NCBI GenBank assembly: GCA_031308135.1
Contig: JAHLJT010008446.1
Span: forward strand, 161,405,504 to 161,469,503
Source of the DNA: Acheta domesticus
Taxonomy: Eukaryota > Arthropoda > Insecta > Orthoptera > Gryllidae
Reading direction: 5' to 3'
DNA: 64,000 bases
The notes beneath the pieces were generated by a model. The model had not been told where the DNA came from and did not search any database. It saw only the letters and a list, made by a program, of their open reading frames with translations. Positions 1 through 64,000 of this stretch are shown one piece after another (the stretch's first letter is position 1; each line of letters starts with the position of its first letter). A program made the translations under genes and the position numbers.

Positions 1-610
1 TGGTACTTGACCTTATTTAAAGTGCTAAATTTGTACAACCGACTTTGTTTGAGGTAAAAATCTTTATATTCAATTTTGCAGTTTTTAAAAAGTTTTTGCA
101 TTTTTCGAAAAATTGGGGATATCAACGAAAATGATACCAACATTATTTCCTTAAACGTCCTTTGCACTATTCAATAACAAAATATAATAAAAAAATTCGA
201 GCCATTTTCTTTTAACTTTGAAAATATCCGACGGGCTTAATGTAAAGTACCCCCAAATATTAAAATATCGGTTTCAAATTCCAGGGGCCTTGAGACAAGT
301 AAAAACTATCGGGGAATATAAATTTTGAAGAATATCGGCTGAACGCTTTAGGCGCTAGCGTTGACCACAGACAGACGGACGGACGGACGTTTTGCCGTCA
401 GTCAATTTTACAGTATCAAGAAGCAAGGAAACATGGACTTTGACTACACCATGAGGTAGATGATTTTTTCCCTTAATTTAGCAACAGGTTTTATCAAATT
501 TTTCCTCACCAGATTCCAGCTATAAGAGTTTTTCTGGCGAAAATTAGCCGTTTTCCGGCGCACGATTACGTAACTTTCTCTTCTTACGAAGATTCGTAAG
601 GCGAGAAAGT
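1..610 (-). mobile_element. Helentron/HINE-like element, partial copy cut by the window edge
   Basis: This segment matches 22313-22923 and 61555-62163 almost base for base in order: the same start, a block rich in GACGGACGGACG (about 370-392), and a terminal hairpin at about 568-610 in which CTTTCTCTTCTTACGAA pairs with TTCGTAAGGCGAGAAAG. The right end GGCGAGAAAGT followed by an A run is the shared family terminus. The other end lies outside the window. No coding capacity is seen. The minus strand is assigned because the hairpin terminus is treated as the 5' end of the family. The family is certain from multiple copies; the class assignment is inference. Confidence 0.75.
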
Positions 611-649
611 AAAAATGACATACAATTTTGATAGTAATATTTAAAATAA

Positions 650-1060
650 AGAATGAAACATAAAATGAAACATCAATGAGATACGAAAAAATAGTGTATG
701 TTATGTATATGTTAAAATTTTAGGAGCCAACAATTAAACACGGCTAAAAATGAATTATATGATGTGGAATTATCCTTTTAAACATTTTTAGATTTTATAA
801 TTTTTATAGCTTAATTTAAAACGGTAAAATCTCTCCCGTCTATTTATATATTTTGTACTGATTATATATTTTTTTCGTAGTGAGTAAAGACGGGAGAAAT
901 TTACCAAATTAAATTGAGCTATAAATAAATTATAGAATATAAAAAAGTTTAAAAGGATAATTCTGCATTTTATTATTTTTATTTACTTGTTTTTCATTGT
1001 TGTCTTTTAAAATTATAACGTATTTTTTCGTGTTTACTCTCTGTTCATCAGTGAAACTCA
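650..1060. repeat. Long imperfect inverted repeat (foldback)
   Basis: Two AT-rich arms are reverse complements of each other. The core of the left arm (about 760-842, with GGAATTATCCTTTTAAAC and AATCTCTCCCGTCT) pairs with the right arm (about 887-970, with AGACGGGAGAAATTT and GTTTAAAAGGATAATTC). Weaker pairing continues out to about 650 and 1060. The loop is about 45 bases. It could be a foldback MITE or a source of hairpin RNA. No target duplication was recognised. Confidence 0.65.
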
Positions 1061-1229
1061 TCCCAGAAAGAAAGAAAAAGGGAAAGCATGATAGAAAAAC
1101 TGCTATTAACACATTAAACATTCACTTCAATGACATCATTTTTACTTTTTAAGGCAATATTAAAAAATGTTATTTTATTGACTTGAATGGCTATTAAAAT
1201 TCTTTCCCCTTTCAACGTTCAACAAAACC

Positions 1230-2780
1230 ATGTAATACCGCAGTGCACGGCGGCGCGACGACGTCGTGATTGCACTGCGCAAACGCTGACCTATCCCAAC
1301 GTCTCTCCTCCTGATTCGGGCCCATTAGTTACCTGACCTCGCAATGAATTTCGACACGCTGCTATGGAGCAGCGTCGGCGGTGGCAGTAGCGGCCTTGCG
1401 GGCGGTCGTCAGCGAGGTAGCCCGGGGCGACCGAACCAATCTGCAAAGGCGGTTCCTGCGCCTCCTCCCTTCTCTGGCGTGTTTTGGCCGCCGCCTCGCT
1501 CGGCCTCGGGTACTCGGTGGTAGAGATAACGGCGGCGGCGGCGGCGGCGGCGGCGGCAGCGTTAGAGGCGTTCGCCTCGCAAGCGGTGACTGCGTTGATC
1601 TTGCGGTTCTCCCTCTTCTTTCTCCTCGACGGCGCTTCGCTGCCCTCTACTTCTCTCTTCTTGTCCTCGTACCGACGTCACGCCTTTGTGAATTTACAAA
1701 TCACAACGCAATTATGCGTTTTAAAAGTCTATGGGCGTATGGTGCAGCGGTCTTAGGCAACGTTAGAGCAATACGTCCTTCTGCTGCGCTAATTATTCAA
1801 CTCTCGTGGCAATTATCAAACACTGTCTACTAATTAAATGTTTTAAGTAGCTTTCCTAACTTTTGATCTCTCATACAAAGTTCAAAAGGCACTTTTGAAC
1901 TTAGGCGGCCTGGCAATACTATTGAACGAAACTTTCGCCGGCATTCGCCTGGGCTGTCAATCACTTGCGGCCTAGCGCTAGTCACAACCACGAACTGACG
2001 GTCGAGTGCTACTGGTTAACTCCTAGGGGGGAGGACAGCTGCCTCCTCGCCTACACCTTGCTGGAAACGACTATGGAAGCAGAGTCAGCCGCTTGCGTCA
2101 GTGTTGAGCAATCGAGCGCGCTGGGTAACGTCTGCTGTGCAGGGTTGGCCATTTTCATACCGGCGAAAGCAAAGGGCCAATTCGCAAATTCAGGACGTTT
2201 TTTAATCGACTTGCAATGTGTATCGGCACCCAAAATTTACAGCATGTGATCAAAATAGCATGTACATTGAATGAAAAAAATATGAGGGTATGTTTCAACT
2301 TGTCACATCGCGGCATTCCCTTGTCAGTTGATCACTGTTCCCCTGTCAGTCACACTGATGTGCTAGAAATGATCAATGTTCACCATAACATAGTGCCCGG
2401 AACTTCTCAAAGAGCTGCCTTTTCAGGACAGAATATTTTTCGGCATTGAATCCTGCCCTGCACTTACAGGATACATTGTGAAATCTATACACCAGTTTAA
2501 TTACATTGATGCTATTATCTTCTGCAAAAACGAATTATATCTCAGCATGCATAAGCTGTGGCGGATACAACGTTGTTTCACCCACCTCGTTTGGACGCTC
2601 CAATGCTGGTTTTCTTACATTCTTGCTCCTATTACTGTCTTATAAAGTGGTCGGTGAAATATTTATATGCTCGTTTCGCGCCATCTTTCCAGCACTTCCA
2701 ACGTTGTTCCATGTTAGTCAATAATTGATGCAAGATTTTTCACGCAAAAATTAACTTAAACATAGTAATAAAATAGCACT
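1230..2780. other. GC-rich island followed by unassigned sequence
   Basis: About 1230-1660 is CpG-rich, unlike the AT-rich surroundings. It holds a (GGC)n tract at about 1529-1558 and a short open frame from the ATG at 1344 (59 codons, Gly/Pro/Ser-rich, starting MNFDTLLW). This could be a promoter-proximal exon or a TE fragment, but no splice partner or conserved domain is visible. Overlapping open frames at 1381-1833 and 1484-1756 are low-complexity by-products of the GGC tract. From 1830 to 2780 nothing is recognised except the dispersed repeat at 2213-2324. Confidence 0.35.
2213..2324. repeat. Dispersed repeat shared with 40098-40208
   Basis: The segment starting GCAATGTGTATCGGCACCC and ending CGGCATTCCCTTGT aligns collinearly with 40098-40208, including GGCATGTACATT-like and TGTCACATCGCGGCATTCCC blocks. 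Both lie beside GC-rich stretches. The family is unidentified. Confidence 0.6.
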
Positions 2781-2945
2781 GGCCGGCCCCGTGGCCGGGA
2801 TCGCCAAGACAGTAGTGTTGTGGCGATCTCGGAACCTAGGGTTCGAGTCCCGCCTCGGGTATGGGTGTATTCGTGTGTGTCAATTTGTATGTGGGCCTTC
2901 CTTTTACCCCTCACTATTATCATTCATCTTCCATATTCTCAGGGC
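2781..2945 (+). mobile_element. tRNA-derived SINE
   Basis: A tRNA-like head carries an A-box-like TGGCCGGGATCGC (about 2792-2804) and a B-box GGTTCGAGTCC (2840-2850), followed by CCGCCTCGGGT and a tail running into short-repeat sequence. A second member is at 32045-32198 on the minus strand, with the same order of GGCCGAGATCGC, a B-box variant and CGCCTCGGGC, and a related tail. The long variable region resembles a Leu/Ser-type tRNA ancestor. It is not a functional tRNA: the acceptor pairing and normal tRNA length are lacking. Two dispersed copies support a SINE family. Confidence 0.65.
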
Positions 2946-3337
2946 CAACAACAATGGGAAGTAAAAATCGGATCCAGCGATTGATGATCCCTCCTGATGA
3001 ATTGCATGCCCAACGTGGTCCGAAATGTCCTGTTCAAAAAAATGTCGATGGGAGAAGAGATTCGGATACAACATTGTTCCATAGAAATCAACAAATTGAA
3101 AAATTTGTCGCTTACAACGCTGGAAAGCCGACGCTTTAATTGTTGAAAAATGTTTTCACGGAATGATTTTCCGAAGTAATAGGAACCTATTAGGTTGATA
3201 TAAATGAATAAAATTGTGTTATTGTTTGCTTTTCATTTTGAGAATTGAATAAATCCCAATTTTATCATAATTGAGCAAGGCCCTGAGCCTTTCTGGTTCT
3301 TCATATATAAAAATTTATTATTCAAGTGGCGAATTAC
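2946..3337. other. No recognisable feature
   Basis: This is AT-rich sequence with a 92-codon open frame (2861-3139) that starts inside the SINE and shows no known domain. I see nothing else here. Confidence 0.4.
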
Positions 3338-3339
3338 CG

Positions 3340-3340
<1 letters not shown>

Positions 3341-3391
<51 letters not shown>

Positions 3392-3407
3392 TATATATAT
3401 ATATATT
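3341..3407. repeat. Compound microsatellite (CT)n(AT)n
   Basis: There is a run of about 24 CT units interrupted once, followed by about 9 AT units. Open frames across it encode only Leu/Ser or Arg/Glu runs and are artefacts. Confidence 0.95.
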
Positions 3408-5369
3408 TTGTGACGATTGGTACAGGTACCAGACGTCCCGGCGGTCGCAAAGACATTTGAAATGCGTGGGCTAGACGCAGGCGACAAGCGGCGGTGGCGC
3501 GAGCGCGCCCTGGTATCGCCTGGCCGCGACATTGCGCGGGTCAGCCGAGCCGGAAAATGGGGGGGTGACGCCGGTTCTCTCCCCTTCACGGAAGGGGGAA
3601 GTTCGCATAAATACAGCGAACGGAAGGAAAAAGCTTCTTCTTGACCAGACCACGGGTGCGAACAGTTTGACTAGACCACGGAAGTGAATAGTTTTCGTTA
3701 GTAAAGGAGGTGAGGTCGCCATTTTCTGCGGCGAGTATGCGTAGATGTACGGCACAGAAAATTTCAGTATTGTGAGAACGCCTAGTAACATTTTGAACAG
3801 TGGAGTAATGCAGAAATAGTGGAAACGGTAGTAAATCTAACAAGAAGTAATGGGCGACGTAATCATATTTGCGGCGGTTTGGTGGGCTGTATTAGAACAC
3901 CGGAATTAGTCGACCAGATTCGAGAGAGGGCAAGAAACCGCACTAGGAGACAGAAAAAAACATAACTTCCCTGAAGTGCGTGAACTATGAATATACGTGC
4001 ATGATCCGGTGAGAACGAAGACGAACGAGGAACGTACGAGAGAAGGACGTGGTGAATTGCTGTAGCGGAACGAACGGGACAAGGGTGTTGACGAACGAGG
4101 AAGGCACGAGAGAAGGGGATGGTCATTAGAACTGCAATCTAACGACACAGGACGACAGGCCACGAGACTTCGGCGACCAGCGTGCGGCGGAGGCGACGCT
4201 GCGCCCAGCAGAGCGCTCCACGGGCACTTCTAGCGACCCCAGACGCCAACGAGGTGGTAAGACCACGCGCTGTCGAGGTAACAAAATCCATTTTCCAGCA
4301 AAATTCGAAGTGTTGGGCAGTCGTGCATAGGACTGTAGGAAATTGTGTAGAAAAACAAGAACGGAACTGTGCGCATAACTGTGTCGGAGCGCGTGAATCG
4401 TTCAGGCAAAGTAAAGCAATGAAAAGATTGAAAGTGGGATAGAGTTCAAAAAAATGATGTACATTTTAGTTTGTGAAGCCTTGTAACTTCCATAACACGT
4501 GCTTAAACTTTTGACGGTGGATTATCATCCCCAATTACTAATGCGTAAAGATAGTAATGTAAAGGAAAGTTTTTTTTGTGTAACTCGACGAGTGCAGAAG
4601 CAATTTCTTGTAAACTTTAGTTACTTAAGTTAGTAACTTAAGTTACATAAATGTGTAATATTTTTTTGTTCGTAGATTAATAGATAAAGTACATCTTGAA
4701 AGAGGCTAATTACATGAGTAACAAATGTTTAATGTTTGAAAATTTATTGTGAATCAAAAGGTAATAACCGTGCACGGAATAAGTCAGCAAAGTAATGTTT
4801 ATTTTTATTGGCAGATGGAAGAAAGATTGATTAATTTATATGTCTTTTTTTGCCAAGTGTTGATTTAGATTTTTTTAAAACATCGTCTCTGTATTCTTAG
4901 CCAAGAATATACGACCAGTGAATTGAATTGTATTCGGGTTTACTTTCTCACCCATAAAGATCCTGCTCCCTGAGATATCAAAGCTCGCAAGAGCATTCGG
5001 TCTACGCCTCCAATCAACCGCTAATTATTATTATAATTAAAGTAGGGTAAGGCGTTAGAATAAATATATTATTTGCGCGGTTATATTGCTAAAGATTGTG
5101 TTAGGCAATTTAGTAGCGTAGTTGTAAACGAAGCAGTTCAAGAGAAAAGAAATTTAAAAAGATTATTTGGAATTAGCACGTAAATGAAGCAGAACGTGAT
5201 CCAGCAGCAGTATGGTGTGACATCGCCGATGGCAGGAGATGGATTAACGGCAATCGCCCAACAAACATGTAGAGGACCCAATGGGAAGTGATAAACTAAT
5301 AAATATGTAGTTAATGTGTATTATCAAGTGATAATGATAGTATTAAGTTAATATTAAGTTATAAGAATA
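3408..5369. other. GC-rich to AT-rich transcription-unit-like block, possibly LTR-element related
   Basis: About 3410-4440 is GC-rich and begins TGTGACGATTGG right after the microsatellite. It holds a TATA-like GCATAAATACAGCG (about 3606-3619) and paired near-repeats CCAGACCACGG / CTAGACCACGG. About 4440-5180 is AT-rich with no long frame. A short open frame starts at 5183 (MKQNVIQQQYGV..., 35 codons) and stops at GGGAAGTGA. The TG start, promoter-like box and long untranslated stretch recall the 5' LTR and leader of a Gypsy-type element, but I see no second LTR copy, no primer-binding site I can defend and no gag/pol. The identity is open. Confidence 0.25.
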
Positions 5370-5543
5370 ACTAGTGGTGCTTCCAACGCACATACTTTCT
5401 CGCACTGCTTCTATTTGGTCCTAAATGCTATTCCATTACTTCATAAACCAGCAAATTTTTCCGTTCCGAGTCTCGAAATCCGATCCTCAAAATTAACGAA
5501 GCAGCACTTATACTATAATTTTACTATGATATTAAATAGTATT

Positions 5544-6070
5544 GGAGGTGTTGATGGTACGAATAAATATATGTATTTGACCATATAGGATCAATCAAAA
5601 TTGATTTCAGGAATTAAAGTTTTTTTAAAAAACATTTATTATTGGCTCAAGGTTTCGCACGCTTTGTACATGCCTTTTCAAGAGCAATTATGGCAACGGT
5701 TAACAATGTTAAATAAATTAATATAAAACAATAGAATTTACAATTTTTAAGTTAAATATTTACAATGCTGTTACATCCACAAAACCCTGAAGGCTTGTCG
5801 AAACAGCAGTGTAAATATTTAACTTAAAAATTGTAAATTCTATTGTTTTATATTAATTTATTTAACATTGTTAACCGTTGCCATAATTGCTCTTGAAAAG
5901 GCGTGTACAAAGCGTGCGAAACGTTGAGCCAATAATAAATGTTTTTAAAAAAAGTTTAATTCCTGAAATCAATTTTGATTGATCCTATATGGTCAAATAC
6001 ATATATTTATTCGTACCATCAACACCTCCAATTATATCAGGATCAACAGGAAGAATTTACATCAATTTCA
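5544..6070. mobile_element. Near-palindromic insertion, possibly Penelope-like, with 15-bp target duplication
   Basis: The insertion is flanked by the exact 15-bp direct repeat ATATTAAATAGTATT (5529-5543 and 6071-6085). Inside, GGAGGTGTTGATGG... (from 5544) is matched by its reverse complement ending ...CCATCAACACCTCC (about 6016-6029), with arms of about 220 bases that differ at only a few positions. The loop of about 50 bases contains CTGAAGGCTTGTCGAAAC. Each arm carries GTGCGAAACGTTGAGCC followed by AATAATAAATG; such a GAAACGT core before an A-rich end recalls the hammerhead-like ends of Penelope-like elements, which also often insert as inverted partial copies with long target duplications. 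The duplication and palindrome are direct observations. The class is inference. Confidence 0.6.
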
Positions 6071-6120
6071 ATATTAAATAGTATTTATATATAATACACT
6101 ATTATATTAAAATCCCTATA

Positions 6121-6195
6121 TAGGGTTCGAACCCGGCATCTTCCGAAGCGAAGTGCTCAGCCCCAACACGCTCTAACCACCGTCGCCATTAGAGC
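6121..6195 (-). repeat. tRNA-like module inside the Helentron-like copy
   Basis: On the minus strand, an A-box-like GGTGGTTAGAGCGTG and a B-box GGGTTCGAACCC are followed by a short CCCTATATAGGG palindrome and ATTTTAAT. The same arrangement, with a different body, occurs in the copies at 21880-21960 and 61130-61205. It is not a likely functional tRNA. Confidence 0.55.
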
Positions 6196-6615
6196 GAGAT
6201 GCCGAATGAGTACTTATGTATTAGTCAAAATGTAATTCTTTCAGCTCTATCATTAGGAAGCCGGTAATTGTCAACATGCGAAAAACATGTCTTTTGGGCG
6301 ACAAAGAGGCAGCGGAGAAGGGCTTACTCCAAATCCTGTATCCGACGAACGACATCAGAAAAATAACTACTGCGAGAAAGTCTATGCCATTCTATAGTAC
6401 CACTAGCTTATTTATTTACTTACCGTTTCTTATTACACACGTGGAGAAAATTTAAAGAAATAATTTGAAGCGTTTTATGAGAAAAATATTTTTATACATT
6501 TGAAGGGAATATTACCCAAAAACGACTCGTTTTTTCAGAAAATTCTACTTAACCTTTCTTAAAGAGCTAATTTTGTACAAGAGACTTTGTTTGAGGTAAA
6601 AATCGTAATCTACAA

Positions 6616-8966
6616 TTTTGTAGTTAAATAAGTAACATTGTTTATATTAAGAAGGGTAACATATATGGGGAATATTCCAGTTAGTTTCAAATTATTTTAA
6701 ATGGCTCGCCCAATGCAGGTCTGAGTATATTCAAGTAAATATAATGGGATATGAAGACGTAATTATATGAAGAAATAATGTAACTCATTTCCGTTAAATA
6801 AATGTATGAAGTTGACGGATATGACTTCCATTATTTCTTCATCCATCACAACCAAATGCGCGGAAAATTTGTTTTTTTTTTTCTTTCGTAGCTCCGCGTG
6901 TTGTCAAAGACGTGCAAAAATGTTTAATTAGATTTACTACTCCCATACATCAATTAATTTTCTATCAAAATATCTTCAAATCTTAACCTGAATTATCTAT
7001 CTTGCTTGCCAAAAGAATCCAAGCTCTTCATTATGAACAATATCGAGGAGATTGCACAGTTTAGTAAATTATTAATAATATTCGTTTTAAGGAAAATAGC
7101 CATCTTAATGACGTCGCGTTTTTAATATGACATATGTTTGTGACCATAAGTATTATTGGTAATAAATGGGCATGATTCATTGCATCGTCATTGCGAAGGA
7201 AATAGCCCCAAAAGGAGCAAAGCAGGCTCAAGATGTAGATGGAGATTTTCATTTGCGATATGTTTGCCAAGGGGTGTGTTGGCGAGCAGAGGCTGAGCCG
7301 CCAGCGAAATGGCCACGCTGCTCCAATCCCTCCGCTTCCAGGCGACGCGCGATGACAAATGCGCTCCCCTCGGCTGTGAGATCGAACAGAGACCTGCGCC
7401 GTAAGAGGCTGTCACTCCGTCTGCAGCCTCAGGCAACAATCAGTGGCGGAGGCCCAGAGGACCGCACCGCCGCAGCTGCCGCCGCCCGGTGGGACAAACG
7501 ATGACAGATGCCACCACTTTACGTGAATCAGTCTCCTGATCGATCCCAAAAGAGGTCCGGAGCAGTGCCACTGCACAGTCTACGCGCCACGGAACATGCT
7601 TGCCGCTTCCACTCGATAGCCTTTAAACGATTCAAGAAAGGATTGAAACTATTCCTCCTCCGTCTCGTCGCCTTCTTTTCGAGCGGGGAAAACCTGGCAC
7701 ATAAATCGTTTTCCCATATTCTCGCGAATTCTGGGCACGGACGAAGGGAAATCGCTTTAGGAGTCGAAGCGCAACCATTTCAATAAACGTTGGAGAAGAC
7801 ATGCTTTTTAGTTTTGCTTTATTTAACCAAATAAACCAACACTCAATTCCGTCGACCGGAGGAGGTGACTTAGGATATCCTGATCCTAGCGTGTCAGCTA
7901 GGTCGAATTAAGTCACTGCCTGGTGGAGAATTCTAGCAGTCGGCTGCTATGATCGTAATTTTCCGTGGTTTCTCCGATCAACGCCACGCGAATGCGAGAG
8001 TAGTACCCTAACAAATGGGCCACGGGCCGCGGGTGATATTTCCTTGCTCCTCCTTGTCCTATCCTCACCTCTTACTTACACACAGTTACACTAACATGTA
8101 CTACCGAACATCCCGGGAGACCGGCAGGGAGCTTAGAGCTTGTCACGGCTTAGGCGGTGCCCCGCTGGTGGGAGATATCTGATTGGGGAAAACCCCGCTA
8201 GCCGACGGGAGGTCGGTGCTGTATATCGCTATCCAGCGGGGGGAGACCACCGCCATCTCCTGTGGGAAAATCATGCACTACACTTACCGGACTAATGACC
8301 TTAGCAGTTGACGCGCACGGAATCACTAACAATAAATCAATCATCAACAATTCCGTCGGACCTGCACTTCAGCGTATACTTACCGTCGCCCAAAGAAAAA
8401 AATCGTTTGAAATTCTATCTTCGCAAGCACGCCGACAAACTTGTACAACCCACGATCCATGGAAGGGGGCGTTGACCAATCGCTAGCAGTTCGACCCTTC
8501 GCATTTGTGATTGGTGCAAAATTCAAGGGGCGGCAAAGACGCTGCCCCGGGGACGTCCCAAAGACACCCCGCCTTTAAATGTTTCAAACGTTACTACCAC
8601 TAAGTTTCGTTAAAAATTGTTTTCATTCGATTTCTACAAATTCACAAGAAGTTTAATTGCTTCGGTCTTCCAGAGTCGTGTCTGTGGTATTTTGATACCT
8701 TGCACAACGCGTGGTATTGGATTCTCACAGGTCTTCACGGAGCATGTTCACCTTATCAGCTCGTGCTCTGTTCGCCGAAAAGAGCCCGTCGCTCGCCTCC
8801 CTGGACTAACGGTGCTTGGAGCGAAGTCTACCTCACTCTTTCGGTACTGAGCACTTCCGCAATGCGCACGCATTGTAAACGGGATAGCGCTACCAAAACC
8901 CAAATTTTATGACTCGTTTTCTTCATTTTCTTTATTCAAATAGATGGTCACACATACCTCTATTTT
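6616..8966. other. Unassigned block with two GC-rich patches
   Basis: 6616-7160 is AT-rich with nothing recognised. 7240-7760 is GC-rich with open frames on both strands (for example 7166-7504 plus, 7188-7439 minus); none shows a known domain. 7850-8560 is GC-rich and contains AAGTCACTGCCTGG, a CCCGGGAGACCGGCAGG stretch and CCGCTGGTGGGAG / CCAGCGGGGGGAG near-repeats. It looks like untranslated retroelement sequence, but I cannot name the family. 8560-8966 has no clear feature. Confidence 0.3.
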
Positions 8967-9339
8967 ACTTTCCCGTTTATGTTAGTATATACAGGTGTCC
9001 GCGGAGGAAACATCGAAACTTCGATTATAAGCACTTAACCCGTCGATGCACCGAAGAAGAATATTACACTGAAACACTTAAGGAGCCTCTGAGGCCCCCT
9101 CCTAAATTTACAACGCGCAACGGAAGAAGCGAGGTAATTTTTAGTAGATTTAATGATAATGGTATTTTATTTCTTCACGTAGTTTACAACAGTAAGATTT
9201 TGATTATGATGTAATTTTTATTTGCAATTATTCCAATTAATAAAATATTTAGTGTTCTCCTCTAATATTTCTTTCACATTTTGTACAAACACACTTACTC
9301 TTTCAGCCCGTTTTGTGCGGCCATACATAAGAACAGGAA

Positions 9340-9424
9340 ATTATATATAAATAATTATACATATATATAATATATATATTATTATATATATTTATTATAT
9401 ATTATTTATTATATATATAATAAA
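9340..9424. repeat. (TA)-rich low-complexity tract
   Basis: This is a nearly pure run of TA and TATTA units within the piggyBac-like element. Confidence 0.9.
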
Positions 9425-10059
9425 CCAAAATATTTCTTTACATTTGTATTAATATTTAATTTAAAAAATCACTAACCTTTCCCGTTTACTTGTGGAAATT
9501 CTATTGCTGGCTCCTATGGATACACATTTGTGAATTTCAAAAACATTTAGGCGGTTCAATGTCTTTTCTGTGTTTTGGGATTGTTAATTTGATTTCATGT
9601 TTCGTTTTGAAAGTTTTTCGGTAGTTCATTTAGGAAAATCTGTCGCCACCAAGTGACATTTTCGTTCTAGTTTTTGGGCATAGTAATAGATATTGCATCA
9701 GTGTTGCAATATCTTTTACATTGTACGAGAGATGCATTGGTTATCGGCATGTTTGAAGTCTTGGCGTATACTAGCATCAACCATCTGATCCATCACATCT
9801 ACTCCAATCTTTGTTTTATTATATAATAAGATCATTTATGGTTTCATGTTTTCAAGACCAATAAATTGCTGATTGTAATGTATGGACATGTAAATAAATA
9901 CATTTCCTTTTGCTTTGGAAGACAGAGAAAAATTATTAGTATTAGCAGACACAGTAAAAAATGTTTGTTTTCAATTTATTTGGAATTTTTTTTGTGTTTT
10001 GACATGAAATTCTTAGCAGTGTAAGTTATTTTGTAACAGGAACTCTGCGAGTAAGGATG

Positions 10060-10320
10060 TAAACAAATATCCACAGAAATGTTCCATTCCTCAAGGGTTG
10101 GGTCCGTTCTTTCACATTTGCAGCCAAACCTTTCGCCAAGGGCTCGTCCTTTTACCTACCAAAGTATACGCTGCTGTTGAATCTAAATCCGTTCTCCACA
10201 TCACAACACGAGAATATTTTTAAGCCATATTTATCAGGTTTATTCCTCATATACGTTCTGAAAGATCACCGCCTTTCGTTCGTCATCAAAGTGCATGCAC
10301 ATTCGAATGTCTTCGAAAAT
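10060..10320 (-). pseudogene. piggyBac transposase fragment (DDE_Tnp_1_7)
   Basis: The minus-strand frame read from about 10275 down to 10154 gives SFRTYMRNKPDKYGLKIF followed by a C/D-rich turn and VYFGR. This matches the conserved piggyBac transposase block around the Arg-x-Tyr-hydrophobic-x-x-Lys-Pro-x-Lys-Tyr-Gly-x-Lys motif and the following Tyr-x-Gly-Lys turn. Upstream in the same frame stands a stop codon (ERR* before SFRTY), where the family has FRGRC; further stops and frame breaks follow. The full protein is normally close to 600 residues, so this is a dead remnant of the transposase that would cut and paste at TTAA. It lies inside the TTAA-flanked element, as expected. Confidence 0.75.
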
Positions 10321-13300
10321 ACAAATATTCATTGTTGCTGTGAAAAACAGATCATTTTTTTTCTCAAAAACAAATCTCTTCGGAATATAATCAAGCTCTT
10401 TTCAATACAATTTTTCACACATATTCACTGAAGTGAGATTAATTTTTGAAGGTCGCTACTTCCCGCACAATTTAGACAACGTATTCACACTTGTGCAGAT
10501 ACAAAACTAAATTTTGTATTGAAGATCTGCTAACTCAAAAAAGATAGTGTCGAAAGGTGAAAGTATAAAGTAATTTTATTGTCATAGTCCATTGTCGATT
10601 GTGCGACATTTTTTATAAAAATATTTTCAACGAAGCCACAGAACAAATCGGGGGCCTTTTAGGCCCCTTAAGTGGAAAGTGGGACTACCTAGAGAAAAAT
10701 CCAGATTTCTAAAAACCGATTAGTTTCGGTCTACTCTCCTTGTAGTATGAGCAACAAAAATGATTGTTTTAAGATGTCAAGAAATATTATTAGCCACAAG
10801 CAAAACACAACAGAATTACAACGATGAGAAGATGTCAAGGGGTCTCCGAAGCCCCTTAAGTGCATCGACGGGTTAAGACTATTCTAAGCATATTTTGTCT
10901 AATAAACTACGTGGATATTCCGAATGGTTGAACCGCAATAAGTATTCAAAAGTTGGCTTGAAAAATTGATTTATAGGCAAAACTTTGCATTATAGAAGCA
11001 TAGGAACACTTCAGAAACATCAGAAACTTCAGAAACAGTCAATTGTTTATTTACACAAGAAATGAATATATTTGCTCAGACAGAAAAATTAAGCGAGAAA
11101 TAAAAAAGCAGTCAAATTTTGTAAATTGAGTGCTTTTTTTATTTCTCGCTAATTTTTTCTTTCTGAAAAATGTATTCATATATTTTGTAAATAATAAACA
11201 ACTTATATGTTTCTGGAGTGTTTCTATGCTTCTGTAATGCAAATTTTTGCCTAGAAATCAATTTTTCAAACTAACTTTCGAGCGCTTATAGCGGTTTAAC
11301 CTTTCGGAATATTCACGTAGTTTATTAGACAAAATATGCTTAGAATTCTATTAAGAGTTTATTTTCGAAGTTTCAACGTTTCCTCCCGGACACCTGTATG
11401 TAGTATGCGGAAAGTTATGTAATTCTGCTCGAAAAAACGGCGGATTTTCGGGAGAAAAACTCTTATTACAGGGCCCTGGTAAACTAAAAAGTAGATAAAT
11501 CCAGTGGCTAAATTTAGAAAAATATCCTATCACACGTGGTGCAAGGCAAAATCCACGTTTTATAGCTCCTTGACACCGAGAAATCGATTGACGGCAAACG
11601 TCCCTGACCGTCTGTCTGTGAACAACGTTTAGCGACTAAACCGTTCAACTGATTTTCTCGAAAATTGATATTCCCCGATCGATCTGACTGATCTCATAAA
11701 CTTTCAATTTGAAACCACTATTTAACTTTTGGGAGGTACTCTACATCAAGCCCTTGGGACATTTTCAAAATTTTCAAAAAAATGGCTCCAACAATTTGGA
11801 CTAATTTTTGTTTTTGGATAGTCTGAAGGCCATTTAAGAAATGGCGCATGTCTCGTGTTGGTTAAAAACTCTGATTTTACAAAAATTGAAAAGTGCTTTA
11901 TATTTTAGCGTCTTCCTACAACAACAATTATGAAGATTCATTGTTTTCTAATGAAATGTGTCATAAAAAATGATTTTAAAATAAGGCCATGTTCAATTTT
12001 TCAAAAACAAGAGTATTTTATGCGAAATTTTGTGTCTAACATAGGCAATTTTTTATTTCCTTATGACCATTTTTAGTTAAAAATCGCCCAACGATTTTTG
12101 ATTAAATTGGAACCTTAGATAGCATAAATAAAGCTTAAGAGAGAGGTGCAAGTTTCATGTTCGTTTGAACTCCCTGACTTTGCAAAAAGTTTAAAACATT
12201 TTAAAAAAATTCGGGCGTCTTTCTACAACTAGTGTGAAGATACATTTGTTTTTCTTAATGAAATATGCTAATCAAAAACAGATCTTCACATAAGGTCACG
12301 TTGAATTTTTTGAAAATATGAATAGTTTTTCTATAATTTCCTGACAAACATAATAGCTCGCTCGGAATTCACTGCGCTTCGTTTCGGCGTCTTCTTACAA
12401 CTACAATTGTGAAAATACATTTTGTTTCTCAATGAAATGTATTGATCAAAACTACATATTCAAGTAAGGCCATGTTTATTGTTTTTAAATACGTGTAGTT
12501 TTTTCAATAATTTCGTGAAAAACATAATAGCCCGCTGCAAATTTACTGTGCTTCACACAGCTGGATGCGTCGTAAATTAGAATTTGCAATTTTGTGTATT
12601 ATTTCTTTGTTCGTTTTCTTAAATTGGATCTTTTGTCATACGTTTACAATTTAATTATTTAGAAATTATTTATTTTGAAATATTTGAAAAAAAAATACTA
12701 GCTCTCATGGATATCAGCAATGCAGGGAATACAACAATAAAATTCCGTTTCGCGCTCCGCGAAAGTGTGAATTACGGGTCATTATTGTGACTTGATATAG
12801 CTATTTGAAAATAAGTTATAATTGTCAAATTTATGTTGATATTTGCATGAAAATATTTAGTTTTCGTACCAAATGTTGTACCATTTGTAATGAGTAGAGT
12901 ATTTTTGTATAATTTTTGAATACTCTTCTCTAATCATGGCATGCATGCATTTCAATATTGTTCGGGATATCAGATTTCTTTTTACAATACAAGTTTACAA
13001 AACGTTTGTATTAATATTTTTATACAGTTGCAGAATTCACATAGTTTCTGACAACACTGCGATGAAAACAGTGGGTTGTTCGCTTCTTTGTTGAATTGGA
13101 CGTTTTCAAATATAGTTAAGCTGTTAGTGGCGCAGAAAGTGCAATATTTCAATACTACGTAACTGTTTCAAATAGCACGGGAAAGTATGTGCTGTTGAGC
13201 ACCACCAGCTTCCAAATTGAAGAAACCCCTGTCCATCTGACTCGAGTAGAAACCTTTGAGATTTTTGAAAATCTTTCTTCAAAATTTGGGGGTACTTTAC

Positions 13301-14046
13301 GCGAAGGCCACCGGCCGCTATCAAAACTTTTTCTCAAAAACGGTTTCCACACTTTTCTTTACATTTCTCTTAAGAATAGAGTAAAATAAACTTATAAAGT
13401 TGCCATAGGTCCGATTTTCAGAGTGAACTTTTGAAAATTCCAAAGTTGAAATTTACATCGGCGTCTTCCTACAGTTCTACAGATTATAAGATAGAAATTT
13501 TTCCTTCAAATAAAATTTGTTCTTCATGTGTGTTCTTTCATTAAGATCCTATACATTTTTTGGAAATTTTAGTAGTTTTCTCGCAATATTGCGTGAAATA
13601 TGTGCAATTCCTGAAAAATAACAAAAAACAATATTTTCTCAAAAACGGCTCCAAATTGTTCTTTAAACTTTTGTTAGAGGATAGTGCTAAATATACCTCT
13701 ATGAGATGACATAAACATAATGCTCTATTTTTGTTTTTTTCGAAAATTGGCGGCGATTTGTTCACATTATTATATTTATGAGTATATGCGCTTTGAATAA
13801 TGTCAAATAAAGTTTCTTGAAAACTGAACCGTTTTTCTGTGAAAACTAGCTCAAAATTCGGCATTTTCGAAACACTTAAACGCCATTTTCTCATAAATGG
13901 CTCCACGTTTTTTCTTCAAACTTTGGAAACGGTAGGGCCCAATTGCGCTCTTTTAATATGTTGTAAAATGTATTTTGCTATATTCTTTTAATTTTCAAAT
14001 ATTACACAAATGTAATTATTTTTTCAAAGATCTCTCATATCCTTAA

Positions 14047-15014
14047 CCCTTAGCTTGCCGACATGGAATCCAGTTCACACTGGTACCGATGTGGAGTTCC
14101 TTGTGGACTCATAACATGTTTCAATATTACAGTATTGATTTGTTTTCGAGTGAAGAGAAAAATTGAAACTTAAGAAAATGAAGCCTAAATGTAAACAATT
14201 AATCAGGATGTATTTGTTAATACGACTATTAATGAGAGAATATCATGGATTAGGAATGGTTGAATAAAGTTTGCAGACATTAATTAACGAATTTATCTTG
14301 ACAGTTAAAAATTATTGTAACATTAGAAAAAGTATTATGAAAAACTACTATCACTTCAGACGGAAAATCAAGTACAAACATTTTACTACCGCAAACACTA
14401 ATTTCTGAGGACAACGTTTATTAGTCATCTTTTTCTGCACTCTTGCACATTAATTTGTTCGTTATAGGATTTTGCATTACTGAGTTATTTCTTAGTCCGG
14501 TTCTCATTTGCAAGAAATAGATCATTATAGTCTCTTCCCCAGATTCTAGACAAACCTCTCGCATGATGAGTAAGGGTATTTTCAAGTTGATTGATGCGAA
14601 GATACTCTCAAAACTACGTGTACCATGTAATCCACCTCTTTGCCGCAATATTTTCTTCCAAAATCATGGTCATTAATATTTTACAGACTCACGTAACAGA
14701 TTTGACAATTCGTTTGTACATTGCACTTTCTTCAGAGGGAACAGTAACAAAGTGTATTAACTAGGCAAAGTCCGAGGGAACTTAGTGAAAGTTACAAGAC
14801 GTGAAGTCCCTATCTCTTCTGAGCGCCCAACCCAAAGGTGATAATTTCCATGAAAAAGCATTCCACCAAGAATAAGCTCGCGAAACCATTACTTAAAACC
14901 GCAGAAGGAAAAGGTACAAGAAGAATCAATATTATAAAAAATAACGTACATGGACGTACTGGAAGTTTTGGCAAGTCGGTGGAGTCCGAGGGACTCCACG
15001 TCGGTAGCAGAGAG
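14047..15014. mobile_element. TTAA-flanked piggyBac-like nonautonomous element
   Basis: It lies between TTAA at 14043-14046 and TTAA at 15015-15018. Imperfect terminal inverted repeats read CCCTTAGCTTGCCGACATGGA at the left and, on the opposite strand, CTCTCTGCTACCGACGTGGA at the right. Internal palindromic GTGGAGTCCGAGGGACTCCAC lies near the right end and a related GTGGAGTTCCTTGTGGACTC near the left. No transposase is recognisable; short frames (14421-14648, 14810-15037 minus) have no family signature. Confidence 0.65.
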
Positions 15015-15249
15015 TTAATATGCACATTTTCACCCAATTTGTAGAAAACTATTGTATTTGTGAGATAATGAGTGGTTAAATAACTTATCTTCGCTCAAAA
15101 ACATATAGCTGCTAATAGATCTCACTTCATGAAAGAATAGGAAACATTTTTAGGAAAGGTTCGAATTAGAGAGGGAAACGGTAATCAGGGAGTGGAAAAA
15201 ACAGCACTGGTTAGTAGTAAGAGCGGAGCCTAGACTGGAGATGAAATAA

Positions 15250-15415
15250 TTAATTCAATACGTAAGCAATAATTAAGTCAACTAGTAAGGTAATCAGTAA
15301 TGCTAATCTCTAATATTAATTAGTAAGGTAATCAGTAATGATAATAAGTAATATTAATTAGTAAGTTAGTCAGTAATAATTAATCAGTAAGCGATAATTA
15401 AGTTAATCAGTAGTA
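15250..15415. repeat. Degenerate tandem repeat
   Basis: Four to five imperfect units of about 35-40 bases contain AATTAGTAAGGTAATCAGTAATG, diverging to the right into AATCAGTAAGCGATAATTAAG. The AT-rich simple composition suggests slippage. The surrounding 15019-15690 shows no other feature apart from a GC-rich patch at 15420-15680 that I cannot assign. Confidence 0.7.
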
Positions 15416-15749
15416 AAATGATCGGAGAGGCGGTGGTACGGGCGATCTTCTGTGACGCTGTTTGATTTCAGTGGCTGAGAAGAGCGAAAGACTTGATGGA
15501 GAAGATGCCCACGCCAGAAAATAAATAAATAGTTTAGAAAAAAAACTAGTAGTTTAGCATGTACTCGTCTTCTGATGGCAGGTTTTTGCCCCTTCAGGGG
15601 GGTTTTCCTCAGCCTTACCTTATGGTCTTCTTTCCGCGGCTTTGATGCGATAAAGAGACCATGCGGGGTGAATGCCAGAATTCGAAAGGTTAGAATGCGG
15701 TAGGATATAGGTGTTGTAATGGCTTAAAGGCCTTCAGCCTAGCCACATA

Positions 15750-15960
15750 GTTAAAAGAATTGAAGTTATGTATAAATTTGTTATAATTACCTATTAAATA
15801 AATAAAAATAATAACTTCTAATAAAGTTTTTCGAAAACTCAAATATTTTCTGTAAAAATGAGCTTCATATTTCGAATTTACAGTAGCGCTTAAACGCCAT
15901 TTTCTTAAAAGTGGTTTCAAATTTGTCAACGACAATTGCCATTTAGGACGAGGTTTACTG
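15750..15960 (+). repeat. Helentron-like body fragment
   Basis: It aligns with 13760-13930: AATAAAGTTT(C/T)T(T/C)GAAAACT, AGCGCTTAAACGCCATTTTCT and TGGTTTCAAA/TGGCTCCACG occur in the same order. It is a second copy or a displaced tail of the long element starting at 8967. The region from 15960 to 16290 has no recognised feature. Confidence 0.5.
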
Positions 15961-16289
15961 TTCTTTAATATTCTTAAAATAATATTACTCTTCTACAATT
16001 AGGAAACCAAAAAATTAAGAAAATGTCAAAAAATTACCTTGGGTTGCAATAGATGGCAGCTGTCAAGAGTATGTGGCAAATCCGAATAGCTATCCGAAAC
16101 CAAAAGAAATAGAACACTAATACGGAAAGTCTTTGCCAGTCGGTATCACCACAAGTTTTTTTATTACGAAACTAATTAGATGATTATCAATTTGTACTGT
16201 ATATTTTTTCTCTTATCCAAAGAAATTTTGTGTAATCCGCGAACAGAATTCTTGCAATGGACTAGGGTTTAAGTATACATAGAAAGATA

Positions 16290-16572
16290 ATAAGACATAA
16301 GAACGAACTTTTCAGGACCTCATTCACACTATGCAAAGTATTGGATAGATGAGTCAATATCGTTCGTGCCAGGTCGGTATTTCTACGCAACGAGATCGAT
16401 GTTGAAAGTACGACGTTATCCGGTTTAGATCAATACACGAACAGCATATGAAGGTAATTTTAAGAGCAAGATGTTGCGGTCAATAACGTCAAAGGCTTTC
16501 GGAATATCTAAATATATTCCAATAGTTACTTCAATTTGGTCCATTCATGAAGCAACATCTTCAAGAAAAGAT
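16290..16572 (-). pseudogene. LINE reverse transcriptase fragment (Jockey/CR1-like)
   Basis: The minus-strand frames give pieces such as VTIGIYLDIPKAFDVIDRNI and EIPTWHERY, which line up with VPIGIFLDLSKAFDVIDHNI and EEIPYWHER in the better preserved LINE at 23140-23310. The FLDLSKAFD-type block is the first catalytic aspartate region of the reverse transcriptase, which copies the element's RNA at its target site. Several stops and shifts are present. It is cut at 16572 by the ACTAGT end of a Helentron-like element. Confidence 0.7.
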
Positions 16573-16800
16573 ACTAGTGGTGCTAAAAAAGCTCGTACTT
16601 TCTCGCCGTTAGTAATAGTTATGTAATACTATTTATACCACAATTTCTCTCAGAATTAACACATCTCAGTCATCATTTTTTGTAAAACTTATTACAAATC
16701 GTAGATTGTTTGGTACGAAAAATATATATTTTCAAACAAATATCAACAAAAATTTGACAATTGCTAGCGTACTTTTGCGAGAACTCTCGCATGTTAAAAC
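16573..16800 (-). mobile_element. Helentron/HINE-like end fragment
   Basis: It starts with ACTAGTGGTGCT...GTACTTTCTCGCC at 16573. Inner sequence TTGGTACGAAAAATATATATTTTC with AAATATCAACA...TTTGACAATT matches, in reverse, the 12820-12890 and 34140-34210 parts of the long copies. This links the ACTAGT end to the same family as the long copies at 8967 and 32491. The far end is not resolved. Confidence 0.6.
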
Positions 16801-16859
16801 TCCACCATTTTCCTATTCATTTGCCTATCCTTTCCATTAAGAAGGAAAGTTGATAATGA

Positions 16860-17925
16860 AACGTATTTTACTTGCTTAAAAACATGTACAAATGTAACTT
16901 CTAATGTACTTACAGAATATCGAACAAAAATAACAATGCAATTGATGTCGGAAACAAATTTTTAATAAAGGTTTATTAAGCATTATAGAGAGATGTAATT
17001 TGAATAACACCTACTTCTTTAAAACAATATTTGAAGCAATTGTGGGGGAAGGGGTCTGGCACCACGTGCAGGGGAGTGGAAGGACGGTAAGGGCGGAAGG
17101 TGCCCTCTGGGTCATTCCTATTCTCTTAAAGGCCTAAAGTGGATGAGGGAGCAATAAGAACAGGGATGACCCCAGTCATGTCAAACAGCAGTTAATTGGA
17201 GAGGTGTTACTTACATAGCCACCTGACGTAGCCCAGCCTCAGCGAGGACGGTTCTCCGGAAGAGCGACTTTGCAGCGGTCATGGCGACACTCGAAGTGCA
17301 TGGCGATCAGGGGCAAGGGCGGGAAGCTGCTAGCAGGACCCCGGAGGGTCTGTCTGGGCTAGTGGGATGGAGGAGTGTTGCCAGGGCCGGTTAGGGCCGA
17401 TCTGAACCGACTAGGGTGAAGGGAGGTCGGCAGGGCCAGTTTGAGTCTATCTAAACTGACGGAGGAGTGGAAGGTCCGTGCACACGGGCGACGAGCTCAC
17501 AAGTAGCATTCGTCCCCCCGCTAAGCGGAGGTCAAGCTGTTATATAGACCTATACTGCTGAGACGCTCTTTCCGCGGCGGAGCTACGTCATTATGCTTAC
17601 GCGGGCGCCAGCCGTCTGTGGCCACGCGACACAATTATTCAATATTCCTTGAGAGTTAGCTTTTCGATTTTCTTGACAGTCGTGTGATGTGTTTATTTGT
17701 TTAAAAAAATATAAAGGTAACTTGCATTGTACTAACACAATATCAAATAAAAATAAAAAAACAATGCAATTTATGTTTAAAATTTCAATAAATATTTATT
17801 CAATATCATGGAGAGTTTTCTTGGAACATTTCACAACACTTCCTAAAGAAAACGTTTGAAGTAATTATTTAATATTCTTTGACAGTTAGCTTTTAGATTT
17901 TCGTGATAGTCACAAAAAATATTAG
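16860..17925. repeat. Two-unit ~235-bp tandem duplication, first unit holding a solo LTR
   Basis: After the LTR insertion (17041-17631) is removed, 16860-17690 and 17690-17925 align as two units: CTTGCTTAAAAACATGTAC / TTTGTTTAAAAAAATATAAA, ACAATGCAATT, TTTGAAG(C/T)AATTATT(C/T)AATATTC(C/T)TTGA(G/C)AGTTAGC. It may be a dimer of a satellite-like repeat or two retroelement tails. Confidence 0.6.
17041..17631. mobile_element. Solo LTR (LTR retrotransposon remnant)
   Basis: This is a 591-bp GC-rich insertion beginning TGTGGGGG and ending CGCGACA, flanked by the 4-bp duplication CAAT (17037-17040 and 17632-17635). The TG...CA ends and 4-bp duplication are typical of Gypsy-type LTRs left after recombination between two LTRs. 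A TATA-like GTTATATAGACC lies near 17540. Internal near-repeats CAGGGCCGGTTAGGGCCGATC and CAGGGCCAGTTTGAGTCTATC are seen. The uninterrupted paralogous unit at about 17865-17900 shows the empty site. No primer-binding site or coding sequence follows. Confidence 0.7.
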
Positions 17926-18518
17926 CTTTTTACTTTTGAGAAAGCTACGTGTTTAAACCCGCTGAATTGAAAATTTCATCGAATGTTAACAAAAATGCTG
18001 GTATAGGTAAAACACAAACATTGCCTTCACTCATCACTGTACCCCCACGTCCCGCCACAATTAGGTACACACCTCTTATAGACCACGGCAAAACGTTAAT
18101 TGAATGGTTTCAATACACGCATAAGAAACATCTTCATATGTATCAAGCAACTGTAATAGTACTTTTAGTTGCTGCTGAAGAGCAAATCTTGAATTAATGA
18201 TTATACAAATAAACCTCTTCAGACTGCACAAACCACGATGTATGCAGAAAGCGTATATACAAGATTGAGGAATTTAAGCCTTCTAAGCGTGTCATCACAA
18301 AAAACACTACCAGCAACAAGGGCTGAAATATTTAGGTGGTATTGGTAGTATTGAAGCGCCGAACCGAAAATGTGATTGAATGTCCAAGAATGTCGTTAAT
18401 CTGTGAAAATGTTAACGTGTGAATTAACGTGTGAAAATGTTTTTTTTGAGGCCTATGGCCCTCAAAATTTTAGCTTTTAAGGCCCTAGAATGCTTCATTT
18501 AGGAGTTATTTAGCGATA
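17926..18518. other. No recognisable feature
   Basis: An 82-codon plus frame at 17949-18197 (MFKPAELKISS...) has no recognised domain and no visible splice partner. The rest is AT-rich with no feature seen. Confidence 0.4.
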
Positions 18519-18520
18519 TA

Positions 18521-19762
18521 CAGGGTGAGTCACGTAACTTTAGCACCTCCTGTAACTTTTGAACGGTTGAAGTAATTGCAATGCAGTTTTCACGGAAGTA
18601 CATGAGGGGAAGGGACTAATAGATACGTGCATTAATTTCTATTTTATCACTTGTATTTTACGAGAATTTTAGGTAACTTTGTTTTTTCAAATGGAATTAT
18701 ACATATTTTTTCAATCCACCATGACGAGCGTAAAAAGACAAATCCAATGATGTACATATTGTCATATGTTAGATAAGCATTTTTTTAAATAATTTTAATT
18801 TTTGCGACTGGGGTTTAACGGACATTTTGAACAGTCCACCACACAAGGTCACGCAGCGCTCCACCAGCAACGCGCGCCCGGCAAGGTAAGGGAGATTTGA
18901 AGATACGAAACATATTCCAACATTCACAAAACCATTGCAGTTTTTTCCTGAACTGTGCTTTCCATCCTTCCGTATTTTCAGATTTTCGACTTTCTTTGAT
19001 TGAAGGAATTAAAGGATGGAAAATAAGGATTTGTCATAAGTTTGTATCGTAATAAAATTGTTTAACTTCAACTCCATTTAATGGGGTTTCATAAGACGTA
19101 TTAATGGGATCTTGAAACAAAGCACAATAAGAATAAATAATAATGAAAACTGTACAAAAATATTGCGTATTTTGAGCAAACAATTTCAATGTTAATAAGA
19201 ATATAATAATAACTTAGGTATACAAATAATCTTACTTCAATAAATACTACTTAAGACAAATCCGTATTTTCAATCTCTAAGAAACACAAAATATCTGAAA
19301 ATGGATCAGGATGGAAAGGAGAGTTCAGGAAAAAATGCAGCAGTTTTGTGAATATTTTTCGTATCCTCAAGTACTAAAATCCCTTCCCTTTCCCGACCCC
19401 GCGTTTGCTGGGGGAGCACTGCGTGACCTGGTGGGGCTGACAGTTACAATGAAAATATCCGTTAAACACTAGTCGCAAAAAAATCACAATTACTCAAAAA
19501 AAAGCTTTTCTAAGAGATAACAATATTTATATCTTTGGATTTGTCTTTTTACGCTTGTCATGTTACACTGAAAAAATATGTATAGTCCCTTTTGAAAAAA
19601 CAAAGTTACCTCAAATATCTCGTAAAATACAAGTGATAAAAGAGAAATCAATACACATATAAATTAGCCTCAATTCCCTCATTCACTTCTGTGGAAACTG
19701 CATTGCAATATCTTCAACCGTTCAAAGTTACAGGAGGTGCTAAAGTTACGTGACTCACCCTG
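18521..19762. mobile_element. Long-inverted-repeat element with TA duplication (MITE/foldback)
   Basis: The ends are TA|CAGGGTGAGTCACGTAAC (from 18521) and GTTACGTGACTCACCCTG|TA (to 19762). Pairing of the two halves continues, with gaps, for about 500 bases: shared blocks include TTTAGCACCTCCTGTAACTTT, AATCCAATGATG-like and GACAAATCC stretches, a GC-rich block with CAAGGTCACGCAGCGCTCC / GGAGCACTGCGTGACCTGG, and CGTATTTTCAGAT / ATCTGAAAATGG. TA target duplication suggests mobilisation by a Tc1/mariner-type transposase. No coding sequence is present. Confidence 0.8.
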
Positions 19763-19764
19763 TA

Positions 19765-20389
19765 TATTCGAAAACATGGGTTAGTGTTGCGGGTTGCATA
19801 TGATATGAATATTTAGATACGTTTTTTTTAAACAAATCCTTCATATCTTTAAAGTCAAAGTGCAAATCGTCACTTCTCCGTAAAATTCTATTTCTTTAGT
19901 TCTCATTTATAAAGATTGGTTGCGTGTGAGAGCTGCAAAGGAAAGGTATACTCTTCTATATTATCTCAGTAATATAGGAGATGATAACAGGATTTCATAC
20001 AGGTAAATCATGTGCCAACAATCATACCTACTTCACAGAAATTAATCATTGTTGCCGAACCATTGTTGCATTCCAATCTAAAATTCTTTGAAGGATAGAT
20101 TTTTTTATTTTAAACTTGTGGACCCGGCAATGCTTCCTTCGCAATTGCAGTATTTTAACATCACACACACTTCTGGTCACGTGACTGTTAATAATATTTT
20201 ACACTACGCTGTGCAAAAATTCTCATAGATGAACGACTTTCTCGCAAGAGTGGGTTTGCTCATATGTCTGGGTTTAGACATAGTAGTCAAGTATCCTTTT
20301 CTTGAGACGTTCTCCCACTAAGGGTATTTTTCCCCAAGCTTTCAATTCATTTTAACGCGTCCTTTCCTCTTAAAAAGAGAAAAATAAAC
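19765..20389. other. AT-rich, no firm feature
   Basis: No open frame or repeat that I can name. The distal part may be untranslated or decayed endonuclease sequence of the LINE that becomes readable at about 20390. Confidence 0.3.
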
Positions 20390-21020
20390 ATTTCAAACAA
20401 AAGTAATGCTCGGATCACACAAGGAATTAGAAAATCGTGTAAAATCAAACGTACGCTTTACTTTATTTCTAAACATCATAACGTATCACTCGATTTCCAT
20501 ATATACTTCCGAGAATACGAAAGTATTTTAAGAAAAGTAATACTTCAGGCAAAAATAAAGAAAAATAGTCAGGACATTTTGAGCGCTAGTAACAAAACTA
20601 AAGCAATGTGGGATATTGTAAAAAATTCAACCACATCATCTCACCTTGTAGAGAATGTTATTTTAAAGGATAATAAAAAAGAGAAACGAGTAATCCGGAA
20701 AAAGTTGCCAATCTCTTCACTTTTCTAGAATTGCGTCTGATCTCACGAAGAGACTAAAACAACAAATTTCACCATCTTACGCATCCCAAAAAAATTTTCG
20801 ATACGAGGTTTATTTTCGAGACTTCTCCCAACAAAACCCACAGAATAGTCAGTACACTAAAAAATAAATATTCATCTGGTTTAGATGAATTTCCGGATTG
20901 TTTATTAAAAACTAGTGCACCTGCCTTTAAACATCCGTTAACTCACATTTTCAATGCTTCTTTATGTACAGGAATATTTCCAGATATTTTCAAAACAGCA
21001 AAAATTAAGCCACTTTTAAA
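20390..21020 (+). pseudogene. LINE ORF2, linker and N-terminal reverse transcriptase (Jockey/CR1-like), upstream part
   Basis: The frame read from about 20412 gives RITQGIRKSCKIKRTLYF, the Trp/Ile-rich linker that in Jockey and CR1 elements joins the endonuclease to the reverse transcriptase. From about 20878 it gives SGLDEFPDCLLK, then FPDIFKTAKIKPLLK, the first conserved RT blocks. The element would copy its own RNA into genomic breaks. There is at least one frame break near 20700. The frame runs to the last codon before a Helentron-like insertion at 21021 and resumes at 22924 with KGNTNEIQNYRPISLLS, so the two halves are one gene split by a later insertion. The endonuclease domain and ORF1 are not recognisable upstream. 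Confidence 0.8.
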
Positions 21021-22923
21021 ACTAGTGGTGCTTCCAACGCACATACTTTCTCGCTCTACTTCTATACGGTCCTTATTGCTATTCCACTACTCCATAAACA
21101 AGCAAAAGTGTACTATACCAGCAAACCATTTCGGTACCGAGACCCGACAAACGAAACTCAAATTCAACGAACCGGCACGTATACCACTACGCAACACCAA
21201 CACCGCCTCTGTCGAACAGAGCCATAAACGAATAGAACCGACCTAGAAAATGGTAAATGCATGACAAGGAAACAATTGATACGATGGTAATACGCTTTAC
21301 AAATATAAGAAGAGAGATAAAAAATTGTTAAAACATAAAAATTTGAACACATATGTACAGACATTTCCACGACATTTATCGCAATTACTTATATTTTAGT
21401 CAAAACGTAATTCTATAAATTTTATCATTAGGAGCCGGTAATTTTCAACATGCGAAAAACATATCTTTCAAATATGACCAAGAAAGGCAGCGATAAACCG
21501 CATTACGAAGTATTCGCAAGCCTAGAAATTGATAATAATTTCTAAGCCGTTAGGGATTGTAAGTTTATCGCTTGCCTTCTTCTTAAAATATATATAGTAT
21601 TACAATTTAGCGTTAAAATGCTCATAATTTTACTTAAATTGATTCATACAGATATATACTAGACAACTGTTCATTTGACATGTCATACGCCTCAGAAATC
21701 GAATAACAGAGTTGAAAAATTGTTTAAAAGACGCAGTTAGGGAAAACACAGACAAGTCCTGTCTATTTATCTATATTGAAACTATTCGTGAGTAAGAAGT
21801 ACTTCAAATGATTTTCTAATAAGTATCTACTCTCTTCAATGTTTTTTTCCTGCAACATCACATTCATCAAATTAAAATCCCCCTCGGGGGATCGAACTCG
21901 GCACCTTTCTTATTGAATATCTGAACCCGAAGGTGCATTAACCAACCGCGTTACGAAACCAACTTGCGGAACAACAGCTTATATTTCAGTCAAAACGTAC
22001 TTGTATCAGTTCTATCATTAGGAAGCCGGTAATTCTCAACATGCGAAAAACATGTCTTTCAAAAAACATGACCAAGAAAGGCAGCGGTGAACAGTTTACT
22101 CCACATAATTTATCCGATGATCGGCATTTGGAAAATAACTACTGCGAGAAAGTATGTGCCATTCTATAGCACCACTAGTTTTTTTATATATTTACCGTCC
22201 TTTCTTACACACGTGCAGAAAATTTAAAGAAAAAATTTGGAGCGGTTTTTGAGAAAATGTTTTTTGTCCATTTGAATCGCAATTTACGCAAAAACTATTC
22301 GTTTTTCCAAAAATTGGTACATGACCTTCTTTGAAGTGCTAATTTTGTACAACCGACTTTGTCTGAGGCAAAAATCTGTATCTTCAATTTTGCAGTTTTT
22401 AAATAGTTTTTTGCAATTTTCGAAAAATAGGGCCTATCAACGAAAATGATGCCTACGTCATTCCCTTCAACGTTCTTCGCACTATTCAACCACAAAATAT
22501 AATCAAAAAATTAGGAGCCATTTTTTTTAATTTAGAAAATCTCAAAATGGGCTTCATGTAAAGTATCCTCAAATACTAAGATATCGGTTTCAAATTCAAG
22601 AGGCATTGAGACGAGTAAAAACCATCGGAGAATATCAATTTCGAAGAAAATCGACCGGACGGTTTAGGCGTTAGCGTTGACCACAGCCGGACAGACGGGC
22701 GGAATGCCGTCAATCGATTTTGAAGTATGAAGAAGCAACAAATCATGGATTTTGACTACACCACGAGATAGAGGATTTTTTTTATAAATTTAGCAACAGG
22801 TTGTGTCCACTTTTTTGTCACCAGACCGCTGCTATAAGAGATTTTCTGGCGAAAATTCCCCCGTTTTTCGCCGCACGATTACATAACTTCTCTTCTTACG
22901 AAGTAATCGTAAGGCGAGAAAGG
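21021..22923 (-). mobile_element. Helentron/HINE-like composite, complete copy
   Basis: It starts ACTAGTGGTGCTTCC...ACTTTCTCGC at 21021 and ends in the hairpin CTTCTCTTCTTACGAAG...CGTAAGGCGAGAAAGG at about 22887-22923. An inverted copy of the ACTAGT end (GCGAGAAAGTATGTGCC...CACCACTAGT) lies internally at about 22144-22179. The insertion falls in a run of A inside a LINE codon (TTA AAA ... AAA GGG), so insertion between two A (two T on the element strand) without a duplication can be read directly. Short frames inside have no known domain. No RepHel coding remains. Confidence 0.8.
21878..21962 (-). repeat. tRNA-like module in the composite element
   Basis: Minus strand: TAACGCGGTTGGTTAATGCACC as A-box region and CCGAGTTCGATCCCC as B-box region, followed by GAGGGGGATTTTAAT. 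The counterpart at 61130-61205 differs at few positions. It could be a SINE captured before the composite spread. Confidence 0.6.
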
Positions 22924-24240
22924 AAAAAGGGAACACAAATGAAATTCAAAATTACCGGCCAATTTCTCTGTTGTCACTTTTCTCAAAAATATTATAGAGT
23001 CTTTTCTACTCACGAATGGAAACTTTTCTCAGGAAAAACAAAGCGTTTTCAGACTCACAACACGGTTTTAGAAAATCAAAATCTATGGAAACTGCCATTT
23101 TATCTTTTCTCAAAGATGTTACTGCCTCAATAGACCAAAATGAAGTACCCATTGGAATATTCTTAGATCTTTCGAAAGCTTTTGACGTTATTGACCATAA
23201 CATCTTGCTCTCAAAATTTCCTTCGAATGGAATTCGTGGTATTGCCCTAGATTGGATAACTTCATTTCTTAAACATCGCACTCAAAGAGAAGAAATACCA
23301 TACTGGCACGAAAGGACATTACATACTTATGTCTCCAATTCTTTGCCAATTGAGCTTTGGGTCCCGCAAGGTTCGATCTTAGGGCCTATCCTCTTTCTGT
23401 TATATGTAAACGATATGCCCTCGTCTATTAAAAATGGAAGAACGGTTCTGTTTGCCAATGACACGAATGTTTTTTACAAAAAGAAGCAGTAAATAGTAGG
23501 ATTTCAGAAGTTTCAAATTGGTTTAATAATAACAAATTAATTGTTAACGAAAGAAAAACTGTTTCAATGCATTTTTGCATTTGAAATCGGCAATCGCGTG
23601 TTCCATTGAAAATGAACAATATGCAATTAGCTGATGTTGAGGTAACAAAATTTTTAGGTCTCTCAATTCAATCAAACCTCTAATGGAATGTACATATAAC
23701 AGAATTAAACATTAAATTAAGTTCATTATGTTACGCATTCAGAATACTTAGAAATTCTGTCAGTCTTCATGCAGCTCGTTGCGTTTATTTTGCAAATGTA
23801 CATTTCCGCCTGAGATATAGTATAATATTCGAGGGAAGCTCATCCTGTAGTATTCAGACCTTCAGATTGCAAAAGAAAATTATTCGAATAATGAAAAAAT
23901 GCCTTCCACCTGATCACTGCAAGCCTCTTTCATTGAGCTTGGAATCTTACCATTGCCTTGTCTATTTATTTACGGAGGGAGCTACTTAACGGAGGGAACA
24001 TATTTCATGCAATATTGATATTTATAATTACAACACACGCCGTAGAAATCACGTGCATCAAGTGTCAGTATCAACAGCTCATTACAAGAAATCAACATAC
24101 AATAGATGTACGTTACTTTACAACGCATTGCCAGATGATATTAAACAATTAAAGTCATTACACAAATTTAAGTGAATAGTAAAATCTTTTCTGTTGCAAA
24201 ACTGTTTCTACACAATTAGAGACTATACTGATTGTCAAAA
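22924..24240 (+). pseudogene. LINE ORF2, reverse transcriptase and C-terminal part (Jockey/CR1-like)
   Basis: This continues the LINE begun at 20390. Visible in order: NYRPISLLS (about 22950), a frame shift, then 23016-23492 with ETAILSFLKD, GIFLDLSKAFDVIDHNILLS (first catalytic Asp), ELWVPQGSILGPILFLLYVND and LFANDTNVF, where the usual YADD is ANDT, so a catalytic Asp of the pair is altered. After a shift, the thumb and C-terminal region continues (SNWFNNNKLIVNERKT, KFLGLSIQSNL, CLPPDHCKPLSLSLESYHC) to about 24240. Stops and shifts make it inactive. 3' sequence after 24240 is AT-rich; the exact element end is not resolved. Confidence 0.85.
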
Positions 24241-24249
24241 AGAAAAGAA

Positions 24250-24694
24250 ATATTTATTTTAACAAAGCAATGATATATAATGAATTAGTTTACGTTTGTA
24301 TTGTATGCATTTAAAAAATATTTAATACGCCTGTAACAAGTAATGTACTTTAGCTTCCGGGTCAATGACCCCCATCTCGATCAGGTTTTTGTCCAGTTGC
24401 CCTGATCCATTGAGCAAATGCTGAGATGGCCCCTTGTTATGCTTCTGGACGTAAATGTAGCTTCACTGTGTGCACGTTTTGTTGAGCACTCCTTTTGCAT
24501 GAAATGGTAGAATGGTAGAAGTACAATTGATGGTCATTACTATTTTGTTAGCAATGTAGAGAAATCAAATCAGTTCACTCACCGTTGAAATTGATTTTCT
24601 ATAACTCGGGAACAAACGTTTTTCAAATTTTTATTTTTCTAAAATAATAATTATTTTCTAAATTCTTGTTTCTTGTTTTTCAAATGATGCTTTT
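24250..24694. other. Probable LINE 3' flank, no clear feature
   Basis: AT-rich sequence with a patch at 24340-24480 (GGGTCAATGACCCCCATC, CAGTTGCCCTGATCC). Nothing can be assigned with confidence. Confidence 0.3.
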
Positions 24695-25500
24695 TTAAAT
24701 TCTGGGCCTCAAGAAAATGTGCGCAGATAATCGCTTTCCCCTCACGTCATATACAGTTCTTACTGTTTTTGACCAAATAAACAAATAAAGAGTATAGCCA
24801 AATAAGGGGTGAAAATTGCCCCAAACCAAATTGGTAATCGCGATACTCATTCGAAGGAGAATAAAAATGGCGTAGATTCCCAAAAAATCAGCCTCTTATG
24901 GCCATTTGCTACAGAGTGCAATGAGAAACGTGTTTTTTGTTTTTGTACTTTTTTCTCAGCTTTGCATGTATTAGGCTGAAAGAAAAATTGCTGAGACGAA
25001 GAAAAATATGTGGTAAAGCAATGGTTATGGATGAAGAACCAGGTGAATAATATAGGCGAATAAGGAGATGAACATTATCCCAAACCAAATAGATAATCGT
25101 GATACTATGAAATAATAAAATGCCAAACATTCTCAAACAGCCTACTAGGGCAATTTGTGGCAGACATGCAAGAGAAACGTGTTTTTCTCGTTTTATTTTA
25201 TTATCAGCTTCTATTGCATGTATTAGGCTGAAAAAATACAGAGACGAAGAAAAATATGTAAATTTAAAGATCTTTTTTCAACTAATTTTGGCGCTAAACT
25301 CAAATATATAAAAAATTGAAATTGATTTTCGACGTAATAACTTTGGAGTACTCTCTCAGATTCCCCCCTAGAATGTGTCTCATAACATTCTATAACATAT
25401 TTGTTTTTCATAATTTTAAACAATGTGGACGATAGTGAAAAATAATTCAAATCAATTTTATCAGTTTATAAATTTGAAATTCGTGCCAAAATGTGAATGG
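24695..25500. repeat. Unclassified interspersed repeat, two tandem partial copies
   Basis: Two partial copies lie in the same orientation. Shared blocks, in order: CCCAAACCAAAT(T/A)G(G/A)TAATCG(C/T)GATACT, GAGAAACGTGTTTTT, TGCATGTATTAGGCTGAA, GAGACGAAGAAAAATATG. The second copy continues with TTTTGGCGC(T/C)AAA, an ACATTCTATAACATATTTG region and GTGCCAAAATGTG. Other copies are at 26450-26935 (inverted), 28140-28238 with 28786-29165, and 34340-34530 (inverted). No terminal structure or coding region was recognised. Confidence 0.7.
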
Positions 25501-26449
25501 AAAAAATGTTTAGCAATTTTGCAACAATTTATATTAAAATCATTGAATACTTATTGAATTAAATTGAATTATGAAATTCTCACTTATAAGCATGATTTAC
25601 AACGTTTTGCTGACAAATGTTCGTTTTATGTGGAAAGTATATTATCGAATAAAAATCATCAAACAACTTTTGTTGATAGATTTATGTATTGTTTCTAAAA
25701 TAAATCATATTACTCGCTTTAAGGTATATTAATCATTCATGTTTATAATATAAATCAAATTATTCAGATGTAGGTTTACTAATCATTGGCAATTAGGCAA
25801 TCATAGACAATTAAACATTGTTACTGTCCTCTCCAATAAATGGGATCGTTCGTTTATAAGCAGTCTACTCAAAATTTCTGACGGGTTAACAATTTTCGCC
25901 AAGTAACGAGCGTGTGACATACGAAAAAATGAGGGCAGCTATGTGGGAGCAGCATCCCAGGGTCGACTTCCGTTCGCACTTCAAAATAATATGTGTTTCA
26001 CTGCTGATATACGGAGCTTGCCATCGTCTACTGTCCATGATGGAAAGAGATAGGTAGGCTCCTCCGGTGCATCATTTTTTCCCCGCTCTGCGTTGCACCA
26101 GTTGGTGATGCGAACCACGTGACCATAACACATGCACTTCGTTTGAAAAGCCAGGCCAGACATATGCCACTACATTCATGGAGAGCGAGAAGTGTTGAGA
26201 AATATTTTGAAAGGATCATAAAGTGACAATTTTGAACGGTAACCAACCAAAAATAACACGATGAAGGTGTAATTGAAATAAAAGATGCAATTCGAAAATG
26301 CTCATCAGTTTCTGTATAAATTACTTGCAACTGTGATAAATTTGGCATTTAAAGTTCCCTTTAATATTATGATCCAAACTGGTGCCTGAAGCTCATTGGC
26401 TGAAGTAGACGATGCACATGAGCCCACACCTCTCTTTCCACCATAGATA
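25501..26449. other. Unassigned sequence
   Basis: 25500-25870 is AT-rich. 25880-26200 is richer in GC with overlapping minus frames (25981-26163, 26028-26348) that show no known domain. I see no gene or terminal repeat. Confidence 0.3.
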
Positions 26450-26935
26450 TTCCGTTTGAGTTTGGATTGATTGATTGATCGTGATTCGAGGCGCGTCATT
26501 TTCAAATTTTTAAACTGATAAAATTGGTTTTAATTATTTTTCAGAATCGTGCACATTGTTTAAAATTATGAAAAATATATGTTTTTAGAATGTTATGAGA
26601 CCCATTCTAGGGGAAAAACTGATACAGTACTCCAACCTTATCGCGTCGAAGACTAATTTCCAAAACGTTTTCTATTTGAATTTGGCGCCAAAATTGGTTC
26701 ATAATTATACCTTCGAATTCACATATTTTTCTTCGTCTCTGCATTTTTTTCAACCTAATACACACAAATGAAGCTGAGAAAAAAATTAAAAACCCGTTTC
26801 TCGGTGTATCTCTGTAAGAGATGGCTCTAGGAAGAAGATTTTTTGGGGAATCTATGGTATTTTTATTCTCTTTCATAAAAGTGCTGTGATTATCAATTTG
26901 GTTTGGGAGCACTTTTCACCCCCTTATTCGGCTGT
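26450..26935. repeat. Unclassified interspersed repeat, inverted copy
   Basis: Reverse of the family at 24695-25500: AAACTGATAAAATTGGTTTTAATTATTTTTC, GGCGCCAAAATTGG, TTCTTCGTCTCTGCA, AAGCTGAGAAAAAAATT, GATTATCAATTTGGTTTGGGAGCAC and CCCCTTATTCGGCT appear in the expected inverted order. Confidence 0.7.
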
Positions 26936-27674
26936 ACCCATTGGGCATGCGTTGTATATGACACCGTCTTGGAGAAATTTGATTTACTTGGTGACATCGC
27001 AGTAATAATCCCGGCCGATATTTCACAGTCCCAGGGGCAAACATTTGCATGCAGTGAAGGCGCTTTATTCTTGATTATGCAGGGGGTTGCGTAGAGATCA
27101 AGGGCGCTTGGGATGTCATAAACCAATAAATCATCATCAACATCGCCTCCACCTGTCTGATTTAATTCAAATCAATTATACAGTACTATCCCGCAAGACA
27201 AAATTAAGGAATTTGGAGCGCGTTTAGTTCATTACGAGAAAACCAAAAGTTATGTGAAGCTAAAAACATTTACATGATTTAGACCGTAATGCTGCTTCGA
27301 TAAAGTCAATTTGATTTGAAAGAGATTGAACAGTACGATGATTGACATTGATTCGAATCTTTTCCAATTACTTACACGGATATTTTCTCCTGCATCTGAC
27401 TGTAGTTGCTATCTTTTAATTTAATTTTTACCTCGAGGGCTTGGTCGAAAGCAGTGACAGGCGGTAGGTGGGGCTACAGACAGAGTAATGAATAATGAGA
27501 AGTAGTAAAATATTAAGTTCAGGGGAAAAGTTAATTGAGTCCAAATGGGCCCGGAGGTGGAAGATATCTAGTAGAAGTGGTTGGGGACGGATCTTGGGCA
27601 GACAATTCCGAAGTTGTAAAAGGACGGGTTTTTGCAAGTTCACTACCGAGTGCCCCCAAAGCATATCGATAATC
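26936..27674. other. Unassigned sequence
   Basis: It contains short frames on both strands (26903-27094 plus, 26893-27126 minus, 27428-27766 minus) with no recognised domain. Part of 27640-27670 resembles the interspersed repeat described at 24695. Confidence 0.3.
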
Positions 27675-28090
27675 CCGATACTAGATAGATAGATATTTAT
27701 TTCCGCAAATAGGTTTATGCAACCTGGTGGCAGAACACTAAAATTTACATTATTATTAAAAATCACATATTATAATTAAGAATTAAATACAATGTAACTT
27801 AAAATAATTTGAAGACCGTAATATTAATAATAATATGATAACAGTGATGACAATAAAGGCTTCAACAACAATAACCGCTTTAATTCTTCATTTTATGGTG
27901 GTCTTCTACAGATATTTTACATCAATAAATACACGACTTTTTATTACTCTGACGACCACTCCACTTCACTTCACTTCACTTCACAACACTTGCACTTCAC
28001 TTCTGTTTCTACTTCAGTATTGCACTACACTTCACAACACGTCACCACACTTCTATACCAATACTACTTAAAATATAATTATATATTTAA
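27675..28090 (-). mobile_element. 3' tail of a non-LTR retrotransposon
   Basis: Read on the minus strand it ends TTGCGGAAATAAATATCTATCTATCTAG, a TTGCGGAAATAAATATC end with a short (ATCT)n tail, as seen for L2/CR1-type LINEs. Upstream is a CACTT/AAGTG low-complexity tract (about 27960-28060). No reverse transcriptase is attached, so this is a 5'-truncated copy. Confidence 0.55.
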
Positions 28091-28238
28091 TAAAGTGATG
28101 CATTTAATAAATACTACAATACTAATATGAAGGATACTAGTATGAAGGATACAAAAAATAACATAGATTCCCAAAAAATAAGCCCCCTAGGGCAATCTGA
28201 GATGGGCAAATGAAAAACGTGATTTCCAGGGTTTTTTT

Positions 28239-28785
28239 ACTTTCTCGCCTTACAAATACTTCGTAAGAAGAGAAAGTTATGTAATCTTGCCCCGGAAAAC
28301 TATCTTTCCAGCACACTGCGATTGTGTGGCGTAGTAACTCTCAGTAACTGTGTTCGGGTGTCAGAATGAAAAAAAACTTGCTAGTTAAAACACTTTTGCT
28401 GTTTTATGTAGGTGTATATTATTGCAGAGCATTTTAAATAATTCAAAAATATATGTGCTTTGGTGGCACTCCGTGTTGAATTTGACGTTTTGAATATAAA
28501 TGAGAAAGGAATAAATGTATCTACGGTGGAAGTTTTTATACTTTGTTTCGAAGTATTAGTTGTTTGTTTTACTGGGACAATCGGACATTTACGTGTTTTA
28601 TGGCTTTGCCCGAGTTCGGTCCATGCACGCTTATGTGGCGTAGTGGCATGAATGCCGGCAAGTAAAATCTGAGCATTTGGGATCGCGTCTTGGAGTGGAA
28701 AAAAATTGCTGGTTTATGTAGTTGTATAATATTGCGGAGCATTAGGAACAATGCGAGAAAGTATGTGCTATGTAGAACCACTAGT
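28239..28785 (+). mobile_element. Short complete Helentron/HINE-like copy
   Basis: It begins ACTTTCTCGCCTTACAAATACTTCGTAAGAAGAGAAAGT (hairpin) after a T run and ends GCGAGAAAGTATGTGC...ACCACTAGT before TTTAGC. At 547 bp it is the shortest complete member. It sits inside the interspersed repeat: 28200-28238 and 28786-28830 together read through the same GTGATTT...AGCTTCTATTGCATGTATTAG sequence found uninterrupted at 25172-25230, which shows insertion between T and T with no duplication. Confidence 0.75.
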
Positions 28786-29165
28786 TTTAGCTTCTATTGC
28801 ATGTATTAGTTAAAACAATTGCAGACACGGGGAAAAATAGTTGAAATGGAAGGTATTTTGTTGACGAATTTTGGCGCCAAATTCAAATAGATAAAATCTG
28901 AATGACATTTTTTTAGATTTTAAACGAGGACGATAGTGAAAAAAATTAAAAGCAATTTTATTAATTTAAAATTTTGGAATTCACGCCAAAATGTGAATGC
29001 ATACTTTTTTCACCAATGTTTACTCGATTTGTATTTAAATGATTGAAATGTCTCATTTACACTATTATTGTAAATAAGTCATTTACAATTTTTGCTGACA
29101 AATGTTTGTCTTTTATGTGGAGAGTATTTATATTATTATAATAAAATCATCAAACCCATTTTGTT
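28786..29165. repeat. Unclassified interspersed repeat, right part of a split copy
   Basis: Continues the copy begun at about 28140: AGCTTCTATTGCATGTATTAG, TTTTGGCGCCAAATTCAAATAG, and CACGCCAAAATGTGAATG are shared with 25200-25500. Confidence 0.65.
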
Positions 29166-29379
29166 TTAGATTTATGAATTGTCTGAACTAATATATAAAG
29201 GCGCAAGGTCATTGCGTTACAAAGCGTCAATCTCTTTTTTTTAAATTATTTCTTCTCGTTCGACATACTTGTCTTTCGAGGAGGTTAAATTATGCAGTGC
29301 ATAGTTATTGACTTTTTGGCAATGGCCATCCATAAGCGGGGGTTTATATAACTCGGAAGAACGTAATCATTGTGCTAAA

Positions 29380-30590
29380 GTAAATGAAGGTAGGTTGAAG
29401 ATTCATTCAGTTTGATCAATTGACAGTTATGGATGAATACGGTGGTTTGAATCGGTCTTTGGGATACCTGGATTTAATACGTGGGATGCAGCATTGCGAC
29501 CTGGGCTGAAGATTAAGGAGCATGGGAAGTGTGAAGGTTTTGGTAAACTTTTTGGGCTATTTGTGTTATGTGGTCGCTTAATGAAGGCTTTTTTAATTCT
29601 CTGCGAATCTGGGTGTTAGAAATGAACCAGGGGGCATTTAAAGTTCTTCTTAGAATATATTTTGAATGGCTGATAAATTTTGCAGATTGCTAGTCGTAGC
29701 ACATCCCCAAACTGGACAAGAATAAGTCATAGTTGGTAGAATTATGGATTTAAATAGTAGCAATCGGCATTCGACTTTCAATGAAGAACGTGCATTGTTA
29801 CAGGGAAGAGTTTTGATATTTTTGCAGATACTTTGTTGGCTATTGCATTTATGTGGGGTTTCCAAGTTAATCTTTTGTCAAGCAACACTCCTAAATATTT
29901 TATCGGTGAGGAGGTCCACGGAATATATGTATTGTGAAGATTTAATTCAGCAGGATTTTTCGGGCGGCGTAACGTGAAGATTTTTGCTTGACATTTTAAC
30001 GGGTTTATTTTGATTCTCCATTTTTGAGTCCAGTTGACGTACTCGTTTAGTGTGTTTTGAATATAGTCCTTGGCTACGGTAATGTCGTTGTGCGTTGCGA
30101 AGAAGGCGACGTCGGGACTCCTAGTTGTCGCATTTTATAAATTAGGACCGAGTGTCAGACTCTGTCGTACGCCCGACTTATATCCAGAAAAACTGATGCT
30201 GTATGTTTCTTTAGGTGATAGTCTTGTGCTATTTCTTCAATCAGTCGTAATAGTTGGTGCGTTGTCGAGTGATTGGTCATGAACCTGACTGAATAGCGTT
30301 GGTGGAATTGAGGAATTCAATAAGTCTAGACAGTATTAGTCTTTCAAAATTTTTGAAATGTTTGGCAATAGGCTTATAGGTCTGTAGCTTTGAACACATC
30401 TCGCGTCTTTTCCAAATTTACAGAAGGGAATTATTACAGCTTTTTTCCACGCTGCGGGAAAATAGTGAAGCCTTAAAGCTGCGTTGAATATTGCCGTCAA
30501 GGCTGCAATGGATTGCCTGTTCAGCATTTTCATGCACACGGTATTTATGCCGTCGATTCCAGGTGCTTTCTTAATTTTCAGACGCTTGAT
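29380..30590 (-). pseudogene. Jockey-like LINE reverse transcriptase
   Basis: On the minus strand the frames give KAPGIDGINTVCMKMLNRQS, FPAAWKKAVIIPFCK and SYRPISLLPNISKILK (about 30590-30340), then pieces corresponding to the catalytic domain, then YLGVLLDKRLTWKPHINAI and ILPTMTYSCPVWGCA (about 29860-29680) from the C-terminal region. These are signature blocks of Jockey-clade ORF2. The part between the fingers and the palm is shortened by deletion, the catalytic ADD motif is lost, and several stops are present. The 3' end is about 29380 or slightly beyond. Confidence 0.8.
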
Positions 30591-31192
30591 GCTTTTTGTT
30601 AGGTTTAGTAGTAAAGTCTGCTTGGGCTATATTTTTTAAGTCTGATAATAACTTATTATAATCATCTGCTCCGTGAACATAATGGGAGGGATTTTCACTT
30701 GCACTGGTTCTAACTGACTGTGCACCGTGGAATCACTTTCAGTATTTTCAATCACCTTGTATCTAGAAGAGACTGGAATATTATACCTAATTTCACTACA
30801 CTCTTTACTATGCTTATCATTACTTTCACTACGCTGAGAGAATTTGCGCTTCTTACTGTCCGATCTGCTATCGTCTTTAACGTCACTTGTGAATTTTGCG
30901 GGTTAGTAGAACCAGGAGTACATACGCCACTTTGTTGGTCTCCTGGTGCTGTAACTGTTGGCCCTGGTAGAGATTTTAACGGTGGCTGGCCATAAGGCTG
31001 TTGAGGCACTCCCATTAGCTGCGGCTGAATTTGTTCTTGTTGCGCGAGTTGCAGCTCTGTTTGCAACTGCTGAAGCTGCTGTTGATACATCTGCTGCTGT
31101 TGTTGAAGTTGTTGTAGGTGAGCTATCATGTTAATATCTGGCTGAGAGTTCACATGATCACGTTTACTTTCCGCTTGGGTTAAAGTTTCCAT
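30591..31192 (-). pseudogene. Jockey-like LINE ORF1 remnant, joined to ORF2 by deletion
   Basis: Starting at the ATG at 31192 (METLTQAESKRDH) the minus frame encodes a glutamine-rich stretch (about residues 27-60) and a Pro/Gly-rich segment. After a frame shift near 30890 it continues in another frame with KKRKFSQRSESND, VSSRYKVIENTES and KIPPIMF, the basic and PPI-type motifs that precede the nucleic-acid binding domain of Jockey ORF1 proteins. The zinc knuckles, the endonuclease and the start of the RT are missing: the frame runs almost directly into the RT fingers at about 30590. About 250 bases upstream (31193-31450) look like its 5' untranslated region. Confidence 0.6.
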
Positions 31193-31450
31193 GGCATTTC
31201 TGATAAGTTACGGGGCCTGAGTTCACTGACATTTACAATAAATCGGCCCTTTACTGATGCAAGAAGGTCACAAAAACAATGTTTTAAATAAACTTAGCCC
31301 GTTACGGGCTCCGTATCCGACGGTCACCACCTAACGCTTATCTTGATTTGCCACCACTGAGGCGAAGGTAAGTTCTGCCGCGCAGCGGGACGTGCATATG
31401 CTACCACTGCTAGGCCGAGACTGTAGCGACAATCTCTGAATGTACTAGAC

Positions 31451-32044
31451 CAATATCGGTGAAACATATGTGCTAGCTTCCTTTGAAAGTCAGAAGTGCT
31501 ATAGGCTATAATGTACCACCGTAAGCATTCATGTATTCACAAAATAATTATTTTTGTTGACTTTTTCCCCTAAACTTGTGTGCTTCACAGTTCAATTGTT
31601 TCATTACGCTCTACCAGAGGATGACGACTGAGGTCTGCGATTGAGTTCATCAATGTACAAGATTGCACATTGGTAGGTTATGTGAGAACTGTTTGTTGAT
31701 TTTTACCGTCAATTGTGTAATCCCAAATGTGTATATTTAATCATTATTCTGACTGCTTTTCTTCACTCTATTTACAAAAGTAACTTAGATATTGATTTTA
31801 ATTGCGTCCAGGCTTGAATGCAGTAAGTGTGCAAAAGAGAAGTATACTTACTCATATATGAAATGTTTGGAAAACGGCATATTATTGACGTATATGTGAT
31901 ATTGTCATAAGAAGATAAGAACGCATACATCTGTTCCACATGTAGTTATTGGTTTCGTTGTAGTACATTAAGTATGCTTTTTTCTTGTTAGTTAAGGTCT
32001 CATTAACTTCTAGGTCATTAGCGACCACTATTGGATTTTAACGT
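31451..32044. other. No recognisable feature
   Basis: AT-rich sequence without open frames of interest. Confidence 0.35.
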
Positions 32045-32198
32045 TATGATGTCTTTGAGGATGAAACGATACGGTGATGATAGGGAGTGCAAGGACGAAC
32101 ACATACAACGATGCCCGAGGCGAGATTCTAACCCGCGACCCTTTCGTCCGAGAACGCTACGGCATTACTGACTTAGCGATCTCGGCCACCCCGCCGGC
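32045..32198 (-). mobile_element. tRNA-derived SINE
   Basis: Minus strand: GCCGGCGGGGTGGCCGAGATC (A-box region, about 32178-32197), long variable part, GGGTTAGAATC as B-box (32123-32133; one base from consensus GGTTCGAATC), CTCGCCTCGGGC and a tail. It has the same architecture as the copy at 2781-2945. Confidence 0.65.
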
Positions 32199-32490
32199 TA
32201 TGATTAATTGATATTTGCGAGTTGGACGAATGAAAGTAAAACTTATTAGTATGAATGATTTACGTGTTAGGCTGAAACTGTGAGAAATGGATGCATTTTT
32301 GTAGAGAAGTGTTTTTTATAAGAGAGAAAATTTATCTTTGGTTGGTGAAGGAGAGATTATTTTAATTGAAGAGAGTAATTTCGGCAAGGAGTGTATATTT
32401 GAAGTAAAAGAATAATGAGATATGGAAGAAATTGAATGTGTGTCAACACTGATTTTCAAGGTAGTTGAAAATTGAACAAAAGATATTTTT

Positions 32491-34230
32491 ACTTTCTCGC
32501 GCTTAAGAAGCAATTTCTTCAGAAGAGAAAGTTAAGTAACGCTGCGCGAAAAAACACGGAATGTTTGGCAGAAAAACTCTTATTACAGCGCACTGGTAGC
32601 AAAAAAGTTGATAAATCCAGTTGCTAAATTTAGAAAAAAAATCCTCCTCCACGTGGTGTAGTCAGAATCCATATTTTATGGCCCCCTAAAACTTGATTTT
32701 TGGAAAAACGTCTGTTCGTTTGTCTGTGAACAACGTTAGCGACTAAACCGTTCCGCTGATTTTCTCCAAAACTGATATTACCCTGTCGATCTGGCTGATG
32801 TCGAGGCCTCAGGAATTTGAAACCGATATTTTAATTTTAGGGGGTATTCAAGCCCCTGGGTCATTTTCAACATTAAAAAAATGGCACCAACAATTTTGAT
32901 TAAATTTTGTTGTTGGATAGTCTGAAGGACGTTGAAGAGAATGGCGCAGGTCTCATGTTGGTTGAAAACACTGATTTTTTCGAAAATTGAAAAAATTCTA
33001 AATTTTTTCGGTGTCTGTCTACAACTACAATTATGAAGATACAATTTTTTTCTTAATGAAAAGTGTTTATAAAAACAGATTTTCTGATAAGATCATGTTT
33101 AATTTTTCAAAGCCAGAGTATTTTTTACGAAATTTTGTGTCAAACATAGGCAATTTTTATTTTCTTTATACCATTTTTCCTAAAAACGGAACATTTGTGT
33201 TTTGGGACCTTAGCATAAAGGTAACTTAAGAGAATGGTACATGTCTCATGTTCGTTGAAATGCCAAATTTTGCAAACAACGTTGATGAAAATGAAAAACT
33301 TCAGAAACAAAAACCTCAAACTTCACAAACAAAAATGAAAAATCTTCAGCCTCTTCATACAACTACAATTGTGAAGATTCAATTTGTTATCATAATGAAA
33401 TGTGTCATCAAAAACAGATCTTCAAATAGGATCATATTGATTTTTTTGAAAATAGTAGTTTTTCTATAAGTTCGTGACAAACATAATAGCCCGCTCGGAA
33501 TTGACTACGCTTAGTTTTCAGCGTTTTCTTACAACTACAATTTTAAAATACATTTTTTCTCAATGAAATGTATTTATCACAAATATATCTTAAATATGGT
33601 CAAGATTGATTTTTTTGAAATAACGAGTAGTTTTTCTATAATTTCGAGACAAACATAATAGCCCGCTGCCAAATATACTGCGCTTCAGACAGTTGGATGC
33701 TTCGTAAGTGAGAATTTGTAAGTAATTTCTTTGTGTGTTTCTTACATTCGACCTTTTGTTATGCATTTTACATTAATCTTTTAGAAGTTATTTCAAACCT
33801 ATTTGAAATAATAAGTGAAGTCGGCTGTCCCATGTTAGTAGCATCTAAAGATCCTCAATCCTAAATGACGCCTCTGAGCTAAATTCAAAATCACCTGTTT
33901 CGTCGCCGTCTTTCTCCGCTAGTGGGTGAAAGGAGTGTAACGAAATTTGCGTGGTCAGGCGGAAGAGCAGGCCTCATGACCTGAGTCTCGCCGAGTAAAA
34001 TAAGGCAATTCAAATAAAAATTGCTAACTTTCAGGGATATCAGTAATGCAGGGGATGCAACAACGGAATTCCTCTTCGCGCTCGCGAACTTCTGTCAATT
34101 ACGTGTCATTGTTGGGACTCGATATAGCTGTATGAAAAGGAGTTATAATTGTTGAATTTATGTTTATATTTGCTTGAAAGTATTCAATTTTCGCATCAAA
34201 CACTCAACTATTTGTAATGAGTAGTGGTTA
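32491..34230 (+). mobile_element. Long Helentron/HINE-like copy
   Basis: It starts ACTTTCTCGCGCTTAAGAAG with the hairpin partner CTTCAGAAGAGAAAGTTA, preceded by a T run. The body is collinear with 11397-12900 (GTCTGTCTGTGAACAACG..., AACATAATAGCCCGCT(C/G) repeated twice, GATATCAGTAATGCAGGGGATG). A GC-rich ~230-bp insertion at about 33800-34020 is absent from the other copy. The ACTAGT end is not found; the copy fades after TTTGTAATGAGTAG at about 34225. Open frames are short. Confidence 0.7.
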
Positions 34231-34339
34231 CGTTCTTACATGGTGTAAAGATACCCTACCCCTTAATCCTTTCAAATTTGTTTACATTTTTATAAGTAAG
34301 ACCGATGCAGACAGTGTGAGGTACAATGTCACACTACCC

Positions 34340-34530
34340 TGCAAATGATTTCCACAGATTGCCCTAGGTGGTTGTTTGGGAATGTAGGGCATTTTATATT
34401 CTCTTTCATATGAGTATCACTATTATCGATTTGGTTTGGGACACTTTTCACCTCCTTATTCGGCTATATTATTCACCTGGTTCCTCATTCATAACCATTG
34501 ATTTTCCATTGTCTGCATTGCTACAATGCT
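34340..34530. repeat. Unclassified interspersed repeat, inverted fragment
   Basis: It matches the family at 24695 in reverse: CTTTCATATGAGTATCAC, TATCGATTTGGTTTGGGACAC, ACCTCCTTATTCG and CACCTGGTTCCTCATTCATAACC. Confidence 0.65.
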
Positions 34531-35824
34531 ATTGCATCAAAATTTGAGAGAATTTTGCCTGGTGAAAAGTGACTACTGTAAACTAATACGTAATCACTTG
34601 TTAAGTTTAAAACGTAAGATTAAATCATGGCCATGACAAGAGGTATTACTGTTCTGTTTAATTAACAAGTTTCATTTATTCTGAATAATTGATAATCAAT
34701 TTTTTACATAAATTAATTGATATTTAATTATTTTCATCTGTTCTATAATACATCAAATGGATCAATGATACTTGTGTTTTGTAATTCCATCTTAAATAAT
34801 TATAGTATTATGTAATAAGGTGTAAACTTTTGTAATACAAAATAATTATATTGAGTGTCTGTGATAACTTATATATGGTCTCAGTAATAGTTCTTCGCTT
34901 CTCTGACAGGGACCGCTGTAATTGGACGTGACTGCTCTATCGATTATGTTTCATTATCTCCCCGTAGCGGCCCGAGAGCGCCTCTGTCGGGTGCTTTCTG
35001 ACATCAACGCTGTCATGAGATGTAGTTCTTGCGTCTCGATACCAAGCTTGTTTACGAATCAATAAAATGACGATGCAGGGGCAATACTGTGCGCATATCG
35101 CTGGTGACTTCCAATGTAGCTTGTGGCACGGAGCACTATGCCGGTGTGAGAAGCTGGGTTGATACCAGTCTCTGTCAGATTATTTATTTATTTATTTGTC
35201 AAAAAGCAGTAAAAACTGTATATGACGTGTGGGGAAAGAAATGTATCAGTGCACATTTTCTTGAGGGCCAGAATTAAAAATTGTAATTGTAATTGTACTT
35301 AAGTAATGTTTACGTAAATATCTTTAATATAGCCGTTTTATGGTTTAATGTTCGTAACTTACTGCATTTATAAATTTTGTATTTATTCATCTGCAATAGT
35401 CTCTGACTTTGTCAAGTCCTTAAATTTGACATTCCTAACGTGTTATATTTTTTTTGTATTTATCGATTAAGTTTTGTGCACAGTGACCGTGGAGTAGCTG
35501 GTTCTTAACCCATTATGTACCAGCATCCTCATTTGAGGACAGTGAGTTTTTTTTATTATTCCATTACATTATAAGTTGTATTCCCCATTACATTCTTGTT
35601 TGGCAACATCGCAAAGGTTCATTCAACAGATATAAACGTTTGTTATCGCTCAGATTTATATTCTTGTAGTTTTTCTAGCTTTCTAACATTTGATTATATC
35701 TACGTTCTAAATTTAGGTGAATTGCTAAACTGATTACACAGTGTTCATTTGTGCTCATACTTTACGAAGAATGTAAAATTGTGCAGTTATATGATTCAAG
35801 GTTTTCAAAACGTTGACCGGAAAA
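34531..35824. other. AT-rich, mostly unassigned
   Basis: 35160-35280 (TTATTTATTTATTTGTC, CAGTAAAAACTGTATATGACG, TTTTCTTGAGGGCCAGAAT) is the reverse of 24700-24790. At 35505 TTAACCCATTATGTACCAGC resembles a piggyBac-type end, but no partner end was found. No gene is seen. Confidence 0.35.
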
Positions 35825-35895
35825 GATGGCTCAGTGCATCAACCTGATGTCATTGCAGTACCTCTGACCGGGAGGTTCTAGGTTCGAGTCATTGT
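35825..35895 (+). repeat. tRNA-like SINE head, truncated
   Basis: GATGGCTCAGTGCATC (A-box-like) and GGTTCTAGGTTCGAGTC (B-box) lie about 40 bases apart and end abruptly at the tail of the neighbouring LINE. It is not a functional tRNA. Confidence 0.4.
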
Positions 35896-37640
35896 TTATT
35901 GTTTATTTACTTATAATACTTGTATTACAAGTTTCAAACAATGTCATTGTTTTTAGATAAAATCAATTAGTACCAACTGTAATAATAAGTAATTAAATCA
36001 TAATAATAAACTTAAGTTACTCAAACTTAAGTTTAAGTTGCTTGTTCTAAAGAAATAAATAACTTATCATTTGGTAAGAAATATATAATTATTATAGCAT
36101 TGCTCTCTTTGTCTATGATAATTCCTTTAGTTTATAAGGGCAAGTTTCAATTAAGTATTTTTTTAGTGCTTTTTTTAATTTAGTTTTCCTTAACTCTTTA
36201 ATATGGTTAAATAGTTTATTGAAGAGTAATGCAGCATTCCTATAAGGATCCTTCTTTGAGGAGGATTTAGCAGAGTACATCCTGTGATAGTTTATCTTTC
36301 CTCTAGTGTTATATTGATATACACATTTATTTTGAGTAACGTGACAGTTATTGTTTTTATGAGCAGAATTATCCTAAATGCATAAATTGCAACAACAGTC
36401 ATTATTTTGTATTTTTTTGTAAAAATGTTTACAAGATTGGTTAAGATGCAGCTGGAAAAATGCATCTCAGAGCTCTTTTCTGTATTATCATAACCCTGTC
36501 CATGTTCCCTACACTTGTTGCTCCCCATATTTCTATGCCATATTGAACGTGAGGGTATATAATGCCGTAATATGCAGTAATTAGCATTTTCACTGTCATA
36601 CATTTTGAGAGATTTCTCAGTAAGTAAATGTTAGAATTATTTTTTTTGCATATAGCATTAATGTGTTCATTATATGTTAGATTTTGGTCAATGTGGATTC
36701 CAAGAAATTCATGGTTTCGCACTTGGTGAACATTTTTGATTGTTCATATCAATATTTATTTTGTAATTTAGGTTTTGTTGTGATGATTAAATTGCATCAT
36801 ATATGTTTTGTTTATGTTTAGGTTTAGATAACTGGATATTTGTTGCATTGTATCAGTCATAATTTCTTTTAATGCTGTTACGTTTTATTACTACAGATTA
36901 ACGTTGTGTCATGTGCGTAAGAGATCAGTTTATTTTTTGATGTTGGAATGTCGTTCATGTATATTATAAATAGTAGTGGTCTCAATACTGATCCTTGTGA
37001 GATTCCTGCTGTAATTAGAGCAAAATTAGATTTAACTTTATTTACGAATCTTTCTGTTTCCCAATACATTTGAACACTTTGTATACGTTTTGTTAAGTAT
37101 GACTTCAGTAATTTATGAATATTACCTCTTATTCCATAGTGATCTAGTTTTTTCCAGAAATAGTTTATGTGAGACACTGTCAAACGCCTTCGATAAGTCC
37201 ATAAATATACCTGTAGTATAAAAGTTATTTTCTAGATTTTCTTCTTATTTATTATATCATGAATAATATCAGCAACTGCAGTAATAGTGGATTTATCCTT
37301 CCTAAATCCATGTTGTTCATTACTTAACAGGTTGTTCTTTTCCAAAAAAATGTAGATTCTGACTGCTATTACTTTCTCTAATAATTTTGCAAAACATGAC
37401 GTAAGAGTTATTGGTCTATAGTTCACGACTTCAGTAGAATTACCTTTTTTAAATATAGGTCGTACAATACTAATTTTCAATGAATCCGGAAAAACACATT
37501 CATCTAGTGAGTTGTTAATTAGGTGAACTAAAATATGTATTAAAGAATTCTTGCATTTTTTCATCTTTCTGGTGTAATCTCATCCCATCCACTTGTTTTA
37601 CTATTATTTAGATTTTCAATCAGTTTTTTTTAAATTTCTG
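35896..37640 (-). pseudogene. LINE reverse transcriptase (CR1/Jockey-like), minus strand
   Basis: Successive minus frames give: 37564-37232 SLDECVFPDSLKISIVRPIF, VVNYRPITLTSCFAKLLEK and HGFRKDKSTITAV; 37183-36878 HYGIRGNIHKLLKSYL, AGISQGSVLRPLLFIIYMND and ISYAHDTTLI (usual YADDT changed to YAHDT, removing a catalytic Asp); 36722-36441 FLGIHIDQNLTYNEHI and HVQYGIEIWG, the C-terminal block. The order and spacing are those of one ORF2 with stops and shifts. The 3' end is AT-rich and finishes near AATAAACAATAAACAATGA at about 35896. ORF1 and endonuclease are not seen, so the copy is 5'-truncated. Confidence 0.85.
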
Positions 37641-38439
37641 AGGCATCTGTTCTGAACAGGTACATTGAATGTTCAATTCTGGAATTTAGACACATTTCAT
37701 TACAATGATTATTTTAGAACCTGTGCTTAGAAAATGGTTATTAAAACAGTTCACAAATTAGTATTGGATCACTCACTAATTCGCTTTCAAGGTACAGCTT
37801 TATATTATTGTGTTTAAAATAATAAAACTAATAACACTAATAATTATATATGTAGTCTAAACTGCTAATAAAAGATTTTTTACGAATTTTAGATTTATCT
37901 GTTATTAATTTTTGTAAGAAATACGTCGTGATAAACCTTGCTGCTCACGAATTTGAGGGCTCTTGTCCGCGTCTGCTGCGAAACAGTTCAGTAGGGAAAT
38001 CACAAGCGAAATGTCGGTGCAAACTGTAAAAGTGAGGAAAAGTTGAAAGTTGTTTCTGAATTTCCGAAAGAGAGAACCGATTTATCCACACAGATAGGTA
38101 TGTTGCAATAAACATTGTTAGAAGTCATGAGAAAACATTTTTTAACCCGTTTTTTCCTATGTTCCCAAATGAGAACAGACTGAAATCAAACGATCTTTCT
38201 ATAATCTTTTGCTTGTGGGTGATTTTTGGCCTATCCGACCTTTATCTAACGGTTGCCGAAACTTGTCGGTATCCGTTGGAATGTCATATGCAACTGAATG
38301 TTCATTTGAGAATATTGTAAAGTACGAAATTGAATGTTATTCATTTCAAATTATGAACTAATTTAATCTATATAAAATTAACATAGAAATTTAAATGATT
38401 CTTCTGTAAACAGTAAATAAATTGTAGTTTCTTGTATAA
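37641..38439. other. AT-rich, no firm feature
   Basis: A TTAACCCG start at about 38142 followed by TTCCCAAATGAGAACAG weakly resembles the 35505 TTAA end. Nothing else is seen. Confidence 0.3.
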
Positions 38440-39400
38440 GTTCTTTTATTATTGCAGGACATCTCACAAAACTCCCTCCGAATGCGCATGCGCGAGGAGG
38501 GGTGACTCCCACCATCAACCGCTCACTTCCCCTGAAAATATCGGTCTCACTCGCTCTGTGCGCCAGGCGACGTGGCCGGTCGAGGGGAGGGGGTTCTGAA
38601 CGCACAGACAGGCTGCTTTGTTCGTGGCCCAATGCGCAGCAGTAAAAGTGTCAGCGATCCAAATCAAAACCGTTTCAGCTGTCTGTGCACAAACGCTGAC
38701 TCTCAATATATTAAGATTCAGTAAAAGAAACATATATTGGAAGCATCGCCACTGGTCCTCAGTCCTGTCCCTTTCGTCTTCGAGTGCTGTGCAGCGTGGC
38801 GTCTCTTAGCGTAGGCCTAATTTCCAGTCAAGTTCACAGGCGTAATATTGTGTGTATTTCTTTTTAACACTAGGACAACCGTTTGCAGGTAATATAACCT
38901 GAACATCAAGCTCCCTCTTTACCATTCCGATCTGAATTCCATAGATTTAGTTTGGAGTTCCGTTAGGAATTATGTTACGAAAGAAAGCATCGGTACCCGT
39001 CTATGAGTTAAAGAAAACGTATGCCGAATATTATTTTCTAAATATTGCCCAAATCAATGGAAGAAGTGTGAACACGTTAAGAAAATCGAAGAAGAATATA
39101 TGAAAACAGACATGTCGACGAAAGCAAAGCTGGACAAAATTATCGTTTCTTTGCGGGCAGTTCCTCTGAGTGTGAGAACGACAATGACGTCACACAGCGA
39201 AGGCTGCAGTGACATTGATGACTTATGGCTCCTCCTTGCTGGGGGAGGGCGACGAATCGCGCGCGCGCAGTAGGTCAGATATTCTGGCACTGTAGCAGAG
39301 GTAGGAGAAGCCCGCGAAAGTAAGCACCTCCCAAAGGGAGATTTCAAACTTGTCCCCCTATAGAAACAACTCATCATTTCTAGTACATGCAAAATAGCTT
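38440..39400. other. GC-rich patches, possible regulatory sequence
   Basis: 38460-38700 and 39200-39330 are CpG-rich. Frames in them (38378-38632 minus, 38515-38733 minus, 39054-39392 minus) have no recognised domain or splice structure. They may be promoter-like islands or fragments of GC-rich repeats. Confidence 0.3.
38483..38494. promoter_or_regulatory. NRF-1-type palindrome
   Basis: TGCGCATGCGCG matches the NRF-1 / Ewg consensus (YGCGCAYGCGCR) and lies in a CpG-rich patch. Known proteins of this family bind such sites in promoters. Function here is untested and the site may be chance in GC-rich DNA. Confidence 0.3.
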
Positions 39401-40097
39401 GTTATATTTTGTATTTTTCTCGAAGATAGAATATAACATTTCTTGATGCAAATCAGCAATTAAATAATGAATTTCTAATTTTCGTGATATAATTTAAAAA
39501 TAAACCAGTTGTGATTATTTGATGTGCTTTATATATCTAGTCACTTATATCTGAAAAATGCCAATAATTATGATTTACTTCAGCAATACTCGTGAACAAT
39601 ATTCCCGTGAGAGATATACTTCTTAAAACATTGTAAGGGAAGAAATTAAAGAACAGCAATTTTCGCGAACAAAAAACAAAAATGACGCAATGAGATGTGA
39701 ATTTTATTCACAAAACAACTCTTAAATATCTTCTTTGCATAATTACAATTAAGTATGAAGTGATGTAGTAGTTAAATGATATACATTTTCAATATTTAAT
39801 AATTATGCGTATTGACGATATTAATGATAGTGAAAAAAGTAAAAACTTTCGTTGAAGAATGGTTAAGGAAATAAAATATCTCAAATAACATGGACTTATA
39901 CAATTAGAAAAGCAATGAGTGCCCTGGGAATAGCCTGCTCCCACCGAATGTCATTTGACATTGAGGAAACAACCCTCTACAACGCCAGCCTCGGCGGGCG
40001 CACTTGTTGCTCGGCTTGCGAGGGTTGTCCACATTCTCTGTAGAAACGAAAAATAGACAGAAATTGTCGGCATGTTTGGACATTTTTAAAGTAATTG
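39401..40097. other. AT-rich, no feature
   Basis: No gene, terminal repeat or recognisable element is seen. Confidence 0.35.
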
Positions 40098-40208
40098 GCA
40101 GTATGTATCGGCAGCCAAAATTTTCATCATGAGATCAAAAGGCATGTACATTCAATGAAGAAAATATGAGGCCATGTTTCGACATGTCACATCGCGGCAT
40201 TCCCTTGT
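40098..40208. repeat. Dispersed repeat shared with 2213-2324
   Basis: Collinear match to the segment at 2213, ending GACATGTCACATCGCGGCAT and TCCCTTGT. Confidence 0.6.
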
Positions 40209-40267
40209 GAGTCGAAATGAACTTTAGAATGTGTGTCTCATAGGCATATTATTGAAACATATTAACA

Positions 40268-40268
<1 letters not shown>

Positions 40269-40331
<63 letters not shown>
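40269..40331. repeat. (ATT)n microsatellite, 3' flank of the Dong-like element
   Basis: About 21 pure units directly abut the 3' end of the minus-strand element. The same motif abuts its 5' end at 44504. Confidence 0.95.
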
Positions 40332-40332
<1 letters not shown>

Positions 40333-40434
40333 CTCTAAATCACGACTTAAGATGTTATGTGTCGGCTGAATATAAAATCTACTCCAGGTTCCCACCAGCT
40401 ACCTAAGGAGCAGATCTAGGGACTGTCGGTGCCT

Positions 40435-41875
40435 CTACAATACTTTGCGCAAAATGTGGGCTGTTCCAAATAAAGCTATTTCTTGCACTTCCCAGTCTTT
40501 TGGATTACCTGGGAGTTTAGACAAGTTCTTACACAAATTTTGCGGAACAAATCCCAGAGCTCCGATAACTATCGGTACGACCTGTGCTTTTACGCCCCAC
40601 ATTCGGCTGATCTCGATTTCCAAACTCTTGTATTTAAGACGTTTCTCTGCCTCCTTCGTAACGACGTTTTGATCGCAAGGAAACATTGACAGCAACATCG
40701 ACAAGTAAACACGATTTTTTCGCCAAATCCCGGATAACTATATCCGGCTTATTTGCCGCTATCGTGCGATCAGTTTGAATTTGTTGGTCGTACAATATCG
40801 TACATAATCCAACAGACGTCACCGGTTTCGGTGAGTGTTCGTACCACTTAGGGCATGTGTTTGGAACATCGAGGGCGGTACAGATCTGCCAGTGGAGGTA
40901 GCTACACACCCTGTCGTGTCTTTTCAAGTATTCGGTCTTTGCTGGGATTGGACAAGCTGAGACAATATGACCGATGGTTTCTACGTGTTCCTGACAAATG
41001 CGGCATTTATCATCTTGGGAAATTTTGAGAACCGCTTTATCATAATGTCGTGTTCTAAAGGCCTGATCTTGGGCAGCTATTACAAGTGCTTCCGATTCTG
41101 GCTTCATTCTTCCCCTTTCAAGCCACATAAATGATTGATCTTTGTTGATCTGCACCTTGTCCATTCTTGTTAGATATTGTCCGTGGAGTGGTTTGTCTCT
41201 CCACGATTTCTTTAACATTTTCTGTGTCTCAAATTTCATGTTGAATAGCATCAGAAGTTCAATGTCTCTGTCATTCTGGTTGTCTTGCATAGTTTTGTTT
41301 GCAATGCTTCTTGCTACAATTACAATGCCTCTGTTTCCCATTCTTCGGTCAGATTTCATGACCTGCCTCATTAGCGGATTATCTTGATGGCTGACTACAT
41401 ACTTTCCCATCCCGGTTATTGCATTGTGCCAGGAGGCCTCAATTTGTCTCAGGCCTCTTCCTCCTTCCTTACGTGACACATAAAGTCTATGTACGTCAGC
41501 TCGGGGGTGGGCAACATGATGCATTGTAAGCAGTTTTCTGGTTTTTCGATCCATGATGCGAATTTCCTGCTCAGTCCAGTCTATTAGTGCGAAACTGTAT
41601 TCGGCTACTGGCACCGCCAAACCACCTATTGCTGATATTTTATTCCTTGAGTTCAGAGCGGACTGCAGGACAAGTCTCACTCGTCTATAATACTCCCTGC
41701 GAATTCTCTCTTTCATTGTGTCGTTCGAGATGGTCTCACATTCTTCAATGCTCAGATATTTGTAAGTTTTACCTGGCTCAAGATTTTGAATCACAGTGTG
41801 TCTATCAACTTCAATGTTCTCTGACGTGGTCATTTTGCCTCTTTTTAAGTTGACTTTTGCACACTTGTCAAGACT
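40435..41875 (-). pseudogene. Dong/R4-like ORF, thumb, zinc knuckle and restriction-like endonuclease
   Basis: From 41833 the frame encodes the thumb/linker (EPGKTYKYLSIEECE, RRVRLVLQSALNSRNKISAI, VAHPRADVHRLYVSRKEGGR), then a CX2CX8HX4C knuckle (CRICQEHVETIGHIVSAC, about residues 278-295), then the PD...D endonuclease core KPDIVIRDLAKKSCLLVDVA (PD-x14-D). The endonuclease nicks the target. After VDVAV the frame shifts at about 40690: the rest of the domain (QNVVTKEAEKRLKYKSLEIE, VVPIVIGALG) is in the frame 40704-40435, ending at the natural stop. The identical shift is present in the second copy at about 48010. Confidence 0.9.
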
Positions 41876-43197
41876 TCATGCAGATGTCAGAGCTAAAATC
41901 ATTGATGACAGACAGCATTTGGGAGAGAATCGCTTCATTCTTAGCAAAATTTTAAGATCATCCATGTAATATAAATGTGATAAAGGCATTTCATCACCAT
42001 GGAGATTGTAATCAAAGTCAGTGTGCGACAGCTGTCTCGATAGAGGAATCAAACTAATGCAAAACAGCAGAGGGGATAGTGAATCTCCTTGAAAAATTCC
42101 CCTGTTAATCTGAATACTTCTGGTTTCTACTACTCCCTTTCCTCTGTGGATTAGTAACCTGGTGCTCCACGACTTCATACTAGCCTTGCAAAACTCAACA
42201 AGTCTAGGATGAAATCGATAGATCTCCAGGGTCTTCAAAATCCAATCGTGTGGTACACTGTCAAAGGCCTTTTGGTAGTCAATCCAAGTCATGCTTAAAT
42301 TACGTTTTCGTTTCTTTACATCATTCAAAATTATTTTATTCAGAAGCAAGATTTCCTTACAGCCATAGGAACCTTTACGACATTCTTTCTGTTCAACTGG
42401 CAACAGATGGTTCTTCTCTAGGTGCCTATACATTTTGTCAGTAATGGCTGCAGTTATAAGTTTGTACATTACTGGCAAGCAAGTAATTGGCCTGTAATTC
42501 TTCGCCAAAGAGATGTCTCCTCCTTTGGGTAGCAAATACGTAATGCCGCGAGTGAGCCATTCGGGGAGTTCGTTAGGGTTTTCTAAAATTTTATTAAGAG
42601 CCTTTGCAAGATGAGAATGTAGTGCTGTTAATTTCTTAATACAATAAATCTGGATCTTATCAACCCCAGGGGATTTCCAGTTTCCCATATTCTTTATTGT
42701 TTGGCATAGGTCCTCTTTCGAGAATCCTTGAACATGTTCCACTGTTTCCACGAGTCCATTGCCAGCATCAACTTCAGATTGGAGTCAGGATGCGTCTTTG
42801 TTGTAAAATCTGGTTTCCTCCCAGATTACTGACCAAAATGTTTCGACGTCATCTTTTGAAGGAGGGGCAGCATTTCCATTCGGTGTTTCAGTCAGACTGC
42901 GATAGAATCTCTTCGCGTCGGTTTCAAACAACCGGTTCTGTACACGGAAATCGATTCTACGTTTGTACCGTCTTATTCGTTGAGCCCATGCTTGGATTTT
43001 TTCTTTTAGTTTTTCAGCTACAATTAGCCTTGTTGTGTCACTGTCAATTAGGTATTTTTGTTCAACATGGAGTATTTTTTGTTGAACTTTGTACGTGTGG
43101 TTCGACTTAGAAGATGCCTAGGCTAGGAGTGATATTTCACGCCGTGTGTCGGCTATCCGTTTCATAATTCTTTTCATCCACGGAGGTACGGAGCTTT
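41876..43197 (-). pseudogene. Dong/R4-like ORF, reverse transcriptase domain
   Basis: Frames from about 43170 to 42752 give KLKEKIQAWAQRIRRYKRRI, QNRLFETDAKRFYRSL and APPSKDDVETFWSVIWEE, the stretch before the RT in R2/R4-type elements, with breaks. From 42751 to 41876 a 291-codon frame holds MGNWKSPGVDKIQIY, NYRPITCLPVMYKLIT, MTWIDYQKAFDSVPHDWILK (first catalytic Asp), GIFQGDSLSPLLFCISLIPL and LYYMDDLKIL (catalytic Asp pair intact). It would copy element RNA at a nicked chromosomal target. It stops at an in-frame TGA at about 41875, after which the same frame continues. Confidence 0.9.
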
Positions 43198-44028
43198 TTA
43201 CTCTCTCTGGCTGTCGACCATCGGTCCCAAGATTATCTGAGATACTAGATATCCAGTTGCATACACGATGTGATTGATTTCAGTAATATCTAGATCTCTA
43301 CTTGAGGTCTGTAAAACCTCATTTAAGACAGAATTCGCTGTTTCTATCACTCTCTTAGCTTTAGCATTTTCGTAAATTGCCCTCAACGGTGCACGAGATT
43401 CAAATGGAAGTAGACGAACTCGTTCTATCTCACGTCCGAGGAGGTCCCGCATCATGTCCTTATCGTGTGACTCATGGCCAGATGAATTTTCACCACTGAC
43501 GCATGTGTCATTTGGAAGAGATGAACCTTGAAGTGGATCATCGTTGTCAGGGATATTAGAAGGTTCTAAATGTTCGTCATGTGGATGGTTTGATTGATGA
43601 ACATACTCTGCGTTTCTCTGGATGTCTGCAAGTTGTTCTGCTGTGAATTTTCCACTGCTGAGTATGTATCGTCTTTGACTAGCAAGCTTCTTTGAGTCTA
43701 GGGTAGGTCTCATATCTGGGTTTCGCTCTCTCCATATCTTAAAAACTTCTATTTCTGAGCCCCCATTTTTCGCTTTTGCATAGTAAAAGCACCACATCAC
43801 CTCCATTAATTCATCCCGGGTCCATCTCTGACGATGGCTTCGAGCTACTGCCGGCTCTGGGTCCCTGGGACTAACATCCGTGGGATGGCCAGACGTCGAC
43901 AAGGTGACATTAGCTCGGTTCCTGAGCAGGTATGGGACATTGGTAGAACAAGGCACGTTAAGGTTCATTACATTGCTTGTTCTATTCATTTTGCTCATTG
44001 GTTTCAAGTGAAGATTCGCAGGTAGCAA
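43198..44028 (-). pseudogene. Dong/R4-like ORF, N-terminal part with Myb-like domain
   Basis: The frame begins at an ATG at 44028 (MLPANLHLKPMSKMNR) and runs 276 codons. Residues about 68-128 (RQRWTRDELMEVMWCFYYAK ... WRERNPDMRPT ... LASQRRYIL) resemble a Myb/SANT-like DNA-binding helix set (Trp at the start, basic third helix), which in RLE-type elements helps locate the target. The rest is acidic and Asp/Ser-rich, followed by a conserved helical segment (IERVRLLPFESRAPLRAIYE). The frame ends in a shift near 43240, after which coding sequence continues in other frames. About 475 bases upstream to 44503 are the 5' untranslated region. Confidence 0.7.
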
Positions 44029-44502
44029 GTTCGAGTTCGCAGATCACACTTAACATTTGGGTTGTTTCCTGCGATCCGTTACTGCTACCCATAGTGGTCT
44101 CGGGGCATCCCCCCGCAGGGCCCAGCAAGGGGTCCCTCCGATCGCCAGTCGGCATTACTAAACCCTACGGGATTTTCACTGACTGATGAAGGCAGCCTCC
44201 TTCGCTGGCTAATGCAAGGTTCGGGCCTCCACTCTAATCAGTGGCCTGGTGTGCCAACCCAGTTTCTCTCCTGTACCCTCCATGGGCCGATAACAGGAAG
44301 TCCAAAAGTTCATGACCCTTCCCTCTCTACTTACTTCCCACTCTCCTCAAAATGGAGTACTTCTTCGTCGGACCCCTCACCTTCAACCTATTCAGCAAGG
44401 GAGACCCTATCAGTAGCTAGGCTACCACTGACATAGCTCTCAGGCTCATGGGGGTACTCAAGCTCCACCACCAACTCCAAGGTCGTGTACTCCCTAGGTG
44501 GA

Positions 44503-44503
<1 letters not shown>

Positions 44504-44544
<41 letters not shown>

Positions 44545-44630
44545 ATTATTATTATTACTATTATTATTATTAATATTATTATTATTATTACTATTATTAT
44601 TATTATTACTATTATTATTAATATTATTAA
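44504..44630. repeat. (TTA)n microsatellite, 5' flank of the Dong-like element
   Basis: About 42 TTA/ATT units with a few ACT and AAT interruptions. Frames through it encode poly-Ile and are artefacts. Confidence 0.95.
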
Positions 44631-45470
44631 AGAGAAAGGGACTGAACAGCTACTTAACAAAGTAGGCAACCATATTAATGAACATCTAAACAAGGGGCAA
44701 GTAACTCTTGCATTGTATATAGATTATAGTAAAGCATTTGATACTGTTGACCATAAAATATTAATAGAAAAAATTGAATGAAATGGGACTCAATGCTTCT
44801 CTAAAGCTTTTTGAGAGTTACTTGTCGGACAGGAAGTTCATTGTGACACTTGGTAACGCAGAAAGTTCCTTTAAAAGTGTTAAATATGGGGTACCATAGG
44901 GAAGTCAATTGGGACCAGTTCTATTTATTATCTATGTGAGTAGCCTGTTCAGTAGAATTAAGATTTGTTAACCATATATGTCTACGGATGATGCAATACT
45001 GTTATATTCTCACAAAAACTTGAAGTTGTGCCAAGAAGTCTTACAAAACGAATTCAACTCTTTGCTAAAATCGTCATACAATAATAACCTTTTGTGAATC
45101 CAAGTAAAACTAAATTAATGTACTTCAGAACACCGTATATGCAAAATCAAAAGATTGAAGACTAAATTTCATGTGTATAAATGCCTAATTGAAGACCAAA
45201 CTGTACTGTGTAATTGTGCCAGACTAAACTTCACCACTGAATATAATTATCTGGGTGTAACTTTTGATCCACATCAAAATTCGAAAAGCATGCTAACATA
45301 GTATTTGACAAAATTAAAAGAATATCTGGCGGTCTCTATACTGCAAAAAATTATTTTAACAAGAGAATTATGCTTCATCTGTATAAACATTAGTAGAGTC
45401 TATTCCAAGATATGGTGTTAAGCTAAATGTACCAAAAAAACGTGTAGGAAAATTCAATAGATGGCAGGAC
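44631..45470 (+). pseudogene. LINE reverse transcriptase fragment, 5'-truncated
   Basis: Directly after the TTA tract the frame gives EKGTEQLLNKVGNHINEHL and VTLALYIDYSKAFDTVDHKI (first catalytic region). After a shift near 44780 follow LFESYLSDRKFIVTLGN, a stop in place of the Gln of VPQGSQLGP, PVLFIIYVSSLFSRI and STDDAILLYSH (DD pair retained), and later EYNYLGVTFDPHQNSKS. These are CR1/Jockey-type palm and thumb blocks. Multiple stops make it dead. It fades at about 45470. Confidence 0.8.
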
Positions 45471-45638
45471 TATCAGAAATAATTTACTTTACCGATAACG
45501 TCTGAACAAATGGTCCGATTTTTGATATGTAAACGGTATTTGACTCCTTTTTATAATAGAATTTACGCTACGAAGACCTTTTTTTCAAAAAACTAGCAGA
45601 AACTGAATTTTAAATTTTTTTCTCTTACTTTACCCCTC

Positions 45639-46654
45639 TTGAAGAGAACACAAGAACAATTAGAACCCAAATTGGAAGAATATCAAGCAGGATTCAGACC
45701 AAACAGGTCGTGCCCAGAAGAAATTGACAACCTCAAAACGATAGTCAAAATTCGATCACTCAGGCAAAAACCCCTAGTATGCACATTAGTAGATTTTAGA
45801 AAGACATACGACTCATTAGACAGGCCCTCATTATTCCAAATTTTAGAAGAAAGGGGATTAGCTTTCAAAATACGAGAACTTGTAAAACAAACACTAATTG
45901 GCGAGAAATCCAAAGTAAAATTCATGAAAGAATTCTCAGAACCTTTCGAAATTCAAACGGGTGTACGACAAGGCGATGGGCTCTCTTCCCTTCTGTTCAA
46001 TATCGTTCTAGACAAGGTTATGGAAGAATGGGAAAGAGAACTCAAGAAGCAAGGATTTTGGAAGCCAATTTCACTTGGCTTTCCGAAAACCAATCTCGTC
46101 ATACTCGCATTCGCAGACGATCTGGCGATATTAGCTGAAGATGAGGAGACAGCCATTAAGCAGCTCGAGATACTTAAAGAATGTGCTGAGAAAGTAGGGC
46201 TATAAATTTCATTCGAGAAAACTGAATTCATATGTTCAAGGACAGAAATCGCAAGTCTCAAAACGAAGTACGGTAGAATCAAAAGGTCACCATACTTTCA
46301 AGTACCTCGGAGAGTTCACTGAACCTACAGGACTTCAAAAAATCTCACAGCAAAATCGCCTCCAAAAAGTAAAGAAAGAATTAGGACTAGTTCAAAACAT
46401 CTACAACAAAAAATTCATGTCAAGACAAATCAAAATTCGACACTACAACTAAAACCAACAGTCCGGTATGCTAGCGAAACATTGTCTCTTAACAGAAAAT
46501 ACGAACTTGAAGAGAAAAAAAAGAAGAGAAAAAGATAATTAGCAAAATCCTAGGAGCAAGATATACAGAATAAAATCAGTCAAAACAGTAGAAAAGTTTT
46601 AAAAAAAAATTGAGTCTCTTGCTTAGGGTCTTCCATCGTTGGGGAGAATTCGCC

Positions 46655-46655
<1 letters not shown>
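45639..46655 (+). pseudogene. LINE reverse transcriptase, different clade, with (TAA)n tail
   Basis: The 188-codon frame 45639-46205 contains EEYQAGFRPNRSCPEEIDNL, VCTLVDFRKTYDSLDRPSLF, QTGVRQGDGLSSLLFNIVLD and LVILAFADDLAILAEDEE, the four main palm blocks with the catalytic ADD intact. A stop at 46203 is followed in frame by ISFEKTEFICSRTE; a shift then leads to RYASETLSLNRKYE near 46470. Sequence ends TTGGGGAGAATTCGCCTATAATAATAAT, so this LINE appears to carry its own (TAA)n 3' tail. The motif style (VRQGDGLSPLLFN, AFADDLA) is unlike the other LINEs here; the clade is not assigned. Confidence 0.8.

Positions 46656-46692
<37 letters not shown>
46656..46692. repeat. (TAA)n microsatellite between a LINE tail and the second Dong-like copy
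   Basis: About 11-12 TAA units, then AACAACAACA, then Dong-like sequence. Confidence 0.95.
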
Positions 46693-46695
<3 letters not shown>

Positions 46696-48314
46696 CAACA
46701 TTTCTTTTACATGGATGATCTTCAGATCATCCATCTTCAGATCATCCAGTGTTTGCTAAGAATGAAGCGATTCTCTCCCAAATGCTGTCTGTCGTGAATG
46801 ACTTTAGCAATGACATCTGCAAGAAGTTTGGTCTTCACAAGTGTGCAACAATCAATTTTCAAAGAGGCAAACTGACAACATTAGAGAGCATTGATATTGA
46901 TACGCACATACTGATTCAAGATCTTGAGCCAGGTAAAACTTATAAATATCTGGGCATTGAAGAATGTGAAACCATCTCAAACGACACAATGAAAGAGAGA
47001 ATTCGCAGACAGTATTACAGAAGAGTGAGACTGGTCCTGCAGTCCGCTCTGAATTCCAGGAATAAAATATCTGCAATAGGTAGTTTGGCGGTTCCTGTAG
47101 CCGAATACAGTTTTGGACTAGTGGACTGGACTGAGCAAGAAATTCGCAAAACAGGATCGAAAAAACAGAAAACGCTAACAATGCATCATGTCGCCCACCC
47201 TCGAGCTGATGTACATAGACTTTATATGTCACGTAAGGAAGGAGGAAGAGGCCTCAGACAAATTGAGGCCTCCTGGCACAACGCAATAGTCGGGTTGGGG
47301 AAGTATGTAGTCAGCCATCAAGATGGCCCTCTAATGATGCAGGTCATGAAATCTGACCGAAGAATGGGAAACAGAGGCATTGTTAGTGTAGCAAGAAGCA
47401 TTGCGAAGAAAATTAGGCAAGACACGCCGAATAACACAGACACTGAACTTCTGATGCTGCTAAACATGAAATGTGAGACACCAAAAATGTTAAAGAAATC
47501 GTAGAGAGACAAACCACTCCACGGACAATACCTAAAAAGAATGGACAAGGTGCAGATCAATAAAGATCAATCATTTATGTGGCTTAAAAGTGGAAGAATG
47601 AAGCCAGAATCGGAAGCAGTTCTTGTAGCTGCTCAAGATCAGGCGTTGAGATCATGACATTATGATAAAGCGGTTCTCAAAATTTCCCAAGATGATAAAT
47701 GCCGCATTTGCCAGGGGCAAGTAGAAACCATTGATCATATTGTCTCAGCTTGTCAAATCCTAGCAAAGACTGAATGAAAAGACATGACAGGGTGCGTAGC
47801 TACCTCCACTGGCAGATCTGTACCGCCCTCGAAGTTCCAAACACATGCCCCAAGTGGTACGAACACTCACCAAAACCGGTGACGTCTGTTGGATTATGTA
47901 CGATATTGTACGACCAACAAATTCAAACTGATCGCACGATAGCGGCAAATAAGCCGGATATAGTTATCCGGGATTTGGCGAAAAATTGTGTTTACTTGTC
48001 GATGTTGCTGTCAATGTTTCCTTGCGATCAAAACGTCGTTACGAAGGAGGCAGAGAAACGTCCTTAAATACAAGAGTTTGGAAATCGAGATCAGCCGAAT
48101 GTGGGGCGTAAAAGCACAGGTCGTACCGATAGTTATCGGAGCTCTGGGATTTGTTCCGCAAAATTTGAGTAAGAACTTGTCTAAACTCCCCGGTAATTCA
48201 AAAGACTGGGAAGTGCTACAAATTGCTTTATTTGGAACAGCCCACATTTTGCGCAAAGTATTGTAGAGGCACTGACAGTCACCGGATCTGCCCCTTAGGT
48301 AGCTGGTTGCAACC
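46693..48314 (+). pseudogene. Second Dong/R4-like copy, 5'-truncated
   Basis: The copy begins at the YMDD block of the reverse transcriptase (TTTTACATGGATGATCTTCAG, with a short local duplication CTTCAGATCATCC). The frame 46749-47504 gives NEAILSQMLSVVNDFSNDIC, EPGKTYKYLGIEECETISND, SALNSRNKISAIGSLAVPVA and VAHPRADVHRLYMSRKEGGR. A TAG at 47502 ends it; further pieces give the knuckle CRICQGQVETIDHIVSAC, KPDIVIRDLAKN, and after the shared shift VVPIVIGALGFVPQNLS (frame 47988-48266). It matches the copy at 40332-44503 throughout. It is interrupted after GCTGGTTGCAACC at 48314 and resumes at 51732. Confidence 0.9.
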
Positions 48315-48990
48315 AAAGAGTATTTCCTAGAGACGGCACTCAATGTTAAACGGAGAAGCCTTATTTGTCAGCATCGGGTTCGCCACATTGGTTTGTATTA
48401 CTTACTATTGGGCAAACGGACAGCCAATAGCGTAGAAGTAAGCGATAAATTTGAAATAAACCAGATACGCGGGAATTTTAAAATTTCACTCCCATATTCT
48501 GTCATTAATTTATCAAAAACTAGTCAATAATTTTTATTATTATCAGAAACTACACAAGGATTTTATGGGGAAAAAAGTCAAAATTAGGGCAGGGAAATCA
48601 AGTATTTATTGAGCGTATTAATATTACACTTTTTTAAAATTTCATTAGTGTTAACAATATTGTATTACACAAGGCAATAAACACAGTACACCAGCTGAAA
48701 TGCAACTTTACTTGCTTGTAGACATGCCAAATAAACTTGAATACTATGGAATACTGCATTATTACAGAGCATTACACATGAACAGTGTTGAAAAGAAACA
48801 AATGAAAACAATACCACACCTTTGCCCTGGTAAAACAAATAGTTATGATACAAATGCCATTTTATTTGGCGAGTAGGAAAGATAGCATCACAAGGCATGT
48901 CAGGTGCCCCAATCCTACAAGCAAAATAAAATCACTTTCACCATCAATTTTTAAACAGTATTACTGCCTTTGATTTTATTTTAATTCAAG

Positions 48991-49061
48991 TGTACAGATA
49001 ATGTAATTATGTACTATGTTACAGTTACTACTGCATAGTACATAATTACATTATCTGTACA
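48991..49061. repeat. Perfect 28-bp inverted repeat (stem-loop)
   Basis: TGTACAGATAATGTAATTAT with GTACTATG (48991-49018) is exactly complementary to 49034-49061, with a 15-base loop. A third partial copy (TAGTACATAATTACATTATC) follows at about 49078-49100 as a direct repeat. It lies downstream of the minus-strand gene, possibly in its 3' untranslated region. Confidence 0.85.
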
Positions 49062-50362
49062 TTATCATTACATTATTAGTACATAATTACATTATCTGTA
49101 CATTATCAGGTACTCCTGATTAAATCAAACAAAGTATTTTGTTTTCTATGTTGCTTTTATCAGAACATTTGAGCGTTGTCCCACTTCTAACACTAGTGAC
49201 AAAAATTGAACTTGTAGCATTCTATGCATACCTTGAAAGATCTGCTTTTACTAGTTGCAGTCTAAAAATTTTTTTTGCTAGTCAATAACTATTTGACAAA
49301 ATTAGTATATTTACCCATGTCCATCTCACACATGCACAGTTAGGGGCCTGGCTGTCCAAAGATGGGCTTAAATGAGAAACTACATTAACTTTTAAAACAT
49401 TATTTATGAAGAGTGGAATGTAACAGTCCCAACAAAGCTTGTACGCCATAATTTAAATCTGAAAATATATTATGAAAGTGCAAATATTTAATTGCAGTAA
49501 GAACCGAGCCTGGAACTTTCTGACAACTGGACATTTATTCTAACAACCGAGCTGTGAAATCCAACATTGCATTTATGACTCAAGATAATTCACAATTTAA
49601 TAGGGATCAGCATTCACATTAACAATATAATTGGCATGAAGATTAACAAAACACAATAATACACCAATTGTAGAATAAAAATTCAATCAAGACAGAGTTT
49701 GTCATGACAAACAATTATTGCCGGAACAGTAGAACATTGCATATGCAACTTATATCAATTCCAATAATAAAAACCAAGTAATAGGCACTAACAATAAAAA
49801 ATATTACAGAACACATATTAAGCCAAAAAGAAATCTTAAAATTTCATGAAAATAGGCTCTAAAACAGGGACTCAAAAATTTTGTATTCATAATTTCCAAA
49901 TAAATTGTCTTCACAGAGCAAGAGGGATTCCAAATTTGAGAAAATGACTTGTCTTTTACAGAATGAATTTCATCTTCAAATAAAATTAAATTTTATTAGA
50001 ACTTTCCAAATTAGATGTGGAAAATATGGTTTATGTAGCATCCAAATGACAGAATACCCATTGATCTTAAAACTCTCATTATTCGTATCACTACAAACTG
50101 TCTGTGTAAAAGAGGTATGAGCAGAAATTTTGTGCAGAATGAAGAAAGTCATTCACTGAACATTACAATTATTCTTTAAAATTAGCTCTCTGAGTACTGA
50201 CTCTCCAAAGAGAACCTAAAGTTACAAACAAAATGATCTCTCCTAGTCAATTGACATTATTGGAGCATATTTTTAACATTAAGAAGTAATAGACTACTAT
50301 TATTTTCACATTTATGAATATTTTCCATGGTTTTTAACTGCAAAATATTAAGCAATAACTTT

Positions 50363-51317
50363 TCACATATTCTTCATACCAGAGTGCCGGCACACCAATC
50401 TGATATCACTAATAAAGTGACGCGAATGCATTGAAGTCACAGATTCATCTTCCTGAATGACTTCAGCACCTGTAATCACCAACCACAAAAATATTTGTTT
50501 TTTTATTTACTCTAATTCACACTCAATTGGTACAAATAACTGTATATTCAACGGAAAAACTTACCATGAGAACTATCCACAACAACATTAGTTGACACCT
50601 TTCATGGGTGAAAAAGATCTGAAAATAGAGACAAATATGAATTTTCCCCACCTTTAAAACATGCAACAAAGTGATAATTGAGTTGCTTAAAGATTATAGC
50701 AAACACTTACCATGAACAAGGCTAGCATATGCATCTGCCGCACTTCATGTAGCAGCACACTGAATGGCAGAGCCACCTGTATTCATCAACAACGAATTAT
50801 TACCTTATTTTATACCAGTACATTTCACTTTCAATAGCATGCTTCTATTTCACGCACATAAAGAAACTTACCATTTTCAGTTTCAGTTGCTGCCTGAGTA
50901 CAAAGACCTGAAAATTAAAAAATACTGGTAAGAAAGACTTCCATCGAACTATTGTGTAATTAAAATTAATCCCACAAAAACAAATTGTATCCCCCTTTTG
51001 CAATCTCAAACACATCTGTCCTATTTGAAGTTCTATTGTCTGTTGACAATTGAACTTCAGATGAACTTCAAATTTATTTTTTTAAGTTTTTTTTAAAATT
51101 GCTTACCGATTACACCCATTGGTATTGTGGGTGTCACCTCTGTTGGTTCAAACAAGGGATCTGCAAGTGAACATGACCATTAAAAATATTTCAAAATTTA
51201 CAATGAAATTATTTGAATGCTCTTTCAAGGTAAATACATACCATGAATTATCACACTTATTGTTCGCCAATCTCTATTATTCAGGAATTTTCTTGACCAT
51301 ATTTTTGACGAACACAT
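50363..51317 (-). CDS. Undescribed multi-exon gene of small phase-1 exons
   Basis: I do not recognise the product. On the minus strand: exon 1 51317-51242 (starts ATG, MCSSKIWSRKFLNNRDW, in-frame TAA just upstream), exon 2 51160-51107 (LFEPTEVTPTIPMGV), exon 3 50907-50872 (LCTQAATETEN), exon 4 50776-50711, exon 5 50618-50565, exon 6 50469-50363 (AEVIQEDESVTSMHSRHFIS, ends CGGCACTCTGGTATGAAGAA then ATG TGA). Every junction has AG at the acceptor and GTATGT or GTAAG(T/C) at the donor, with pyrimidine-rich acceptors. Every internal exon is a multiple of three (54, 36, 66, 54) and all introns are phase 1, splitting a G|GN codon. Exons 4 and 5 each hold one in-frame TGA; omitting both leaves an open 90-residue frame. 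It may be a transposon-borne gene, a captured host fragment, or a decaying gene. Confidence 0.55.
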
Positions 51318-51319
51318 TT

Positions 51320-51719
51320 GTAGCACAACAGTCAATTAAAACACAATTACGAACACATTTGAAGCACAAAAGCAGCTGTAAATTAAAAATTTCTTGAATT
51401 CACTGATATATTCTTTGATAGCACCCGTAAATGGCCCCACAAACAGCACGAAACTCCACAACACAGTCTCACAGATACTCTTTGGGCACGAAGCTGCCAC
51501 GCCGGGCGAACGTTGAAGCAATCCAACGGTAATTCAACCGGCGCCGACCCGGAGAGCTTTGAAAATGAGTAGTTCTCCGATATACCGCTAGAGCGAGTTC
51601 GTGTAGTACAATTGTATATGGCGGTGCTCTGAGACAGAGGGAGAGGGGGAGAGAGCTCTGATTGGCTACTGTATTGGATTTGAATAAGGAATTTCTCCAG
51701 CCTATCTAGTGGCACACCA
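51320..51719 (-). other. Probable 5' leader and promoter region of the multi-exon gene
   Basis: GC-richer sequence upstream of the exon-1 ATG. A 61-codon upstream frame (51521-51336, MLQRSPGVAASCPK) ends just before the main ATG and could be a uORF or an alternative coding start. A duplicated CGAACACATTTG(T/A)AGCACAA lies at about 51308-51330 and 51351-51370. No TATA box is evident. Confidence 0.35.
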
Positions 51720-51731
51720 CTGGTTGCAACC

Positions 51732-51806
51732 TGGAGTAGATGTTATATTAAGCCGACTCATAACATCTTTAGTCGTGATGTAGTGGAATAATAATAATAA
51801 TAGTAG
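51732..51806 (+). mobile_element. 3' end of the second Dong-like copy with (AAT)n
   Basis: TGGAGTAGATGTTATATTAAG, CCGACTCATAACATC and GTCGTGATGTAGTGG match the 3' end of the first copy (reverse of 40332-40395), then (AAT)5 from 51787. This shows that the copy split at 48314 originally continued here. Confidence 0.9.
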
Positions 51807-53316
51807 GATAACGCATCAGGGAAACCTTTCAATATAAACGGGGGAAACAATTAGAACCATTCCATATTTTAGGCTTCAGGTTTATTATAGCAAAATAAAG
51901 CTTCATCATAATTGATATTTTTGTTGATAATTGAGTACACTCCCATAACAGAGGAATAAAGAGTATGACCATTGATTAGTCCATGACAAGGATAATTAGG
52001 AAGTATAAAGTGGAAAAGACAATAGTAATATTCTCATCACTATTTAATGGATTATTTTTAAAAGTCATTGCATGGGATATTCTTAAATATTTGTTATTTG
52101 TGTATTTAATATTGTTGCAAAATATCTTAGGATTATAGTATGTATAACGTAGGGTTATGGTGTTTGTTGTGTATTTTATTGTCATTTTTAACTCTTCCTT
52201 ACACGTGATTTGATATTACTCAATAAAGGTTTGGATAACTTAATATAAACCTGTTGACCTAACTCTACCCTACTAGTGATTGTATATGACTGTTAGGTAT
52301 AGTGAAAATTATAGACACCTTATGGCCAAATATAATACTGTAATTTATGGATTTCTCTTTAGTGAATGTTTGTAATTCATTACTCTGAGAGAAAATATTG
52401 AAAACATAAAATGAAGTCTGTGTTAGCCAAAACTTGATTTTAATAAATATTTTACGACAATATTAAAAAAATATTTTAAAACAATTTATTTAATATTTCC
52501 TAGTTTATATAGTGCGTAATATTTGAGTTCAACATACAAGATATTTCATTGTAAATAGTATATGTAATTCTTTGCCGGAGTCACATGTTTCCTAAACAGT
52601 GTTTACAGAATTGTTAATTAAGTTGGTTAATTTGTGAGAGACTTAAATATTTTAATGCTTAAGAAACGTTGATATTGTTGATAAGGCAATGTATGATGAA
52701 TGAGAGAGTAAGTATTTGGTATTTCCGAGCGCGTCAATTGCCTTGGCCATCAGAACTGTGAGTGCGGAGCATGTTAGAGTCGGACGATGGCGGCGTTTGT
52801 CCCCCATTGAAACATGAGAACCGGCGTCGCTGCAAGAGAGGCAAGGCACTCAGAAGCTCGGCTCCGATCTAGTGAAAGGGGGGTGGTGCGCTTAAAATTG
52901 CAGCGGGCAGCCGCGACCAGCTAGGCCCGAATACTTGTATTTGAGCAGCCCCGTGGAGAACACGGAAGTGGAAGCTTATGTGAGTAACAGGGCGAGGAAC
53001 CCGTAAGGAAAATGCAGGGAAGATTGCAAGCGTTCCGTGAACTCTTTGTTATGATACGTCTCCTGTACTCGAACTGATATTGACAGACACGCAAATTTAC
53101 CGAACAGAGAAAACGGTTGCTAGATTATCCATACAGTTTTCAATCATTTGAGTGAATTCTGAGACCTTAACGAGCTTCGAAACCATCCCATTTTAAAAAC
53201 TGAACATTATTCTAGCCGTTCTGGGATACCAGGAAGCTCTTCCCACTTCAGAATTGCAAAAATTGGAAATTGTTTATAAATTTGCAAAATATTTAATTGA
53301 CTTCCCTAAATTGCTT
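51807..53316. other. AT-rich, with a GC-rich patch
   Basis: 51807-52640 is AT-rich with no feature. 52700-53000 is GC-rich (CGGACGATGGCGGCG and a GCTTAT|GTGAGTAACA donor-like site at about 52976) and could be a non-coding first exon, but no continuation is visible. 53000-53316 has nothing recognisable. Confidence 0.3.
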
Positions 53317-53320
53317 TTAA

Positions 53321-54302
53321 TCCGGCAGGAAGTGGGAACGTTGGGTCTGTTACATTCAGTGACATATTTGAAGATGTGTATCATATGAACGAATTGAATT
53401 CTAAACTTATCCACCAGTCTACCTTCAAACTGAATCTTTTTGAACTGATGACGATTATTAGTTTGAGTTTATCACAAAAATGTGGTGTGCTATTCCTCCT
53501 CAGAAGTTGTTGATGGGTCCCTCAGACGCAACGTTCCCGTTTACGTGACATTTTTACAACTTGGCCCACCAATGTAACAGTTATTTAATGTATTATATCC
53601 GAAAGATATTGAATTAATAAACAAGCTTGTAGAAAATGATCGATTATCAAGTGATGATGAAGCTCCTGATTCATCATTTGAACTAGAAATTTCTTTTTCA
53701 GAATTCAGATTCTGAACACGAAATTGAAGGTGCTGAACCTGAGAATCAGGAAATAGAACCTGAATATTTGGTATGTAGTGTATTTATTTATTTGCAGTCA
53801 CATTTTCATCATCGTCAAAGTCGATATTTTAGGGTTAAGCAATGCAAATTATTTTAAATTTTTGCAGGCTAGAAAACACTTACTCGGTTAGGTTAAAAAA
53901 CAAAACAAAATGGTCGAAAATCGTATTGTAAAAAACGCTTCTATAAAATATTAACTAAATTATATAAAACATTACTATATAATATGCTTCAAAGATGCTT
54001 GTTTAAGACATGTAGACATATTTTGTTAATATTGCAGTTATTAATTTAATACTACATTTTCTTTCCTTTGTTTGATCCTCGTTCACATTCAGTTTTATTT
54101 TTTGTTCTCTATTCTGACACTTTTAAAACCTTAGGTTATATTTAGTGCTTTATATTGGAACTATAATTTTTTTCTATCTTTTACTTCATAATAAAACATT
54201 TGTATAATAGATTAGCGCTTTAAATAGCCTGTAATAACTAGCGGGTCTATTAGACACAACGTTCCCAATAACGTGAGGATTTTTCACGTTTCTGCCGCCG
54301 GG
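53321..54302 (+). mobile_element. piggyBac-like element with transposase N-terminal remnant
   Basis: Flanked by TTAA (53317-53320 and 54303-54306). Left end TCCGGCAGGAAGTGGGAACGTT; right end, on the opposite strand, CCCGGCGGCAGAAACG... then TTGGGAACGTTGTGTCTAA; the GGGAACGTT(G)G(T)GTCT block is inverted between the ends and repeated directly near 53520. The plus strand at 53590-53760 encodes an acidic stretch (NDRLSSDDEAPDSSFELE, then after a shift SDSEHEIEGAEPENQ) like the acidic N termini of piggyBac transposases. The catalytic domain is missing. Confidence 0.6.
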
Positions 54303-54306
54303 TTAA

Positions 54307-54777
54307 ATGAGGTGCAAAATTCCGCAATCCGATGAACACTGACACCTTTCGTTTACGAGATACATAATTGTTTATAAGAAATAAGCATTTCATGCCAACT
54401 CGCATTTCATTGTGTCACCGTCTTTACCTTCTTTCCCTTCGAAGTAGAACGAATAAATTCGAGTGACCTACCTAATGACACTCGATTTGTGATTACTTCT
54501 CACCTAATCCCACTACTCTCTATGCGAGCTATTAATAACTACACACACATTAGGGTCTGGTTCGTCAAAGACCTACTCTAATTATAATAAAACTAAATAT
54601 TCCTTAAAAGAAGTAGTAGTTTCTATTTCAAATTCTTCAATTACAAAAAATACACTAAAACAAAACAATACAATCCTGAAAAAAAAATATCTAAAATAGA
54701 AATACACTTATACACACGAAAATTACCTTGCAATAATACTGATAACTAAAGTATTAAAAATTATAAGACTATGTGAT
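54307..54777. other. AT-rich, no feature
   Basis: No gene or repeat recognised. Confidence 0.35.
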
Positions 54778-55041
54778 TACAGTCAGTGTCAAAAGTATTC
54801 GTACACCCAGTCGTGTTTCAAGAAAACGCCAGTAATTTGGTCGATAAACAAGAAAAATAAATTGTAGGAACTTAACGTTCTTCCCAAATCACTTTTATTG
54901 CACAAACACACACAAAAATTACAGTAAAAAATATTTCACTTCCAAAAACTAGACAAAAATAAAAATAAAGCACTTTTCCCTCGCGACAAAAGTATTCGTA
55001 CACTGCACATATTTCCTGTAATATCTACTCTAAATAAATCC

Positions 55042-55825
55042 CTAATATTTCGTGGGGTTCCCTTTCGCATCAATTACTGCCTGAAGTCTTCTAGGCATAG
55101 ATTCTACTAAATTAGCAGTAAAGGAAGGTGAAATTTTCTCCAATTCAACTTTCAAAACTGTCTTAAGTTCACTTACACTCCTGAAGTCTCTTTCTCTAAC
55201 ATTTTTATCAAGATAACTCCACAAATGTTCTATTGAATTTATATCCTGTGATTGTGTTGGCGTATGCAGTTGTGTGGGCGTATTGTACAGAAGCCAAAGC
55301 TTCGAATTTAGAGCCGTGTGTTTGGGGTCATTGTCCTGCTGGAAAATATAATTGCGTCCCAGTCCCAATTTATCAACAGTTAATTGCAGATTGTTTTCCA
55401 AAATGTTTATATAAACAAACTGTTCCATAACCCCTTCGATAATCTGCAAGTTCCCCACACTAGAAGAACTCATGAAGCCCCACACCATTACTGATCCTCC
55501 TCCGTGTTTAATGGTGGGCAGCAAGTTGCGCGGATTGAGTTCCTCGTTCTTCCTTCGCCAAACGCGTTGCTTTCCATCGCACCCAGAACTATTAAATTTA
55601 CTTTCGTCGGTGAATACCACCCTTTTCCAGAAATTCTGGTCTTGATACCGATGCAAAAGAGCGAAATTTAATCGTTTCTTTCTATTTGCCTCACTCACCC
55701 AAAACTTCTTACGCGCATGTGGACCGTAGTAACCTTCCCTCCTCAAGGTGCGACGTACCGTAGCCGCCGAAATAGACACTCCTCTTCTCCCAAGATCAGC
55801 AGCTATCTTTGGTGCACTTCTAGGA
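55042..55825 (-). pseudogene. Tc1 transposase, DD34E catalytic part
   Basis: The frame is open from the T run to its natural stop; the first ATG in it is at 55779. It encodes the end of the second HTH (TVRRTLRREGYYG), then the catalytic core: KRVVFTDESKF (first Asp), a GGGSVMVWGFMS glycine-rich block, YIFQQDNDPKHTA (second Asp) and DINSIEHLW (Glu, 34 residues after the second Asp). All three catalytic residues of the DD34E triad are present. The C terminus is PRRLQAVIDAKGNPTKY. Total length with the first part is about 340 residues, normal for Tc1. The enzyme cuts the element out and inserts it at TA. No other defect is visible. Confidence 0.9.
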
Positions 55826-56066
55826 TTTTTTTTTTAATTTCACGTACAATTAATTGTCGATCTTGATGAGATAGCACCAGAGGTCGTCCGCATCCCGACT
55901 TATTTAAATACGATATTCTCACACAGAATCTATCTATTATCGATTGAACAATCGACCTGGGTTTTCCAAGAGCATTTGCAATGTCTCTTAGAGATTTGCA
56001 CTGGTTGTGCATATTAATAACTACTCGTCGCTCCTCTGCAGTAGTCTCCTTTCCTTTGCGACCCAT
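55803..56066 (-). pseudogene. Tc1 transposase, N-terminal DNA-binding part
   Basis: The frame starts at ATG 56066 (MGRKGKETTAEERRVVINMH). It holds a first helix-turn-helix (SLRDIANALGKPRSIVQSII, about residues 25-44), a GRP-type basic link (SGCGRPLVLS) and the start of the second HTH (DRQLIVREIKK). This bipartite domain binds the element's terminal sites. The frame is lost in a run of ten T (55826-55835; A on the coding strand), and coding sequence carries on in another frame with the rest of the second HTH (SAPKIAADLGRRGVSISAAT). A one-base length change in the run explains the break, either a true mutation or a homopolymer sequencing error. Confidence 0.85.
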
Positions 56067-56454
56067 CGCGCCGACGACCTAGCCTTGAATTGTTTCCCAG
56101 TGACCGTTACAGACGACTGAATGAGATTTTCTAATTCGCACGATTCGGAAAAATCGTTACAAATTGTGATTCCCGTTCAGACACGCATAATTTGCACTCT
56201 CGGTCTCATTAGAAATAAAAATATATTCAGTGTACGAATACTTTTGTCGCCCAAAAATGTGTCAACCTTTAAAGAGGGATTTTTTTGCAAGAATTATGCA
56301 GATCTTTTTTCTGTTTCTTTATCTAGGAATGGACAGAAACAAGATGTAAAATCATCATTATTTTTCTCCCAGACTTTTTATGAAAATTTGGTACGATTCT
56401 CAACGTTTGTAAGCGGAAATTCGAGGTGTACGAATACTTTTGACACTAACTGTA

Positions 56455-57750
56455 TATACAAAATTATTTATATATTCTGGAATCTAATTATTCCTTTTAG
56501 AAACCTTCGTTATACCACAAATATTATTACTAATTAATTCAAGTAATTATTGTAATGTCTCTTCACAAGAATATCAATCCAATCTTTTAATTGCTTTTAT
56601 CATTCACTAGCCTTTATATTAATTGACTATGAGCTCATGTCTTTGCATGAAAATTCACTAAAATATTCTAATTTTTAATTTACGACAGTGTGTTTTAAAC
56701 AATTGAATGAATTTTACAAAGCACTATGCATTTGAGTTGCATGTAACTTCCTATTATCATATAGAAATTACTCTCATTTACTTCAAAGCTATAACTTTTG
56801 CAAACTGGTTCTCTCAGGTAACTGAACCGTTTGAAAGCGCCCGCAGACTCACGAATTCCTTCAAGGTCTTTTGAAGTTCACCAGCTTGCCACAGCGGTGT
56901 CTGCAAAATGCTGCGCCCTCCAATATAATATGATGCAATATGCTTACCGGAAGGTCAGCTATCTTCACGTCGGTGTCCGCTGCATCGGAGTTACTTCATC
57001 CAATTATAAAATAAAAACTGTTGGGTCGGATTTGCTCCACTAGAAATCGCATAATATTCACAAACGGTTCCTCCCGATTATACGTTAGCAATCCGTATGA
57101 TTTTTCATTGAATTAGCATTTCACAATCAATCATTTCATTACATGCTCGTATGATCAATATAATATTAATACATATTAGCATTTGTCTTGACTATTTCCA
57201 ATAGTAATAATTTCATGGTAAGGAATTTGTTACGTTTATTAAGCTTTTAGAATACTGATATACGCTAAATCCACGAAGCTCAGGACTTCGCTCTTCCAGT
57301 TTCCTCGTCGCACGTCGATCTAAAATGTCGGGTTTCTCCCAGTTCTACGCGAAAATCCGCAATATTTGAAGAAATTTCCTGATTGGCTGTGCTCATTCAC
57401 TGTGGAAATGCGATACATGTTCTAAAATGCTGAGGCGTCATCTCCGTGGGCTCGTCATAACTTCGTCAGTTTCTTATTCAGACAGGTCGCGTAGCGTGTG
57501 TTGGACACAGTTTCAGATGTGACCGCTAGGTGGCGGTTACAATTGGGAGAAATATTTTTCTCGGTCCCCACACAAGCCCACTCTTCAAGCCGTTTGGCAA
57601 TGTCTAACCTAATTTCTCCGCTATAAACGCCTAAACTTCGTATCGGGGGCGGAGCGGACGTGCGGCTCGCATCTGTTGAGGTAGAAGTTTTTGCATGTCA
57701 GATATTCCTATTGAGACATACTCACATATATCGATGAGATTATTAATTAA
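56455..57750. other. Unassigned sequence with a GC-richer patch
   Basis: 56455-56800 is AT-rich. 56830-57060 has a 70-codon frame with no recognised domain. 57240-57690 is richer in GC and holds the palindrome at 57522. No gene can be supported. Confidence 0.3.
57522..57537. promoter_or_regulatory. CTCF-like motif
   Basis: ACCGCTAGGTGGCGGT is close to the CTCF core (AGGTGGCGC in flies) and palindromic at its ends. A single motif match without other support. Confidence 0.2.
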
Positions 57751-58549
57751 ACTAGTGGTGCTTCCAACGCACATACTTTCTCGCTCTACTTCTATACGGT
57801 CCTTATTGCTATTCCACTACTTCATAAACCAGCAAAAGTGGTTCATATACCAGCAAACGTTTTCCGTACCGAGACCCGACATCCGAAACTCAAAGTCAAC
57901 GAACCGGCACTTATACCGCTACGCAACATCAACACCGCCTCTGTCGAACAGAGCCATGAAAGAATAGAACCGACATATAAAATGATAAATGCAAGATTAA
58001 GAAACAATTGATACGATGGTACTTACGCTTTACAAATTCAAGAAGAGAAGTAAAAAATTGTTAAAAGTTAAACATTTGAACTAATATATACAGACATTTC
58101 CAGTACATTTATCGCAATTACTTATATTTTAGTCAAAACGTAATTGTATCGATTTTATCATTAGGAGCCGGTAATTTTCAACATGCGAAAAACATGTCTT
58201 TCAAACATGACCAAGAAAGGATGCGCTGAACCGCTTTAGGAAGTAGTCGTAAGGCGAAAAAGTAATAATAATTTCGGAACCGTTAGGGATTGTAAGTTCA
58301 TCGCATGCCTTCTGGTTAATAATGTATTACAATTTAACGATAAAATACTCATAATTTTACTTAAATTTTTTCATACAGATATATACTAGATAACGATTGG
58401 CATGACCTATCGTACGCTTCAGAAATCGAATAACAAAGTTGAAAAATTGTTTAAAAGATGCAGTTTGGGAAAACAGAGACAAGTCCTGTCTATTTATCTG
58501 CATTGATTCTATTCGTAAGTAGAAGTACTTCAAATGATTTTCAATAAAA

Positions 58550-61062
58550 CAGACCTGCACAACGCCTGCTCCCGCGGGCATTCTGCACTTGCGTGCCGAT
58601 CGTCTGCCCGTGGCAGCGCCGAAAGTGCAAGTAGTGGGGAGTAGGAAGCTTTGCGGGGAGGGGAGAAGTCTGACATAGCACGACGCGGCGCGTAGATTGA
58701 ATGCCTGGGCGTCTAATAACGATCCATGCTTCAAAATTAAATGCCCATTTGTTTAAATGGATTATGTCTAGTTTTTCAAGTTACCATGGTCAAAATTCAC
58801 TGTTTACATTCTGTGCTCTACTATATATCCACCTTTGTATCCACCACTGTATGTATTTTCATTTTCTAATCTTTTTAAAGAAAATAACATGTTCATTGTG
58901 ACTCTTAAGCATTATTTTAAAGCAATAGCTTTAAAATGTATGTTTATATATTGAAATATACCTTCATCCTTCACTTCGTAATACGTTGTCGTGAGTTTGA
59001 CCTGTTCCGAATTTATAGAAAGATGTGGGCGCCAGGAACAGGTGACATAAACTAATACTAACTTTTCCCTATTTAATTCTGTCAAAATTATATGGGCATC
59101 CAGCTAGCTTGGGCCGATGGATTCGGATTACATGTATTCGTTATCGCTAAGATAGCCGATTACCTGATCTGCCGACTGTACAGCCTGGCGTGGAATCTGA
59201 AATATGGAAATTCTCTGCTTCCAACTAATTAGAAGCTTATGATTGACAAATGAACAGACTCTTTTCCTTTTCCAAAGAACAAAATTTAACAATTTATTCA
59301 ATGTTAATTTTAACAGATTACTTAATGGCCATGACCCCTTTTAAAAGATATTATTTTAATATACTGCAGTATATGTTACCGTCTTGCCGACCCGCTCGTT
59401 CCGAAGACGCTTCTCACTTGGCCGATGAATCCGAGTCGCTCTTCTGTCTTCTGATCTTGCGCGGTTGCTGAAGTATCCAGTCCACACTGCATAAAATCTA
59501 GCTAAGTTCTTTCCGACGCTTTAGGTTTATAATCTTTCACACGAGTTTAATAAAATACTAATGTTCGAACTATCGTCCGGTGAACACCCAAAACTGCCCA
59601 AGTCCGCGGATGTACTCCGGCAAATAATTTCTAAGTCCGATGACGACTGTTACTTTTCGCACGAAAATGTATAAGTCTCACTTTCAACTACAAGGTCCGC
59701 ACACTATTTGCACTCCACGAAACTCAAGAGCCGAGTTCACGACCTACACTCCACCACTCTGAGTCAGACTGTAACGATCTGCACTCAACGAAGCTCCAAG
59801 TCCGAATGAATGTTTTTCTGTATTTTGCAACCCTTGATGGGTCGGTAGCGTCCCACGTTCTATTTTTCCAAAACACGGCGGTAAACACCAGAAAGTCTAA
59901 TTGCCCCCCGCCAACCCGCTCATTTCTTACAACCCCATGTAGCCGCGCCTTCGTCCGTCATACGTTTTTCGACCAATCACATATTCTTTATTATATCGAT
60001 CTAGCCAGCGTTCCGGCACCTACGAGGCTTGCAGCTAGTTTATTTACCTGCCCTGCACCATAGCAACCCTCTGCGCTGGCGTTACTAGGGCCGGATATCG
60101 CCATTTTACAAGTCCATTTAGTCGCCCCGTATACAACTAATATTATGAATAAACCATGTCCCGTTCTGGTATATCACAATATATAAGAAAAAATTATTTA
60201 ATTCTATCTAACACATAATTGCAATTTAATAATTGATTGTTCACTAGGAATGTTATAATCTCCAAATCATAGAAAAATGAACAAAATCATGAGAGCAATC
60301 TCTCACATCAAGATTGACATAAAAATAGAATATGTGGTAATTCCAAGTAGGGTAATGTATAATAGCACATTTGTGACCATTTTCCCCATTATGAAACTGA
60401 ATAAAAGAGATCAACGAGCAAACTTCTGTGACGTTATGTTACGGACAATCATAAGATAATCATGGGTATTGGTTAAATAGAATCCAAAGGCTTTATATTT
60501 TTATACGATCTCGTAAACGACTCTACACTCTTGTCAGAAATTAGAACACAAAATAATCATGATTTTTTTCAGAACAATATGTTTTCGCTATGAGAGATCC
60601 GTCTTATTCAATTAAACATAGTTAATAAAAATAGTTTATTGCTGTCATCAAACAAAAACAATTTAGTATCAAAAGTTTTTGTTTACCACAACACTAAATT
60701 TGTGATTACATCGTAGCAAAGCGAATTACATTATAAGCTCTGCAAGCAATTATAATACTTGGTGTCGAAATCTAATATGTATAATTCGTTGTAGTTTCAT
60801 ATTTCGCCCTGTCATATACCGAGAAAAAACATTTGCAATATAATACAAAAGACAATATTACTTGAACTGTATATGACCGTCATATTCTTGCCGATTGCTC
60901 TTTAAATTTACGCGCTATCATTTGAATTGCGCATTCTGATTGATGGTTCCCACTCCTAGATTGGGTCTCATCCCCACCCTTCATCGATTTTCTCATTTGC
61001 ACCCGAGTTGCCCGCGCGCAGCTCCTGAGGTCAGCGAAAGTGCAAAATGTTGTGCAGGTCTG
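58550..61062. mobile_element. hAT-like nonautonomous element
   Basis: It is bounded by the perfect inverted repeat CAGACCTGCACAAC / GTTGTGCAGGTCTG with weaker pairing inside (TGCACTT...), and by an 8-bp duplication CAATAAAA / CAATAAAG (58542-58549 and 61063-61070). CAG ends and 8-bp duplications are typical of hAT elements. The uninterrupted copy at 21815-21850 (TTTTCTAATAAGTATCTAC) shows the empty site. No hAT transposase is recognisable. The interior holds a GC-rich block (59380-60120) with spaced AAGTCCG motifs and, at 59806-60063, an 85-codon frame of no known family. Confidence 0.8.
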
Positions 61063-61129
61063 CAATAAAGTATCTACACTCTTCAATGTTTTTTTCCTGC
61101 AACATCACATTCATCAAATTAAAATTCCC

Positions 61130-61208
61130 CTCGGGAGATCGAACTCGGTACCTTCCTTATTGAAGATCTCAACCCGAAGGTGCATTAACCAACCGCGCTA
61201 CGAGACCC
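61130..61208 (-). repeat. tRNA-like module in the composite element
   Basis: Minus strand: TAGCGCGGTTGGTTAATGCAC (A-box region, 61180-61200) and CCGAGTTCGATCTCC (B-box region, 61133-61147), then GAGGGGAATTTTAAT. It is nearly identical to 21878-21962. Confidence 0.6.
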
Positions 61209-62163
61209 ACTTGCGGAACAACTGCTTATATTTCAGTCAAAACGTATTTGTATCAGTTCTATCAAATCCGGTAATTGTCAACATGCGAAAAACATGTCTT
61301 TCAAAAAACATGACCAAGAAAGGCAGTGGTGAACTGCTTACTCCACACAATTTATCGGATGATCGGCATTTGGAAAATAACTACTGCGAGAAAGTATGTG
61401 CCATTCTATAGCACCACTAGTTTATTTATATATTTATCTTCCCTTCTTACACACGTGCAGAAAATTTAAAGAAAAAATTTGGAGCCGTTTTTGAGAAAAT
61501 TTTTTTTTGTAAATTTGTATCGCAATTTAGGCAAAAACTATTCGTTTTCCAAAAAATGGTACATGACCTTATTTGAAGTGCTAATTTTGTACAACCGACT
61601 TTGTCTGAGGCGAAAATCTCTATCTTCAATTTGGCAGTTTTTAAATAGTTTTTTGCCATTTTCGAAAAATAGGGCCTATCAACGAAAATGATGCCTACGT
61701 CATTCCCTTCAACGTTCTTTGCACTATTCAACAACAAAATATAATCAAAAAATTTTGAGCCATTTTTTTTAATTTACAAAATCTCAAAATGGGGTAATGT
61801 AAAGTATCCTCAAATACTAAGATATCGGTTTCAAATTCAAGAGGCCTTCAGACGAGCAAAAACCATCGGGGAATATCAATTTTGAAGAAAATTGACCGAA
61901 CGGTATAGGCGCTAGCGTTGATCACAGACGGACAGACGGACGGAATGCCGTCAATCGATTTTGAAGTATGAAGAAGCAACAAATCATGGATTTTGACTAC
62001 ACCACGAGATAGAGGATTTTTTTTCTAAATTTAGCAACAGATTTTATCCACTTTTCTGACACCAGACCCCTGCTATAAGAGATTTTCTGGCGAAAATTCC
62101 CCGTTTTCCGCCGCACGATTACATAACTTTCTCTTCTTACGAAGTATTCGTAAGGCGAGAAAG

Positions 62164-63065
62164 TAAAAATAAATTAATTTAATATTCTTGTTCTATTATT
62201 TTACGTGCAATTAAATATTTTACTAAGAATTTAGGTGCTAAACAACTCTGAGAATTCATTAGGAGAGCATCTAGTATTTGGAGTTCATTTTTCTACTGGT
62301 CTGCGCGTGTTGTCACATCTAAGCCCATGTTTCGTAGCAAAAATTGAAATATTTTCAAATTCAAAGTACAATGGAAAATATCAATACTCATATTATCCAC
62401 ATTCCACAATTCAGCCTGAGTTTGGAGCCCTGATTTCAGAGACTCAGCCAAAATACGTAGCACAATTACTGCCATCATTTCCCCTTTGTCAGTCTTAAAC
62501 CTGCTGCGATCATATTTATTCCTCTCTAAATCTATTTCATTTTTGATGTTGGTGGATTCTGTAATTCTCTCAATCATATCCAAATCAATAAACAAGGAAA
62601 ACATTATCCTGGTATTTTGGAATTGCTGTAGACTGCTTTTTCCAGGGCGGTGAGTTACGATATTCTGTTCCCGCTTTCAGCAAAAGTTGGCGTATTTTTC
62701 CACTCCTTTCTTAACATATAAAGTGACCTAAAATGTTCGTAGTACTTCAAAATTAATTTTGCAGGGGAATACTAACGTAAAAATACAGCATGCAATACGT
62801 TCCCAAACTAATAGAATGTACGAGACTGAAGACATCTTTGCTAACGTAGAAGGTAACGCGGGGGTCACTGTGCACCCCAAATAAAACAATAGCTTGCTAC
62901 GCGGATAAAACGCACTGAAGTGGCAAACTGAGAGCACACTAAAACTCATGATACAAAAACAGAAATGTACTCAAGCAATGATCAGGGTAGCCAGCATGGA
63001 AGATACGATAAGCGGGAAGAAAGAATCGTGGGGGTCCCACAGACCCCCGCGTTGCCACTCACGGG
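62164..63065 (-). mobile_element. piggyBac-like element remnant, right end
   Basis: The right end is CACGGG|TTAA (63066-63069); read inward on the minus strand it is CCCGTGAGTGGCAACGCGGG then GGTCTGTGGGACCCCC, with a related GTAACGCGGGGGTCACTGTG at about 62851-62870. A transposase fragment lies inside on the same strand. The left end is not found; the left border here is the Helentron-like copy. Confidence 0.65.
62260..62604 (-). pseudogene. piggyBac transposase fragment (N-terminal part of DDE_Tnp_1_7)
   Basis: The 103-codon minus frame (62604-62293) reads MFSLFIDLDMIERITESTNI, then YDRSRFKTDKGEMMAVIVL, LWNVDNMSIDIFHCTLNLKI and FQFLLRNMGLDVTTRADQ. This is the order seen in insect piggyBac-derived transposases: a helix with TN, an acidic E that opens the GLL-type helix, W..D...diF...M...RF-like block, and RFDD..TR-like end. 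A stop follows ADQ, then similar sequence continues briefly. The catalytic aspartates, which lie further downstream, are absent. It is a remnant of the TTAA-specific transposase of the element ending at 63065. Confidence 0.75.
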
Positions 63066-63069
63066 TTAA

Positions 63070-64000
63070 GAACATGGGAAACTGGAAATCTCCTGGGATT
63101 GATAAGATCCAGATTTATTGGATTAAGGAATTAACAGCAATACATTCTCATCTAACAAAGGCTGTTAACAAAATTTTAGAAAACCCAAAGAAACTCCCGG
63201 AATGGCTCACACGCTGCATCATGTGTCCTGCTATCCAAAGCGGGAGACAGCTCTTTGGCGAAGAACTATAGGCCAATCACTTGTCTGCCAGTACTGTACA
63301 AAGATATAACTGCAGCCACAGATGACAAAATGTACAGACATCTAGAAAAGAATCTAATACCAGCTGAACAAAAAGGATGTCGTAAAGATACTTATGGCTG
63401 TAAGGAAATCTTGCTACTGAATAAAGCCATATTGAATGATGTAAAGAAACGAAAACGTAATTTGAGCATGGTTTGGATTGACTACCAAAAGGCCTTTGAT
63501 AGTGTACCACACGATTGGATTTTGAAGACTCTGGAGGTCTATCGATTTCATCCCAGACTTATTGAATTTTGCAAGGCTAGTATGAAGTCGTGGAGAACCA
63601 GGTTACTGATTCACAGCGGAAAGCAAACAGTAGAAACGGGAAGTATTCAGATCAACAGGGGGATTTTTCAAGGAGATTCACTATCCCCTCTGCTTTTTTG
63701 CATTAGTTTTATTCCACTATCGAGACAGTTGTCGCAAGCTGACTTTGGTTTTAAGCTCCATGGTGATGAAAAGCCAGTATCACATTTGCTCTACATGGAT
63801 GATCTTAAAGTTTTTGCAAGGAATGAAGCAATTATCTCCCAAATGTTGTCTGTCGTGAATGACGTTAGCAATGACATCTGCATGGGATTTGTTGTTGACA
63901 AGTGCGCAAAAATAAATATAAAAAGAAGCAAACTGACAACGTCAGAGAAGTTCATACGTACACTGTGATTCAAGACATTGAGCCAGGTAAAACTTACAAA
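63070..64000 (+). pseudogene. Third Dong/R4-like copy, runs off the window
   Basis: It begins directly after the TTAA of the piggyBac-like end with AAGAACATGGGAAACTGG (KNMGNWKSPGIDKIQIYWIK), the same point as about 42696 of the first copy. After a shift at about 63240, the 237-codon frame 63255-63968 holds NYRPITCLPVLYKDIT, MVWIDYQKAFDSVPHDWILK, GIFQGDSLSPLLFCISFIPL and LLYMDDLKVFARNEAI, with all catalytic Asp residues. A stop near 63966 is followed by EPGKTYK in another frame. Its 5' part must have lain on the other side of the piggyBac-like insertion and is not in view. Confidence 0.9.

Follow-up and report, generated by a model that had tools for sequence, protein, structure and literature searches.

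The six small exons read on the minus strand at 50363-51719 of the 64-kb window (the whole stretch of DNA that was analysed) look like the real remains of a gene, now a genomic fossil, and the repeated element around them looks like a non-autonomous cut-and-paste transposon. The explanation that we hold with good, though not full, confidence is that decayed exons of a once-coding gene lie within such a DNA transposon, whose movement would depend in trans on the transposase of another element. In the past the exons would have undergone splicing and translation, whether within a larger gene belonging to the element, in which case its catalytic part would now be missing, or as captured exons. At present the copies would multiply solely at the DNA level, and the exons, carried along as passengers, may still undergo splicing but need not be translated. 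The initial annotation had proposed an undescribed gene in a mobile insertion; the multi-exon anatomy of small, symmetric phase-1 exons stood, but the locus is better described as the remnant of a decayed gene that is multiplied along with a transposon.

Structure of the exon chain

The exons and a possible poly(A) signal, as read from the sequence, are as follows, with acceptor scores from splice matrices drawn from general knowledge.

51242..51317, minus strand: exon 1, 76 nt, ATG first
51107..51160, minus strand: exon 2, 54 nt, similar to exon 5
50872..50907, minus strand: exon 3, 36 nt
50711..50776, minus strand: exon 4, 66 nt, one in-frame TGA, weak acceptor (3.2)
50565..50618, minus strand: exon 5, 54 nt, one in-frame TGA
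50380..50469, minus strand: exon 6 read to a donor-like GTATGA, 90 nt in the window copy, weak acceptor (4.3)
48605..48610, minus strand: AATAAA, candidate poly(A) signal, some 290 bp from the element's 3' end

Most of the anatomy in the initial annotation was recovered, including the ATG at 51317, exon ends at 51242, 51107, 50872, 50711 and 50565, and a stop at 50363. The donors belonged to the classes claimed (5' to 3' GTATGT, GTAAGC, GTAAGT, GTAAGT and GTAAGT), and all five acceptors ended in CAG. The internal exons measured 54, 36, 66 and 54 nt, all multiples of three, and every intron was phase 1, an arrangement of sizes and phases that permits skipping without loss of frame. Exons 4 and 5 each contained one in-frame TGA, and 90 residues were left when both were skipped. 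The exception was the split codon, which had been given as always G|GN: two of the five junctions give G|AT (Asp), because the first two bases of exons 2 and 5 are AT. In the conceptual product, exon 1 reads MCSSKIWSRKFLNNRDWRTISVIIH.

The last exon had been continued to the stop at 50363, but it contains a donor-like CTG|GTATGA at 50379, so that this stop may be intronic. The site was present in 22 of 25 copies and absent from L024, L025 and L029, in which exon 6 is interrupted by an insert. If it ends at this donor, exon 6 is symmetric and phase 1, with 90 nt in the window copy and 93 nt in L023, and it is possibly another exon of the same kind and not certainly the last. The internal exons would then number four or five, of 36-93 nt, with all of those in the window being multiples of three.

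A repeated element with common ends

The following features define the element in the window.

48314..51722, minus strand: whole element (3,409 bp), running 5' CAGTGGTGTGCCACTAGATAGG ... CTCTAGGAAATACTCTTTG 3' when read in the direction of the gene, with ends common to other copies
51723..51730, minus strand: target-site duplication GTTGCAAC, 5' side
48306..48313, minus strand: target-site duplication GTTGCAAC, 3' side; single in the related unfilled site of L023
49026..49114, no strand assigned: palindromic, internally repeated stretch of about 90 bp (TAGTACATAATTACATTATCTGTACATTATC) in the window copy

A mobile 3.4-kb insertion had been claimed from the window, and this was borne out by the common ends, the 8-bp duplications and an unfilled paralogous site. 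The ends of the element were the same between copies wherever both were available, and exact 8-bp duplications, with 10 distinct sequences, flanked 14 of the 16 pairs of ends that a pattern search located. The two pairs without an exact duplication were those of L011, which runs into N, and L021, whose flanks are unlike; the flanks of L033 matched at seven of eight bases. No end pair was found by pattern in L014, L015, L017, L024 or L027. The unfilled site, in L023, is a continuous stretch related to the sequence into which the element in the window is inserted.

A genome search found many copies in the 2.33-Gb genome, with copy numbers that are lower bounds (candidates scored were 40 of 338 for the exon stretch, 40 of 112 for the 5' end and 40 of 282 for the 3' end). 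Our sample comprised eight short loci, twenty copies with flanks and 13 further regions, and included local duplicates sharing a target site (L010, L012 and L019; L013 and L022). All or most of the palindromic stretch at 49026-49114 was lacking in the copies that aligned across this region. An Rfam search of the 64-kb window gave nothing at gathering score.

Several other repeats were observed in the window. Pieces of reverse transcriptase (PF00078) from several LINE-like elements were found at 41879-42784 (minus), 45597-46202 (plus), 63180-63965 (plus), 22998-23489 (plus) and 37235-37579 (minus), and a Tc1/mariner-like transposase frame of 263 codons (HTH_Tnp_Tc3_2, DDE_3) at 55042-55833 (minus). 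Two short tandem arrays, at 12233-12554 and 33345-33667, had units of 174 and 172 bp that were alike, and perhaps represent one satellite family.

Transposase and superfamily

We recognised no transposase of the element's own among the 25 copies scanned for open frames, where recognition was by eye on translated frames and the remaining copies were judged by frame length only. The longest open frame had 255 codons (L015) and the next 207 (L029). In L015, frames of 184, 150 and 255 codons (6438-8859) lay beyond the end of its match to the element, and neither the 184-codon nor the 255-codon frame matched a Pfam family above cut-off. A Pfam search with ten open fragments from the window element gave a single match, below cut-off, and no autonomous partner was found among the copies examined.

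Four candidates for an autonomous element were rejected. The PF21787 match of L033 sits in a nested P-type insert with its own inverted ends (none of 500 shuffles as good); this degraded element (947-3961), itself split by a further insert, replaces the exon-4 part of its host element. L037 (C392:148943400-148951100) is interrupted close to where exon 5 ends, by a 6-kb antisense insert of hAT type, to which the transposase belongs (PF05699, PF14291). L035 and L036, two pieces of one copy, contained a nested reverse-transcriptase insert as judged by eye, and L034 contained two inserts in which no transposase was recognised by eye. A further locus, L038, matched only the exon part of the element.

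Terminal inverted repeats are normal for both P and hAT elements, and YARNG is a consensus for element ends. Both ends of the element fit YARNG. This hAT and P feature of inverted termini was not found, as the best terminal match had a local score of 7 that was reached by 267 of 1000 shuffles; a subterminal match was weak (6-15 of 300 shuffles as good in three copies, 70 of 300 in L023). The hAT target motif nTnnnnAn had little power here, its score being reached by 10.7% of within-site shuffles and 45% of random 8-mer sets from the window. The terminal inverted repeats of hAT elements are short, at 10-25 bp. PMC3942097 gives 8-bp target-site duplications as a hAT feature, and these were observed at the 14 end pairs above. 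For the P element, PMC10299278 gives the target consensus GGCCAGAC, also ATRGTCCGGACWAT. Our 10 sites resemble this P-like consensus, with as good a match in 0.4% (GTCCGGAC) and 0.5% (GGCCAGAC) of within-site shuffles (n=5000). These target sites point to a P-type transposase as the likeliest mover of the element in trans, and P is favoured over hAT as its superfamily, with membership putative.

Possible sources of the exons

The initial annotation had not recognised the product, and neither did we: the conceptual product had no match in Pfam, the profile search applied to the exon peptides, and no relative up to E 10 in a protein collection that includes animal proteins, where a longer, padded query also found nothing. 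A genome search with the product gave at least 223 matches (150 of 425 candidates scored), many of them on known copies of the element. No processed, spliced copy was found among the matches listed (40 of 211 candidates scored). Matches spanning exon 5 into exon 6 were set aside, on a check of L028 and L026, as due to a chance resemblance shown by the last part of intron 5.

Three diverged loci contained exon 1 only, as a block at the edge of another repeat.

L039 389-460: exon-1 block
L040 375-446 (reverse complement): exon-1 block
L041 348-424 (reverse complement): exon-1 block

These blocks (72-77 nt, 86-90% identical) covered almost exactly exon 1. The sequence preceding them was common to all three loci and absent from the element, and L040 and L041 also carried an inverted partial copy. 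The adjoining repeat has a stretch like CTGATGATGAG...CGAAACGTT in L039-L041; a resemblance to a hammerhead core before the block had no Rfam match up to E 1, and we do not claim one. On this likeness exon 1 is common to the element and another repeat, and at least exon 1 would thus have a repeat-linked history.

Two sources of the exons fall within the preferred explanation. One, which we put forward tentatively, is capture from a host gene, as in a non-autonomous transposon of the Pack type; that host gene may survive. The lack of a recognised transposase in the copies scanned is consistent with capture, as are the exon-like blocks carried together with introns and the occurrence of exon 1 outside the element. 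However, many of the listed genome matches (40 of 211 and 150 of 425 scored) fall on known copies, the three exon-1-only places examined hold another repeat, and the protein collection contained no relative. The other source, also possible without being probable, is the element's own transposase gene, of which the exons would be the 5' part, with the window copy and its kin as internal-deletion derivatives. Such derivatives are usual for DNA transposons according to PMC3942097, the exons begin about 400 bp inside one end and all lie on one strand, a further donor follows exon 6, and AATAAA lies near the other end. Against this stand the 25 copies scanned with no own transposase recognised, the nested position of the P and hAT pieces in L033 and L037, and a conceptual product with no Pfam match.

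A more elaborate version, which we regard as unlikely, is that the exons form the regulatory 5' half of a transposon gene, still used by an autonomous element, with the window copy as a dead derivative; the modular, skippable phase-1 exons, the likeness of exons 2 and 5 as a duplication, and the exon-1 block common to another repeat would belong to this design. An intact parent, if found, would reveal a transposon gene built of modular symmetric exons. More generally, the preferred explanation would make the element an example of how transposition multiplies small exons bearing splice sites into many copies across a genome, even after the protein has decayed, and host genes could draw on such repeated exons for exon capture.

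The exon chain compared with chance

Quite unlikely, in our judgement, is a chance origin of the reading frames within a non-coding repeat, for which the lack of protein relatives and the neutral pattern of present-day change (see below) can be cited. Against it, the splice chain outscored all 300 shuffles, and few stops occurred in exactly the spliced frame. We scored chains of five introns with symmetric exons using the general matrices introduced above. The five introns as initially annotated scored 75.3, and the top chain in the 1,161-nt stretch scored 76.2, with introns 1-4 and the donor of intron 5 unchanged and the last acceptor at a different position, 50338. Dinucleotide shuffles (n=300) had a mean chain score of 1.3 and a maximum of 62.4. 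Among 218 window segments taken on both strands, the top score (77.5) was found at 50081-51240, minus strand, overlapping the exon chain.

The spliced frame of the window copy contained two stops and the other sense frames 7 and 14; in L023 the count was one in the spliced frame and 7 and 13 in the remaining sense frames. One stop or fewer was reached in 22 of 5000 shuffles, and both this and the chain test overstate somewhat, because they follow a reading already chosen by eye. Exons 2 and 5 were alike to a degree seen in none of 500 shuffles, while each of the other 14 exon pairs was equalled in at least 19 of 500. This likeness suggests that exons 2 and 5 derive from an old exon duplication.

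Probable decay among the copies

The initial annotation had proposed comparing synonymous with non-synonymous change among copies. We counted changes against the majority in 21 copies (the window copy and 20 others), with the expectation taken from the spectrum of the introns and the downstream stretch. The ratio of replacement to silent changes was 80:25, against 115.1:35.3 expected, and five changes created stops against 6.1 expected. Replacement and silent changes were both below expectation by the same factor, and the ratio is therefore neutral. Exonic changes totalled 110 against about 156 predicted from the intron rate, an excess in the reference that arises partly because L024 and L025 align badly in the downstream stretch. 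Changes common to two or more copies (45 replacement, 13 silent) were also near neutral, with some of these copies being local duplicates. The copies compared thus lacked any sign of protein-level constraint. At splice dinucleotides 8 of 500 cells differed from the majority, compared with 298 of 11341 in intron interiors, and the splice sites were not clearly better kept.

At the exon-4 stop position, 23 of 25 copies had a stop (22 TGA, one TAA), and L023 and L031 had TCA. These two copies grouped together in the tree, which was midpoint-rooted only, and on that rooting the simplest reading is that the exon-4 stop arose inside the family. At the exon-5 position, TGA was present in 22 of 25 copies, with TGG in L011, L014 and L017. 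Private frameshifts or a lost donor were observed in several copies. Several exon indels common to copies were 3 nt long, and these could be a trace of earlier constraint; one 1-nt indel in exon 6 was common to four copies.

The in-frame stops had been attributed to either regulated poison exons or a decaying gene, and the neutral ratio, the exon-4 codon of L023 and L031 and the private frameshifts or lost donors favour decay, with nothing in the copies found to support the other half of the claim. A live gene in which skipping of exons 4 and 5 gives a 90-residue protein and their inclusion leads to message decay is therefore very improbable on these three counts, even though the symmetric sizes and phases allow in-frame skipping, both stops are common (exon 4 in 23 and exon 5 in 22 of the 25 copies) and the acceptor of exon 4 is weak, as expected of a skippable exon.

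Comparison with known systems

Schistosome micro-exon genes are expressed and have many symmetric micro-exons and an N-terminal signal peptide. The exons described here are similar in that several small symmetric exons occur within one gene, but they look decayed, are repeated with a transposon, and show no secretory start by eye. Aphid bicycle genes, as presented in PMC9168663, are alike in having small internal exons all of one phase. That paper describes a CYC motif, which some relatives lack, and an average of about 17 exons in characterised genes, with a minimum of 5. In contrast, the chain here has four or five internal exons, and by eye its conceptual product has no CYC motif and no evident N-terminal signal sequence.

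Among transposons, non-autonomous hAT or P derivatives, for example the short BuT2 copies of Drosophila (PMC3942097), resemble the element in their 8-bp target duplications, common ends and an interior without transposase. The element differs from such derivatives in having no clear terminal inverted repeat and in containing the remains of a multi-exon gene. The Drosophila P element has inverted ends of 31 bp, whereas we found none in the element described here and no P transposase of its own; the two are alike in the 8-bp target duplication, and the target sites found here resemble the P consensus GGCCAGAC and the core of ATRGTCCGGACWAT (PMC10299278).
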